From positions 57,195,501 to 57,259,500 of the forward strand of contig CM074862.1 of the NCBI GenBank assembly GCA_037501455.1: a stretch of DNA of 64,000 bases, written 5' to 3'. The first letter of the stretch is position 1; each line of letters opens with the position of its first letter. The notes beneath the pieces were generated by a model. That model saw only the letters and a program-made list of their open reading frames with translations. It searched no databases and was not told the origin of the DNA. This DNA comes from Lantana camara (Eukaryota > Streptophyta > Magnoliopsida > Lamiales > Verbenaceae). Positions 1-64,000 of this stretch are shown here, piece after piece. The translations under genes were made by a program, and so were the position numbers.

Positions 1-1799
1 TGATAACTCCATGTATTGAATGTACTTGAATGAATTATGTGATAAAGTGCCTTCATGACATGATTTTTACTTCATATACATTTGTAACATGTATTATCTT
101 GGGTATTATGAAATTTTATGATTTTTCATGGAATATTTTACGAGTTATGCCTCAACGTGACTTAATTGCTCCTAATATGCACATGCATGGATCTTGAATC
201 TCAATGTACACCCTAATTGCTTATGTAACTCTTAGTTTATCACTTGTATGATATGTATACATGTTATATCACGTGTTATGATTATTATTAGAATTTCTCG
301 GATTTATTGGGTATGAAATATGGAAGTTATGAACTCGAGCGGATATGAACGTCTCTTCGAATGAATGAATGACTTGTTTACATGACTTTAAGTAATGAAT
401 TGTGCATATGAATGTTTCCATGATACCATATCATCTCTTATGCATTCATATCATATTCATAACATCGTCGTGCGTCGTATTTGGTTCATTTGGAGTCTTG
501 AGTCTTACGTGTACCCTCTATTGTCCTTTGTACAGTTTTCTCCAGGGCGGAGACTTGCCGGGTTGATAGGACACTTTCAAGTCCTCTTGTTTTCTTCTTG
601 GGTTTGGTCGGTAAGTTGTAAAGGTGGGTTTCTCTTCTATTAGTTAACTGACCCTATATACTCCCAATGTGTAAAGATTTCGGCCAAAACTATTATACGT
701 ATATAGAGTCACTTTTCAAGAGCAAATATTTGCAACGTAAAGCCCTTATTTTATGAACCCTACCAAATGTTTTGGCGCGAATGAAAGAATGAATGTTATG
801 CACAGAATGGGGCCCAGGGACTTGGTGTGAGTGGTGACCCGAGGAGGCATGGGCTGACGATGAACCCTCACACTAGCCCCACCAATGAACAGCGTAACCG
901 GACCTCGTTAGGAGTTAGCGAGTAATGGACGCTGAGTGCCATCTGGGGAGTCATGTTCCCCTTTTGGTCAATGAATGGATGGTTCGGGCCGATCACCCGG
1001 CCATCACCCGGAGGAAGAAGGTGTAAATGTTCATGAATGTGCACAAAAGAATGTTATGCATGAATGAAAGAAAGAAAGAATGTTTAATAAACTACACGAG
1101 GTGTTGGTTGGAGATAATGCACGCCTACTCACTAGGCCACAAAAGACCTAAAGAATGAAAATGAACGTTATAATCCCTTTTGATGACTTCTTTATCTTAC
1201 CCACTTGGGAAAATGCTCAAAAACCTCATTTGGAATTATAACTTGCATGTGAATGTTAAATATTGTTGTATATGCTATTTATGCCTTATTTTATACCCAC
1301 CAGTCTCCTATAGACTGAACCCGGTTTGTTTTCAGTTTTCTTGCAGGTTTGGGGTGCTAGGCGGGAAGTCGAGTTTCTTAAGTCTTTCGGTCAAGTCAAA
1401 GTCTGTTCTTATGCATAGTGTATCATGAATTGTTTAAATTATAAAGAATATATGATTTGTATTGATCATTGCTACCATCATGATTTCTGAATAAGCTTAA
1501 AGGAACAGAAAGAATCCGTAATTGATGTTTTGTGATTTTATTAAATTTTGGGATTAGGTATCTATGTTAGTTGAGCCCGTTACTCTTTGCTTACTTTGCT
1601 ATTTATCAATGTACTTTGTTTCCGTACTGGTATTATTTCTTTTGTAATATTTCTTTGGTTGCGAAAGTTAGTTCCCGCCTAGCTTAGCGAGTGTGTGTGT
1701 CCTCGTTCGCCGTGATTTAGCTCGGGTATGGATTGTCCATTTCATATTCGGGTCGGGTCTCGGTGCGGGGGATGTGGTACCTTGCGTTCGGGTGCTACA
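1..1799 (+). mobile_element. LTR fragment A, right end of a plus-strand gypsy-like LTR
   Basis: The piece ends in GTGCTACA at 1799, after the terminal block GTGCGGGGGATGTGG that all related LTRs here share. It holds the LTR landmarks in the usual order: a TTTCTCCAGGGCGGAGA block near 537, a GTAAGT donor-like site near 610, the stem-loop CAGTCTcctatAGACTG at 1301-1317, and an acceptor-like TTGCAG at 1341-1346. It resembles the 5' LTR of element D in reverse. Its left end is outside the window, so solo LTR versus full element cannot be decided. It lies inside LTR B, and 1800-1804 (TTATG) would be its right target duplication. The short reading frames inside it are not convincing genes. Confidence 0.75.
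1301..1346 (+). other. LTR stem-loop plus acceptor-like TGCAG (A)
   Basis: CAGTCT and AGACTG pair around a 5-nt loop, and TTGCAG|GTTT follows 24 nt later. The same pair of signals occurs in B, C, D, E, G, H and the intact LARD. Confidence 0.5.
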
Positions 1800-2778
1800 T
1801 TATGAATTACGATAAATTGATAATTGTCATGCTTGTAAGTAATTAATTCCTAGTTGAATAATTTTATAAACACTTTAAATGAACAATTATGTTTAGCAAT
1901 CGACTAAGGGGATGTATGTGTAATAATTCTAAACTTTTATAAATAACTTAGGGGATGTAACTGTAATATTTATGAAACTATGAATGTGACTTGAGCTTGT
2001 GTACCAAACATGTTGTGAAGTTGTAAAGTATGATCTTAAGTGAATTAGATGCACTCTTTATTTGTATTAAGCATGCCATCTACGTACAACAACTTTGTAT
2101 GTTTATATGATCAAGTTGCTCTTAAATATGCACTTTATAACTCGACATGAACTTGATGCCTAATTCTAATATTATAATTGAACCCTGTGACATTGGATGA
2201 TTTAATATGCATTTTGTGAATACATTGACTTCCTAAATTGATCTTGAATCTTTGGATATGGAATTGCATGATGGTTGCTTGTAAATATAACCTTGTTGAG
2301 CATTGATATACCTTGAATGACCACGACACCTTATCCAAGCACAACATGAACACTTATACATAACCACGATCATGTTGAGCAATGTCGTGCATCTTGTTTG
2401 GTTCATATAGAGTCTAAGTATGGGCTTCTGTATGTCTTGTCACAGAGTTTGGTGGTACCGGTGGGCCCGAGGTTTACAGTGTTTGGCCCTTCACACTCTC
2501 AGACTCTACTTTCACGAGGTGAGGTTTAGGATTTTGTATAGTTTATGCGACCTATGGCCTTAATATGCTGATTTCAACCCCTGCATGCGAGTATATCTAT
2601 TATATACGTACGTGTTGGCTATGATATGTTTATGACCTTGTGAAACAACTATGTTTTGGAAAATTAGATATGAAAGCATATGTAAGCTGTTTTGAAAAGT
2701 ATGTTACGTTATGTTCTGTAGCGAGTTGGCCATGAAATATTGGCATCTGTATGTATGTATGTTTGTATGTGGATCCGA

Positions 2779-2912
2779 GGAGCTATGGGTAAGGAGCCCC
2801 CGGGACGGTTAGGGCCGTCGGGGATATACCTGTGCGTAGTTCCATGGAGCTATGGGTAAGGAGCCCCCGAGACTGTTAAGGCCATCGGGGATATACCTGT
2901 GCGTAGTTCCAT
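2779..2912 (+). repeat. 67-bp tandem duplication in LTR B
   Basis: The unit beginning GGAGCTATGGGTAAGG occurs at 2779 and again at 2846, with a few substitutions. The related LTRs H and J carry this block once (near 27310 and 33540), so the duplication happened in the B lineage. Confidence 0.8.
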
Positions 2913-3615
2913 TTGAGATATCATTGCGTGACCTTAGGGTGATGAGGGAGACGTGGTATCTTGAGCCTTCGGCTAAGGCCGGGGAGGACTCTTGTGGGTT
3001 CGCTACCCCTTGAGGGTGTGTATGTTCTAGATGGTTTGGGGACGGCACATCCCCTCCATTATTGGTGTAAAGGTTGGATTGATTTTGTATTTTATGTTCT
3101 GATATGTTCTGAGGAGTAAAGGTTGGAAGCTCGTACTCGCCGAGCATGTGATCTGTTCTGTCTGGGAATCATGAATCGAGATAGAGTTTCTAAAATGTTT
3201 TCAAAAACTTGTACTTATAACTATCTTTTGGGTACTTTTGGAAATGTCTTTGGTATTCAACACCTATCTCCGGCTCATGAGTCCACCCTTCTGATATGTG
3301 CTATGCTCTATATATATACAGTGGGTGTGTGTTAGCCCCCTCACTCAGTCAGTTGACTGACACCTCATTTTATCTTTTAGTTGTAGGTTTCTTTTGGCTT
3401 GAGCTAGGCGGATGTGAGTCTTCTGGGTCACACTTGTCAGTTTAGTTGGTGTTAAGATGTATTTGTCACATACTCTATCTATGTTACGTATTCTTATCTG
3501 CTTTTGAAGATTATATTTTTAAACCCGTGTGGGGTTAGTATGCTAGCATTTGGATGTAATTAGCTATTCTGCTGATACTTATATTGGTTTATTATGTTGC
3601 GATGATTTGAGATTT

Positions 3616-3703
3616 GGGACTACGTATCTATGCTAGTCGAACCCGTCAACTGTTATGTATGCTGATATTCGGGACTAGGTATCTATGCTAGTTGAACCCG
3701 TCA
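3616..3703 (+). repeat. 55-bp period tandem duplication near the end of LTR B
   Basis: GGGACTACGTATCTATGCTA at 3616 recurs as GGGACTAGGTATCTATGCTA at 3671, and each copy is followed by an AACCCGTCA block. LTR A has a single similar block near 1551. Confidence 0.75.
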
Positions 3704-3919
3704 CTTATTTTGTACGTTGATTTAATTGCTTCCGCTATCTGATGATAATTGTTTAAATTGCTTCCGCGCTCTGAGTCTGTCGAGTTAGATCCGCCTAGCC
3801 TAGTGTGTGAGTTGGTCTCCCGTTCGCTTCGATTCGGATTCGGGCATGGACTTTCCATTTCGTGACCGGATCTTGGTCTTAGTGCGGGGGATGTGGCATC
3901 CTCCGTTTGGGGTGTTACA

Positions 3920-6419
3920 TTTACCAAGTCAAAAATGTTCCAGCTTTTCATATCAATACATTATAATCTCCGAACATAAATAACAAGTAACTATAATAAC
4001 AGTTCTAAAGAGACAATAAACAATATGCACCGTGATTGAGTCAACTACATGGACTGGACTTGACACGACTCGACTCCCGCCTAGCGTGCACCTGCAAGAA
4101 CCTGAAAGGTGGAGGCGTCAGTCTATGGAAGACTGAGTGAGGGGCATAGATATATATAAGCTCAAATAACATGCAAGTGATAATCTCGGGTAAGGTTTTG
4201 TAACTAAAGTAATAATAACAATAATATAAGTGCAAGAATATCAAGGACTCGCCCGAGATTACAACTATCAGGTTTAACACGATAATCATGGTTATTTTAA
4301 CTATCAGTGGCCCTGGCGAGCCGCGTGTACGATCTCCAACCAACCTTGACAGTGAACAAGAATTACTCTTTCATTGAATTAGGTTATCACACAAGTCATT
4401 ATAGTGCACACGATCAATAACACGAAATTCTCTTTTCTCCAATGGTAATGGGTTTGCAAGGCCCGAACCACCCACGATATCACGTTGCATGTCGGGAACA
4501 TGACTCCCACGTACGGGACTCCTTCCTCCACCAAACGTCCTGGTGGATTCAGGGGGCATCCCCACGGTTTGAGAGAGGTGTGTGAGTTACCCGTCAGCCC
4601 TATGCATTCCCGGTTGGCTCAAACACTCACCCTCGGGCCCATAATACACGATACACGATACACGATAATTCGCCAAACACGATCACGGTAACAAGATAAC
4701 ACGATACACGGTTTGCTTGTCATGAACACGATTAGTTTCAAGACACATGATTTACTTTCAAAGAACACAACTTGTAACACGATACATGGCTTGCTTGTAA
4801 TACGATACATGACTTGCTTTTCATGAACATGACTTGAGAGTTTAAAAACACTTGTAACTATATATTTACCGTTTGGCCCAAAAGTCACATAAGGTTAGAC
4901 GGGTTCTAAGTAATTAGCAAGTAAACCTCACCTGACAGGCGACACAATGACTCATGGATACGTGGACGTGCTCTATTGATCACAATCTCCGCCTCGGGAG
5001 AGTAACTGGACAAGAAACAGGACATGGTGTACTTGTGAGACAATAACTCATCAATGTTACCAAATAGGACGCATGGCATGACTATACGACAAGATGATAT
5101 GCATTCACGAATGTAGCATGATATATTCATATTATGACATGTAAATGATCATATAATAGCATGTTGGGATCAATTAAGGCATTGGAATTAAATTCCAAAA
5201 TCACATTTTTATGCAGAAAGTTTCTGCACTTCCAGGAGCCTGGGAACGGCCGTTCCAGGTTTTAGTACAAAGTGGGAAGGGCCGTTCCCCCTCTCCCGAA
5301 ACTGCTCCCGAAGATGGGAACGGCCGTTCCAGCTTGTAAGCCAAAATGGGAACGGTCGTTCCCGACCTCTCCGCCATATATATTATTCAAACTATGGGAA
5401 CGGCCGTTCCCTATTTACAAAGGGAATGGGAAGGGTCGTTCCCGTTACGCAGGAAGAACAGAGAGCAGAGCAAAAGAACAGGGGAGGCATGAAATACATT
5501 CAAATCACTTCAAAACACTTATAATTTCCTTCCAACTGCTATAATTCATGAAAAGGAATACGTATGCACGCTTATAATACAATAAAACCAATATAATCAC
5601 TTCTATAACTCATGGATCATCAAGATTTCAAGATTAAACCTCATGAACAAATATATCATCAACTCCGTAATTCTCAAGAATTCATGCCTCAATTCAAGTT
5701 AAAACCTTAGAATCATGCTTCTAGCATCAAGTAATCAAGTTAACAAATGTAAATACTAACCCTAGTTCCATATATAAATTTCAAGAAATCATATTTATAT
5801 CCATGGCTACCTTGAAAGAGAGAGATGAGATGAGAAGAGATGATGATGATGATGAAAGAGCTTCGAAGCTTATCAATTTCTCTAGAAAACTAGCTTGAAA
5901 TGATGAAATTCCTCTCCCTTCCATGGACGTTTAGGTTCGGTGGAGCAAGGAAGCAAACATATATGTGTTTTGATGAAGAATGAAATGAATGAGACAAGGA
6001 AGCAATTATATCACGTAATTCATTTCTTGATTTTGATGAAATCCATGAAATTGCAATTAAATCCTCCAAGAGTAATGAATCATGCAATTAAGGATGAAAG
6101 GATTAAAGAATGATCAATTTAGTCCAAGGAATGTTCATGCAATTTGGTCCACACATTTAGAATAATAATCAATTAAGGACAAATAAGCCACCAAGTCATG
6201 TTTGAAAATTAATTCACATAACAATTAAATTTAGTTTATACAATAATTCTCCAATTGATACATATTTCACTTATTTCCAAGTAAACATATTGAGTGGAAT
6301 TACCACAATTTATAATAAAACGTAGGAATTTAATAAGTAAAAGAATTAAATAAATCCTAACTCTCGAAAATCTCACACGTGTCGTACATACCTGGAAAGC
6401 CGAAAATTGGGGCATTACA
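3920..6419 (-). mobile_element. LTR fragment C, minus strand
   Basis: Read on the minus strand this LTR begins TGTAATGCCCC at 6419 and runs left to 3920, where B interrupts it. About 250 bp of its 3' end must lie left of B. It carries the stem-loop at 4119-4135, an acceptor-like TTGCAG|G (complement of 4091-4096), a donor-like TCAG|GTGAGGTT near 4920, a donor-like CAAG|GTAGCC near 5810, and a six-copy palindrome array at 5241-5443. It sits in the 3' LTR of D: the sequence from 6420 onward matches the D 5' LTR from about 13139. No coding region is supported. Confidence 0.72.
5241..5443. repeat. Six-copy palindrome array, unit GGGAACGGCCGTTCCC
   Basis: Units lie at 5241-5257, 5274-5289, 5316-5330, 5348-5363, 5396-5411 and 5428-5443. 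Each is a perfect or near-perfect inverted repeat; substitutions such as AAGGG or GGTCG occur but the flanking arms stay paired. Spacers between units are unrelated and AT-rich. The array takes the place in this LTR that other palindromes take in the related families. Confidence 0.9.
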
Positions 6420-6682
6420 AAATTCGATTAAGTCCAAGGATTTCATATAATATCAAATACGCACACATTCAAAATAAAACATCCATATTACAAATAAATG
6501 TATTAAAACAAGTTTAATTAACTTAATCGCTTCAGTCTTCTAAGTCACATAATAGCAATTAGTTCACGAATTTTTAAATTAAACATTCACTTAGCAAATA
6601 AAACACATATAAGTCACATAACTCTCGGGCTAAACTAACTCGTGTCGTCATACCTGTACGGCCGAAAAGTCGGGGCGTTACA
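6420..6682 (-). repeat. D 3' LTR, terminal 263 bp
   Basis: Matches 13139-13401 almost base for base and ends at the same GGGGCGTTACA. On the minus strand this is the LTR start TGTAACGCCCC, directly downstream of the polypurine tract. Confidence 0.88.
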
Positions 6683-6715
6683 ACCTCTCCCCCTTAAGAG
6701 GACCTGGTCCCAGGT
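6683..6715 (-). other. D polypurine tract and adjoining palindrome
   Basis: The minus strand reads CTTAAGGGGGAGAGGT against the 3' LTR, the site where plus-strand DNA synthesis would be primed. The palindrome ACCTGGGACCAGGT (6702-6715) lies immediately upstream of it, as in the intact LARD and H. Confidence 0.85.
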
Positions 6716-9700
6716 CCACTGCCTGGAGTTCTGGACTCTAAGCAACCTTCTATGTGTTCATCCCACGCGGGTTAGCAACCCCCTGTCAGGAATTAGTTCA
6801 GAAAAGGACTTCAAGCAACAAGGGGTCTTCAATTATTGTAGGAGTAAACTCATCCTCGAAAGGAATCCAGTGTTAAGCAAGTAGCTCGTGTGGACTCGTG
6901 CAATAAGGGGGTCTAAAGGAGATTCAACCCTCACCGCTTGAATCCATTATGAACTTACTCTTGGAGTTCGGCTTAAAATGAGTTGGGAGTCAAAGACTTC
7001 CACTAACTCACAACCTCGAACCTAACCGGACTCTTCAATGCATCACGATCACGATTCAATGTTGGGATACTCAAACCTTCTTCAAGAAGTCAAGAGTCTT
7101 CATAGGCAGGTCATGGAGATCGTTGCTAGTCACGACCCTCGGCTTACCAAGGCCTAACCACTCAAAAATCTAAGCATGTAACAAGCAACAATGAAAGAAC
7201 CCCGTCTTTTGAGCAACAAGGAGAGAACCCCGTCTCTCACAAACAACAAGGAGAGAACCCCGTCTCTCGCAAAGAAAAAAAACCAAGGCAAGGGAGTCTC
7301 CAATACTCCCAAGAGCCACAACACAACCAAGAACAACACCCAAGTAAGAAATAGCAAAGAGTCAAGTACAAAGTTACACAAGAACCAAAAATAATATCAA
7401 TCACATCATTCATCACTCATGCAGAAGCAAATAATACAGTTAGGAATCAAAGTACATAGTAACAAAATTCATTTGAACTAAAACTGCACGTATGCATATT
7501 CCATGAATGCTTTATGTACCGTTCACCGTGGTAAGGAAACTTGAAGTTGGTAACTTTATTGCCCTGTGCATGGTTTGACTCAAAAGTTGGCTCGGTTCTT
7601 GACTTGTCTTTGATATCCTCAGTGTGCATCCGGTTGAGAAAAAGATACACCAGTTGATCCTATTCTTGATTTCATTCTGAAGCTTACCCCTTGATTACTT
7701 TCTTCAATTTGGTGAAGTCCTTGAAATACAAATAAACCATTAGAAATAATGGTCATGATCTTCTTTGATCTCTCTCCATCAACCTGTAAATTTCTCGTAG
7801 TATGACCAACTCTTTAATTGCCCGAGCTCTTAATTATTCCATATACCTTCGGAACCTTTATCCTTTAGGTAAAGTTCAAATCTTCTATCTTTGCCAATGC
7901 TTGAATCTACAATAATCAAAAGTAACCACTCTCGATAACCTTTAAGTTTCATTCCAACATTAAGATAGTCACCACCATGGTTTCCTTTTTCACTAATTCT
8001 TTCCCATTTGAGTTAAGATCATCGGTTCCCGAATTTTAAATCTATCTTTTCATGGAGCCTTTCCCTTCTTTTATTTAAATGGTTCCTTCATCATCTTCGA
8101 GGCTTTAAGTGTGCCTTCAGTTCCAACCCATTTAATTCTTTAATCGAAGACAAAACCTCGTCGATGATTCTTGAGGTTTGACCTAAGCCCTTTAACCATT
8201 ACACTTTTTCGATTCTTCTCATTTCAAAGCTCCCAAGTCATCATGGAAAAACAACTGATGACTTATTAAGGATTCTATTTTGTTGTGTCGTCTGAACCCT
8301 TCCAAGAAGTATAATTTACCTTCGCTATTTCCATCCCGTAATAAAATACTTTGATCAGGTTTTTCTTCTTCGTATCTAACTTAAAATTTCAACTGAAGCT
8401 TCTTCTTAATTCCATCATCTTCAAGTTCTGAATTTTGTTCGTATAAATGTCGATCGAACCAATCTTTCCATTGCCCCATAGCAATCTTCAACCCGAATTT
8501 AGTAGCTTAACTTCTACTTTGAGGATTTAATCAATAGGACCGTTTCATTCCTTCTTCGAGCACAACCTTGAATTTAAATTCGTTTCTCGGTTATGCTCTC
8601 CCCCTTAAAAATTTTCTCCTTCTCAAGTCGAGCTTTATCTACCATTTTCTAATCAAAATTCTTGATCTCCTAGTAATGAACAATCCTTGTTAGCGATGGT
8701 GTTAGGTGTATTACTCACATTCACTTTGAAGGGGTTGATTTGGACAGCATCCCGAATTCTTTATTCTTCAAGGTTTCTCTTTTAATCCTCTAGAAATCTG
8801 GAATCAAATTTTCTTTTCTGATCCCATCTGAACATCCCGAAATTCGCTCCAACCTTTAATTTCTGAAATCCCATTCCTATCTTTGTTTCTGTTTGAATTC
8901 TATCACCCAAAACACCCTTGTTTACCTTGATTCAGAAAAAAAAAAACTTTGTTTGAGGTAGTAGTTGAAGTGTCATACGGGGAAGCATCCTAACAATTAA
9001 ACAGTAAAACGATGCATGCTGGGTGAAGATGGAAAATGTATGGAGCGCATAGTACACATCAAAGTATGTAACACCAAATCAATAGTTTAATAATTACAAT
9101 GTTGAAGTGCATAAAATAAGAATTTAAATAATTCAGTACAATGTATGTTGCACGTGTCATGAATGCAATGAACCTGGCACCATAATAGTGATTTAGCAAG
9201 ACATCCTGTCCTTTGATATCGATGTTGTAAGCATAGATTGTGAGGTTGAACATCATTCGGTCTTTGGCGATGCTTTCCAGTCCTTGTTCGCCTTCTCGTG
9301 TCACCGTCCGAGAGAATGATGGAACTTGAATTCTTTCAACTCTCCTTCTGTATCCTTGTTCCAAATCCACTCCTTGGTTCATGATAATCGTCGTATCAAT
9401 TAAGCTTTCTTGCTTAGCCCCATTGTGAATCTGATATTATCCTTGGAACTTCCCGATTTGGCCTTCTACTTTGATCACTTACTGCAACCTTGAAAGTCTC
9501 AATGATGAACTCAGAATAATTTGATCTTGCATCAAATATCGTCATAATTCGATGACTAAGAATTCCACGCCTATCACATTGCCTCGCGTATCCTTTAGGT
9601 TAGTAGTTTGCGTCCCCACGATGTACCTATGTTGATAATCTTCAAAATTCGTAGAGAAAATGAAATTTATAAACTTCTCCATGATCAAAGCTTTCTGTCT

Positions 9701-10367
9701 CAGTGTTGAGCCATGAAATGTAATTCTATTTTGTGGGGCTATAAAGATTCAACAACCGACATATTATTATTATTTTTTTTTTGTAAATCCCGGTACTTCC
9801 ATAATCCCCATTGTCTATTATTTTCTTCAAACTTGTAGTTTGTGTTTCCACAATGTACACTCACTCATAATCGTTAAGACTTGTACAAATGATGAAGTTG
9901 GTGGAACTTCTTTATGAGCCTACCCTTCTATTACGGACCTTGAGCAAATAAAATAACCTTTTCAAGAAGAAGGCCTTGAAGATCCTAACTTCCTTTTTAA
10001 ACCTCACTGTATTCGCGAACCACCCAACAACTAAGGAAAGGACGCTTGTTCTCCAGGTTAGCCGTAGTGTCAACATCGTAGTGACAACCTAAAATCATAA
10101 TCCATCTCAAATATATATGCATGAGGGTTAGTATATGATCATGACACGTAATTAGCATAAAGATCACGTATTTAATGCAAAATGCAATACATAATAGAAA
10201 AATTTAAAGTAATACAAGTTTAACATATAATTCTTCAACATTTTGCATCAAACACCATCAAGTAAAGTCAAGAATCAATACAATGCACACGGTGACAATT
10301 GGTTCCTATGCCGTACAACCTAAACTGACTCAATTACGACACGCGAGCTCCGGTTTTGCAACCTAAA
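6716..10367 (-). other. D internal non-coding region
   Basis: I see no domain-bearing frame here. On the element's own strand the region is strongly purine-rich, like the interior of the intact LARD. It keeps blocks shared with the other LARDs: the hairpin minisatellite (7193-7268), GGTGAACGGTACA (complement of 7515-7527), and a GCATTCATG.CACGTGCA block (complement near 9145-9170). The 107-codon frame at 9059-9382 shows no recognisable motif and includes part of that non-coding block. Confidence 0.7.
7193..7268 (-). repeat. Hairpin minisatellite near the D polypurine tract
   Basis: Three units at 7193-7210, 7221-7238 and 7251-7268. Each is GAGAGAACCCCGTCTCTC or a close variant, with GAGAG pairing CTCTC, at a 28-30 bp period. 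The same array occurs in F, the intact LARD and K. Confidence 0.85.
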
Positions 10368-10380
10368 GGCTCTGATACCA
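10368..10380 (-). other. D primer-binding site (initiator Met tRNA)
   Basis: The minus strand reads TGGTATCAGAGCC, complementary to the 3' end of plant initiator methionine tRNA, 8 nt inside the 5' LTR boundary. Confidence 0.9.
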
Positions 10381-10388
10381 CTTAAGGA

Positions 10389-13300
10389 TGTAACGCCCGA
10401 GCGCGAGACGTCACATCCCCCGCAACATGACCCGACCCGTATATGAAATGGATTTCCACACACGTGCCAAATCATAGCGAACGGGGACAAACACACTAGC
10501 TAAAGCCAGACGGGACTAACCTATCACTTAAACCCCAACAGCAACAAGGTAACAGAATAGCGGAAGCAATCATTCATAATCCATATATTGAGCTATATGC
10601 TCTAGGTACCAGCATTTAAGTTCAAGGAAGATCAATACCAATACCAAATACATGTATGCTCGAATTCATATACAATATCCAAAATACCATAAAATAAGCA
10701 TATGAGTGTAAAGAAAGAAAGGCTAGACACTATGCAAGGCTCTCTCAGACTTATATCCCGCCTAGCATCCCTTCCTGCAAAAAGAACTGAAACAACTTCG
10801 GGTTCAGTCTTAGACAGACTGGTGGGTATAAAACAGGCTTAATATCATGATATAGCGGAATTTAAGCATATACATGCAAGCTATAATCCTTGTTGGAGGT
10901 TTTAGAATAATTAGCCCAAGCGGGAAGTAAAATACAACGAATAGGATTATAACAATTCATTTCATTCATTAGGTCCTTTGTGGCCCGACAGGAGGGCGTG
11001 CCTTATCTCCAACCAACACCTCGTGTAATTCATTAATCGTTCACTCATGCATTCATTCTTTCATGCACATTCATTAGATCATTCATTCGATCATTCATAT
11101 ACTCCTTCTTCCTCCGGTTAGGGACGGGTTTGCAAGGCCCGAACCCTCATTCATTGGTGCTAGAGGGGTGCATGAATCCCCAAAAGCTCGGTTCCCCTTC
11201 TTTCACTAATCTCGCCAAAACTTTTGGTAGGATATTCAAATTAAAGGCTTTACATTAAAACATTGACTCGTTGAAAACTCGATATATATCTTTATATAGT
11301 TTTGGCCAAAATCTTGCACATTAGGTGTTTTGGGTCATATCTTTAGCTAATAGAAGAAAAACCCACCTTTACACCTTACCAACCGAACCAAAAGGAAAAG
11401 AAGGCTTGAGGTAGCCAATGAACCCGGCACGTCTCCGCCCCGGAGAAAACTGTACAAAAAAGATAACACCGTGTACTCATGAGACTCGAGACTTAAATTG
11501 AACCATATAAGACGCACGGCAATGCATTAACATGTGATGACATGCATGATCAATAACAATGTGCTAATAAGATATTCATGTCACCATTAATGTCACTTAT
11601 TCACATAAACAAGCCTTTCATTCATTACACGAGTAAATCGTGTTCGTTCATTATTGTTCGTTCAATAGCATTCATTCGTTCAATATCCAATTCATAATAC
11701 ATTCTTACACATGTCTACAATGCCTATGCATCATTTAGAAGAGCAAGGAATTCACTAAACATATAGGGAGTGCATGGTCTTCAAGAAGAATCACATTATA
11801 TCACTTAAACGTTCATGCATATATACCACGTCTCTCCAATGAAAATCAAGCCATAACACTCATAAGCATCATCAAATAATCCATTAATATCATAAATACA
11901 AGTTTGAAGCACAAGAGATCAATTAAAACACATACGGATGTCAAGGGGGTGAAAGGAATGCAAGAAAATGGATTTTGGCGAAAGTTAACAGTTTTTCGGA
12001 AGTGAACAAGCTGTAAAGAATTGATCATATCCTAAGTTATAGAAGTTTGAATTGCGTTATGTTGATTGGAAATTAAACTAGACACAGATGTTTTCAATGG
12101 TATATGGCACGAATCATGATTCAAAGCGAGGTGAAAATGGCGTAGGTTTGAAGTTGGACCAATACAAACTTTCGACGAAGTAGCGACACCATTTTCAAAT
12201 GATCATATCTCACAAATGGAAAAAGACAATGAGGTGATTCCAATTGGAGGATGTTTTGGAATTCAAGAGGTTTCCATGGGTTCAAAAATCAGGTCAATCC
12301 GACTTTAAACGAAGTCAGCACGGGCGTGTCAATTTTGTCCTGGAAGCTGACACGGTAGTGTCGGAAATGAAAATTCCAACTCGAGGCCCTGACACGGCCG
12401 TGTTGGAAATGAATTGAAGTTGGACATGGCCGTGTTGGGTCATCTTCTCCGAAAATCCATGGCAAAGAAGCAAGGGTTCGAATAGAAATGTTCCAAAACC
12501 ACCCCAAGACATATCCGGACCAAATCAAGCACTAATATACATCAAAATACACCATAATTCATACATATATGCATATATTGTCATCAAATCCTCATTTATC
12601 CAACAAATCAATATTACATCTATATACATATATATACACATATACACATATATACATATATGCACACAAACTTTGTAAAAGATGGGGGAAAAGAAAGATT
12701 AGGGCTCTAGATTACACCCACAACACTTATTTCACCAATCAATCCAAGTTTCATACAAAACACCAAAATTTACACAAATTCATCATAATTCATACATATA
12801 TATATCTATATTCATTTATACACATTATACCTTGGAAAAAAAATGGAGCAGAAGAAGATGATGGAAGCTTGAACTCTTTTCTTGAATAAAGAAAATGAGC
12901 TTCAAATCCTTGTTTTCCTTGGTCTTGGAGAGTGGCTCGATTGGAAGAGGAAGGGAATGGAGGGTTTTCCTCTTTTTGTTGGGAAAGAAATGAAGAACAA
13001 ATGAGGGTTGTACATATACATACATATCGTGTAAACAAGGAAGAAAAGGAGGGAAAATTGCACTTTAGTCCCTCAACAATTTAGGTGTATCACTTAAGGC
13101 CCCAAGGTTTGATTGGTAAGTAATTGGGGTCCGACACAAATTTCGATTAAGTCCAAGGATTTCATATAATATCAAATACGTATACATTCAAAATAAAACA
13201 TCCATATTACAAGCAAATGTATTAAAACAAGTTTAATTAACATAATCACTTGAGTCTTCTAAGTCACATAATAGCAATTAGTTCACGAATTATTAAATTA

Positions 13301-13401
13301 AACATTCACTTAGTAAATAAAACACATATAAGTCACATAACTCTCGGGCTAAACTCACTCATGTCGTCATACCTGTACAGCCGAAAAGTCGGGGCGTTAC
13401 A
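10389..13401 (-). repeat. D 5' LTR (3013 bp)
   Basis: Bounded by TGTAACGCCCGAG (plus-strand left end) and GGGGCGTTACA (right end), so TG...CA in either direction. It holds the stem-loop at 10805-10821, an acceptor-like TTTTTGCAG|G near 10780, a TTTCTCCGGGGCGGAGA block near 11440, a palindrome array at 12316-12436, and AT-rich sequence with (TA/CA) microsatellites near 12610-12665. Short frames inside are not supported as genes. Confidence 0.88.
12316..12436. repeat. Four-copy palindrome array in D LTR, unit GACACGGCCGTGTC
   Basis: Units at 12316-12330, 12349-12362, 12391-12404 and 12423-12436, all variants of GACACGG/CCGTGTC. Beside it the minus strand carries a CGCCATTTTCACCTCG block that also flanks the arrays of the intact LARD and, in weaker form (CGCCATTTTT), of J. 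Confidence 0.85.
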
Positions 13402-13483
13402 AACCGTGTGTATTCAAGCTAGCTATGGATTAGGATGACACGGAGAGGTACGTCTATAGCATATGGTAAGTTGCAAGGTAAGG
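13402..13483 (+). repeat. LTR E, left visible piece
   Basis: AACCGTGTGTATTCAAGCTA through GGTACGTCTATAGC matches LTR H near 27140 and LTR J near 33370. E is cut on the left by D and on the right by the intact LARD, and resumes at 22652. Confidence 0.8.
13479..13483 (+). repeat. Target-site duplication TAAGG, left
   Basis: Identical to 22647-22651 on the far side of the intact LARD. Confidence 0.95.
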
Positions 13484-16286
13484 TGTAACGCCCCGTTTTC
13501 AATTTATGCATTATGCGATAATTGATAATGTGCTTAATTGATATTATGCGATACTTTATATATTTTTCATAACATTAGATGCATAATATTTCCATGAGCT
13601 TTTATGAATTAATTGTTAACGTGACTAAATGCTCATATATGTAAATGTGTGGATTTAATTGCATGACTTAAATAGAGTTAGATGCTCATTTTACATGGAT
13701 TGAAACTTAATTGCATGCATTCATATAATGAAGGGACTTATGTGCAAAAAGTGATGAGTCATGCATATATGTGGAAGACTTTTGTAAATATCTCATCCAT
13801 CTCTTCCATTTCATTTCATTCTCATCAAATTAACCTCACACACACACACACACTAAATACCGATTTTTACACCATGGAAGAGAAGGAGGAGATTTCATCA
13901 TTCCAAGTTAATTTCAAGGAGGAATTGCATGAGTATGAGGCATCACCATCATCTCCATAGTTCCTTTCATCTTTCCATTCATTCTTTCAAGGTATATGTA
14001 TGAATTGCTTGAGCTTTTGATTATTTGGTTGAGTAGGGTTTGATGATTGATTGATGCTTTCATGCTTATTCATGATTAGAAGCATGTTTAGGTCCTTGTT
14101 TCTTCATTTCTTGCATGAAACTTGAAGTTATGTTGAAGTTGGGAATATATGATTTTATATGGGATTTTAATGATGAATTCTTGATGATTTGATGCATGTT
14201 TCCTTGGGTTATATGATGATTAATGGATATATATGATCATATACATGCTATATGTTGGTTTTCAAGTGTTTATTTGATGTAGTTTGGTGATTGAGTGGTT
14301 TGGGAGCCTTTTCCCGCGACCTCCCCTGTTTTCTTACCCTGTTTTTCGGTTACGAGCAGTGACACGGGGGTGTCGCTTTTCCCCTCTTCAGCGTGACACG
14401 GGGGTGTTCTTTGGGTTGAGTTTCTGTACCGTGACACGGGGGTGTCACGGCTTAGTGTATTTTGGTGACACGGGCGTGTCACCTTTTCCTGCATTTTGTC
14501 CAACTTCGAACCAACGCCATTTTCACCTCGGTTTGAATTAGAAAACGTTCCATATAGTGTTGGAAAGGTCTATGTGTCTACTTTCATTCCCAACGAGCAA
14601 AACTCAATTCCCACTTCTAGAATTTAAGATATTCCAGTTTTCCCACAACATGTACATTTCCAAAAATTGTCGGTTTTGGCCAAACTTCACCAAAACCTTT
14701 CTTATTGCATTCCTTTCACTCTCTTGGCTCCCATATGTGAATTATATGAGTTATATACTTGTTTAATTGATAAGTATGCTCCTACTTGATACTTCTTGGT
14801 ACTTAATTGCTCAAATGTATTGTGTGACTCCATGCCCTATATGAATTGAACTTGAAATGATTGAATGCTTTAAATATGTGACTCCTTGAGATTTAATTCA
14901 TCTTTTAAGTGTTAGTTGGTTCTCATATATGATTAAGTGCCACTTAATTGTTAATATGTATGGTTATTAAAGTGTTGGGATGGTTATTTATTTACATGAG
15001 CATTGCCGTGTGTCATACTTGGTCTCATATTGAGTCTTGTCCCACGAGTTCACGTTATTTCCTTTCTTGTCCAGTTTTTCTCCAGGGCAGAGATCATTGA
15101 TAATTGGGCACTTTCTAGTATCCTTGTCTTGTTCCGTCGCTCGTCAGGTGAGGTTTAAATTCTAGATATATAGAACCTTACAACCCTCATGTGATTTTCG
15201 GCCAAAACGTATCTATATATCTATAGTTTTCGAACCTTATGATTTTCAATTGATTTCACGGAATTGGATTGATTGATTGATTGATTGATTAACACATTGA
15301 TTGTTTTGGCGAGTAACTATTGTTCACGTTGGGCCCGAGGGTAGTGTATTGAGCCAACCGGGAAAGCAAGGGCTGACGGGTAAATCTTGCACTATCCTCA
15401 CCATTGTGGGATCACCTCTGAATCCACCAGGAGGTTTGGTGGAGGAAGAAATCCCGTGCGTGGGAGTCATGTTCCCGACGTACACCATGATTGGATGGCT
15501 GGGTCTTGCAAGCCCGCCATCACCCGGAAGAAGAAGGAGTTATTGATTGAAATTGCTAATTGTGCACTAAGTTCTATTGTTTGATCACTTAATTAATTAC
15601 GACTGAATTATTGTACACTGTCGGAGAAAGGTTGGAGATTTGCCCTCACTCGCCGGGCCACTGATTGAATTGAATTAAATTGAGTGTATTGTTAAATTGA
15701 TTAGTTATAATCTCGGGCGAGTTATCTTTTACTATTAAACTTATGTTGTTTCTATTTTATGAACCCTTACCCGAGATTATGGCTTGCATGTTACTTGCGC
15801 GAATATTTATTTATAAACCCCTCACTCAGTCTGTGGTAGACTGACACCTCACACTTTTCAGGTACTGTCAGTGGCGTGCTAGGCGCGAGTCCGAGTCGTG
15901 TCCAGTTGTCGAGTTGAGTCTAGCATTGCATTTTCATGTTCTTGGTATTTTTGGCTTATCATGTTAGTGGTTTTGGGTTATTTATACATGTACGATGTAT
16001 AGGAGATGATAATGTATTGATAAGTGTTGGTACCTACTATTATATAAATGTTGGTATCTATAAGTAAATACGTAAATATGGTACCTATAAGTATTGATTG
16101 CTATTGTTTCCGCTTTTATTGTTCTGAATTGTTTATTGGTAGTATTTGAGGGTACCCGCCTAGCTTTTGAGTTTTTTTATTGTCACCCGTTCGCCATGAG
16201 TCCGGTTCATATATGGACTACCCATTTCATGAGTGAGCTAGACTCATGGTGCGGGGGTGTGGCATCTCGGTGTTCCGGGTGTTACA
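13484..16286 (+). repeat. 5' LTR of intact LARD (2803 bp)
   Basis: Runs from TGTAACGCCCCG to GGGTGTTACA. Landmarks in order: a (CA)n run near 13837, a donor-like TTCAAG|GTATATG near 13989, the palindrome array 14361-14480, a CGCCATTTTCACCTCGG block near 14516, a TTTCTCCAGGGCAGAGA block near 15077, TCAG|GTGAGG near 15147, (GATT)n near 15266-15290, the stem-loop 15827-15843, an acceptor-like TTTTCAG|GT at 15861, and the terminal GTGCGGGGGTGTGG block. A short frame beginning in a CACCATGG context near 13872 is noted but unsupported. Confidence 0.95.
14361..14480. repeat. Four-copy palindrome array, unit GACACGGGGGTGTC
   Basis: Units at 14361-14374, 14395-14408, 14433-14446 (extended to CCGTGACAC...GTGTCACGG) and 14467-14480 (GACACGGGCGTGTC). 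Spacers are unrelated. Confidence 0.9.
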
Positions 16287-16293
16287 TCTTAGG

Positions 16294-16305
16294 TGGTATC
16301 AGAGC
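16294..16305 (+). other. LARD primer-binding site (initiator Met tRNA)
   Basis: TGGTATCAGAGC, 7 nt after the 5' LTR end, matches the complement of the plant initiator methionine tRNA 3' end. Confidence 0.95.
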
Positions 16306-19300
16306 CCGGTTGCAAAACCGCGGTTCTAGCGTCGAGTCGTGTCATGTCTAGGTCGAACGGCATAGGATTATTTGATAATTGCGAGTCTTGCATCTTATTT
16401 GGAACTACTTGAACTTATTTGAATTTATTTGAACTTACCTGAACATCTTTGAGCTACTTGATGACTTGTGTATGGCATTGATTTATGTTACTACTTGATG
16501 ATTAATTGATCTTCTATGACTTGGAATTTATATGTTTGATGTGTTTTCTTTAATTTAGTTGAATTAATTATTGCGTTCTGCATCAAATATGTGGTTAAAT
16601 GCTAATTAGGTGACATGAGCATGTACTAACCGCATGCATTTAGCTTTGAACTAATTTGGAGTTATAGGTTATGAAGATTATATCAAACCACGACCAATTT
16701 CTACAACAACTTCAATCTACCCCAAGTTCTTTTCTTTTGCTTTGAAGTTGTAAGGAATGCACCGGGGAACTTCATTCAAGAAAATCAAGAGTCATGGATT
16801 GCTCTAGTTGGGTTATACTTCAAGTGTTAAGATTCGGGTATTGAAGGGCCAAAGGTGGGAGTAACTTTCAAGCTCTAATGAAGTTGGTAGATATTTAACG
16901 GGATAGTGGTAGGGCGTGATGCCTACAACTTGCAAGATTAACACTCACACGCCTATATTGCAAAAGTCTTTTTAACGGGAATCCGTAGGATCATTTCATT
17001 CAAGAGCAAAACTGAAGAAAACCTCTAGAGTGTTTTAAGGTTCAAGGTCTCAATCACCGAGGAGGCCTCGAGGGTACTAGGGACTTAGGGTTCGGAGTTG
17101 AAAGCAAGTTGAGGATTTTCCACTATTAGAATTGAAAATCAAGTTGTGGGATGACCTACGAGCTTTAGGTAAGTGGAAGAAGTTCAAAGAGGTGGAGTTG
17201 GGGTAGATGATGCTAAGTCATCATAAGATTAATACATATACCATGCTACATCAAAAGTTAAGTTAGTCAACCAAACTCAACGGGGTTGTGCAAACCAAGG
17301 GATGGAACGAAGGGAATCTTGGAGGAGGTTAGATCGATGAAGAAGAATGAAGAGATTAAGAAAAAGGGGAATTGAAGTCACTACGGATTTTGAGTAAGGA
17401 AGAAGTTGAATTGGGAGATATGGAGCAAAAATGGAAACGGTGAAAGAAGGTAACGAGCTTATAGAAGGAAACTATATGCTTGAGGGTAACCAATTGGAGG
17501 GTGAGTTCGTTCGACTATTTAAACTTATACAAATTAAATCGAGGATTTCGATTGAGGTAATAACTAGGTGAAGACTTCGGATAACAATTAGAGACTACTT
17601 TTTGAAAGAGGGCTAGTTATCAATTTCACGGAAGTAGAAGCATTGGAGTTCAAGAATCATAACTTGATTACCAAGTTATACGAGTCGAGATAAGGAAGCT
17701 TTGAACAAGAAAATATTTAAGGTGAAGGCTCGAACCACACTTAGAATCTATAAATTGGAAGGAATACTTGGGGACAGAATTGAGTTCAAGAAATTTCAAT
17801 CCTCGAGTGATGGAAACGTACGGGTTGATGCTGGGGATTTTGAAGAAAATTGGAAGACTGTGGGTAACCAGGAATAACCAACAAATTCGAGGCAGGCTTG
17901 TAATTCAACAAAACAAAGAACAAGTGCTAAGTTAAAGGATGCAGCTATGGTGACAGGTTCAAAGCATTCATGGCACGTGCATCATACATTGTTTAAATTA
18001 TTTAAATTTCTTTAACTATATATGCATTCCTACTTGAGCGTAAATTTTCCAACTTGTGTATTTATTATTTATAAGTGTAATACGTGCATCGACATCTTAA
18101 CCCAACATGCACTTTAAGTGTTTTCTTGATAGAAAATCTCTCCACCTCATCTATCAAGCATTACTTCAACCGAGACACAACCGAAGTATGATATGGAAAG
18201 AATTGGGTTGCAAAGTGAGGAACAAAAGGGAGAAAGAACAATTGAAAGGCCGGGAAAAGTAGTTAGGAGTTGGATGGAAGAAGTTGTCACTTCAAAAATA
18301 AACGTGAGATGAAAGTCCGAACAAGTGGCGAGATTTAAGATTGCTGATATCAAGGAAGTTGAGTCGACTGGGGAAATGACTTCAAATTTGTGGTTGTGCT
18401 CAAAGGAATTACATTTGTTAGAAGCAACAACAAGGGATGAATTAGGAGATTGAGATGCTTGATGACCTCCAAGGTCAGGATGAGGATATTTAGGAAATGA
18501 TTTTGGAAAGGGTGAGAGCTTCAAGAAATGGAATGGATATTCAAGAACTGAGGAAAGATTCAGTGTTCGTTGGATTTCCAATTGAGATAGAGAAATACTT
18601 CGAGAATGAGATCGAGAGTTAGAGGTACTTCAAGAGAATTAGAAAGAAGAGAAGCTTGGATTTGAGAAAGGGTAGAACTAGTTCTAGAAGTTAGACAGAA
18701 AATATTCCTATTTTCTTAAGGGGGAGAGCCGGTCGGGGAACAACTTAAAATCGATGTTTGGATCTCACTTGGGAGAGTTGAAACTTCAAGGAAAATGGTT
18801 CTTTCGGAAACTCTCTATCGGAACTAGGTGAATGAAGTCTTCAATAGTTTAAATCTCGTGCACCTAGAGTTCTCAAATGGAGATTTTTAAAAGCCATAAG
18901 GAGGCATATCTTGAGCCGAGTTGAAATTGAAACAAATCTGAGGAGAAATGGGAGAGATCATGATTTTTATAAGTTGAGTAAGTTTACTTTGATCAAAGGT
19001 AAGAATTTTTCAAGGAAAGCGACTGTCATTCAAGATTTGCACGAAGTGACAAAAGAGGTGCGACACTATTACCATATTACAAGATAAAAACAACTCGACG
19101 GGAACATTCTCTATCGCAAGGGATCACCTGAGAGTTACTTGAACCGGGAATATTTTGAAGGATAAAAGGTAGACCTCGAGTCATCAAATAATTAGTCCGG
19201 GCATCGGAGGAGGTCAACTATAATTGGTAAGAAGAATGGGTGGTTGGATTACTACCAAGTGCATATTCAAGAATTGAATCTTCGAACTGTGGTTGTAGAA

Positions 19301-19642
19301 AGGTTAGAAATTTGATCGCGGGATGGAGATTGAGTAGTTATTGGGGGTACATACTGACATCAGGCATCCGAGGAATGGCATTTTGGTTAGAAGGGATTCT
19401 GATCAAAGAATCAAGTATTGAATCAAGTTACTGCCACTGAAGTTTTCTAAGACCATGGTGAACGGTACACCAAAACATGCATATCATGTGCAATGTATAT
19501 TTTATTATCACCACGTATGGTTCTTTGTATTTGTTAATTGCTTTTGTAAGACTAGTTGGTATTTGACTTCTCCTACTTGATCATTTCGTGAAGTTCTGTG
19601 TGAATGTTTAATTAAGCGTTCTCTTGAAATTCTTGCTTGTGT

Positions 19643-19775
19643 GAGAGTCGGGGTACTCTCCTTAGTTGTTAGAGAGACGGGGTTCTCTCATTTCTTGTTT
19701 GAGAGACAGGGTTCTCTCATTTCTTGTGGAGAAACGGGGCTCTCTCGTTACTTGTCTAAGAGACGGGGCTCTCTT
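19643..19775 (+). repeat. Hairpin minisatellite near LARD polypurine tract
   Basis: Five units begin at 19643, 19672, 19701, 19729 and 19758, a 28-29 bp period. Each has the form GAGAGACGGGGTTCTCTC with complementary GAGAG/CTCTC arms; the arms co-vary in the last unit (AAGAG/CTCTT). Confidence 0.9.
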
Positions 19776-19808
19776 GTTGCTTGTGTATCATTTTAACCTC
19801 GGCAGTGG

Positions 19809-19843
19809 ACCTGGGGACCAGGTCCTCTTAAGGGGGAGAGAGT
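19809..19843 (+). other. LARD palindrome and polypurine tract
   Basis: The palindrome ACCTGGGGACCAGGT (19809-19823) is followed by CTCTTAAGGGGGAGAGAGT directly against the 3' LTR. Confidence 0.9.
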
Positions 19844-22646
19844 TGTAACGCCCCGTTTTCAATTTATGCATTATGCGATAATTGATAATGTGCTTAATTG
19901 ATATTATGCGATACTTTATATATTTTTCATAACATTAGATGCATAATATTTCCATGAGCTTTTATGAATTAATTGTTAACGTGACTAAATGCTCATATAT
20001 GTAAATGTGTGGATTTAATTGCATGACTTAAATAGAGTTAGATGCTCATTTTACATGGATTGAAACTTAATTGCATGCATTCATATAATGAAGGCACTTT
20101 TGTGCAAAAAGTGATGAGTCATGCATATATGTGGAAGACTTTTGTAAATATCTCATTCATCTCTTCCATTTCATTTCATTCTCATCAAATTAACCTCACA
20201 CACACACACACACTAAATACCGATTTTTACACCATGGAAGAGAAGGAGGAGATTTCATCATTCCAAGTTAATTTCAAGGAGAAATTGCATGAGTATGAGG
20301 CATCACCATCATCTCCATAGTTCCTTTCATCTTTCCATTCATTCTTTCAAGGTATATGTATGAATTGCTTGAGCTTTTGATTATTTGGTTGAGTAGGGTT
20401 TGATGATTGATTGATGCTTTCATGCTTATTCATGATTAGAAGCATGTTTAGGTCCTTGTTTCTTCATTTCTTGCATGAAACTTGAAGTTATGTTGAAGTT
20501 GGGAATATATGATTTTATATGGGATTTTAATGATGAATTCTTGATGATTTGATGCATGTTTCCTTGGGTTATATGATGATTAATGGATATATATGATCAT
20601 ATACATGTTATATGTTGGTTTTCAAGTGTTTATTTGATGTAGTTTGGTGATTGAGTGGTTTGGGAGCCTTTTCCCGCGACCTCCCCTGTTTTCTTGCCCT
20701 GTTTTTCGGTTACGAGCAGTGACACGGGGGTGTCGCTTTTCCCCTCTTCAGCATGACACGGGGGTGTTCTTTGGGTTGAGTTTCTGTACCGTGACACGGG
20801 GGTGTCACGGCTTAGTGTATTTTGGTGACACGGGCGTGTCACCTTTTCCTGCATTTTGTCCAACTTCGAACCAACGCCATTTTCACCTCGGTTTGAATTA
20901 GAAAACGTGCCATATAGCGTTGGAAAGGTCTATGTGTCTACTTTCATTCCCAACAAGCAAAACTCAATTACCACTTCTAGAATTTAAGATATTCCAGTTT
21001 TCCCACAACATGTACATTTCCAAAAATTGTCGGTTTTGGCCAAACTTCACCAAAACCTTTCTTATTGCATTCCTTTCACTCTCTTGGCTCCCATATGTGA
21101 ATTATATGAGTTATATACTTGTTTAATTGATAAGTATGCTCCTACTTGATACTTCTTGGTACTTAATTGCTCAAATGTATTGTGTGACTCCATGCCCTAT
21201 ATGAATTGAACTTGAAATGATTGAATGCTTTAAATATGTGACTCCTTGAGATTTATTTCATCTTTTAAGTGTTAGTTGGTTCTCATATATGATTAAGTGC
21301 CACTTAATTGTTAATATGTATGGTTATTAAAGTGTTGGGATGGTTATTTATTTACATGAGCATTGCCGTGCGTCATACTTGGTCTCATATTGAGTCTTGT
21401 CCCACGAGTTCACGTTATTTCCTTTCTTGTCCAGTTTTTCTCCAGGGCAGAGATCATTGATCGTTGGGCACTTTCTAGTATCCTTGTCTTGTTCCGTCGC
21501 TCGTCAGGTGAGGTTTAAATTCTAGATATATAGAACCTTACAACCCTCATGTGATTTTCGGCCAAAACGTATCTATATATCTATAGTTTTCGAACCTTAT
21601 GATTTTCAATTGATTTCACGGAATTGGATTGATTGATTGATTGATTGATTAACGCATTGATTGTTTTGGCGAGTAACTATTGTTCACGTTGGGCCCGAGG
21701 GTAGTGTATTGAGCCAACCGGGAAAGCAAGGGCTGACGGGTAACTCTTGCACTATCCTCACCATTGTGGGATCACCTCTGAATCCACCAGGAGGTTTGGT
21801 GGAGGAAGAAATCCCGTGCGTGGGAGTCATGTTCCCGACGTACACCATGATTGGATGGCTGGGTCTTGCAAGCCCGCCATCACCCGGAGGAAGAAGGAGT
21901 TATTGATTGAAATTGCTAATTGTGCACTAAGTTCTATTGCTTGATCACTTAATTAATTACGACTGAATTATTGTACACTGTCGGAGAAAGGTTGGAGATT
22001 TGCCCTCACTCGCCGGGCCACTGATTGAATTGAATTAAATTGAGTGTATTGTTAAATTGATTAGTTGTAATCTCGGGCGAGTTATCTTTTACTATTAAAC
22101 TTATGTTGTTTCTATTTTATGAACCCTTACCCGAGATTATGGCTTGCATGTTACTTGCGTGAATATTTATTTATAAACCCCTCACTCAGTCTGTGGTAGA
22201 CTGACACCTCACACTTTTCAGGTACTGTCAGTGGCGTGCTAGGCGGGAGTCCGAGTCGTGTCCAGTTGTCGAGTTGAGTCTAGCATTGCATTTTCATGTT
22301 CTTGGTATTTTTGGCTTATCATGTTAGTGGTTTTGGGTTATTTATACATGTACGATGTATAGGAGATGATAATGTATTGATAAGTGTTGGTACCTACTAT
22401 TATATAAATGTTGGTATCTATAAGTAAATACGTAAATATGGTACCTATAAGTATTGATTGCTATTGCTTCCGCTTTTATTGTTCTGAATTGTTTATTGGT
22501 AGTATTTGAGGGTACCCGCCTAGCTTTTGAGTTTTTTTATTGTCACCCGTTCGCCATGAGTCCGGTTCATATATGGACTACCCATTTCATGAGTGAGCTA
22601 GACTCATGGTGCGGGGGTGTGGCATCTCGGCGTTCCGGGTGTTACA
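19844..22646 (+). repeat. 3' LTR of intact LARD (2803 bp)
   Basis: Same length and landmarks as the 5' LTR at +6360. Differences are scattered substitutions, for example at 20095, 20100, 20157, 20282, 20910 and 21463. Confidence 0.95.
20721..20840. repeat. Palindrome array, 3' LTR copy
   Basis: Four GACACGGGGGTGTC-type units at the same LTR position as 14361-14480. The arms of all units are unchanged; the base before unit 2 differs (GCGT to GCAT). Confidence 0.9.
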
Positions 22647-22651
22647 TAAGG
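22647..22651 (+). repeat. Target-site duplication TAAGG, right
   Basis: Identical to 13479-13483. Confidence 0.95.
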
Positions 22652-23610
22652 TATGCTCTGATAAGGTACGTAAGTTTTGGTTATGTTTTGTTAAGTGTGT
22701 TTTGTAGCGAGTTTATCCCTGAAAGATGGGATTTTGGTTTGTTTTGGTTTATTGGCCCCTCGGAATTATGGGCTCGTCGGGTTTGACCTGGGCGTAATTC
22801 CATTTGAGATATTCACGTGCGACTCTTGGAGGTTTTTCTTGATTTTCTTACGTTATAGAGGAGTAAGACCCGTACTCGCCGGGTATAAGAATTCGTTAAG
22901 ATATGTTGATTATGAAACGGGATAGGAGCTTTCCTTCATGTTATAATACGAATATGTTAAGTTTGAGATGTTTTGATAAGTATATGTATAAGTTTGATTT
23001 AAAAATGGTTTTGGTATGCAAACCCCTATCCCGATTCGTAGTCTTTTGTTTAATACGTGCTTTGCTCTATATCTATATATATGTTGGTGTGTGTTAGGCC
23101 CCTCACTCAATCGAGTTGTAGACTGACCCTCTCCCTCCCCAACCTTTTAGTGTGCAGGTTTGCTTTGGAGTTTGGAGCTAGGCGGAGTTCAGTCAAGTCT
23201 TTGAGTCGGTCGGTCTGAGTCAGATCAGTTGCATTTGCATTTGTATTATTTGATTTAGAATAGATATGTAAGATTTGTATGCGTATGCTTATGCATTGTT
23301 ATTTGGAATTTCCCTTGGTGGATTTTGTAAATTGTTGAAAAGAGGCGTGAGGAGCCCAAGTCTACATGTGAACCGTGTGTTTCATTTCTGCAAGCCCGTG
23401 GCCAATGCATGTGTTTGATCTTTTGTCTTCCGCTGCTATCTTCTTTGATGGTTCGTTTCTCTTGACAGGGTCTAGGTTCCGCCTAGCTTAGGTGTTAGTT
23501 TTGTTTGTCTCTCGTTCGCTACGGTTTGATCCGGGTGCGGACTCTCCATTTCGTTGCTCGGGTTGGACCGTAGTGCGGGGGATGTGGTGCCTCACGTTCG
23601 GGGTGCTACA
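22652..23610 (+). mobile_element. LTR E, right part
   Basis: E resumes after the intact LARD, parallel to H from 27220 and J from 33450. It holds a weakened stem-loop (CAATC...GACTG, 23108-23125), an acceptor-like TGTGCAG|GTTT at 23151-23157, CCGCCTAGC near 23479, the terminal GTGCGGGGGATGTGG block and the end GGTGCTACA at 23610. Its terminus is almost identical to that of solo LTR G, so E and G probably belong to one family. E interrupts the 3' LTR of F. Confidence 0.8.
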
Positions 23611-24230
23611 AGCTTGGAAAAAATATGAGGCTTGTTCCATTAAACCTGAATCTTCGATACGAGTTCAGTGGAGGTGACGGAACTCGAACCCGAGTTCCCG
23701 AGCTGAAGATATCACATACGGAACCAAGGGTGCGCTAATTGCCCGTTAGCCCCCGATTTGGTTCCACAACTCAAAATAAATTCGTTACCACGTCAAACGA
23801 GATCGAAAACATAAAATGAGCATATTGACATGTTCATAACACATAAATCTATGATATACTAAATTTTCACGAAATTTCGATATTAAATCATATAAGAACG
23901 ACGCACGATTAAAACACTCTTCCGTAAGCTTTAACAATTTCATAACATTTCCAAATTAAATAAACACATTTAAATTTTATTTTTAAATTAAAATCAATGT
24001 CAACGATTAATGTTGTAATTATAATTAAAGACACAATTAATTAACATTAACTCTTAATTATCAATTTAAATATACTAATTAACGAAATAAAATATAATAA
24101 AATAAAATAAAATAAAATAATAACAATTTATAATAATATTAAATATTTGAAACACTTATAAACAATTAATTCACGCAAATTGGTAAACACATACGTCACA
24201 CTTGTACGACTGAAAAGTTGGGGCGTTACA
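23611..24230 (-). repeat. F 3' LTR remnant
   Basis: On the minus strand it starts TGTAACGCCCCAAC at 24230. The part at 23650-23760 matches solo LTR G near 48860-48960 (GAACTCG..CCGAGTTCCCGAGCT). An (AAAAT)n stretch lies at 24087-24120. Confidence 0.82.
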
Positions 24231-24266
24231 ATCTCTCCCCTCTTAAAAGAATCCGTCCTCGGATTC
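24231..24266 (-). other. F polypurine tract and a different adjoining palindrome
   Basis: The minus strand reads TTTTAAGAGGGGAGAGAT against the LTR. The neighbouring inverted repeat is GAATCCG...CGGATTC (24249-24266), not the ACCTGGGACCAGGT of D, H and the intact LARD. Confidence 0.82.
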
Positions 24267-24295
24267 ACCGTTCGCCTAAAAAAAAAAAAATTAAT

Positions 24296-24431
24296 GAGAG
24301 AACCCCGTCCCTCGCAAGCAACAAGGAGAGAACCCCATCTCTCGAACAACAATGAGAGAACCCCGTCTCCCAAAAGCAGCAAAGAGAGAACCCCATCTCT
24401 CAAAAGTAGCAAAGAGAGAACCCGTTCTCTC
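24296..24431 (-). repeat. Hairpin minisatellite near F polypurine tract
   Basis: Five units at 24296, 24326, 24354, 24384 and 24414, of the form GAGAGAACCCCATCTCTC, period 28-30 bp. Confidence 0.88.
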
Positions 24432-26763
24432 AAACAGCAATTACAACATAACAACGAACAACAAAAATAATCAATTAGCAAGGTATATATAGCATTAAGA
24501 AATCAATTAAGTTAAATTGCATGTATGGATATGCCATGAATGTTTTATGTACCGTTCACCATAGCGAAGAAATTCGAGGTTGACTAATTCATGGTCCAAT
24601 TGTATAGTGTGACCCAAAAGCTGGCTTGGCTCTTGACTTATATTTAATGCCTTTCATATGAGTGTCTGGCTGAAGAGAAGACAACTCTCGGCTGGTCCTA
24701 TTTTGACTCTTACACCTTGATTACCTTCTTCAATTTGGCGGATTCCTTGGAATTCAATTAAGTCTTAGAATAGTGCTCACTTCCTTCTCTAACTCCTCAC
24801 CCTTAACCTCTACATCTTCCCTTGACATGACTCACTCTTTCAACCCGTCGAACTCTGCTTTATCCTACATGTCATCAGAACGTTCCTTCCATGATTCATG
24901 TTTGAATCTTCTATCCTTGTCAATGCCCAAATTTACCATATTCAAGATCAACTACTTCCAAGGCCCTAGGTTCGATTTCCATCTCATGATCATTCCCACC
25001 ACGGTTTTCTCCTTCATAAATTCTTCCTCAATCAAGTTAAACCATCAATTCCTAGAGTCCGATCAATCTTCTAGGGGATTCTTTCTCAACTCTTATTCAA
25101 GTTATCCCTTTATTCTCTTCAAGCCTGTAGACAAGCATTTTGGTTTTGGCCCACTCAATTCCCTACTTAAATGTAAAACATTCCTTATAATTCTTGAAGT
25201 TTGATCCAAGTCCTTCAATGATCACCCTTTTGATTCCTCTCAGGTTATCATAGAAAACGACAGGTGATTATATATTATTCGCTTTGTTATGTGTCATACA
25301 AACCCGTTTTTACACCTAAATAGGATAAACCTTTATTGACACCCTCCTATAATATGGTAGCTTGATTCAGTTTCCTTTTACCAACACTGATAGGAGTTCA
25401 CAGAAGTTCCCTTATAATTCCATCATCTTCATAAATTCAACCCCGTACTATGAATATCCCCTAGCAATCTTCAAGCTGAGTATAGTGATTTAACTTTCAT
25501 TTTGATGGCTCCATCGTTAAAACCATTTTATTCTTTTCCTATCACCATCACTTGAACTTCCACATCGTTTGAGGTTTGCATTTGCCGTTGTTCCTACTAG
25601 AATACTCTCCGAGCACAACCCTAAATCTTGAGTACGGCTCTTGGTCGTGCTCTCCCCCTTAACAAGAATTCCTGATCTCCCCAAACTTATTTCCTTGGGA
25701 TGAACAACTCTAAATGAAAAATGTGTTCTATGGCCTAGCTCACATTCACTTTAAAGTGCTTGATTGGAGTAACGACCCTTTTTCCTTTGCTTCCCAAACT
25801 CCTGTTTAACTGCATTAAATTCCCTAACTTGTCTCATCCAATTTATATGCCCTGAAACCATCCACTTCCGTCTTTGTCGCACTCTATCAACCCAAAATGT
25901 TTCTTCTTCACTTTGTTCAATAGGGCTTTAATCGGAGTAATAGCGAAAGTATTAGACGGGCGAAGTCCAAACAAGTAAACACTCAAATGATGTCTGTTGG
26001 GTTAAGATGATAAAAGCATGTAGTAGATATTTTAAATAAAGGAAATGCAACATCAAGGCACATAATTCAGCAAATAAGTATGCAACAATAATTTAACAAT
26101 TAGAGTATTAAAACGCATATAATAAGAATTTAAATAACTAATTTGCGATGCATGGTGCATGTGTTATGAACGCATTGAACTTGTCACCGTAGTGGTGTCT
26201 TTAGCACGACATCTTGTCCTTTGATCTCGATGTTCTGAGCATAAGTCGTAAGGCTGAATATTGTTCGATTGTTGATGATGCTTCCCAATTCCTGACTTGC
26301 TTCCCCATAGTCCTCAACCTCCATGGCCCGAGATCACGATCTCTTGAACCCATATTCTTCTAGATCTTCAAAGTTCCTTTTATCCACTTATATGTTGCCA
26401 CGATCTGAAAATGAACTCCCTTGAACCCAAGTTCTTCTATGCCCATGGAATCGGCATCTTGACTCCCTTCAAGGATTGATCCCAGATGATGTTCCAAGCC
26501 CTCCTCTTAGTTGTCACTCTGCTCAAAGTTCCCTCGACTATTCTTTATGAGTTCAATGGTAGGATGAACTCATCTTCCAATTGCTTACACTTGAGTACAT
26601 AATTTCCGCTAATAACTCTTTGTCTTTCTTTACCATTTCCATTTGTTGCTCCATATCTCCCAATTCGAACTCATAGCACGACAATTCAGCTTGAGCCTGG
26701 AAAACAAACTTCATTCCGACCGAAGATAGAACCTTTGGCACCTTAGCTTTCCATGATCTTGAA

Positions 26764-28274
26764 ATTGCATCCATTTACATTCCTATGCATCGCCATCTAA
26801 TTGGTTCATGATCGAGTCTAAGTCTTGAGTATGTGTTTGTGTGTCTCAGATTTGAGTTTGGGAGGTGTCGGATCCACCATTTAGCTTCTTCATAGTCATC
26901 AACGCTCCTCCGTGAGCACTTTTGGTAAAAGGTGAGGTTTTAAGTTTGTTTCTTTTAGTTAATGCGACCTATAACCCTATGTACTCATTTTCAAGCCCGC
27001 ATGCAAATATACTATTATATTTATATAATAGATAAGTGTTAATACAATATGTTATGACCTTGTCAAATAATTATTGGTTTTGAAAACTATAAGTATAAGC
27101 GTATGTGAGCTTATGTTTTGCAGCAAGGCTATGCTCTAAACCGTGTCTCTTCATGCTAACTATGGATTAGGATGACACGGAGAGGTACGTCTATAGTGTA
27201 TGCTAAGTTGCAAGGTCGGGTATGCTTCGATCAGGTACGTAAGTTATGATTTTGATAAGTTAGTATGTAGCGAGTTATGGTATGCTATGTTTGTAATGGT
27301 TTGTGTTTGGGGTCCCCCATGATATGGGTAAGGGAGACCCGGGATGACCATGGGATCGCTGGTTATGACCCCTGTGCACGCTCTCATTTGAATTACTCAT
27401 GTGCGACTCGTGGAGGTTGAGGAGGCATGGTGCTTTGAGTCCTCGGTGGATTACCGGGGAAGGCACAACGGGATTAGCTACCCTGTGTGTTTTTGGTAAT
27501 GGTAATGTGTAGTGAGGGTTTGTTCCCCGAACTACGTGGATGTTAGGGATGGATTGTTTATGATTTATGCTTTCCATTTTGTATTTATGTTAAGAATTGG
27601 GGAGATTGCGTAAGACCCGTACCCACCGGGTATAAGAATTCGATAAGATATGTTGATTATGAAATGGGATAGGACCTTTCTTTTAAGCTATGTTCAATTT
27701 TGATATGAATATGTACAAGTTTGATTCGAAAATAGTTTTAGTATGCAAAACCCTATCCCGGTTCATAGTCTTTTGTTTAATACGTGCTTTGCTTTATTTA
27801 TGTACGTGTGTGGGTGTACGTTAGCCCACTCACTCAGTCGGTGGACTGACCCTCTCCTTTCAACTTTTCAATTTGCAGATTTCTGTTCGTGCTCGGTGGA
27901 GTGGTGATTCGGTTGGGTTCGAGTCACCTAGTTCGAGTTGCATTTTCATTTGCATCCGGATACACTTTTGTATATAATTTTTATACTTTATTGGATTATG
28001 TATGAACCTTATGAATTCATGTTTTAATTATTAGGGACATGCTTCTAGGGATAGTTGAACCCATTTTTTTGGATTTATCTTCTTGAATTTTAATACATGC
28101 TTCCACCTACTTATTGTTTTGCGCACTCTAGTTCTGTCCTAGCTCCGAATGGCCTAGCGATTATGTGTAGGTTCCCGCTCTCCTAGTCTTGGGCTCATAT
28201 ATGGAGTTCTATTTCATATATGGGTTTGGGGCTAGGTACGGGGGATGTGAAGTCTCGCCGCTCCGGGCGCTACA
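26764..28274 (+). repeat. H: 5' LTR, left-truncated
   Basis: Aligns with J from about 32986 onward (ATTGCATCCATTT...). Contains the stem-loop CAGTCggtgGACTG at 27835-27848, an acceptor-like TTTGCAG at 27872-27878, and the terminal GTACGGGGGATGTG block. Confidence 0.82.
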
Positions 28275-28282
28275 TCTTGAAG

Positions 28283-28295
28283 TGGTATCAGAGCT
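28283..28295 (+). other. H primer-binding site
   Basis: TGGTATCAGAGCT, 8 nt after the LTR end. The first 12 bases match the initiator methionine tRNA complement. Confidence 0.9.
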
Positions 28296-28472
28296 CTGGG
28301 TTACAAAACCAGAGTTCTAGTATCGTGTTGTGTCAAGTATAGGTCGTATGGCGTAGGAACAACGTGCTAATGTGTGCATTGTATAGCGTAGGTCTTTTCA
28401 CAAATTGTTGTTGTTACATACTTTACGTGCGCTAATTGTTCCATTTACATGCTATAATCACTCGCTAACTAC

Positions 28473-29221
28473 ATGCATCATATTTTCACCCCCCTTGTGT
28501 ATTGTAGGTTAATATCTTACAATGGTCAACCACTCATCTCAACGACCGTGGCCCCTAAGTTGAAATTGGGGTCAAGTAGATGTAAAGGCTCTTCAAAACC
28601 GTTGAGTTATCACAAAGGTAACCAATCCACCAAGATGAAGGGCAAAATGGCTCGATTTATTGGAAGGGATCTTTTGTTCGTACCGAGTGTGTCATTTTTT
28701 AAAGAACAAGGCTCGTGCACTCATTGTGGAGGACCAAATCACACCTACGAGACTTGTAGAAAGTGATTGGGAACTTGTTTTGGTGCGTTGCTTTCGATCA
28801 CAAGGTCGACTCATGCCCTTATAATACCCAAAAGAAATTGAAGGAGTCCAAGAAATTAGTTCAACTCTTGGAGGGAATTAGGGAAGACTTTCGGGAAATG
28901 GAAACCGAGATCGGGTCTAAAACTTGGATTAAGAGTACCCGAGAAGCCCTCCGAGTTGAATCCAAGAAATTAAAAGAAAGGGGTCGAGTAGGGAGAATTG
29001 GATCGGGAAGTAACTCGGGATCGGAATCTAAGAGGGGCCGAGAAAACTCATAAGCGGGGCCAAAAGGAAAGAAGAAAATGAAAGAACTTCCATCTATAGA
29101 GCAACCACCGTGTGCTCATTGTAGGAAAAATTCTCATACTTATGAGAATTATTGGAAGAGATCGGGCCGATGCTACGGATGTGGATCGCCGAAACATAAG
29201 TTGGAAGAATGTGAAGGGTAA
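28473..29221 (+). pseudogene. Decayed gag with zinc knuckles flanking a capsid-like fragment
   Basis: Broken nucleocapsid-like sequence. A first CCHC knuckle (C-THC-GGPN-H-TYET-C) lies near 28714-28755. After a stop and a frame change, a second partial knuckle near 28776-28812 ends DHKVDSC. It is followed in frame by a helical stretch containing LLEGIREDF, like the end of a gypsy capsid domain, then a basic Ser/Gly linker and a TAA at 29051-29053. Still in that frame, 29078-29221 encodes two more knuckles, the first worn (CAHCRKNSH with the last Cys changed to Tyr) and the second CYGCGSPKHKLEEC, ending in TAA. The order knuckle pair, capsid fragment, knuckle pair is unusual and recurs in K. 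No protease follows. Confidence 0.65.
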
Positions 29222-30985
29222 AGGCCAAGAAGCACCCGAGAGGTAATTACATTCGTCGCACGAGCATCCATCCCACATTGTATCTTTATGCTTATTTGTG
29301 ATGTGCGTTATGCATTGCCATTACTTGTTGTTTTCTTGTTTGAATTGTTGACCAACGTGAAGCATATCATAAGCAAACCTAACCCGATGTGCATGAGTTT
29401 AATGTTTTCATGATAGCTTGCAATTGAGAGAAGTTTTCCTTCGTGATGGTGACTTTGAAGATTCCTTTGAAGTTATAACAAGATGTTAAGGGCATAATCG
29501 AAAGAAGAAGATTGGTATCATATTACGTGAATCTCCTCCTTACCTACTTGATGTATCGGTTTGGAATTCAAGAAGGAAGGCCTTTTCAACGATGGATAAT
29601 CAAGAGAATATTGAAGTGAGAAGCGGAACAAGGAACAAGTACCTGAACTCAATTCCTAGGAGGGGAAAATGAATGATTCACCATTTAACGTGAATACCAA
29701 GGAAGAGAAAAGAGTGATGCACTAGAAGAGCTCAATGGCTCTTTCTTTCTTGAGTATACAAATGTCCGATGGAGGTGAACTTTAGCGGGGAAACTTAATC
29801 GGAATAATTGAAGAGGAATATTATTGAACGTTCTCTTCTTGATGAATCCAAAGTTAGCATGGCGAGAGCCTTTCTCCTCAACGAAGAATTTATGATGGAT
29901 ATCGTTAGCAGATGTAGGGAATGGGAATTGATGAGGAGCTAGGAAGTTGAAAGTTTTAATTTACCGATGGAGCAAGATGGTTGACTCATTATTTAAGGAT
30001 GTCAAAAAGAAAAGAGGGATGAGGTAGAGTATGGGAACTCAGGGTGAATAGTCTATGAAAATGTCAAAGGGAAATGGAAGAGCTTTAAGGGCTTGAAGAA
30101 TCATGGAGAGTATGAAGATGTATCCACTAGGGCATATTACTCGATAATGCCGAAGAGTATCTCTTTACCGAACCACAAAATGCAAGAGAAGATGCCGCGA
30201 GGCTGAGATTCGAATTTGATAAGGTTTAAGAGACCTTGGGACTTCTGGGAAAAGAATTTAATTAATCCCTCATGCTGATTAGGGGATTTGTAAACGAGAA
30301 AAGAAAATTTCTCAGGGTTAAGTATCACCAATTAGAGATGGAGTTGGGAGAAGTGTGGAATTATCAAGCTAGGGATTTGTTCAAGAAAACGGAAGTCGAG
30401 GAATTCGAGTCACGAACTTTATAAGACATCAACCTTGACTCCTTACTCTATCTTATTAATGTGAAGGAGTCCGAGAAATGGTGAACGGTACATAAATCAT
30501 TCATGGCACGTGCATCATTCATCTTTGATCATTATATAATTGTTGTGTGTTCTGTTCGTGTGTGTTTGTTGTGTGTTTTGCTCGAGTGTATGGTTTTCAC
30601 GGTAAGTTGAGGGTCGTCTTTATAACGGTTTTCCGGAGCGAGCAAGAAGTGGTGGTCAGCACTTTAGCAAAGGGACTTCTTTAGTTAGAAGGTACAAATG
30701 GTGGAACTTTAGTAACTATGCCATTCGTGTAACACCGAGCTCTTGAGTAGTTGGAATGAATCAAACAATGGGTGATGAATCGACTTGGACCCTCCTATCG
30801 TGCGAAACATTTTAGTTGCTCCTAGCACGGGTCAAGCAGTGAGGATTTTCTCCAATAAGATTTTAAGAAGTGATCAAACCCCTTATGCAAGAAGACCTTA
30901 CCGGGCTAATCCTTGTCGGGACGTCATGAACCTCGAACTTAGGCGAATACAGGGAAGTTGTTCGAGCTTGAAACTCGAGCAGACG
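29222..30985 (+). other. H/J internal non-coding region
   Basis: Purine-rich, with no supported frame. Shares GGTGAACGGTACA (30480-30492), followed by CATTCATGGCACGTGCATCA, with the LARDs. I saw no GAGAG/CTCTC minisatellite here, unlike D, F, K and the intact LARD. Confidence 0.65.
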
Positions 30986-31021
30986 AACCTGGGGACCAGG
31001 TTCTTTTAAGGACGGATTTCG
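30986..31021 (+). other. H/J palindrome and weak polypurine tract
   Basis: AACCTGGGGACCAGGTT (30986-31002) is followed by CTTTTAAGGACGGATTTCG up to the LTR. The purine run is interrupted, so the tract is worn or weak. Confidence 0.7.
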
Positions 31022-34000
31022 TGACACCCCGTTTCTCTGACAATCCAAGTATGATGTTAAGAGAGGGTTTTCGATGTTTTATTTTCTCTTTAGATTTAAT
31101 TTATATGTTGATTTATTCGTTTAAGTGATTTATATACCCTAACTTTTTAAATTTCACGTTTAACTTCCGTATTTAATTTCTTTAACTTGAATTTAATTCC
31201 CGAACTACGTTATTGTGTGATATATTTGAATTATATGTCTATGAACTCATTTACGTGTTTATTTTTTTCGTTTTACTTGTTCGTTTTGGTCGAAGATTAT
31301 TTCTTGTTTTGGGGGACTCGAGGGCCTAACGGAGCTTTACCGCACCTTGTGTTTCGGAGGCCACAACTTGAGATCGAGAATTCAAATTCAAATTCTAGAA
31401 GTGGCGTTGGACTTGTAATGAGGTTTGAGAGCTGCGGAACCAAGACTTGTATTTTTCAGAGCCCGTTCAGGCCTTCGAAATGTTTCCGAACCGAGCCACA
31501 TGTGCAGATTCGCCACCTTGGAGTATTTTGGCGCATAACTCTTTCAATATTCAACCATTTGACTTGATTCTTAGCCCCACTTAACCCCAACTCTGAACTC
31601 TATCACTCCACTCTCTCTCTATTTTGTTCAGCAAACTTGAACCCTCATGTCCATTCCTGTCACTATTCACCAATAAAGAGTTTGGAGCTCAAATCTTCAT
31701 TTATCTCAACCAAATTCAAAGGGTAAGTGTATGATCGTTATCTCTATGCTTATGTGGTCTTTTTTCATCCATAAATTTCAGATTTTAATCGAAGTTTTAT
31801 ATGGTTTTGAGGCACGATATGAATAGTAAGGGTTTACATGTACATATGAAATTATATGCCAACTCTTGTGTTATTTGTTGAATTCAAGCTAGATACATGA
31901 TCATATGAGCCTCAATAATGGTTATATGAACAGAAATTAGTTGGTGGTTACATGGTTGTTGAGTTACCATGAGTGAACCTTACATTTCTTGAAGTTTGAG
32001 ATGCATATATGTTGCTCCATTTCATCCGATTTCTTGGCCGGTTGTTGTATGCTTTTGTGTGAAAAATTTGTTGTTGTTTTGTGCTTCATTTCATGCCTAT
32101 ATGTGCTGCTTTGTTGCCCCTTCCTCTTCCTCCTTGAGCAGCCCTATTCCTGCTCTTTTTCCCACTGTCAGCCTCTCCCCGGGCGGGGATATTTTGAGAA
32201 GAAAGTGTCCCCGGGCGGGGATACTCTCTGCAAAAACTTTCTGGACTGTTTTCCCCGAGTGGGGAACTTTTGCCATGTGATTTCCCCGGCCGGGTAGCCC
32301 TTTATCCGAGCTGCGTTTGACCTGATTTTCAGACACGATCAACTTGTTTGAGTCTAGAAAACTTTCCAATTGGAATCACCTTAAAATTCATTTTGGTTTG
32401 GGAGATATAACTGTTGTATTTTGGTGTCGCCACTTCGCCTAAATTCTGTACTCGTTCAACTTCAGACCTCCGCCATTTTTGGATCCCTTTGAACCGTGAT
32501 TTGTTCCATATATCATTGGAAATCCCTATGTGTCTAGTTTGATTTCCAGGAAACAAAACGTAATTCCCAGTTCTCAAACAGAAGTTATGCCTGATTTCCT
32601 ACAGCTTGTTCGTTTCAGTAAAACTGTCAGCTTTGGCCTATTTTCACTCGGAGCCCTATTTTGCATTTCTATTCTGTTTTTCCCGTATATTCTCATCCCA
32701 ATTGTGATCCTAATATGTTAATATATTGTAATATGTTATGTTTCATTAATTATTTTAAGTTTATGACCTTGTTTGCTAAGTGTAATTTTGACGTGAATTC
32801 ATGATAGATATATGAATGTTTAACGTTTTCTTTCAACTCTTGCTTTCTTGTTGCACTTTAAGATTATGAATGCATATTGTATGCTATAATATAACACGTT
32901 ATGAGTTTATTTAATATGTTATGAGTTTAATTCTTGAATTCGTTATGTGATATCTTGTTCCAATATGTCTAAATATGAATCTATATCATATGCATTGCAT
33001 CCATTTGCATCCCTATGCCTCCTCGTTCATCTAATTTGTTCATGATCAAATCTAAGTCTTTATATGTTTTTTTGTCTCAGATTTGAGTTCGGGAGGTGTC
33101 GCATCCACCATTTAGTTTCTTCTTGGTCGTCAACGCTCCTCCATGAGCACTTTTGGTAAAAGGTGAGGTTTTTTCTTTCTTTTAGTTAATGCGACCTACA
33201 ACCCCATGTGCTCGCTTTCAAGCCCGCATGCGAATATACTATTATATTTATATAATAGATAAATGTTTATATAATATGTTTATGACCATGTCAAATAATT
33301 ACGGGTTTTGAAAACTATAAGTATATGCCTATGGGAGCTTATGTTTTGCAACGAGGCTATGCTCGAAACCGTGTGTGTTCATGCTAGTTATGGATTAGGA
33401 TAACATACAGAGGTACGTCTATAGCATATGCTAAGTTGCAAGGTAAGGTATGCTCCGATGAGGTACATAAGTTATGATTTTGATAAGTTAGTGTGTAGCG
33501 AATTATGGTATGTTATATTTGTAATGGTTTGCATTTGGGGCCCCCCAAGACGTGGGTAAGGGAGACCCGGGATGACCATGGGGTCGCCGGTTATGACCCC
33601 TGTGCACGCTCTCATTTGAAGTACTCACGTGCAACTCGTGGAGGTTGAGGAGGCGTGGTGCTTTGAGCCCTCGGTGGATAACCGGGGAAGGCACAACGTG
33701 GATTAGCTACCCTATGTGTTTTTTGCAATGGAAATGTGTAGTGAGGGTTTGCTCCCCGAGCTACATGGATGTTGGGGATGGATTGTTTATGATTTCTGCT
33801 TTCCGTTTTGTATTTATGTTAAGAATTGGGGAGATTGTGTAAGACCCATACTCGCCGGGTATAAGAATTCGATAACATATGTTGATTATGAAATGGGATA
33901 GGACCTTTCTTTTAAGCTATGTTCGATTTTGATATGAATATGTACAACTTTGATCCGAAAATAGTTTTAGTATGCAAAACCCCATCTCGGTTGATAGTCT

Positions 34001-34053
34001 TTTGTTTAATACGTGCTTTGCATTATATGTATACGTGTGTGGGTGTGCGTTAG
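31022..34053 (+). repeat. J: 3' LTR, interrupted by K
   Basis: Starts TGACACCCCG. Contains a donor-like AAAGG|GTAAGTG near 31720, the palindrome array 32176-32294, a CGCCATTTTT block near 32472, AAAAG|GTGAGG near 33160, and the region parallel to H from about 32986. It stops at 34053 within GTGTGCGTTAG, where H continues CCCACTCACTCAGTC; the missing roughly 460 bp should follow K beyond the window. The 126-codon frame at 31187-31567 has no domain and is not accepted. Confidence 0.82.
32176..32294. repeat. Four-copy palindrome array in J, unit TCCCCGGGCGGGGA
   Basis: Units at 32176-32189, 32208-32221, 32251-32266 (TTCCCCGAGTGGGGAA) and 32282-32294 (TTCCCCGGCCGGG). Same LTR position as the other families' arrays, with an unrelated sequence. 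Confidence 0.88.
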
Positions 34054-36455
34054 TGTAACGCCCCGACGAGGGCATCCATGCCTATCCCGCGCTACGGACC
34101 TAGCTTGTCTATAGAATTGCTATCCATATACCCACCGAGACTGAAGCAAGCGGTGACAAACGGACAACCTATCTCTCTCCAAGAAAACTTCAACCCCGAA
34201 ACCTTCTTGGAGTCTTAGTAGTATTGTCCATAGTGGGAACTTTGGATAAGGACATCCGTCGGACCTTGCCTTCCCAAAATATCTCTCACCTCCATCCCCG
34301 AGGTCAAATTCGATTGCCCCAAGCAAGCGTCCTTGCAAGGTACATCATAACCTCGCTACACAACTCACGCATACATAATATCCAAATAAAAGTTCCAAAG
34401 GCATTTTGGGTACTTATCCTGTATACGAAAACTCAAGTTCTACTTGTAAACCATCACCATAAGCGAATATCCAATATATGAGCATAGCTCACAAAACTTG
34501 GCTTATTAAGCCTATATATAAATACTTTTGAAAACGGGAGTTTAAAACAAAAAAAATATGAAAGGCTATAGGTGTCCACATTTTTGAAAACATTTTACAT
34601 ATATATAACTCCTCACCTTTACCAAGAACTTCGAAGGCCAACCACGACAACTACTCAACCGGAGGCTCACCACCTAACAAGACAAACGTACTATGAAAGG
34701 TGAGACTCGACTCGAAACCCAACAAGACGACGCACGGCTTTGACATGAATGCGAATATGCTAATGATGTGCAAGGAATGTTCGACAATGGTATATATTGG
34801 CAATTATGATCACATTGCATCATATAAGTCATGTATCAAGTTCTCAAGTCAGTAATAAGCGACCTATGCGTCATACTTAACACAAATTAATTAAACGCAT
34901 AACTTAGTCAATTAAGATAACTTAAGCATGGTTGAGGTATAAAGATCATAATATAAGGTATGCATGAGATGTCACAACATATAACGAGCTCACAATTCAT
35001 TATAGACGTAATATAAATAAGTATGGAACAAACGAGAGGCAAAACAAGTGAAACGAATCAAGAAAACAAGGCTGGGGACAATCCATGACCATGGATTTTC
35101 CTTCACAAAAAATCCACACTCGCGGTTTGGGTCCAGAAGCTACTGCCTGAAATCCACCCCCATGGATTTTTACACAGCAAAAATCCACCATAGTGGATTC
35201 TGCCCAGAACTTAAAAAAAACGTGACAACAACTTAACTCGACGGGAAAGAGTTCAAAACACCTCAAAACATGAAATTAAGCTTCCAAAACTACAAATAAG
35301 CATCATAAATCATGAAGTTACATAATAAAGCACTTACGAACATATAAACATCAAGAAACCTAGCAATTCATACAAGAACTTCATCTTCTACAAGTTTCAT
35401 GAAAGCTTCAAGCATAAAAATGGTGAAATCAACAATCATTGCAAGAAATTGTAGGAAATCTATCACATTCTCCATAAAAACACATAAGGAACAAGAATCC
35501 ATCATCATATCAAGCTAAAACATGCGAGAACATAGACATGCAAGAATTCTTCATGAGAGCTTCAAAGGTCAACAACGGTGGATTTCACATAAGGGCATAA
35601 AAACATGAAATTCTTTCATCAAATCATTCCTAGCATCATAAGAAACATATTTCCATCATAAAATTCGGATTTAATCCAACTAACATGAACCCTAGATTCA
35701 CATTCAAGTTCAAAACCTTCAAGAACACAAACCCATGAAAAGAGCACACAAATCTTACCTTGGGAGCTGGAAATCGAAGAGGGAATCTTGTCCTCTAATC
35801 TCGAACTCCCAGCTTTGATCTTCTCTCTTGACTCTTGAAGATGGCATGAAGTGTTCTTGGGAGAATATGAAGAGTTTAATCTTGAAATAACGTAAGAATG
35901 GGTTTTGGAGTGTTAAATCTGATTTTGTAAATTGGGTCAGCCATATAGGGTCTTGGAGCGGGTCATACGGGTCGGGTTTAGGTGAAATTGGGGCTCAAAT
36001 TGGGCTTAATTCGAAATTGGGTCGCAGGTCAACAATTAAAGGCTTAAAAGGTTGACTTTTCGTAAAATGGCCATAACTTCTTCGTCCGAACTCCAAATCG
36101 AGCGATTCAAGAACCCACGAACTCGTAATAAAATTATCTAGTCAATCTCATTATGTTCTAACCAGTTCCAGGCTTGGAAAATAAATTTACCATTTAGTCC
36201 CTAAATTATGCTTTAATGTCCACATAAGCACATTATTTCGTTAAACTATAAAACATGATCTCAACGCTCAAAAATAGCAATACAGGCATATAATTATTAT
36301 GTCATAAAGCCACATATATCGTACACTTAATATATTTCACTTATGCACTAATCCATTATCAAATTAAGGCATAATTCCACATAAATCATGCAAGGAAAGG
36401 TAAATCGTGTACTCTCGTACCAAACCTTACCTTGACCGAGATGCGGGGCACCACA
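34054..36455 (-). repeat. K 3' LTR (2402 bp)
   Basis: The minus strand starts TGTGGTGCCCCG at 36455 and ends GGGGCGTTACA at 34054. Contains a donor-like CCAAG|GTAAGATTTG near 35757, a second one AAAG|GTGAGG near 34612, and the AATCCAC palindrome array. I do not find the CAGTC/GACTG stem-loop here, so K belongs to a more distant family. Confidence 0.85.
35080..35199. repeat. Four-copy palindrome array in K, unit AATCCA...TGGATT
   Basis: Units at 35080-35097, 35109-35127 (decayed), 35150-35169 and 35181-35199, each of AAATCCACC.CATGGATTT form. Confidence 0.82.
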
Positions 36456-36491
36456 ACCTCCCCCCCTTAAAGAAATATGGTCCCCAGATTT
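36456..36491 (-). other. K polypurine tract and decayed palindrome
   Basis: The minus strand reads CTTTAAGGGGGGGAGGT against the LTR, preceded by AAATCTGGGGACCATATTT (36473-36491), a decayed relative of ACCTGGGGACCAGGT. Confidence 0.8.
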
Positions 36492-36497
36492 ACCATC

Positions 36498-36930
36498 GGA
36501 AAATAACTCTGGGTGAAAACTGCGCATCTTCTCTTTCGTCTCCCAAAATGCTTCTTCAGCTCGATATCTCCCCCAAAGAACCTTAACCAAAGGAGTTAGC
36601 TGGTTCCTTATTCCCTAGATGTTCCTATCAAAAATCTTCCCCGGTTGCCCAATTGTTAATTCCAGATCCAATTGTGCCTCTCTCGTCGGATTAGTCTCCA
36701 TCTGCTCTCCGAAATACTTCCTCAATCCGTTCACAGCTCCAAGAAGCTCGATAGATCTCGGGTTAAGGTCACCGCCCTTAATGATTTGTGGGAAACTCCT
36801 TCTTATTGTTGCCTCTAAGAAGACTTGGTCACCGTCTTCGAATTCAAAGTTTTTCCTCCTTTGTTTGGCATAACTGTGTTGCCATTCGTGTACACCTTCC
36901 CTATATGGTTTTAACCTTTCAAACTTGTTG
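36498..36930 (-). pseudogene. Integrase C-terminus and chromodomain-like remnant of K
   Basis: In one frame, interrupted by a TAG at 36615-36617, the translation shows HSYAKQRRKNFEFEDGDQVF, matching the usual YAD.RR..LEF..GD.VFL entry to the gypsy integrase C-terminal domain. An LNPRSIELLGAV segment stands where family members have LNPRYIGPFEI. After GLRKYF and KIFDR comes LVKVLWGRYRAEEAFWE and then MRSFHPELF, the form of a plant chromovirus group II chromodomain tail. The upstream integrase core, RNase H and RT are absent; the frame runs left into the non-coding, minisatellite-bearing region. The polypurine tract follows immediately, the right place for the end of pol. This remnant is the best evidence that K descends from a Ty3/gypsy chromovirus, perhaps Tekay-like. 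Confidence 0.72.
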
Positions 36931-38578
36931 TTGCAAAAGATCTTAGTTGGTGTATACAACTTCGGTCCATCTTGATCTCGCTTAACCTCTTGAAAAGATC
37001 CCTTTTGATCGGAGCCACCTGATCGCACTAGCCCACGAGACGAGACACCCAACAAGAGAACCCCAGCTCTCAACACACAACAAGAGAACCCCGTCTCTCG
37101 TCCTATGTTCGAAGGAATCCCGCATCCCTCAAACATCTAAGTTTGAAAGAGTTAACATCTCACAAACTCCTAAATTCAGGAGAATGTAACATTCCCAAAT
37201 CACTATAACCGAGGGGACCCAACATCCCCCGAACACAAAAGAGGGAGAACCCTACAACACCCGAGCACAAAAGCACACGCCCAACTACTCGAATCCAAAA
37301 CATGCAAAGCACAAACAAGACACACAACAAAGGGCTGCTGAACGGTCGAGTCTTTCTCCATCCGTGGGGTAAAAGCTTCGTCGCGTCAAGAGCGTCCCTC
37401 AAAGCTCACCGCAACAAAGTGCACAAAATCGAGCATGTACGACATCCAAGGTTACGAAAGTTACAAGAATTAACTCATACTTACATCATATAAGTTCACC
37501 AAAGTATCCAAGATCATGCGATTCGATTACTAATTTTATACCTAGTAGTAACTTGCACAGGAAGGTCATTCGGTTCAATTTCCAAGCTCAAGTCTTGTAT
37601 TAACATGCGTAGATAAGTCAATTTGAGCATTTAACGTACATTAAGTTGTAAGTATCTAAACATAGCAATTACAAGTCATACTTTAACAATTAATTCGAGT
37701 AACACTAATCAAGAAATCGTAATCTTAGTCATGTATAAGTCTATGCAACACTCATGCATACATACGTCATGCTCAATACATATAAGGCATACATTTAATC
37801 ACGTAAGATCATGCTTTCAGTGTAAATGACATATTCTTGATTCCTTTATATCACACTCTAACAATCAACTCAAGTCTTATACTCGCATGCATAGTTATCG
37901 CATATGTGTCAGGCTCAAAATGGGTGGTACCGCTTAAGCGAATAAAGTCATGTTTCAAACGTAAACGACAATTTGAGTTCATTTAATCACGCCTTACAAT
38001 TCATAACATGTATTGGAGCACAAACTCAAGTTTTACACACATGCATGGTTTAGAGATATTACAAATAAATCCCCTAGGCGATTCACATAAGTTTGGAATT
38101 AATACAAAAATATCCTCTATGGTTTCTAACAACTTATCATAAACCACCCCGTTGTTAATTAATTAGCCATGATTCTCCGATTACATGAAAGTTTTCCCAT
38201 AAATAAATTTCGACATAATTTCAACATTAATCATGCATCTCGAAAACAAGTAAACAACATGGTCTCACAAGTACTTATTCATGCTTTATATCCATTCAAC
38301 ATAGTTCATAAATCTCAAGGTTGCATTAATGCAAGGGTTACTAGAGTTATCACATGGTAGCACAATTGATCCAAGAAAGCATTTATGCAACTTGCATAAG
38401 TAGGAGACAAGCTAAATGCAAATGTAACATCTACTGTCAATCGTTACCGACATAACATAAGAGAGGCCATAAAATAAATCAAGTTTAGGTGAAACACATA
38501 TATCAACTATAAAATATACCACCCGGTAAAGAACAATCAGTTTCTAACTTATCGTATTCATGTTAGCACTTAAAGCAA
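36931..38578 (-). other. K internal non-coding region
   Basis: AT-rich, with no supported gene. Holds the hairpin minisatellite near its left end; the CATTCATGGCA-type block shared by the LARDs lies just beyond its right end (complement near 38660-38690). This is where most of pol would be in a complete element. Confidence 0.65.
37054..37130 (-). repeat. Hairpin minisatellite near K polypurine tract
   Basis: AAGAGAACCCCAGCTCTC (37054), AAGAGAACCCCGTCTCTC (37082) and GAAGGAATCCCGCATCCCTC (37111), period 28-29 bp. Looser relatives continue to about 37260. Confidence 0.78.
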
Positions 38579-40003
38579 TTAGCATCGCAAATCACATGCA
38601 TATCGTATAAGTACATCCCAACATATATTATCAACAGGTAATGATATCCGAACCAAATGTATGAGTGCAATGCCATGAATGCAGTTCGTGCCTTTTACCG
38701 GAGTAATAAAGTCATGCTCATCATCCTCTTGTTCTCCGTTCAATGCATAGGCACGTGCATGTGCCACGGGCCTTGCCACACCACCTGAACCTTGAGTTTT
38801 TAGCTTGTCACAATTCCTTGCGATGTGTTTAAGGCTCCCACAATTGAAACATTTACCAAGCTTCTTCCAACAATTTCCCTCACGATGGGTGATGCTACCA
38901 CAATGATCACAAGGTTTACGCCCTTGTGTAGTTGATAGAATCTCATTTCCTTTCCCTTTCTTAACCATCACGTGGCCCTTCTTCGGCGGTGGAGGTTGAG
39001 AGAAAGAACTGGGGACAACTCTCTTAAGACCCAAACTGAAACAAGGATTAACAACATTCTTCCTAGTTCCAAGTCTTTGTTCCTCCGCTTCAACTTCAAT
39101 AGCTAGCACGGTAGCGGTGCCCCAATCTTTGGTCTCTACCTGAGTCAAGGTCCTTGCTAACTTCCGACGAAGCCCTTCCAAATTCTGTCGGTCCATCCTC
39201 TGATTACAATCCCTTACCCAAAGTGCTGAATTTCCATAAGTAAAGCATTTCCCATGCTTTCCCCAACATTCATCTCCCTTATGGCTAATGTAACTATGAT
39301 GTTCATACGAACCTCTAGTTCCCGGTTTGTCACAATTCTTTACCCAGTGTTTAGTGCTGCCGCATTTGAAACATTTGCCTTGTTTCCACCAACAATCTTC
39401 CCCAAGGTGTGTAGTACGACCACAATGCTCACATGGATCATGGCCCTTAGAAGCTTGAGGGGCCGGTACTTGAGATGTAAAAATCCTAGCCTTGCCCTTC
39501 TCATCCGTGTGGTGGTCGCTCCTTCGATCGCAATCCTTAGCTTTACGTTTTGGGTTGCCACAGCATGTATAACACTTCCCGTGTCTTTTCCGATAGCTAA
39601 CCCCGAAGTGATTGGCGCTCCCACCATGCTTGTACGAGTTTCGGCCCTTAATAGCCGAAGAGGTCGGTGATCCAGATGCAAAAGTTTTAGCCTTCTTACC
39701 TCCTGACTCCTTATGTGGTACTCAGGGAGTCGAAGGTGCCATCAAAGATGGTAACCTCTCAAACCCCAACCCGGAAACTACTCTTTTAGTTCGAAACCCT
39801 TGTTCATTGACGGTGGGCGTAGGTATCAACGCCGGAGGTTCCAATAAGGTTTGCGGTGCCTGTAGGACTTGCAAAATCTGAATCATAATAGTGAGCAAAT
39901 CATTGACATTCAGAGGCGGCATTGGTGGTGCATTTTGATTTTCTGCCGGAGGGTCTTACACATTTTGGCATGCCAGAGAGCGATCACTTGTACGAGGAGG
40001 CAT
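38579..40003 (-). pseudogene. Rearranged gag of K with four zinc-knuckle modules
   Basis: One 475-codon frame starts with ATG at 40003 and ends at 38579, with premature stops at codon 16 (TAA) and at 39722-39724 (TGA). After a Pro-rich N-terminus come three knuckle pairs: a decayed one ending CYTCCGNPKRKAKDC, an intact one (CEHCGRTTHLGEDC plus CFKCGSTKHWVKNC), and a decayed one (YEHHSYISHKGDEC...). Next is a segment beginning NLEGLRRKL that resembles the end of a gypsy capsid domain, then a Pro/Lys linker and a fourth intact pair (CDHCGSITHREGNC plus CFNCGSLKHIARNC). The frame ends in ARAYALNGEQ, like the protease entry of chromoviruses, and decays. Most of the capsid is missing. The modules repeat at roughly 200 nt through the linker KA(R/K)(I/T)F.S. 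Copia L1 lies 153 bp upstream of the ATG. Confidence 0.72.
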
Positions 40004-40155
40004 CCTACACGTAATCTTATCATGTATGCATGTCGATTAGTCATATGCTCATGTCACATATTGTCAAGTAAGCAATGCAATTGCATAATTTAGAAGCAAT
40101 AGTTAACAAGATATACGTATCATGATGACGTTCATATATGGAAACAAACCAACAC

Positions 40156-40160
40156 ATAAG
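40156..40160 (+). repeat. Target-site duplication ATAAG of copia L1, left
   Basis: Identical to 54399-54403. Confidence 0.95.
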
Positions 40161-40529
40161 TGTTGGAAAACACGAATCAGAAAGCAGCGGAATTTAAAAA
40201 ATTTTCCCAACAAAAGGACCTTGGACTCGCAATCGTGTAACCAAATTCGTAGAGACAAAAAACTTACTTTTCTTTTGTTCTTTCTTGAAGCGTTTCAAGC
40301 CACCCAAGAATGCTCTTCTCGTGGCTTGATCCCCTCTCCTTGGTAAAGCTCGAATCTTCAAACTTCTAACTTGAAGTCTCTAGAGAAAGTCCACCAACTT
40401 GATCACAATCTAACTAGTAAGGATGCTAGTTCTCTAGTTAGTGTTTAGGCTTAACCTAGGGTTTATTTGATCTTGGAGAAAGGAAGGTGTTCAACACATG
40501 AACCAAAAGAATTGCCAATTCGCTCTAAA

Positions 40530-40555
40530 GGGGAGCATGAGCTCCCCTATATATA
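40530..40555 (-). promoter_or_regulatory. L1 3' LTR TATA box and start-proximal hairpin
   Basis: TATATATA (40548-40555) is followed on the element strand by the inverted repeat GGGGAGC-TCAT-GCTCCCC (40530-40547). This fits a core promoter about 1.55 kb into the LTR, leaving roughly 370 bp for R plus U5. Confidence 0.6.
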
Positions 40556-40906
40556 GGAAAGGGAGAGGGACGGCCGAACCTATTCCTTGTTGGACAAAGA
40601 TTTGGTTCCTCTCTCTCCTATTACTTGATCATCAAGTATTTTCCAACTTTGACTTTGAATTCTAATTCAAGTCAACTTTTAAGAGAGCTAAAAATATCCA
40701 AACTATTTTTGGATAATTTTATACTTTATTTATTATAAAATAAATAACTTATTTTTATCTAATTAATTAATTCGTAATTAATTAACTAGATTATTTTCTC
40801 CAAAATAAGACTTTCTTTTTAATTCAAAATTAAACCAAAGTCTATTAAATAATTAACACATTTAATTATTTAATACATACATATATAATATATATATATA
40901 TATATT

Positions 40907-40964
40907 CACACGTGTGTGACACGTGTCACTCACGTGAGCCACACGTGTGATTTCACACGTGTGG
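40907..40964. promoter_or_regulatory. G-box/ABRE-like cluster in L1 3' LTR
   Basis: Five ACGT cores in palindromic contexts (CACACGTGTG, GACACGTGTC, CTCACGTGAG, CACACGTGTG twice), about 350 bp upstream of the TATA box. Confidence 0.65.
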
Positions 40965-42088
40965 AACCCTCTTGGCCCGATTAACTCGTTTAATCATTTT
41001 AAAGCCTCAACTCATGTAACCAAGTTGTTGTGTGTGACCCTCTAGGTTCTCAATTCAATTAGCAGTGATCCTAATTAATTAATTCACTAATTAATTAATC
41101 AGTCCACAGATTAAACGACCATGGTCTAGCAACAGGTGTTTAACCCCTAGCTGAATTGGAATGTTCGGATTCGACAGAACCTTTAAGTCATTGATTCATG
41201 CGAGATACAATCCTCCTACTTACTATCTCTCAACCAAGATCTAGGGTAAGGGAATAATCAGAACCCTAATAATCCGGTCTTAAAGTTAAGTGCATTTCAT
41301 ATCCATTTGATCTCAATCCAAGAAACCCTTTTCTTGATGTCTTGATCTACTGCCTTGGCCAAGGACACCATATGGCATATGAATGACTTACACAATAAGA
41401 GATCACCTTGCAAATGCAAGTGTAGGTCCTTTCTTGATTCTCATTCACTTTCATGAATCACTTGTGCAGCCCCAGCATAAGCCTTAAATCAGTTGTCTAA
41501 GGCGACACCCTTTAAAGCTTATACCTAAGACTACAGAGTTAACTCATAAAGTGACAAGGAACCTCAAGTTTAAGGATCAATTAATCACATCAATGACTCG
41601 TGAGATGTTTCCTAATCTGGAAGTTTCCATTTCCTGGAATAGAAACTTCCTTTCCCATTTAGGAATGTTCTCACACGGGGCACCTCAGTGAACTTACTTA
41701 TTAAAGTAAGCACCCTCATGTATCATGCACGTATGAACTATACACTTTGCACCTCCATGAAACAAGGTGGTCCTTCTTAAGGGTGTGATCCCACAAGCAA
41801 GCCTTAGAGGAGTCAGGTTGACACTCCCACTGTCTGTAGGACTCATCGGCTTGGAGTATTTTACTAATCATGAATTATGTGATATAGGGCTCATTTCATG
41901 AACCATTTCACCTAAATGGTAGAGTCTTAAAGTCATCAGGATTAGGGGAGTTCTCATACATGCACAGCTAAAGTAAACGCATACCAAACAAGAGCATATA
42001 AAGAAGTGTTCCCTCAATTCGTTATTTTATTCAAAGATTGTCTGTGATTACAATAAGGAAAAGCACAAAGCGGATATACAATCGGCTT

Positions 42089-42733
42089 TTAGGGCACTAT
42101 TCCTAACAATCTCCCACTTGCCCGTCGAAGCCATTCTAAAGCTACTTTAAGCCCCATCTTCTGAAGATGACCTTGGAAAGCTTCTCGACTAAGGGGTTTA
42201 GTAAGTGGATCTGCCACGTTCTCTGCTGATGTGACCCTCTCAATTTGCACATCTCCTCTTTTGATAATATCACGGATTAGGTGATACTTCCTCATAATGT
42301 GCTTGGTCCGTTGGTGAGATCTTGGTTCTCTTGGTTGAGCAACTGCCCCAGTGTTGTCACAAAACACAGTAATGGGGTCTTTCATGCTAGGAACAACATT
42401 CAACTCTTGAATGAAGTTTCTAATCCAAACACCTTCCTTAGCTGCATCATTTGTAGCTAAGTATTCGGCCTTAGTGGTCGAATCTGTAGTGGTTGTTTGC
42501 TTAGAACTCTTCCAACTCACTGCTCCGCCGTTTAGGCAGAAAATGTATCCTGACATTGACTTAAAACCATCTAAGTCTGATGCAAAGCTTGCATCGCAGT
42601 ATCCTTCGACAGTAAGATCTTTCTGACCTCCGTAAACTAAGAATAAATCTTTAGTACTTTTCAAGTACTTAAGAATATTCTTCACGGCAGCCCAGTGACC
42701 ATCTCCAGGGTCAGATTGGAAACGACTTGTCAC
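42089..42733 (-). pseudogene. L1 RT end and RNase H fragment
   Basis: Carries copia RNase H motifs: GYCDASFASDLDG, SSKQTTTTDSTTKAEYLA, VFCDNTGAV, the HQRTKHI..KYH block and the ADPLTKPL ending. It is separated from the upstream RT frame by a TGA at 42823-42825 and a 2-bp frameshift near 42735. The usual stop near 42130 is absent (TGA in L2, CGA here), so the frame runs through the polypurine tract into the LTR before ending at 42089. The acidic run TTEAEY of L2 reads TTKAEY here, a probably damaging change. Confidence 0.88.
42109..42120 (-). other. L1 polypurine tract
   Basis: The element strand reads CAAGTGGGAGAT directly against the 3' LTR. Confidence 0.88.
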
Positions 42734-42822
42734 ATACTAATTGCATAAGCCACATCCGGTCGAGTACATAACATTGCATACATTATGCTACCTATTGCTG
42801 ACGCATAAGGTGTATGAGTCAT

Positions 42823-44616
42823 TCACTCCTTCTCAAGGTTAGTCTTAGGACACATCTTCTTTGAAAGACATGTTCCTACACTCATAGGAAGGTTCTTAAC
42901 CTTTGCTGACTCCATATTGAATCTCTTCAATACTTTATCAATGTACATCGACAGTGATAGTCCTATTAACCTTCTAGATCTATCTCTATAGATTTTAATT
43001 CCAAGGATATAGGACGCATCACCTAGATCTTTCATCTCGAATTGGTTCGATAACCATAACTTAGTCACTTTCATGTCATCCTTCGAATTCCCAATAAGAA
43101 GGATGTCATCAACATAAAGTACTAAGAATTGCACTGAGGTTTCCAATTCCTTTCTATACACACATGATTCATTCGAAATTTGCATGAAGCCAAACGTTTT
43201 GACTGATTCATCAAATCGAATGTTCCAATTCCTAGAAGCCTGTTTCAATCCATAGATTGATCTTTGGAGTTTGCAAACCTTTTGCTCACTCCCACTGAAT
43301 GTGAAACCTATGGGTTGCTCCATATAAATGTCTTTGTCAATTTCACCATTGAGGAAGGCAGTTTTCACATCCATTTGCCATATCTCATAGTCATAATATG
43401 CAGCAATGGCAAGCATGATTCGAATGGACTTTTGCATTGCAACTGGTGAAAAGGTTTTGTCAAAGTCCACGCCGGGTCTTTGAGTGAATCCTTTTGCAAC
43501 CAGTTTTGCTTTGTAGGCTGCAATGCTTCCATCAACTCCAAGCTTTCTCTTAAAGATCCATTTGCAACCTATGGGTTTGACCCCATCAGGCAAATCTACC
43601 AAGGTCCAAACTTGGTTGGAGTTCATGGAATCCATTTCGGATTTCATGGCTTCTATCCACTGTTCAGAGTCAGAATCTGAAAGTGCCTCCTCATATGTTG
43701 AAGGATCATTATCCTTTTGAGAGATTTCATGGAAGAATCCATACCATCTCTCCGGCTGTCTAGGAGTGCGTTCAGAACGCCTTAGAGGAGGATTTACATG
43801 TGTATCGAAATTCGTGATTGGTTGTGGTTGATCAGTAGGGGACGTTTCTTCAGTGGGTGGCGTGGGGTTACTTTGTACTTCTTCTAATTCTATGATCTTG
43901 CCTTTCTTTTCTTTAAGGAACGGTTCCTCAAGAAAAGTGGCATTTCTGGAAACAAACACCTTTTGCTCAGATTGATCATAGAAGTAGTATCTTATGGATT
44001 CCTTAGGATAACCTACAAAGTAGCATAAGTTAGAACGAGATTCTAACTTATCTCCCACTGTCCTCTTCACGTAAGCAGGACAACCCCAAATTCTTAAGTA
44101 AAAATAGCTAGGGATTTTACCATGCCACATTTCATGGGGCGTTTTAGGGACTGACTTAGAGGGAACTACATTCAAAATCTTTGCTGCACTTTCTAGGCCA
44201 TAACCCCAGAAAGAAGGTGGTAAGTCAGTGAAACTCATCATGGAACGAACCATATCAAGTAAGGTTCGATTCCTTCTCTCAGAAACTCCATTAAGCTGAG
44301 GAGTTCCCGGAGGAGTCCACTGAGAGATAATCCCATTATCTTTGAGATGATTAAGGAATTCTTCACTAAGATATTCGCCTCCTCGATCAGATCGAAGTGC
44401 TTTGATCTTGTGACCAGTTTGGTTCTCAACCTCCTTTTGAAATTCTAAGAATTTCTCAAAAGCTTCAGATTTATACTTCATTAAGTATACATAACCATAC
44501 CGACTAAAGTCATCAGTAAAGGTTATGAAATACTGATGATTGTTTCTAGTGCTTACACTAAGCGGTCCACAAACATCAGTATGGATCAAATCCAAAACCT
44601 TAGTGGCACGTTCCAC
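42823..44616 (-). pseudogene. L1 integrase core and reverse transcriptase fragment
   Basis: The integrase DDE core is visible: LIHTDVCGPL, ALRSDRGGEYLSEEF and LNGVSERRNRTLLDM. A variable linker follows, then the copia RT with WIFKRKLGVDGS, QMDVKTAFLNGEI, KLQRSIYGLKQASRNW and the catalytic LVLYVDDILLIG. The frame opens just after a TGA at 44620-44622, where L2 has GGA, and closes with TGA at 42823-42825, where L2 has AGA. Both ends are therefore single-base lesions, not natural termini. Confidence 0.92.
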
Positions 44617-44745
44617 AGTTCATTTAAAAGGAACTTTGGACATTTTTCCTTTGAGACAGGATTCGCAAGAAGTTAACTCTTTGAGATCATTTTTAGAGAA
44701 TGATCCTAATGTGTTTATCTTGCTAATTCTGTTTTTGGAAATGTG

Positions 44746-45504
44746 TCATAATCTAGCGTACCATAAGGGAGCTGAAACTTTGTCATCTCTCTTACGCTTT
44801 GTTTCTCGTTGTATATTCATAATATTGATATTTCGAGTTAGGTAAAGTCCATTACTTAGAGTACCGATGTGAACGGAAGAGTTGCTCCGTTTGATAAAAT
44901 ATTTACCATTCTTAATATAAGTTTCATAACCTTCACAATCTAATATTGGAACTGAAATTATATTACGAATAATGCTCGGTACATAAAGGACTTTATTTAA
45001 GACTAACTCAAAACTACCTAAATCTAATCTAATTGTGCCTAAAGCTTGAGCTTCAACGTTTGAGCCATCGCCGATCTTCAAGACACATTCTCCTTCTTTG
45101 AGTTGTTGGACTTCACTTAGCATCTATACATCATTACAGATATGAGTTCCATAACCGGTATCAAGTACCCAAGAACTGGAATTAATAGAAAGATTTATTT
45201 CAACGAGAAAAATACCTTTCTTTAGAGTAGCCTTGTACTCTGGGCAGTTTCTCCTCCAATGTCCCGCTTTGCCACAATGGAAGCAAACATCCTCTTTCTG
45301 ATCACGCTTCTTCTTTTGGGCCTTTCCCTTCGAAATGCCACCAGTGGGCCTAAGGGGTTTCTTCTTCTTCTTTTGGGCTTTCTTGCCCTTACCTTTCGAA
45401 GGCCCAGAAGAGGAAGATGGAGCATTCACCATCAAAACCTTATTGTCCTTCTTGATCGTGCTTTGAGCGGTCACAAGCTGACTAATCAGCTCAGCTACAG
45501 TAGC
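44746..45504 (-). pseudogene. L1 Gag C-terminus, protease and integrase N-terminus fragment
   Basis: From the G insertion boundary the frame reads AELISQ, then a Lys-rich linker, the nucleocapsid knuckle CFHCGKAGHWRRNC and the protease active-site region WVLDTGYGTHICND (L2 has DTGCG). After a TAG at 45124-45126 it continues through the protease to SAPLWYARL, the start of the integrase zinc-binding domain, and stops at a TGA at 44746-44748. In that domain the first His of the usual LWH..RLGH is Tyr, as in L2. Confidence 0.88.
45500..45504 (+). repeat. Target-site duplication GTAGC of solo LTR G, left
   Basis: Identical to 49591-49595. L2 carries GTAGC once at the matching place (near 61182), confirming the empty site. 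Confidence 0.95.
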
Positions 45505-47760
45505 TGTAGCACCCCGCACGTGAGGCACCACATCCCCCGCACTATGGCTCAACACGAGTAACGAAACAGCTAATCCACACCCATATCAAACCATAGCGAA
45601 CGGGAGACAAACATACAAACCTTCCTAGGCCAGGCGGAACTAGACCCTGCAATGATAACCAATCAACCAAAATATAATGCATTGCAAAGCCAAAATTCAA
45701 ACATACAAACCATAAGTAGAATTTGGGCTCTTCAGGCCTCTTTTTAACTCATAATTACAGTCCAACAAGCCAATTCAATAATAATTACATAATTATTCAA
45801 GTTTATGATACTGCAGAATCGAATCAAACCTAAATCCAATACAAGAGTGAGTGCAGAGACTCTCCTAACCTAACTCGACCCACCTAAAGACTCCAAACAC
45901 CTCCGCCTAGCTCGAAACTCCAAAATCAAACCTGCACACTAAAAAGTTGGGGTAGGGAGAGGGTCAGTCTCTAGAAGACTGAGTGAGCAGGAGCGATATA
46001 CATATATAAAAACATGCACATGCGAGTCATAAATTCCGAACAAGGTTTTGGTTGCGATTAGTTCCCAAAAAGGGCAAGAGAATGATTAATCAATGCTCGG
46101 ATTTTATGACTAATCATATTAATTAATTACATTCATAAATCATACATAAATATAAGGCTCGGCGAGTGAGCGTGCATCATCTCCAACCAAACTCCGACCG
46201 TGTACGACAATTATCAATAATATTTTAAATAGGTGGTCATGCAATACGTCATAATACACACAGACCATAAATCATATCATAAACATATTCGTTTGGGCGA
46301 TCCGGATCCCGGCATTCCCGCACGGTGCATAACCATAACATAAACATATTCATAAGCATAATCAGAAATCATAACCAACCTTCTTCCTCCGGGTGGTGGA
46401 CGGGCTTGCAAGACCCGGCCACCGGTTCATACATAGGCCAATGGGGGTACATGAATCCCCCAAGGGCACTCAGCTCCCATTCCCCGCTAAACCTCCTAGC
46501 GAGGGCCGGTATCACCGTACTTTGGTTGGGACTAGTATATGGGATCCCCGTTAGCCCTTGCTTCCTCGGTTAGCCACATATACCAAGTCCCTGGGCCCGT
46601 GAATATAACATATATGAAATCTCGCCAAAACATATCAATACATACATATGATACATACTATAAGGAATCATACCTTACCGTGTAATTCGGCATATGCTAT
46701 ATACGTACCTCTCCATGTCATCCTAATCCGTAGCTAGCATGAATACACACGGTTTGGAGCATAGCCTCAATACAAAACCATTTTTAAGCTTATATACGCT
46801 CATACGTAATATTTCAGAAGAATTTACTCGATAACTTCATTTGAAAACCATATATATATAATCATAAGGTTTTGGCCAAAGCTTTTCACATAAGTGTTGT
46901 AGGGTTTAATACGTAGCTAAAACGAATACACCCTCACCTGAACCGTGACGATACAAGGATACGAATACCAAGTGCCTGAACGATCAAGATCTCTCCACCC
47001 TGGAGATAAACTGTACAAAAGACAACATGACGTGTTTGTGAGACTCCAATGAACCATATATGACGCTCGGCAATGAAGTGAATATGACATGAATGCATAA
47101 ATGATCATATTATATCAATAAAATGTTCATGTGCACGATTAAGAAATTTAAAACATATAATCAAATCATTCATTCATATGTTTCGTTCAATTTCATAAAT
47201 TCATAAATTCATATTTCATAATTTCATAAATTCATAACATTCATAATATTCATAATGCATATCAATTAATCCATGAATTCATTTAATAATCAAAACACAT
47301 AATATTCATATTCACATTTAGGAATAAAATAAATAGAACGTTAAATCAATAGTCGGTAAATTAAATACGCGAAATAGAAATCAACTAATTTTCAAAATTG
47401 AATTAAATCAAATAATAATTGAAATATATAATAAATATATATATAATCATTATATATAATATGTAATAACATATAATGTATATAACATATATATATATAT
47501 ACACGTACACACACATTACATATCCATGCATGCATATAGATATATACTCAATACATAATATATATACTATATATTACACACATGCATGCATTCACACAAT
47601 CAAACACCCATGCACGCATACAACACACACAGCAAATTACTAACACAACCACCTACAAAGAACAACAACAGCAGCCAAGCACGCAATTACAGTAGCAGCA
47701 ACAACATACATCACGCAGGGAAGAAGAAGAAGACGCAGGAATATTTTTGAAAAACAGGGT

Positions 47761-47881
47761 GACACCCCCGTGTCACCCTCCAAACCTATACCGAGACACC
47801 CCCGTGCCTCGGTACAGCAACTCCAGGCCACGCTGCACCCCCGTTCCTCGATGGAACGGACAGAAGTGGCACGCCCGTGAC
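47761..47881. repeat. Four-copy palindrome array in G, unit GACACCCCCGTGTC
   Basis: Units at 47761-47774, 47795-47808, 47834-47847 (decayed) and 47868-47881. The half-site GACAC/GTGTC is shared with D and the intact LARD. Confidence 0.82.
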
Positions 47882-49356
47882 GTGCAGCAGCAGCAGCCTC
47901 TGCTACAGACAGCAACACGCAGAAACAGAGCAGCAAACCAGCAAGAAAACAGGCAACCAAAGCAACATTACAAGGTACAAATTGCTGCAAGAACTCAACA
48001 AGAATGATCCCTCAAAGCCAAGAAAATTGACAGCAAAACATGAAGGAAACACAGCAGCTTTGACAGCTGAAAATCATGCCAGAAAACAGAGCAACCAACG
48101 CGGAAAAACAGGGCAAGAACAAATCACTCCTTCTCCATCTATACACCTCAGTTAAGGCCAACAAAAAAGTAGCAAAACATCATGAATTCAACAAGTAAAT
48201 CAGTCCCTAACAAGCTCAAACAAGAAAACAACCGTACGTGACATTCATTGAAGGTTTTCTCAAAGTACCATAATTAATATCTCATTAATACTTCACCCAC
48301 CAAGAAATCAATGATCATAAATGATATGAGGATGTTAAAATAATCAATATCAAGCTTGGAATCAATCAAAACCATTGAGAATCGAAGGAGATCAAGAAAT
48401 TGCCCCAATTTTCTTTTTTTCGGAAAAATGCCCAGAAATGATGAAACCATGCTCAACTTCATGAATGAAAGGGTGGAAATGATCATAAATGAACATATAA
48501 TACAACCCTAAGCTTACCTTGTTGATTGGTTGAAGTTTGGATGAGATTTGAGCTCCAAAATCTCCAAGGATGGAAGGGTTACGAGATTGGAATGACTGCA
48601 GAAGCTTTGGCTGAGTTTTTGGGGATTGTGTGAGGGTTATCTCGGTTAAGGCTTGATATGTCATGATAGATGGTTGAGTTAGGGTTTTAAAGAATCAAAC
48701 CATGGTTAATTTGGTTATGGTTTGGATAAGATATGGCTCATTTTGTACAGCAAGGTCAAATGGATGTCGTTTCGTTTTTCGGTTGGATTTCGGAGGTCCA
48801 ATGATTTAGGAAAAATATAAGGCTAAGTTTACTAAACTCGCATTTTCGTTACGAGTTCAGCGGAGTTGACGGAACTCGAATCCGAGTTCCCGAGCTCAAG
48901 ATATTAAATTCGAAACCAAGGGTACGCTAAGTGCTCGTTAGCCCCCGATTTGGTTCCTCAATACAAATTAAATCCGTTAACATATCAAATGAATTGAAAA
49001 ATATAAATCGAGCATAAAATCATATTCATAACACATATATTTACGACATACTAAATATTCGTGGCAATCCGAAATCATTTCATATAAGAACGAAGCTCAA
49101 AATTAACAAACAAACTCATTCATGCAATTCATGCATATTCAAATAAAATCCATGCATGAATATTATAATTCCCATGCAAAATATAATTTCCCATGCATAA
49201 TTATTATAAATAATAAATTAATTCTAATATTAAATAAATTATATTAGGTCACGTAATTAATTAACTAAACATGATTAATTAGCATAACATATAATTAGCA
49301 TAATCATTAAATTAATAATAATGTAAATAAACGTATACATATATATACTTAAAGAA

Positions 49357-49362
<6 letters not shown>

Positions 49363-49401
<39 letters not shown>
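49363..49401. repeat. (AT)n microsatellite
   Basis: About 19 uninterrupted AT dinucleotides near the 5' end of LTR G. Confidence 0.95.
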
Positions 49402-49404
<3 letters not shown>

Positions 49405-49590
49405 CGATATATATATATTAGAATTAATAATAAATTAAAAATAATATATAATAAAATAAAATAATAACAATTATAATAAAATTAAATATAAAACACATAA
49501 AAACAATTAATCACATAATTAAATAATTTAATTGCGCAATTTAGAAGCAAATATGACATATTAATAAAATTGAAAAACCGGGGCGTTACA

Positions 49591-49595
49591 GTAGC
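49591..49595 (+). repeat. Target-site duplication GTAGC of solo LTR G, right
   Basis: Identical to 45500-45504. Confidence 0.95.
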
Positions 49596-50138
49596 ACCAG
49601 CATGATTCATGTTGAAGTTAAGGACAAATGGGTTGAATGATGGTGGGAGCGAAGCTAGCAACAAATCCACTGAAAGCTCATCTTTCAGTGGCATGTCCAT
49701 GGAAGCGAGTTTCTCAGTAAGGGCAAGAAACTTGAGTCCATATTCATAGACACTTGAACCTTCCCTCATTCTCAAGTGGAACAATTCCTTTGAAGTGTTA
49801 TACCTTGTAACACGTTCCTGAGGGCGGTAAAGTTGCTGTAAGTGGTCGTAAATCTCCCAAGCGAATTCCATGGCCTCATGTTGCCTTTGCAAGTCCGGAG
49901 ACATGTTAGCCAACATAAGGCAACGGGCTTCAAGATTATCATCCTTCCACTTCTGAATCGCATCCCGCTCGGCCCGAGTGGGAGCCTCTCCTTCGGGACT
50001 GGGCTCCCCTTCGAAGAGAACATAAGTTCTCTTCTCAGAATCTAAAATGATTTTTAGATTCCTCAGCCAATCAGAATAGTTGGGACCAGTCAACTTGTAT
50101 GACTCGAGGATGGATACAAGAGGGTTTTTGGTTGCCAT
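49591..50138 (-). pseudogene. L1 Gag N-terminal fragment
   Basis: Begins MATKNPLVSILESYKLTGPN at 50138, the typical opening of Angela-type copia Gag (ILE..KLTGPN..DW.RNL.I.L). It runs through the UBN2-like capsid region (WEIYDHLQQLYRP, TSKELFHLRMREG, LASLPPSF) to NHAGATV. G then interrupts it, and the open frame continues briefly into G to 49482. There are no nonsense codons in this part, while L2 has one at the codon after SPDLQR. Confidence 0.9.
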
Positions 50139-50344
50139 TTCAAAACACGTAGAGAATCACAGAATCTACGACTTAAATGGTAAAACAGAGAACTAGTGAG
50201 CATGCTGAATTATAACGATATACAAAAGATAAGGTCTTTAATCTATTGTAGCTCCCACTGTTTTTCAAAGATCTATAATTCCCAAAGATCTAAGAGGAAC
50301 ACGTTTCCCAGTGGGTACTAAGATCCTAGGCATTTTACCTCGAA

Positions 50345-50665
50345 CCCACGACTCGCGGACATTCTCAGTAAGAACCCTAGGTAGGTACAACTTACCAATT
50401 CTAACACCTTTAGAACTCTTAGTAATTGTTTTTGCATCACCTATCTTTCAATATGGACCCACGACTCGTGCGACATCCATATTTACTTAGGCGTTAAGCT
50501 AGACCCATTAATCATAAGATCATGAACAAAACTTAGTTCGAACGACCCACGACTCGCGGACATCGCCCTTGCTAAAATCGATCGTGAAATATTGATCATT
50601 TAAAATGATCAATTAGGTAACTAAGAACTAATAAGGTCCACTAGCTATCCCACGACTCGCGGACA
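50345..50665 (-). repeat. Four copies of a 17-bp motif in L1 leader
   Basis: CCCACGACTCGCGGACA at 50345, 50546 and 50649 (the last two exact), and the variant CCCACGACTCGTGCGACA at 50458. Spacing is irregular, about 85-115 bp. Confidence 0.88.
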
Positions 50666-51824
50666 ATAACTAGCTTTACTTACTAAACTTAAAACCTATT
50701 GATGGAATGCTAGGAATTTAATTCAAAATTTGCATCTCGAATTAAATACCTATTTGTTCGAAATTAGCTTAATATTTAATGGGAATTTTCGAATCAACCG
50801 GAGAGTTGTCCGGTTCGACCTCACCAACATATATGTTATCCAATTTTATTAGTCTTGATTAATGCAAGTACACTTAAATGCATTTCAAACAAGCACATAA
50901 ACAGATAACATGTCCTAGCATGATACTGACATGTAATGATCATGGGTTCTACCTATCTTATGCGTGATATGTGGGAGCCACTCCACAATCACAAGTTCTA
51001 ACATACATGCCACATAAACAGTTCAAATCATATAAGGGAAAGCGGTAACAAAATACGAGCCCTATCTCTATTACATTTAACAATTGAGATTCCCCTCCCT
51101 AACATTTTGAGGGGTCTTCACTTATGGCCTCCTTGTTACTTGAATGTGGTCCATCTTACTCCATGGGTGCATTGTCTCCAAAATGAAAATAAAACCTCAC
51201 CACCTATCTCTACTCTCAAATTACAATAAAAAGAAAAAGACATAAAGTAATAAGGCTCAATCTTCATATTGGCCTTAGACAATTACACGGGGCATACCCC
51301 GGCCTCAAAAACAGTAATATGGAAAGCCACATAATAAATCACATAACAGTACGCACATAAGTGAGGCTCCAACCTCAATTGAAAAACGTAACTATAGGGC
51401 TCCAACCCCAATTTAAACCATCCATGTGCATAAATTAAAACCATACATAGATCTCAACCCATGATCACCTAACATGCTTTTGCGAGAATTTAAATTTAGC
51501 CAATAAATTAAAATTCCCGTTTCAAGTCCTAATGACTTAAAACACGACTTAGATGCAATTCTTGTTCAAGAGCCTTTTCAATAAAACCCGAAAAAACAAT
51601 AAACCAATAAAATTCCAATTAATTTCCAAAATCAATAATTTTATTCTTTCATTATTTTCAGAAAATAAAATTTGTAATTTTTCCAAAGTTCAAATCGCTT
51701 AAATTTCTAAAATCTCAATTTAATCAATTATTTCAAAAATAATTCAAATTTAATAAATAAAATTTTCAGAAAAATTAAATCGGGATTGAATTGGACTAAA
51801 CACGAAAATCAAGATCGCGAAACG

Positions 51825-52165
51825 AAGTGCCTGGAACGGACTGCACGTCCGCCCGAGACCAAGCCCGGCTGACACACATCATCGCGCACAGGGACACGCG
51901 CGCCAGCGCTGCGCACAGCCGGCAGCGTAAGCTGCCAGCGTGCGCGTGCATGGCGCGCATCAGCTGGGCGAGGTGGGCGGCCGCGGCCGGGAGGCTCCCG
52001 CGCGGTTGCGGGAGGTGCAGGCGGGCTCGCCTAGGCGCGCACATAGGCGCTGGCGGACGGCAGTGGCGGGCAGTCCCGCGCGGTTGCGGGACTACTGGGC
52101 GGGAGGACGCATGGGCCTGGCGTGCTACGCCTTAGCACGTCCAGGCTCGCGTTTTCGTAACGCGA
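51825..52165 (-). other. GC-rich island with hairpins in L1 leader
   Basis: An abrupt CpG-rich block in AT-rich sequence. It carries two 20-bp inverted repeats, CTCCCGCGCGGTTGCGGGAG (51995-52014) and GTCCCGCGCGGTTGCGGGAC (52073-52092). The open frames over it (up to 102 codons) reflect base composition and differ from those of L2. Confidence 0.82.
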
Positions 52166-52420
52166 TTTCGTGTTTCGTATTTTTTTAGTTCAAAAACCAA
52201 AACAATCCAAAATTCAAAAACACGAATTAAATTAATTTCTATCAAAACGGGTTTCCGAAAACACAATTTAAGAAAACAGTTTCAGAAATTCAAGAAAAAT
52301 TACAGTTTCGTATTTCAGGCTTTGTAAAAGAACTCAAGAATACTTAATTCGCATCTAAGCCTAAGAATTTCTACCAAATTCAGAATAATGGAGACGAATC
52401 AGAAACACGATTAACGAGGT

Positions 52421-52433
52421 GGCTCTGATACCA
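52421..52433 (-). other. L1 primer-binding site (initiator Met tRNA)
   Basis: The element strand reads TGGTATCAGAGCC, 2 nt from the 5' LTR. Confidence 0.93.
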
Positions 52434-52435
52434 CT

Positions 52436-54398
52436 TGTTGGAAAACACGAATCAGAAAGCAGCGGAATTTAAAAAATTTTCCCAACAAAAGGACCTTGGA
52501 CTCGCAATCGTGTAACCAAATTCGTAGAGACAGAAAACTTACTTTTCTTTTGTTCTTTCTTGAAGCGTTTCAAGCCACCCAAGAACGCTCTTCTCGCGGC
52601 TTGATCCCCTCTCCTTGGTAAAGCTCGAATCTTCAAACTTCTAACTTGAAGTCTCTAGAGAAAGTCCACCACCTTGATCACAATCTAACTAGTAAGGATG
52701 CTAGTTCTGTAGTTAGTGTTTAGGCTTAACCTAGGGTTTATTTGATCTTGGAGAAAGGAAGGTGTTCAACACATGAACCAAAAGAATTGCCAATTCGCTC
52801 TAAAGGGGAGCATGAGCTCCTCTACATATAGGAAAGGGAGAGGGACGGCCGAACCTATTCCTTGTTGGACAAGAATTTGGTTCTTCTCTCTCCTATTACT
52901 TGATCATCAAGTATTTTCCAACTTTGACTTTGAATTCTAATTCAAGTCAACTTTTAAGAGAGCTAAAAATATCCAAACTATTTTTGGATAATTTTATACT
53001 TTATTTATTATAAAATAAATAACTTATTTTTATCTAATTAATTAATTCGTAATTAATTAACTAGATTATTTTCTCCAAAATAAGACTTTCTTTTTAATTC
53101 AAAATTAAACCAAAGTCTATTAAATAATTAACACATTTAATTATTTAATACATATATATATATAATATATATATATATATTCACACGTGTGTGACACGTG
53201 TCACAGTGACACGTGTCACTCACGTGAGCCACACGTGTGATTTCACAAGTGTGGAACCCTCTTGGCCCGATTAACTCGTTTAATCATTTTAAAGCCTCAA
53301 CTCATGTAACCAAGTTGTTGTGTGTGACCCTCTAGGTTCTCAATTCAATTAGCTGTGACCCTAATTAATTAATTCACTAATTAATTAATCAGTCCACAGA
53401 TTAAACGACCATGGTCTAGCAACAGGTGTTTAACCCCTAGCTGAATTGGAATGTTCGGATTCGACAGAACCTTTAAGTCATTGATTCATGCGAGATACAA
53501 TCCTCCTACTTACTATCTCTCAACCAAGATCTAGGGTAAGGGAATAATCAGAACCCTAATAATCCGGTCTTAAAGTTAAGTGCATTTCATATCCATTTGA
53601 TCTCAATCCAAGAAACCCTTTTCTTGATGTCTTGATCTACTGCCTTGGCCAAGGACTCCATATGGCATATGAATGACTTACACAATAAGAGATCACCTTG
53701 CAAATGCAAGTGTAGGTCCTTTCTTGATTCTCATTCACTTTCATGAATCACTTGTACAGCCCCAGCACAAGCCTTGAATCAGTTGTCTAAGGCGACACCC
53801 TTTAAAGCTTATACCTAAGACTACTGAGTTAACTCATAAAGTGACAAGGAACCTCAAGTCTAAGGATCAATTAATCACATCAATGACTCGTGAGATGTTT
53901 CCTAATCTGGAAGTTTCCATTTCCTGAAATAGAAACTTCCTTTCCCATTTAGGAATGTTCTCACACGGGGCACCTCAGTGAACTTACTTATTAAAGTAAG
54001 CACCCTCATGTATCACGCACGTATCAACTATACACTTTGCACCTACATGAAACAAGGTGGTCCTTCTTAAGGGCGTGATCCCACAAGCAAGCCTTAGAGG
54101 AGTCAGGTTGACACTCCCACTGTCTGTAGGACTCATCGGCTTGGAGTATTTTACTAATCATGACTTATGTGATATAGGGCTCGTTTCATGAACCATTTCA
54201 CCTAAATGGTAGAGTCCTAAAGTCATCAGGATTAGGGGAGTTCTCATATATGCACAGCTAAAGTAAACGCATACCAAACAAGAGCATATAAAGAAGTGTT
54301 ACCTCAATTCGTTATTTTATTCAAAGATTGTCTGTGATTACAATAAGGAAAAGCACAAAGCGGATATACAATCGGCTTTTAGGGCACTATTCCTAACA
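52436..54398 (-). repeat. L1 5' LTR (1963 bp)
   Basis: Matches the 3' LTR with about 30 substitutions plus an indel in the G-box cluster. The TATA element reads TATATGTA (52823-52830), weaker than TATATATA in the 3' LTR. Confidence 0.93.
53182..53264. promoter_or_regulatory. G-box/ABRE-like cluster in L1 5' LTR
   Basis: Five ACGT cores including a duplicated GACACGTGTC; a sixth site is mutated to CACAAGTGTG. Confidence 0.65.
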
Positions 54399-54403
54399 AT
54401 AAG
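54399..54403 (+). repeat. Target-site duplication ATAAG of copia L1, right
   Basis: Identical to 40156-40160. From here to 54638 K's own leader resumes, with no gene in it. Confidence 0.95.
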
Positions 54404-54638
54404 CACGTAGTTAATTTAGGTACAACAAAGTAGTTACAAGTTAGGTGATATAAGAAGGTAGTTAACGAAAAGCCTCAATAGAAACAACATATTCCATCCA
54501 AGATGCTCATGTAATGCAAGAACAATTATGTTAATCAACAACGTAGCATATGCCAACCGAGTCACTTTAAAGCACATAAGCAAGTTGCTCCTATTGCCGT
54601 ACGACCTAGACGACTCAAGAGCCCGATTTTGAACCTTC

Positions 54639-54651
54639 GGCTCTGACACCA
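54639..54651 (-). other. K primer-binding site, one mismatch
   Basis: The element strand reads TGGTGTCAGAGCC, one base from the initiator-Met complement. It is 12 nt from the LTR, a longer gap than in the other elements. Confidence 0.75.
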
Positions 54652-54663
54652 ACCAAATAAGGG

Positions 54664-55845
54664 TGTAACGCCCCTACGAGGGCATCCACGCCTATCCCGC
54701 GATACGGGCCTAGCTTGTATATAGAATTGCTATCTATATACCCGCCGAGACCGAAGCAAGCGGTGACAAACGGACAACCTAGCTCTCTCCAAGAAAACTT
54801 CAACCCCGAAACCTCCTCGGAGTCTTAGTACTCTCGTCCACAGTGGGAACTTTGGATAAGGACATCCGTCGGCCCTTGCCTTCCCAGAATATCTCTCACC
54901 TCCATCCCCGAGCTCAAATTCAATTTCCCCAAGCAAGCGTCCTTGCGAGGTACATCGTAACCTCACTACACAACTCACACATACATAATATCCAAATAAA
55001 AGTTCCAAAGGCATTTTGGGTACTTATCCCATATACGAAAAATAAAGTTCTACTTGTAAACCATTACCATAAGCGAATATCCAATATACGAGCATAGCTC
55101 ACAAAACTTGGCTTATTAAGCCTACATATATATACGTTTGAAAACGGGAGTTTAAAACCAATAAATATGAAAGGCTATAGGTGTCCACAGTTTTGAAAAC
55201 AATTTACAAATATATAACTCCTCACCTTTACCAAGAACTTCGAAGGCCAACAACAAGCAACTACTACTCAACCGGAGGCTCACAACCTAACAAGACAAAC
55301 GTACTATGAAAGGTGAGACTCGACTCGAAACCCAACAAGATGACGCACGACTTTGACATGAATGCGAATATGCTAATGATGTGCGAGGAATGTTCGACGA
55401 TGGTATATATTGGCAATTATGATCACATTGCATCATATAAGTCATGTATCAAGTTCTCAAGTCATATGTAATAAGCGACCTATGAGTCATACTTAACACA
55501 ATTTAATTAAACGCATAACTTAGTCAATTAAGATAACTTAAGCATGATGGAGGTATAAAGATCATAATATAAGGTATGCATGAGATGTCACAACATATAA
55601 CGAGGTCACAATACATTAGAGACATAAAATAAATAAGTAAGGAACAAACGAGAGGCAAAACAAGTGAAACGAATCAAGAAAACAAGGCTGGGGATAATCC
55701 ATGACCGTAGAGTTTCCTTCACAAAAAATCCACCCTCACGGATTTGGTCCCGAAACTACTTCCTGAAATCCACCCCCATGGATTTTTACACAGCAAAAAT
55801 CCACCCTATTGGATTCTGCCCAGAACTTAAAAAAAACGTGACAGC
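54664..55845 (-). repeat. K 5' LTR, interrupted by copia L2
   Basis: Matches 34054-35230 with several percent divergence, including the palindrome array, and stops at CGTGACAGC where L2 begins. ACAGC (55841-55845) is the likely L2 target duplication. Confidence 0.87.
55696..55815. repeat. K palindrome array, 5' LTR copy
   Basis: Four AATCCACC...GGATT-type units. The first has lost its right arm (ACCGTAGAGTTT). Confidence 0.75.
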
Positions 55846-56214
55846 TGTTGGAAAACACGAAGCAGAAAGCAGCGGAATTTAAAAAATTTTCCCAACAAAA
55901 GGACCTTGAACTCGCAATCGTGTAACCAAATTCGTAAAGATAGAAAACTTACTTTTCTTTTATTCTTTCTTGAAGCGTTTCAAGCCACCCAAGAACGCTC
56001 TTCTCGCGGCTTGATCCCCTCTCCTTGGTAAAGCTTGAATCTTCAAACTTCTAACTTGAAGTCTCTAGAGAAAGTCCACCAACTTGATCACAATCTAACT
56101 AGTAAGGATGCTAGTTCTCTAGTTAGTGTTTACGCTTAACCTAGGGTTTAATTTAATCTTGGAGAAAGGAAGGTGTTCAACACATGAACTATGAATTGTC
56201 ATTTAGCTCCATAA

Positions 56215-56238
56215 GGAGCTCGAGCTCCCCTATTTATA
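56215..56238 (-). promoter_or_regulatory. L2 TATA box and start-proximal palindrome
   Basis: The element strand has a consensus TATAAATA (56231-56238) followed by the palindrome GGAGCTCGAGCTCC (56215-56228). Confidence 0.65.
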
Positions 56239-56574
56239 GGGAGGGGGTTGCCGAAATTCCTAGTCCTTTATGGGCTAGGATTTTGGTCCCTCTCTCCTAT
56301 TACTTGATCATCAAGTATTTTCCAACTTTGACTTTGAATTCTAATTCAAGTCAACTTCTAAGAGAGCTAAAAATATCCAAACTATTTTTGGATAGTTTTA
56401 TACTTTATTTATTATAAAATAAATAACTTATTTTTATCTAATTAATTAATTCGTAATTAATTAACTAGATTATTTTCTCCAAAATTAGACTTTCTTTTTA
56501 ATTCAAAATTAAACCAAAGTCTATTAAATAATTAACTAATTAATTATTTAATATATATATAATATATATATATA

Positions 56575-56647
56575 CACACGTGTGTGACACGTGTCACAGT
56601 GACACGTGTCACTCACGTGAGCCACACGTGTGACTTCACACGTGTGG
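56575..56647. promoter_or_regulatory. G-box/ABRE-like cluster in L2 LTR
   Basis: Six ACGT cores (CACACGTGTG, GACACGTGTC twice, CTCACGTGAG, CACACGTGTG twice), all intact. Confidence 0.68.
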
Positions 56648-57790
56648 AACCCTCTTGGCCCGATTAACTCGTTTAATCATTTTAAAGCCTCAACTCATGT
56701 AACCAAGTTGTTGTGTGTGACCCTCTAGGTTCTCAATTCAATTAGCAGTGACCCTAATTAATTAATTCACTAATCAATTAATCAGTCCACAGATTAAACA
56801 ACCATAGCCTAGCAACAGGTGTTTAACCCCTAGCTGAATTGGAATGATCGGATTCGACAGAACCTTTAAGTCATTGATTCATGTGAGATACAATCCTCCT
56901 ACTTACTATCCTCAACCAAGATCTAGGGCAAGGGAATAATCAGAACCCTAATAATCCGGTCTTAAAGCTAAGTGCATTTCATATCCATTTGATCTCAATC
57001 CAAGAAACCCTTTTCTTGATGTCTTGATCTACTGCCTTGGCCAAGGACTCCATATGGCATATGAATGACTTACACAATAAGAGATCACCTTGCAAATGCA
57101 AGTGTAGGTCCTTTCTTGATTCTCATTCACTTTCATGAGTCACTTGTGCAGCCCCAGCATAAGCCTTGAATCAGTTGTCTAAGGCGACACCCTTTAAAGC
57201 TTATACCAAAGACTACAGAGTTAACTCATAAAGTAACATGGAACCTCAAGTCTAAGGATCAATTAATCACATCAATGACTCGTGAGATATTTCCTAATCT
57301 GGAAGTTTCCATTTCCTGAAATAGAAACTTCCTTTCCCATTTAGGAATGTTCTCACACGGGGCACCTCAGTGAACTTACTTATTAAAGCAAGCACCCTCA
57401 TGTATCACGCACGTATCAACTATACACTTTCCACTTCCATGAAACAAGGTGGTCCTTCTTAAGGGCGTGATCCCAAAAGCAAGCCTTAGAGGAGTCAGGT
57501 TGACACTCCCACTGTCTGTAGGACTCATCGGCTTGGAGTATTTTACTAATCATGACTTATGTGATATAGGGCTCGTTTCATGTACCATTTCGCCTAAATG
57601 GTAGAGTCCTAAAGTCATCAGGATTAGGGGAGTTCTCATACATGCACAGCTAAAGTAAACGCATACCAAACAAGAGCATATAAAGGAGTGTTGCCTCAAT
57701 TCGTTATTTCATTCAAAGATTGTCTGTGATTACAATAAGGAAAAGCATAAAGCGGATATACAATCGGCTTTTAGGGCATTATTCCTAACA

Positions 57791-57802
57791 ATCTCCCACT
57801 TG
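57791..57802 (-). other. L2 polypurine tract
   Basis: The element strand reads CAAGTGGGAGAT against the 3' LTR. The pol stop lies only a few bases upstream. Confidence 0.88.
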
Positions 57803-57806
57803 CCCT

Positions 57807-60500
57807 TCAAAGCCATTCTAAAGCTACTCTAAGTCCCATCTTCTGAAGATGACCTTGGAAAGCTTCTCGACTAAGGGGTTTAGTAAGTGGATCTGCCACG
57901 TTCTCTGCTGATGTGACCCTCTCAATTTGCACATCACCTCTTTTGATAATATCACGGATTAGGTGATACTTCCTCATAATGTGCTTGGTCCGTTGGTGAG
58001 ATCTTGGTTCTCTTGCTTGAGCAACCGCCCCAGTGTTGTCACAAAACACAGTAATGGGGTCTTTTATGCTAGGAACAACATTCAACTCTTGAATGAAGTT
58101 TCTAATCCAAATACGTTCCTTAGCTGCATCATTTGCAGCTAAGTATTCGGCCTCAGTGGTCGAATCTGCAGTGGTAGTTTGCTTGGAACTCTTCCAACTC
58201 ACTGCTCCGCCGTTTAGGCAGAAAATGTATCCTGACATTGACTTAAAATCATCTAAGTCAGATGCAAAGCTTGCATCGCAGTATCCTTCGACAGTAAGAT
58301 CTTTCTGACCTTCGTAAACTAAGAATAAATCTTTAGTACTTTTCAAGTACTTAAGAATATTCTTCACGGCAGCCCAGTGACCATCTCCAGGGTCAGATTG
58401 GAAACGACTCCTTACACTAAGTGCATAAGCCACATCCGGTCGAGTACATAACATTGCATACATTATGCTACCTATTGCTGACGCATAAGGTGTATGAGTC
58501 ATTCTCTCCTTCTCAAGGTTAGTCTTAGGACACATCTTCTTTGAAAGACATGTTCCTACACTCATAGGAAGGTTCTTAACCTTTGCTGACTCCATATTGA
58601 ATCTCTTCAATACTTTGTCAATGTACATCGACTGTGATAGTCCTATTAACCTTCTAGATCTATCTCTATAGATTTTAATTCCAAGGATATAGGACGCATC
58701 ACCTAGATATTTCATCTCGAATTTGTTCGATAACCATAACTTAGTCACTTTCATGTCATCCTTCGAATTCCCAATAAGAAGGATGTCATCAACATAAAGT
58801 ACTAAGAATTGCACTGAGGTCTTCAATTCCTTTCTATACACACATGATTCATTCGAAATTTGCATGAAGCCAAACGCTTTGACTGATTCATCAAATCGAA
58901 TGTTCCAATTCCTAGAAGCCTGTTTCAATCCATAGATTGATCTTTGGAGTTTGCAAACCTTTTGCTCACTCCCACTGAATGTGAAACCTATGGGTTGCTC
59001 CATATAAATGTCTTTGTCAATTTCACCATTGAGGAAGGCAGTTTTCACATCCATTTGCCATATCTCATAGTCATAATATGCAGCAATGGCAAGCATGATT
59101 CGAATGGACTTTTGCATTGCAACTGGTGAAAAGGTTTCGTCAAAGTCTACGCCGGGTCTTTGAGTGAATCCTTTTGCAACCAGTGTTGCCTTGTAGGCTG
59201 CAATGCTTCCATCAACTCCAAGCTTTCTCTTAAAGATCCATTTGCAACCTATGGGTTTGACCCCATCAGGCAAATCTACCAAGGTCCAAACTTGGTTGGA
59301 GTTCTTGGAATCCATTTCAGATTTCATGGCTTCTATCCACTGTTCAGAGTCAGAATCTGAAAGTGCCTCCTCATATGTTAAAGGATCATTATCCTTTTGA
59401 GAGATTTCATGGAAGAATCCATACCATCTCTCCGGCTGTCTAGGAGTGCGTTCAGAACGCCTTAGAGGAGGATTTTCATGTGTATCGAAATTCGTGATTG
59501 GTTGTGGTTGATCAGAGTGGGACGTTTCTTCAGTGGGTGGTGTGGGGTCACTTTGTACTTCTTCTAATTCTATGATCTTTCCTTTCTTTTCTTTAAGGAA
59601 AGGTTCCTCAAGAAAAGTGGCATTTCTGGAAACAAACACCTTTTGCTCAAATTGATCATAGAAGTAGTATCCTATGGATTCCTTAGGATAACCTACAAAG
59701 TAGCATAAGTTAGAACGAGACTCTAACTTATCTCCCACTGTCCTCTTCACGTAAGCAGGACAACCCCAAATTCTTAAGTAAGAATAACTAGGGATTTTAC
59801 CATGCCACATTTCATAGGGCGTCTTGGGGACTGACTTAGAGGGAACTAGATTCAGAATCTTTGCTGCACTTTCTAGGGCATAACCCCAGAAAGAAGGTGG
59901 TAAGTCAGTGAAACTCATCATGGAACGAACCATATCAAGTAGGGTTCTATTCCTTCTCTCAGAAACTCCATTAAGCTGAGGAGTTCCCGGAGGAGTCCAC
60001 TGAGAGATAATCCCATTATCATTGAGATGATTAAGGAATTCTTCACTAAGATACTCGCCTCCTCGATCAGATCGAAGTGCTTTGATCTTGTGACCAGTTT
60101 GGTTCTCAACCTCCTTTTGAAATTCTAAGAATTTCTCAAAAGCTTCAGATTTATACTTCATTAAGTATACATAACCATACCGACTAAAGTCATCAGTAAA
60201 GGTTATGAAATACTGATGATTGTTTCTAGTGCTTACACTAAGCGGTCCACAAACATCAGTATGGATCAAATCCAAAACCTCAGTGGCACGTTCCACAGTT
60301 CCTTTAAAAGGAACTTTGGACATCTTTCCTTTGAGACAGGATTCGCAAGAAGTCAACTCTTTGAGATCATTTTCAGAGAATGATCCTAAAGTGTTTATCT
60401 TGCTAATTCTGTTTTTGGAAATGTGTCCTAATCTAGCGTACCATAAGGGAGCTGAAACTTTGTCATCTCTCTTACGCTTTGTTTCTCGTTGTATAATCAT
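57807..60500 (-). CDS. L2 integrase, reverse transcriptase and RNase H open segment (897 codons)
   Basis: Integrase: the N-terminal zinc module reads LWYARLGHI...SCESCLKGK (first ligand Tyr instead of His); the core has HTDVCGPL, RSDRGGEY and VSERRNRT (D, D and E of the DDE triad). RT: WIFKRKLGVDG, QMDVKTAFLNGEI, the GLKQASRNW block and YVDDILL with both catalytic Asp. RNase H: GYCDASFA, DSTTEAEYLA, VFCDNTGA. It ends at ALEWL before TGA. The stated start is only the first ATG after the 60522 stop; it is internal to the polyprotein and not a natural start. The frame is unbroken, so RT and RNase H could be functional if expressed. Confidence 0.93.
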   Translation of the reverse strand: MIIQRETKRKRDDKVSAPLWYARLGHISKNRISKINTLGSFSENDLKELTSCESCLKGKMSKVPFKGTVERATEVLDLIHTDVCGPLSVSTRNNHQYFITFTDDFSRYGYVYLMKYKSEAFEKFLEFQKEVENQTGHKIKALRSDRGGEYLSEEFLNHLNDNGIISQWTPPGTPQLNGVSERRNRTLLDMVRSMMSFTDLPPSFWGYALESAAKILNLVPSKSVPKTPYEMWHGKIPSYSYLRIWGCPAYVKRTVGDKLESRSNLCYFVGYPKESIGYYFYDQFEQKVFVSRNATFLEEPFLKEKKGKIIELEEVQSDPTPPTEETSHSDQPQPITNFDTHENPPLRRSERTPRQPERWYGFFHEISQKDNDPLTYEEALSDSDSEQWIEAMKSEMDSKNSNQVWTLVDLPDGVKPIGCKWIFKRKLGVDGSIAAYKATLVAKGFTQRPGVDFDETFSPVAMQKSIRIMLAIAAYYDYEIWQMDVKTAFLNGEIDKDIYMEQPIGFTFSGSEQKVCKLQRSIYGLKQASRNWNIRFDESVKAFGFMQISNESCVYRKELKTSVQFLVLYVDDILLIGNSKDDMKVTKLWLSNKFEMKYLGDASYILGIKIYRDRSRRLIGLSQSMYIDKVLKRFNMESAKVKNLPMSVGTCLSKKMCPKTNLEKERMTHTPYASAIGSIMYAMLCTRPDVAYALSVRSRFQSDPGDGHWAAVKNILKYLKSTKDLFLVYEGQKDLTVEGYCDASFASDLDDFKSMSGYIFCLNGGAVSWKSSKQTTTADSTTEAEYLAANDAAKERIWIRNFIQELNVVPSIKDPITVFCDNTGAVAQAREPRSHQRTKHIMRKYHLIRDIIKRGDVQIERVTSAENVADPLTKPLSREAFQGHLQKMGLRVALEWL

Positions 60501-60521
60501 AATATTGATATTTTGAGTTAG

Positions 60522-61460
60522 TTAAAGTCCATTACTCAGAGTACCGATATGAACGGAAGAGTTGTTCCGTTTGATAAAGTATTTACCATTCTTAATATAA
60601 GTTTCATAACCTTCACAATCTAATATTGGAACTGAAATTATATTACGAATAATGCTCGGTACATAAAGTACTTTGTTTAATACTAACTCAAAACTACCTA
60701 AATCTAATCTAATTGTGCCTAAAGCTCGAGCTTCAACGTTTGAGCCATCGCCGATCTTCAAGACACATTCTCCTTCTTTGAGTTGTTGCACCTCACTTAG
60801 CATCTGTACATCATTACAGATATGAGTTCCACAACCGGTATCAAGTACCCAAGAACTAGAATTAATAGAAAGATTTACTTCAACGAGAACGATACCTTTC
60901 TTTAGAGTAGCCTTGTACTCTGGGCAGTTTCTCCTCCAATGTCCCGCTTTGCCACAATGGAAGCAAACATCCACTTTCTGATCACGCTTCTTCTTTTGGG
61001 CCTTCCCCTTCGAAATGCCACCAGTGGGCCTAAGGGGTTTCTTCTTCTTCTTTTGGGCTTTCTTGCCCTTACCTTTAGAAGGCCCAGAAGAGGAAGATGG
61101 AGCATTCACCATCAAAACCTTATTGTCCTTCTTGATCGTGCTTTCAGCAGTCACAAGCTGACTAATCAGCTCAGCTACAGTAGCACCAGCATGATTCATG
61201 TTGAAGTTAAGGACAAATGGGTTGAATGATAGTGGGAGCGAAGCTAGCAACAAATCCACTGAAAGCTCATCTTTCAGTGGCATGTCCATGGAAGCAAGTT
61301 TCTCAGTAAGGGCAAGAAACTTGAGTCCATATTCATGGACACTTGAACCTTCCCTCATTCTCAAGTGGAACAATTCCTTTGAAGTGTTATACCTTGTAAC
61401 ACGTTCATGAGGGCGGTAAAGTTGCTCTAAGTGGTCGTAAATCTCCCAAGCGTATTCCAT
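60522..61460 (-). CDS. L2 Gag C-terminal part and protease open segment (312 codons)
   Basis: Starts at the ATG following the premature TAA in Gag. Contains the rest of the capsid (TSKELFHLRMREG, LASLPLSF), a Lys-rich nucleocapsid linker, the knuckle CFHCGKAGHWRRNC (60924-60965) and the aspartic protease with WVLDTGCGTHICND and the downstream LNKVLYVPSIIRNIISV, ending at a nonsense codon after TLSNGL. Whether translation can begin at this internal ATG is unknown. Confidence 0.9.
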   Translation of the reverse strand: MEYAWEIYDHLEQLYRPHERVTRYNTSKELFHLRMREGSSVHEYGLKFLALTEKLASMDMPLKDELSVDLLLASLPLSFNPFVLNFNMNHAGATVAELISQLVTAESTIKKDNKVLMVNAPSSSSGPSKGKGKKAQKKKKKPLRPTGGISKGKAQKKKRDQKVDVCFHCGKAGHWRRNCPEYKATLKKGIVLVEVNLSINSSSWVLDTGCGTHICNDVQMLSEVQQLKEGECVLKIGDGSNVEARALGTIRLDLGSFELVLNKVLYVPSIIRNIISVPILDCEGYETYIKNGKYFIKRNNSSVHIGTLSNGL

Positions 61461-61469
61461 GGCCTCATG

Positions 61470-61727
61470 TTACCTTTGCAAGTCCGGAGACATGTTAGCC
61501 AACATAAGGCAATGGGCTTGGAGATTATCATCCTTCCACTTCTGAATCGCGTCCCGCTTGGCCCGAGTGGGAGCCTCCCCTTCGGGACTAGGCTCCCCTT
61601 CGAAGAGAACATAAGTTCTCTTCTCAGAATCTAAAATGATTTTTAGATTCCTCAGCCAATCAGAATAGTTGGGACCAGTCAACTTGTTTGACTCGAGGAT
61701 CGATACAAGAGGGTTTTTGGTTGCCAT
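61470..61727 (-). CDS. L2 Gag N-terminal segment (85 codons, truncated)
   Basis: MATKNPLVSILESNKLTGPN opening at 61727, then DWLRNLKIILDSEKRTYVLF and a Glu/Pro-rich stretch. A nonsense codon follows SPDLQR. It corresponds to the start of the UBN2-like copia Gag domain; L1 continues without a stop here. Confidence 0.9.
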   Translation of the reverse strand: MATKNPLVSILESNKLTGPNYSDWLRNLKIILDSEKRTYVLFEGEPSPEGEAPTRAKRDAIQKWKDDNLQAHCLMLANMSPDLQR

Positions 61728-61933
61728 TTCAAAACACGTAGAGAATCACAGAATCTACGACCTAAATGGTAAAACAGAGAACTAGTGAGCATGCTGAATT
61801 ATAACGATATACAAAAGATAAGGTCTTTAATCTATTGTAGCTCCCACTGTTTTTCAAAGATCTAGAATTCCCAAAGATCTAAGAGGAACACGTTTCCCAA
61901 TGGGTACTAAGATCCTAGGCATTTTACCTCGAA

Positions 61934-62254
61934 CCCACGACTCGCGGACATTCTAAGTAAGAACCCTACGTAGGTACAACTTACCAATTCTAACACCTTT
62001 AGAATTCTTAGTAATTGTTTTTGCATCACCTATCTTTCAATATGAACCCACGACTCGTGCGACATCCATATTTACTTAGGCGTTAAGCTAGACCCATCAA
62101 TCATAAGATCATGACCAAAACTTAGTTCGAACGACCCACGACTCGCGGACATCGCCCTTGCTAAAATTGACCACGAAATATTGACCATTTAAAATGATCA
62201 ATTAGGTAACTAAGAACTAATAAGCTCCACTAGGTATCCCACGACTCGCGGACA
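61934..62254 (-). repeat. Four copies of a 17-bp motif in L2 leader
   Basis: CCCACGACTCGCGGACA at 61934, 62135 and 62238, and CCCACGACTCGTGCGACA at 62047. All four positions are conserved relative to L1. Confidence 0.88.
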
Positions 62255-63394
62255 ATAACTAGCTTCACTTACTAAACTTAAAACCTATTGATGGAATGCT
62301 AGGAATTTAATTCAAAATTTGCATCTCGAATTAAACACCTATTTGTTCGAAATTAGCTTAATATTTAATGGGAATTTTCGAATCAACCGGAGAGTTGTCC
62401 GGTTCGACCTCACCAACATATATGTTATCCAATTTTATTAGTCTTCATTAATGCAAGTACACTTAAATGCATATCAAACAAGCACATAAACAGATAACAT
62501 GTCCTAGCATGATACTAACATGTAATGATCATGGGTTCTACCTATCTTATGCGTGATATGTGGGAGCCACTCCACAATCACAAGTTCTAACATACATGCC
62601 ACATAAACAGTTTAAATCACATAAGGGAAAGTGGTAACAAAATACGAGCCCTATCTCTATTACATTTAACAATTGAGATTCCCCTCCCTAACATTTTGAG
62701 GGGTCTTTACTTATGGCCTCCTTGTTACTTGAATGTGGTCCATCTTACTCCATGGGTGCATTGTCTCCAAAATGAAAATAAAACCTCACCACCTATCTCT
62801 ACTCTCAAATTACAATAAAAAGAAAAAGACATAAAGTAATAAGGCTCAATCTTCATATTGGCCTTAGACAATTACACGGGGCATACCCCGGCCTCAAAAA
62901 CAGTAATATGGAAAGCCACACAATAAATCACATAACAGTACGCACATAAGTGAGGCTCCAACCTCAATTGAAAAACGCAACTATAGGGCTCCAACCCCAA
63001 TTTAAACCATCCATGTGCATAAATTAAAACCATACATAGATCTAAACCCATGATCACCTAACATGCTTTTGCGAGAATTTAAATTTAGCCAATAAATTAA
63101 AATTCTCGTTTCAAGTCCTAATGACTTAAAACACGACTTAGATGCAATTCTTGTTCAAGAGTATTTTCAATAAAACCCGAAAAACAACAAGCCAATAAAA
63201 TTCCAATTAATTTCCAAAATTAATAATTTTATTCTTTCATTATTTTCAGAAAATAAAATTCATAATTTTCTCAAAATCCAAATCGCTTTAATTTCTCAAA
63301 AATCCCAATTTAATCAAAATTTTAAAATAATTTTATTTTAACAAAACTGATTTTAAAAGATAAAATTAAAATAAAATTAAATCGGGATTTTACG

Positions 63395-63665
63395 GACCGA
63401 AAACACGAAAAACACGAAACACGAAAGCGAGCCCGAAAGGGGCCTATCCGCGCGAGGCGCCGTCGCGCGCGCATCATGCGTGCGCCGCGCGCAGCAGCGC
63501 CCGCCACGGCTAGGCGGGCTGGGCAGGCGTCCCGCGCTGTTGCGGGACGGGCTGGGCGGGCGCGCCTAGGCGTGCCCGGGACGGCTCCCGCGCGGTTGCG
63601 GGAGGAGCTGGGCGGCGGCGACGGGCCTGGGCGTGCGACGTGCTAGCACGCCTAGGCTCGTTGCT
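63395..63665 (-). other. GC-rich island with hairpins in L2 leader
   Basis: Contains GTCCCGCGCTGTTGCGGGAC (63529-63548) and CTCCCGCGCGGTTGCGGGAG (63585-63604), the same two hairpins as L1 in the opposite order. The surrounding CpG-rich sequence is poorly alignable to L1. Confidence 0.82.
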
Positions 63666-63926
63666 TTTCGTGTTCGTTTCGTATTTCTGGGTTTGTCGAA
63701 AACCCGGTTCAATCCAAAAATTAAAAATTCGATTTAAACATATTTCAATCAAAACGGTTTTCAAAATCACAATTTAAGAAAACAGTTTCAGAAATTCAGG
63801 AAAAATTACCGTTTCGTATTTCAGGCTTTCTAAAAGAACTCATGAATACCTAATTCGCATCTAAGCCTAAGAATTTCTACCAAATTCAGAATAATTGAGA
63901 CGAATCAGAAACACGATTAACGAGGT

Positions 63927-63939
63927 GGCTCTGATACCA
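63927..63939 (-). other. L2 primer-binding site (initiator Met tRNA)
   Basis: The element strand reads TGGTATCAGAGCC, 2 nt from the 5' LTR at 63942. Confidence 0.93.
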
Positions 63940-63941
63940 CT

Positions 63942-64000
63942 TGTTGGAAAACACGAATCAGAAAGCAGCGGAATTTAAAAAATTTTCCCAACAAAAGGAC
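63942..64000 (-). repeat. L2 5' LTR, first 59 bp visible
   Basis: TGTTGGAAAACACGAATCAG onward is identical to the start of the L1 LTRs. The rest is beyond the window. Confidence 0.92.

Follow-up and report, generated by a model that had tools for sequence, protein, structure and literature searches.

LTR palindrome arrays are real and occur beyond chance; in the genome of Lantana camara, many LTRs have one, and the arrays are built very regularly. Most likely, they are paired DNA-binding sites. More specifically, we lean slightly towards the view that the arrays are exchangeable cis-regulatory cassettes of doublet dyadic DNA sites, which would be read by a cooperating dimeric factor. We studied the arrays in a window, which is a stretch of 64,000 nt from the forward strand of CM074862.1 (positions 57,195,501–57,259,500; assembly GCA_037501455.1, 1.27 Gb), and in LTRs that were sampled from the same assembly.

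The window contains arrays of short palindromes at all eight of the positions that the initial annotation had reported, with four units in each array except for C, which has six. The arrays and the LTRs of the intact LARD are listed here, along with the center-to-center spacings of consecutive units (in bp):

5243..5442, minus strand: C array, six GGAAC-core-GTTCC dyads (GGAACGGCCGTTCC-type), spacings 32/48/32/42/32 in LTR sense
12317..12436, minus strand: D array, four GACAC-core-GTGTC dyads (GACACGGCCGTGTC-type), spacings 32/42/32
13484..16286, plus strand: 5' LTR of the LARD, which starts with TGTAACGCCCCG and ends with GTTACA; its array is about 880 bp after the LTR start
14361..14480, plus strand: array in the 5' LTR of the intact LARD, four GACACGGGGGTGTC-type dyads, spacings 34/38/34
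19844..22646, plus strand: 3' LTR of the LARD
20721..20840, plus strand: second copy of the LARD array, in the 3' LTR, four GACACGGGGGTGTC-type dyads
32176..32296, plus strand: J array, four TCCCC-core-GGGGA dyads (TCCCCGGGCGGGGA-type), spacings 32/44/31
35080..35199, minus strand: K1 array, four AATCCA..TGGATT dyads, spacings 31/40/31
47761..47881, minus strand: G array, four units (one of them poor) that are GACACGGGGGTGTC-type in LTR sense, as in the LARD, spacings 34/39/34
55696..55815, minus strand: K2 array, four units, homologous to K1 and partly decayed

After the 5' LTR of the LARD comes TGGTATCAGAGC, which resembles a primer-binding site. In LTR sense, the spacings of the window arrays have a short/long/short symmetry that was absent from the initial annotation, and the odd-numbered spacings are 31–34 bp and equal to within 1 bp in each array (all centers in K2, and those of certain D, G, and K units, were placed by eye before the spacings were measured). 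A strict detector found three arrays in the window, namely C, J, and D with three of its units, whereas 100 dinucleotide shuffles gave a mean of 0.01 and never more than 1. LARD, G, and K escape this detector, as some of their units are below its threshold.

The palindrome had been described as differing by family. There are indeed several types, but G, which is on the minus strand, has the same GACACGGGGGTGTC unit as the LARD if it is read in LTR sense. The number of distinct palindromes is therefore smaller than had been listed, and this pair rules out that every family has its own palindrome. It had also been reported that the flanks of D, J, and the LARD align while their palindromes do not. 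Within the window, these alignments are one-sided only; two-sided alignment of the flanks was seen with further LTRs, as described below.

LTRs were sampled by using the junction AAGGGGGAGAG-N0-6-TGTAACGCCCCG (a PPT-like tract followed by an LTR start) as the anchor. This junction occurs 4491 times in the 1.27 Gb assembly (2332+2159), and a control that was read backward occurs 0 times. The sample is 70 LTRs from 100 junction places listed, all on contig C1; 30 of these have 1.5 kb of LTR and 40 have about 3.4 kb. Strong arrays were present in the first 2.5 kb of 31 of the 70 LTRs and in 0 of 700 shuffles. (Two of the 31, in L122 and L140, are TGCATGCA-like repeats of another kind, and L122 additionally has GACAC units.) Among the 40 long LTRs (3.4 kb), 27 had three or more units of one type, as compared to 0 of 200 shuffles; 33 had two or more, as compared to 3 of 200 shuffles; and in seven, no type was present with more than one unit. 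These counts use seven arm patterns that were defined on the same sample and the window, so except for the comparison to shuffles they are descriptive. Shuffled LTRs, which had been proposed as the control for clusters of dyads, did not reproduce the arrays in either set (0/700 and 0/200). Because some LTRs without a called array contain decayed units (L124 and L139), and because several of the 1.5 kb loci probably end before the array, our counts of arrays are likely to be low.

The doublet geometry extends to the sampled LTRs. Across 76 LTRs (70 sampled and 6 from the window), and with at most one mismatch per unit and no filter on spacing, there were 162 distances of 60 bp or less between units of the same type. 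A total of 104 distances were 31–34 bp, 54 were 37–53 bp, three were 15–30 bp, and none were 35–36 bp. If two mismatches are allowed, then the peak at 31–34 bp persists (151 of 308), but 15 distances are at 35 bp. Of the 44 arrays with at least three spacings, 40 have short and long ones in alternation (gaps of 67–79 were counted as long), although this list favors alternation because it accepted decayed units only if they were 31–34 bp from another unit; the count of 162 distances is free of such a filter. The exceptions are L093, L094, L099, and L131, and CGAAC-type arrays do not alternate in 2 of 2 cases. As a check of the geometry that is independent of LTR starts, we searched the genome for paired GTCGCGSCCGCGAC units, with 20–50 bp allowed. 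This search gave 1260 strand hits (613+647), and the backward-read pattern gave 0. For the 100 rows listed (96 places, four of them on both strands), the spacings were 33 bp (46 rows), 34 bp (30), 41 bp (9), 42 bp (3), 46 bp (11), and 47 bp (1).

The sequences between the units are not always unrelated, as had been claimed. The inter-pair spacers of L101-type sextets are visibly homologous. Also, 24 of 85 within-pair spacers have TTTTG close to their start (the shuffle mean is 1.7), and this motif is common to several types. These similarities imply that the doublet spacing may be partly inherited. Among the matches listed for the GTCGC type, 31 spacers that we picked by hand form five loose clusters.

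About seven arm types recur across the LTRs, and the arm type is uncoupled from the LTR backbone. For example, the LARD LTR, L125, and L131 align to each other on both sides of the array (the alignments add up to 2.3–2.4 kb, with an identity of about 76%), and their arm types are GACAC-GGGG, TACCC, and CAAAC, respectively. Similarly, L124 (GTCGC) has its backbone in common with several GGAAC LTRs. Conversely, six of the eight arm classes include at least one pair of LTRs without a plus-strand alignment of their backbones (E of 1e-5), which some LTRs in this comparison make less likely to be found as they were read to 1.5 kb only. The pairs without an alignment were 5/10 for GTCGC, 3/6 for TACCC, 1/1 for TCCAC, 12/55 for GACAC-GGGG, 3/36 for GACAC-GGCC, 2/120 for GGAAC, 0/1 for CAAAC, and 0/1 for CGAAC. 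Arrays were masked with margins of 60–70 bp for this comparison, which is too coarse to place breakpoints, and the pattern would be compatible with cassette exchange or with parallel change of the units. The initial annotation proposed that the half-site evolves quickly. It is true that related LTRs have different dyads at corresponding positions, but the repertoire is limited to the roughly seven recurring types, and because these recur on backbones that do not align, the types may equally well have been exchanged, or reached by convergence, within that repertoire as have drifted fast.

The form of several equal dyads was also proposed to be maintained, and in the two families that we tested, the units are better conserved than the spacers. 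For 11 GGAAC-type copies, the mean pairwise identity is 0.917 in units, 0.723 in spacers, and 0.757 in flanks; for 8 GACAC-GGCC copies, it is 0.950, 0.801, and 0.792, respectively (these are related copies, of common ancestry, from these two families only). When the unit mask is slid, the difference between units and spacers is matched at 2 of 483 positions (GGAAC-type) or 0 of 495 positions (GACAC-GGCC). The array units contain CG sites, and silenced elements usually lose such sites faster. On the other side, 128 of 1190 arm pairs in 49 LTRs are not Watson-Crick, and most of the GGAAC-type copies retain a mismatch (GGAAC....CTTCC) that is uncompensated and recurs in the same units, which counts partly against compensation between the arms and against strict symmetry. 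In several types, the pairing reaches one or two bases past the 14-mer, as seen without a shuffle control.

Another explanation for the arrays is that they are functionless by-products of copying: template switching during reverse transcription would spread and homogenize the palindromes, and the doublets would be duplicated in tandem. The homologous inter-pair spacers of the L101 type are as expected from this, and so are the core flips described below, since strand switching at hairpins produces such changes. However, units are more alike than spacers both between copies and within arrays (where units are 0.88 alike and spacers are 0.50 alike, at the best offset), and duplication would carry the spacers along. 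Furthermore, LTRs whose backbones can still be aligned have arms that differ in every unit of the array. We consider it rather unlikely that the arrays are by-products, and the likeness of units within arrays could come partly from duplication.

To see which elements carry the arrays, we used profile matches to the open frames that immediately precede eight of the sampled LTRs. SH3_Tf2-1 was above its cut-off in all eight frames. Integrase_H2C2 was found in two of them and Chromo in four (at E < 0.001), and two of the Chromo matches (L129 and L132) were over the Pfam cut-off. An array was called in seven of the eight LTRs (L101, L102, L104, L128, L129, L132, and L137); L091 has none in its 1.5 kb. 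These frames imply that the carriers include Ty3/gypsy chromoviruses, presumably of a Tekay-like lineage, and a copia or Sirevirus carrier is ruled out for the eight frames. In the window, no pol domain was found in the ORFs that we examined beside array LTRs. The CCHC ORF at 38582–39721 has a zinc knuckle only, and neither this ORF nor a 173-aa piece at 36618–37136 had homologues at an E of 0.001. The copia LTRs of the window have no array by the strict detector, and a looser scan of them, which lacked a shuffle control, gave only AT-rich low-scoring chains near 53010 and 56414. Beyond this genome, a pattern scan of IMG/VR gave two contigs (55% GC) with a different repeat. A scan for the primer site found nine loci in viral contigs, none with an array, and 54 loci in genome contigs, which are apparent plant contaminants in bacterial assemblies. 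In the latter scan, L023, L031, and L038 have TTATGCATAA-like dyads that are partly at 33/35 bp; these loci are AT-rich and from one family, and we view them as a weak lead.

In the sampled LTRs, the first array unit is 701–2418 bp into the LTR, and there are four to six units as a rule. Donor-like splice sequences are present about 300–650 bp upstream of many arrays, with a mean best score of 8.8 as compared to 6.6 for shuffles (the scoring used general donor base frequencies). For 24 of 49 arrays, at most 5% of shuffles match the score; for C it is 32%, and for the LARD, the site is:

13986..13997, plus strand: 5' splice-donor-like TTCAAG/GTATAT, 372 bp upstream of the LARD array, with a score that is reached by 6% of shuffles

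Downstream of the array, the word CAG/GTGAG is found in C, LARD, and G and is absent in D, J, and K. TATA-like words are listed upstream of the window arrays. Judging from the donor-like sequences, the arrays may be located within a leader intron of a transcribed LTR. For rice Retrosat2, the account in PMC3485330 gives a 3.2 kb LTR with U3 at 1–244 and R at 245–2266.

What could read the dyads? One candidate is a protein that is encoded by the elements themselves, so that the dyads would be a code for self-recognition or anti-silencing, like that of VANC, and gene-less elements would carry the code of their autonomous partner. GACAC-GGGG arrays do occur both with integrase words (L128, L137, and L142) and without them (L144 and L122), and the LTRs of all five of these align to the LTR of L117. 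There is also a precedent, as the target motifs of VANC in VANDAL transposons are described as arrayed, family-specific, and evolving with their proteins (PMC5735166). Against this candidate, no extra element gene was found in the ORFs of the window or in the 0.6–1.5 kb upstream of the sampled 3' LTRs, and the presence of one arm type in LTRs without backbone similarity suits a shared host factor as well. A reader that is encoded by the elements seems unlikely to us.

The other question is whether the dyads act as DNA or as RNA, since the initial annotation had allowed for RNA hairpins. An RNA helix is expected to favor G.U pairs. In the sense-strand arm pairs from 49 LTRs, we found 1062 Watson-Crick pairs, 31 G.U, 36 A.C, and 61 other (p = 0.63 for G.U versus A.C), although this comparison is a weak discriminator: in pairs 4–6 of the pre-PPT hairpins (see below), it gives only 13 versus 4 (p = 0.049), or 13 versus 5 with a looser pattern (p = 0.096). 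The cores of G and L144 are mostly GGGG in LTR sense, while L108 and L121 have CCCC-type cores in 3 of 4 units; and the L121 array is flanked on both sides by sequence that matches the G LTR in the same orientation. The arrays of the window had suggested that a sense-strand G-rich loop is recognized as RNA, and we dropped this reading because of the CCCC-type cores and because G.U was not preferred. The LTR array shows neither a preference for G.U on the transcript strand nor a fixed orientation of the loop, and the proposal of RNA hairpins is unsupported. The lack of a G.U excess and the presence of cores both ways round favor the interpretation of the LTR dyads as candidate double-stranded DNA sites that are readable in either orientation.

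That the dyads work as RNA hairpins in the element's transcript, whether for packaging, for dimerization, or by feeding small RNAs that trigger or evade silencing, is quite improbable: the donor-like signals upstream of many arrays suggest that these may be transcribed, extended stems are present (such as CCGTGACAC-GGGG-GTGTCACGG in the LARD), and small RNAs of maize Sireviruses are described as being in excess on palindrome clusters (PMC10760457, PMC5311732), but the pairing counts and the asymmetric core (GGGG or CCCC in LTR sense) argue against it, and strict 31–34 bp doublets would not be expected of independent hairpins. Rfam gave no match to the window at the gathering score.

A separate feature, located before the PPT, does look like an RNA hairpin. 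It occurs twice in the window:

19640..19776, plus strand: pre-PPT hairpin array of the LARD, GAGAGA-CGGGGY-TCTCTC-like, with a period of 28–30 bp
24298..24430, minus strand: pre-PPT hairpin array of another element (ends are approximate)

Within 500 bp before the 3' LTR, 48 of the 70 sampled elements have at least two GAGACGGGGTTCTC-like units, and 0 of these 48 have C-terminal words of integrase within 560 bp of the LTR. Another 17 elements have integrase words and no pre-PPT array, and five have neither (Fisher p = 3e-12; the words were drawn from the same sample, the elements are related, and missing words are a mere proxy for being non-autonomous). The pattern had 174 matches in sense and 0 in antisense. 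Across 108 distinct units, there were 103 Watson-Crick pairs at pair 4 and 95 at pair 6, as compared to maxima of 97 and 83 in 300 shuffles of the arms. At pair 7, A.C (16) outnumbers G.U (9). The strand bias and the compensation suggest that the pre-PPT array is an RNA hairpin, with the G.U counts as the weak part of the support. Among the matches listed from the open-access PMC literature, as judged by the title and the start of the abstract, none was a fitting description of hairpins in gene-less elements. These hairpins, which were seen only in the absence of integrase words, are a lead on how gene-less elements are recognized in trans.

Returning to the LTR arrays as exchangeable cassettes of DNA sites, we envision a cassette of two or three doublets of dyadic sites as part of the LTR, both in Ty3/gypsy chromoviruses and in their gene-less derivatives. 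A dimeric DNA-binding factor would bind each dyad. Because 31–34 bp is about three helical turns, the two dimers of a doublet would be on one face of the helix and could bind cooperatively. The arms of 4–5 bp would choose the factor, around a center that is most often CGGCCG-like. If every unit of an array changed its arms, whether through exchange of the cassette or through selection, then the LTR would be re-targeted to another member of the same factor family and would keep its geometry. The outcome would be transcriptional control or protection from silencing, and the reader would more likely be a host transcription-factor family than a protein of the element.

We also considered a broader proposal, which is tentative and on the whole doubtful: that chromovirus LTRs carry an exchangeable address code, in which dyad doublets of fixed geometry have the arms of all their units swapped at once, within a small set of types and whatever the LTR backbone. 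Families would switch DNA-binding readers much as operators change repressor and would escape competition or silencing in this way, and gene-less elements would carry the code along with a separate 3' hairpin tag. If the dyads are operator-like, then the LTRs of this genome, with 4491 junctions of the sampled type, would be a natural series in which binding-site cassettes have been swapped while the backbones can still be aligned. A direct test would become possible of how a retrotransposon family changes its regulators and of whether arrays of LTR palindromes promote transcription or draw in silencing. The same series could show how arrays of this sort came about in gypsy chromoviruses as well as in copia Sireviruses.

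The initial annotation knew of no described feature of this kind, but the "RM boxes" of Sireviruses are one: palindromic LTR repeats in 13 Sireviruses that are element-specific and have a CGG-CCG core in 12 of 13 (Bousios et al. 2010, PMC2829016). In both cases, there are several short palindromes in the LTR, the sequence varies by element, and the flanks are diverged, as far as RM boxes are described in that account; the palindrome-rich region of Sirevirus LTRs is also said to evolve rapidly. The arrays that we describe are likewise repeated palindromic LTR motifs that are specific to the element, but one type may span several families. The commonest cores are CGGCCG or close variants in the GGAAC, GACAC-GGCC, GTCGC, and TACCC types, and these cores are lacking in GACAC-GGGG and TCCAC.

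There are also differences. RM boxes belong to Ty1/copia elements, and the parts of PMC2829016 that describe them call them specific to Sireviruses and absent from classic copia elements, whereas the carriers here include Ty3/gypsy chromoviruses. By that account, the 3' LTRs of 11 of 13 Sireviruses have at least eight copies (the Sorghum element has three and the Citrus element has four), as compared to 4–6 units here. Most RM boxes start 200–400 bp into the LTR, whereas our arrays start at about 700–2400 bp and are in fixed doublets. RM boxes are also characterized by a CpG island that they form immediately before a conserved TATA box. Neither doublet spacing nor exchange of motifs between backbones is mentioned in the RM-box passages of that paper.

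Among other known systems, Tnt1 box I / BII and other retrotransposon promoter repeats are also repeated or symmetric cis-elements in LTRs. We know of no family-wide doublet geometry for repeats of this type. Box I of Tnt1 is named as symmetric in PMC2829016. The VANC motifs resemble our arrays in being short, arrayed in non-coding or intronic parts, different by family, and changed together; they differ in that they have one orientation, are not called palindromic in the main text of PMC5735166, and have a known reader protein that is encoded by the element. For integration targeting, the relevant part of PMC6911290 describes only a weak preference for short palindromes. In the open-access PMC literature, the matches listed for the literal palindrome words were unrelated, a search for LBD factors gave no match, and palindrome arrays in Ty3/gypsy LTRs, doublet geometry, and motif exchange were undescribed among the matches listed (by title and start of the abstract). 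Palindromic LTR arrays are known as a kind, and the gypsy carrier, the doublet geometry, and the exchange of arms, which we did not find in print, are apparently a new variant of it.

Of the 70 elements that we sampled in this genome at junctions between a PPT-like tract and an LTR start (loci L078-L147), 48 carry a pre-PPT hairpin array upstream of the LTR start. Its units are GAGAGA-CGGGGY-TCTCTC-like hairpins with a period of 28-30 bp, and in the sampled loci they are confined to the sense strand. No element had both this array and integrase C-terminal words: 48 had the array alone, 17 had the words alone, and 5 had neither. Arrays of such units also lie in the window:

19640-19776, + strand, pre-PPT hairpin array
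~24298-24430, - strand, pre-PPT hairpin array
~7190-7270, - strand, pre-PPT hairpin array

LTRs with dyad arrays (clusters of short palindromes) contain donor-like and acceptor-like splice signals in their interior (AAG/GTA.., TCTCCAG/GG, and CAG/GTGAGG), which suggest a leader intron that would enclose the array:

13986-15150, splice-like signals in the LARD 5' LTR; also at equivalent places in other array LTRs

The non-palindromic core of the dyads is mostly GGGG in the window's G element and in the sampled LTR L144. In three of four units of the related LTRs L108 and L121, it is CCCC, as if individual units had been flipped.

Other elements in the window were identified as copia-type by RVT_2, rve, and gag domains:

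40161-45504, copia-type element
49587-54400, copia-type element
55846-63417, copia-type element

These sit inside or adjoin K, another array-bearing element, and one is interrupted by G. We looked for a dyad array of the kind described above in their LTRs and did not find one.

Eight loci (L016, L020, L023, L031, L034, L038, L054, and L059) are short low-GC contigs within bacterial assembly records, and they look like contamination by plant LTR retrotransposons. L023, L031, and L038 have TTATGCATAA-like dyads, with a spacing that is partly 33/35 bp.

Several elements have a hairpin immediately ahead of the PPT-like tract, ~27 bp before the 3' LTR begins:

19806-19826, hairpin before the PPT-like tract

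This hairpin has two versions (GGACCTGGGGACCAGGTCC or GAATCCGAGGACGGATTC) and resembles the inverted repeat that Sireviruses have at their PPT.
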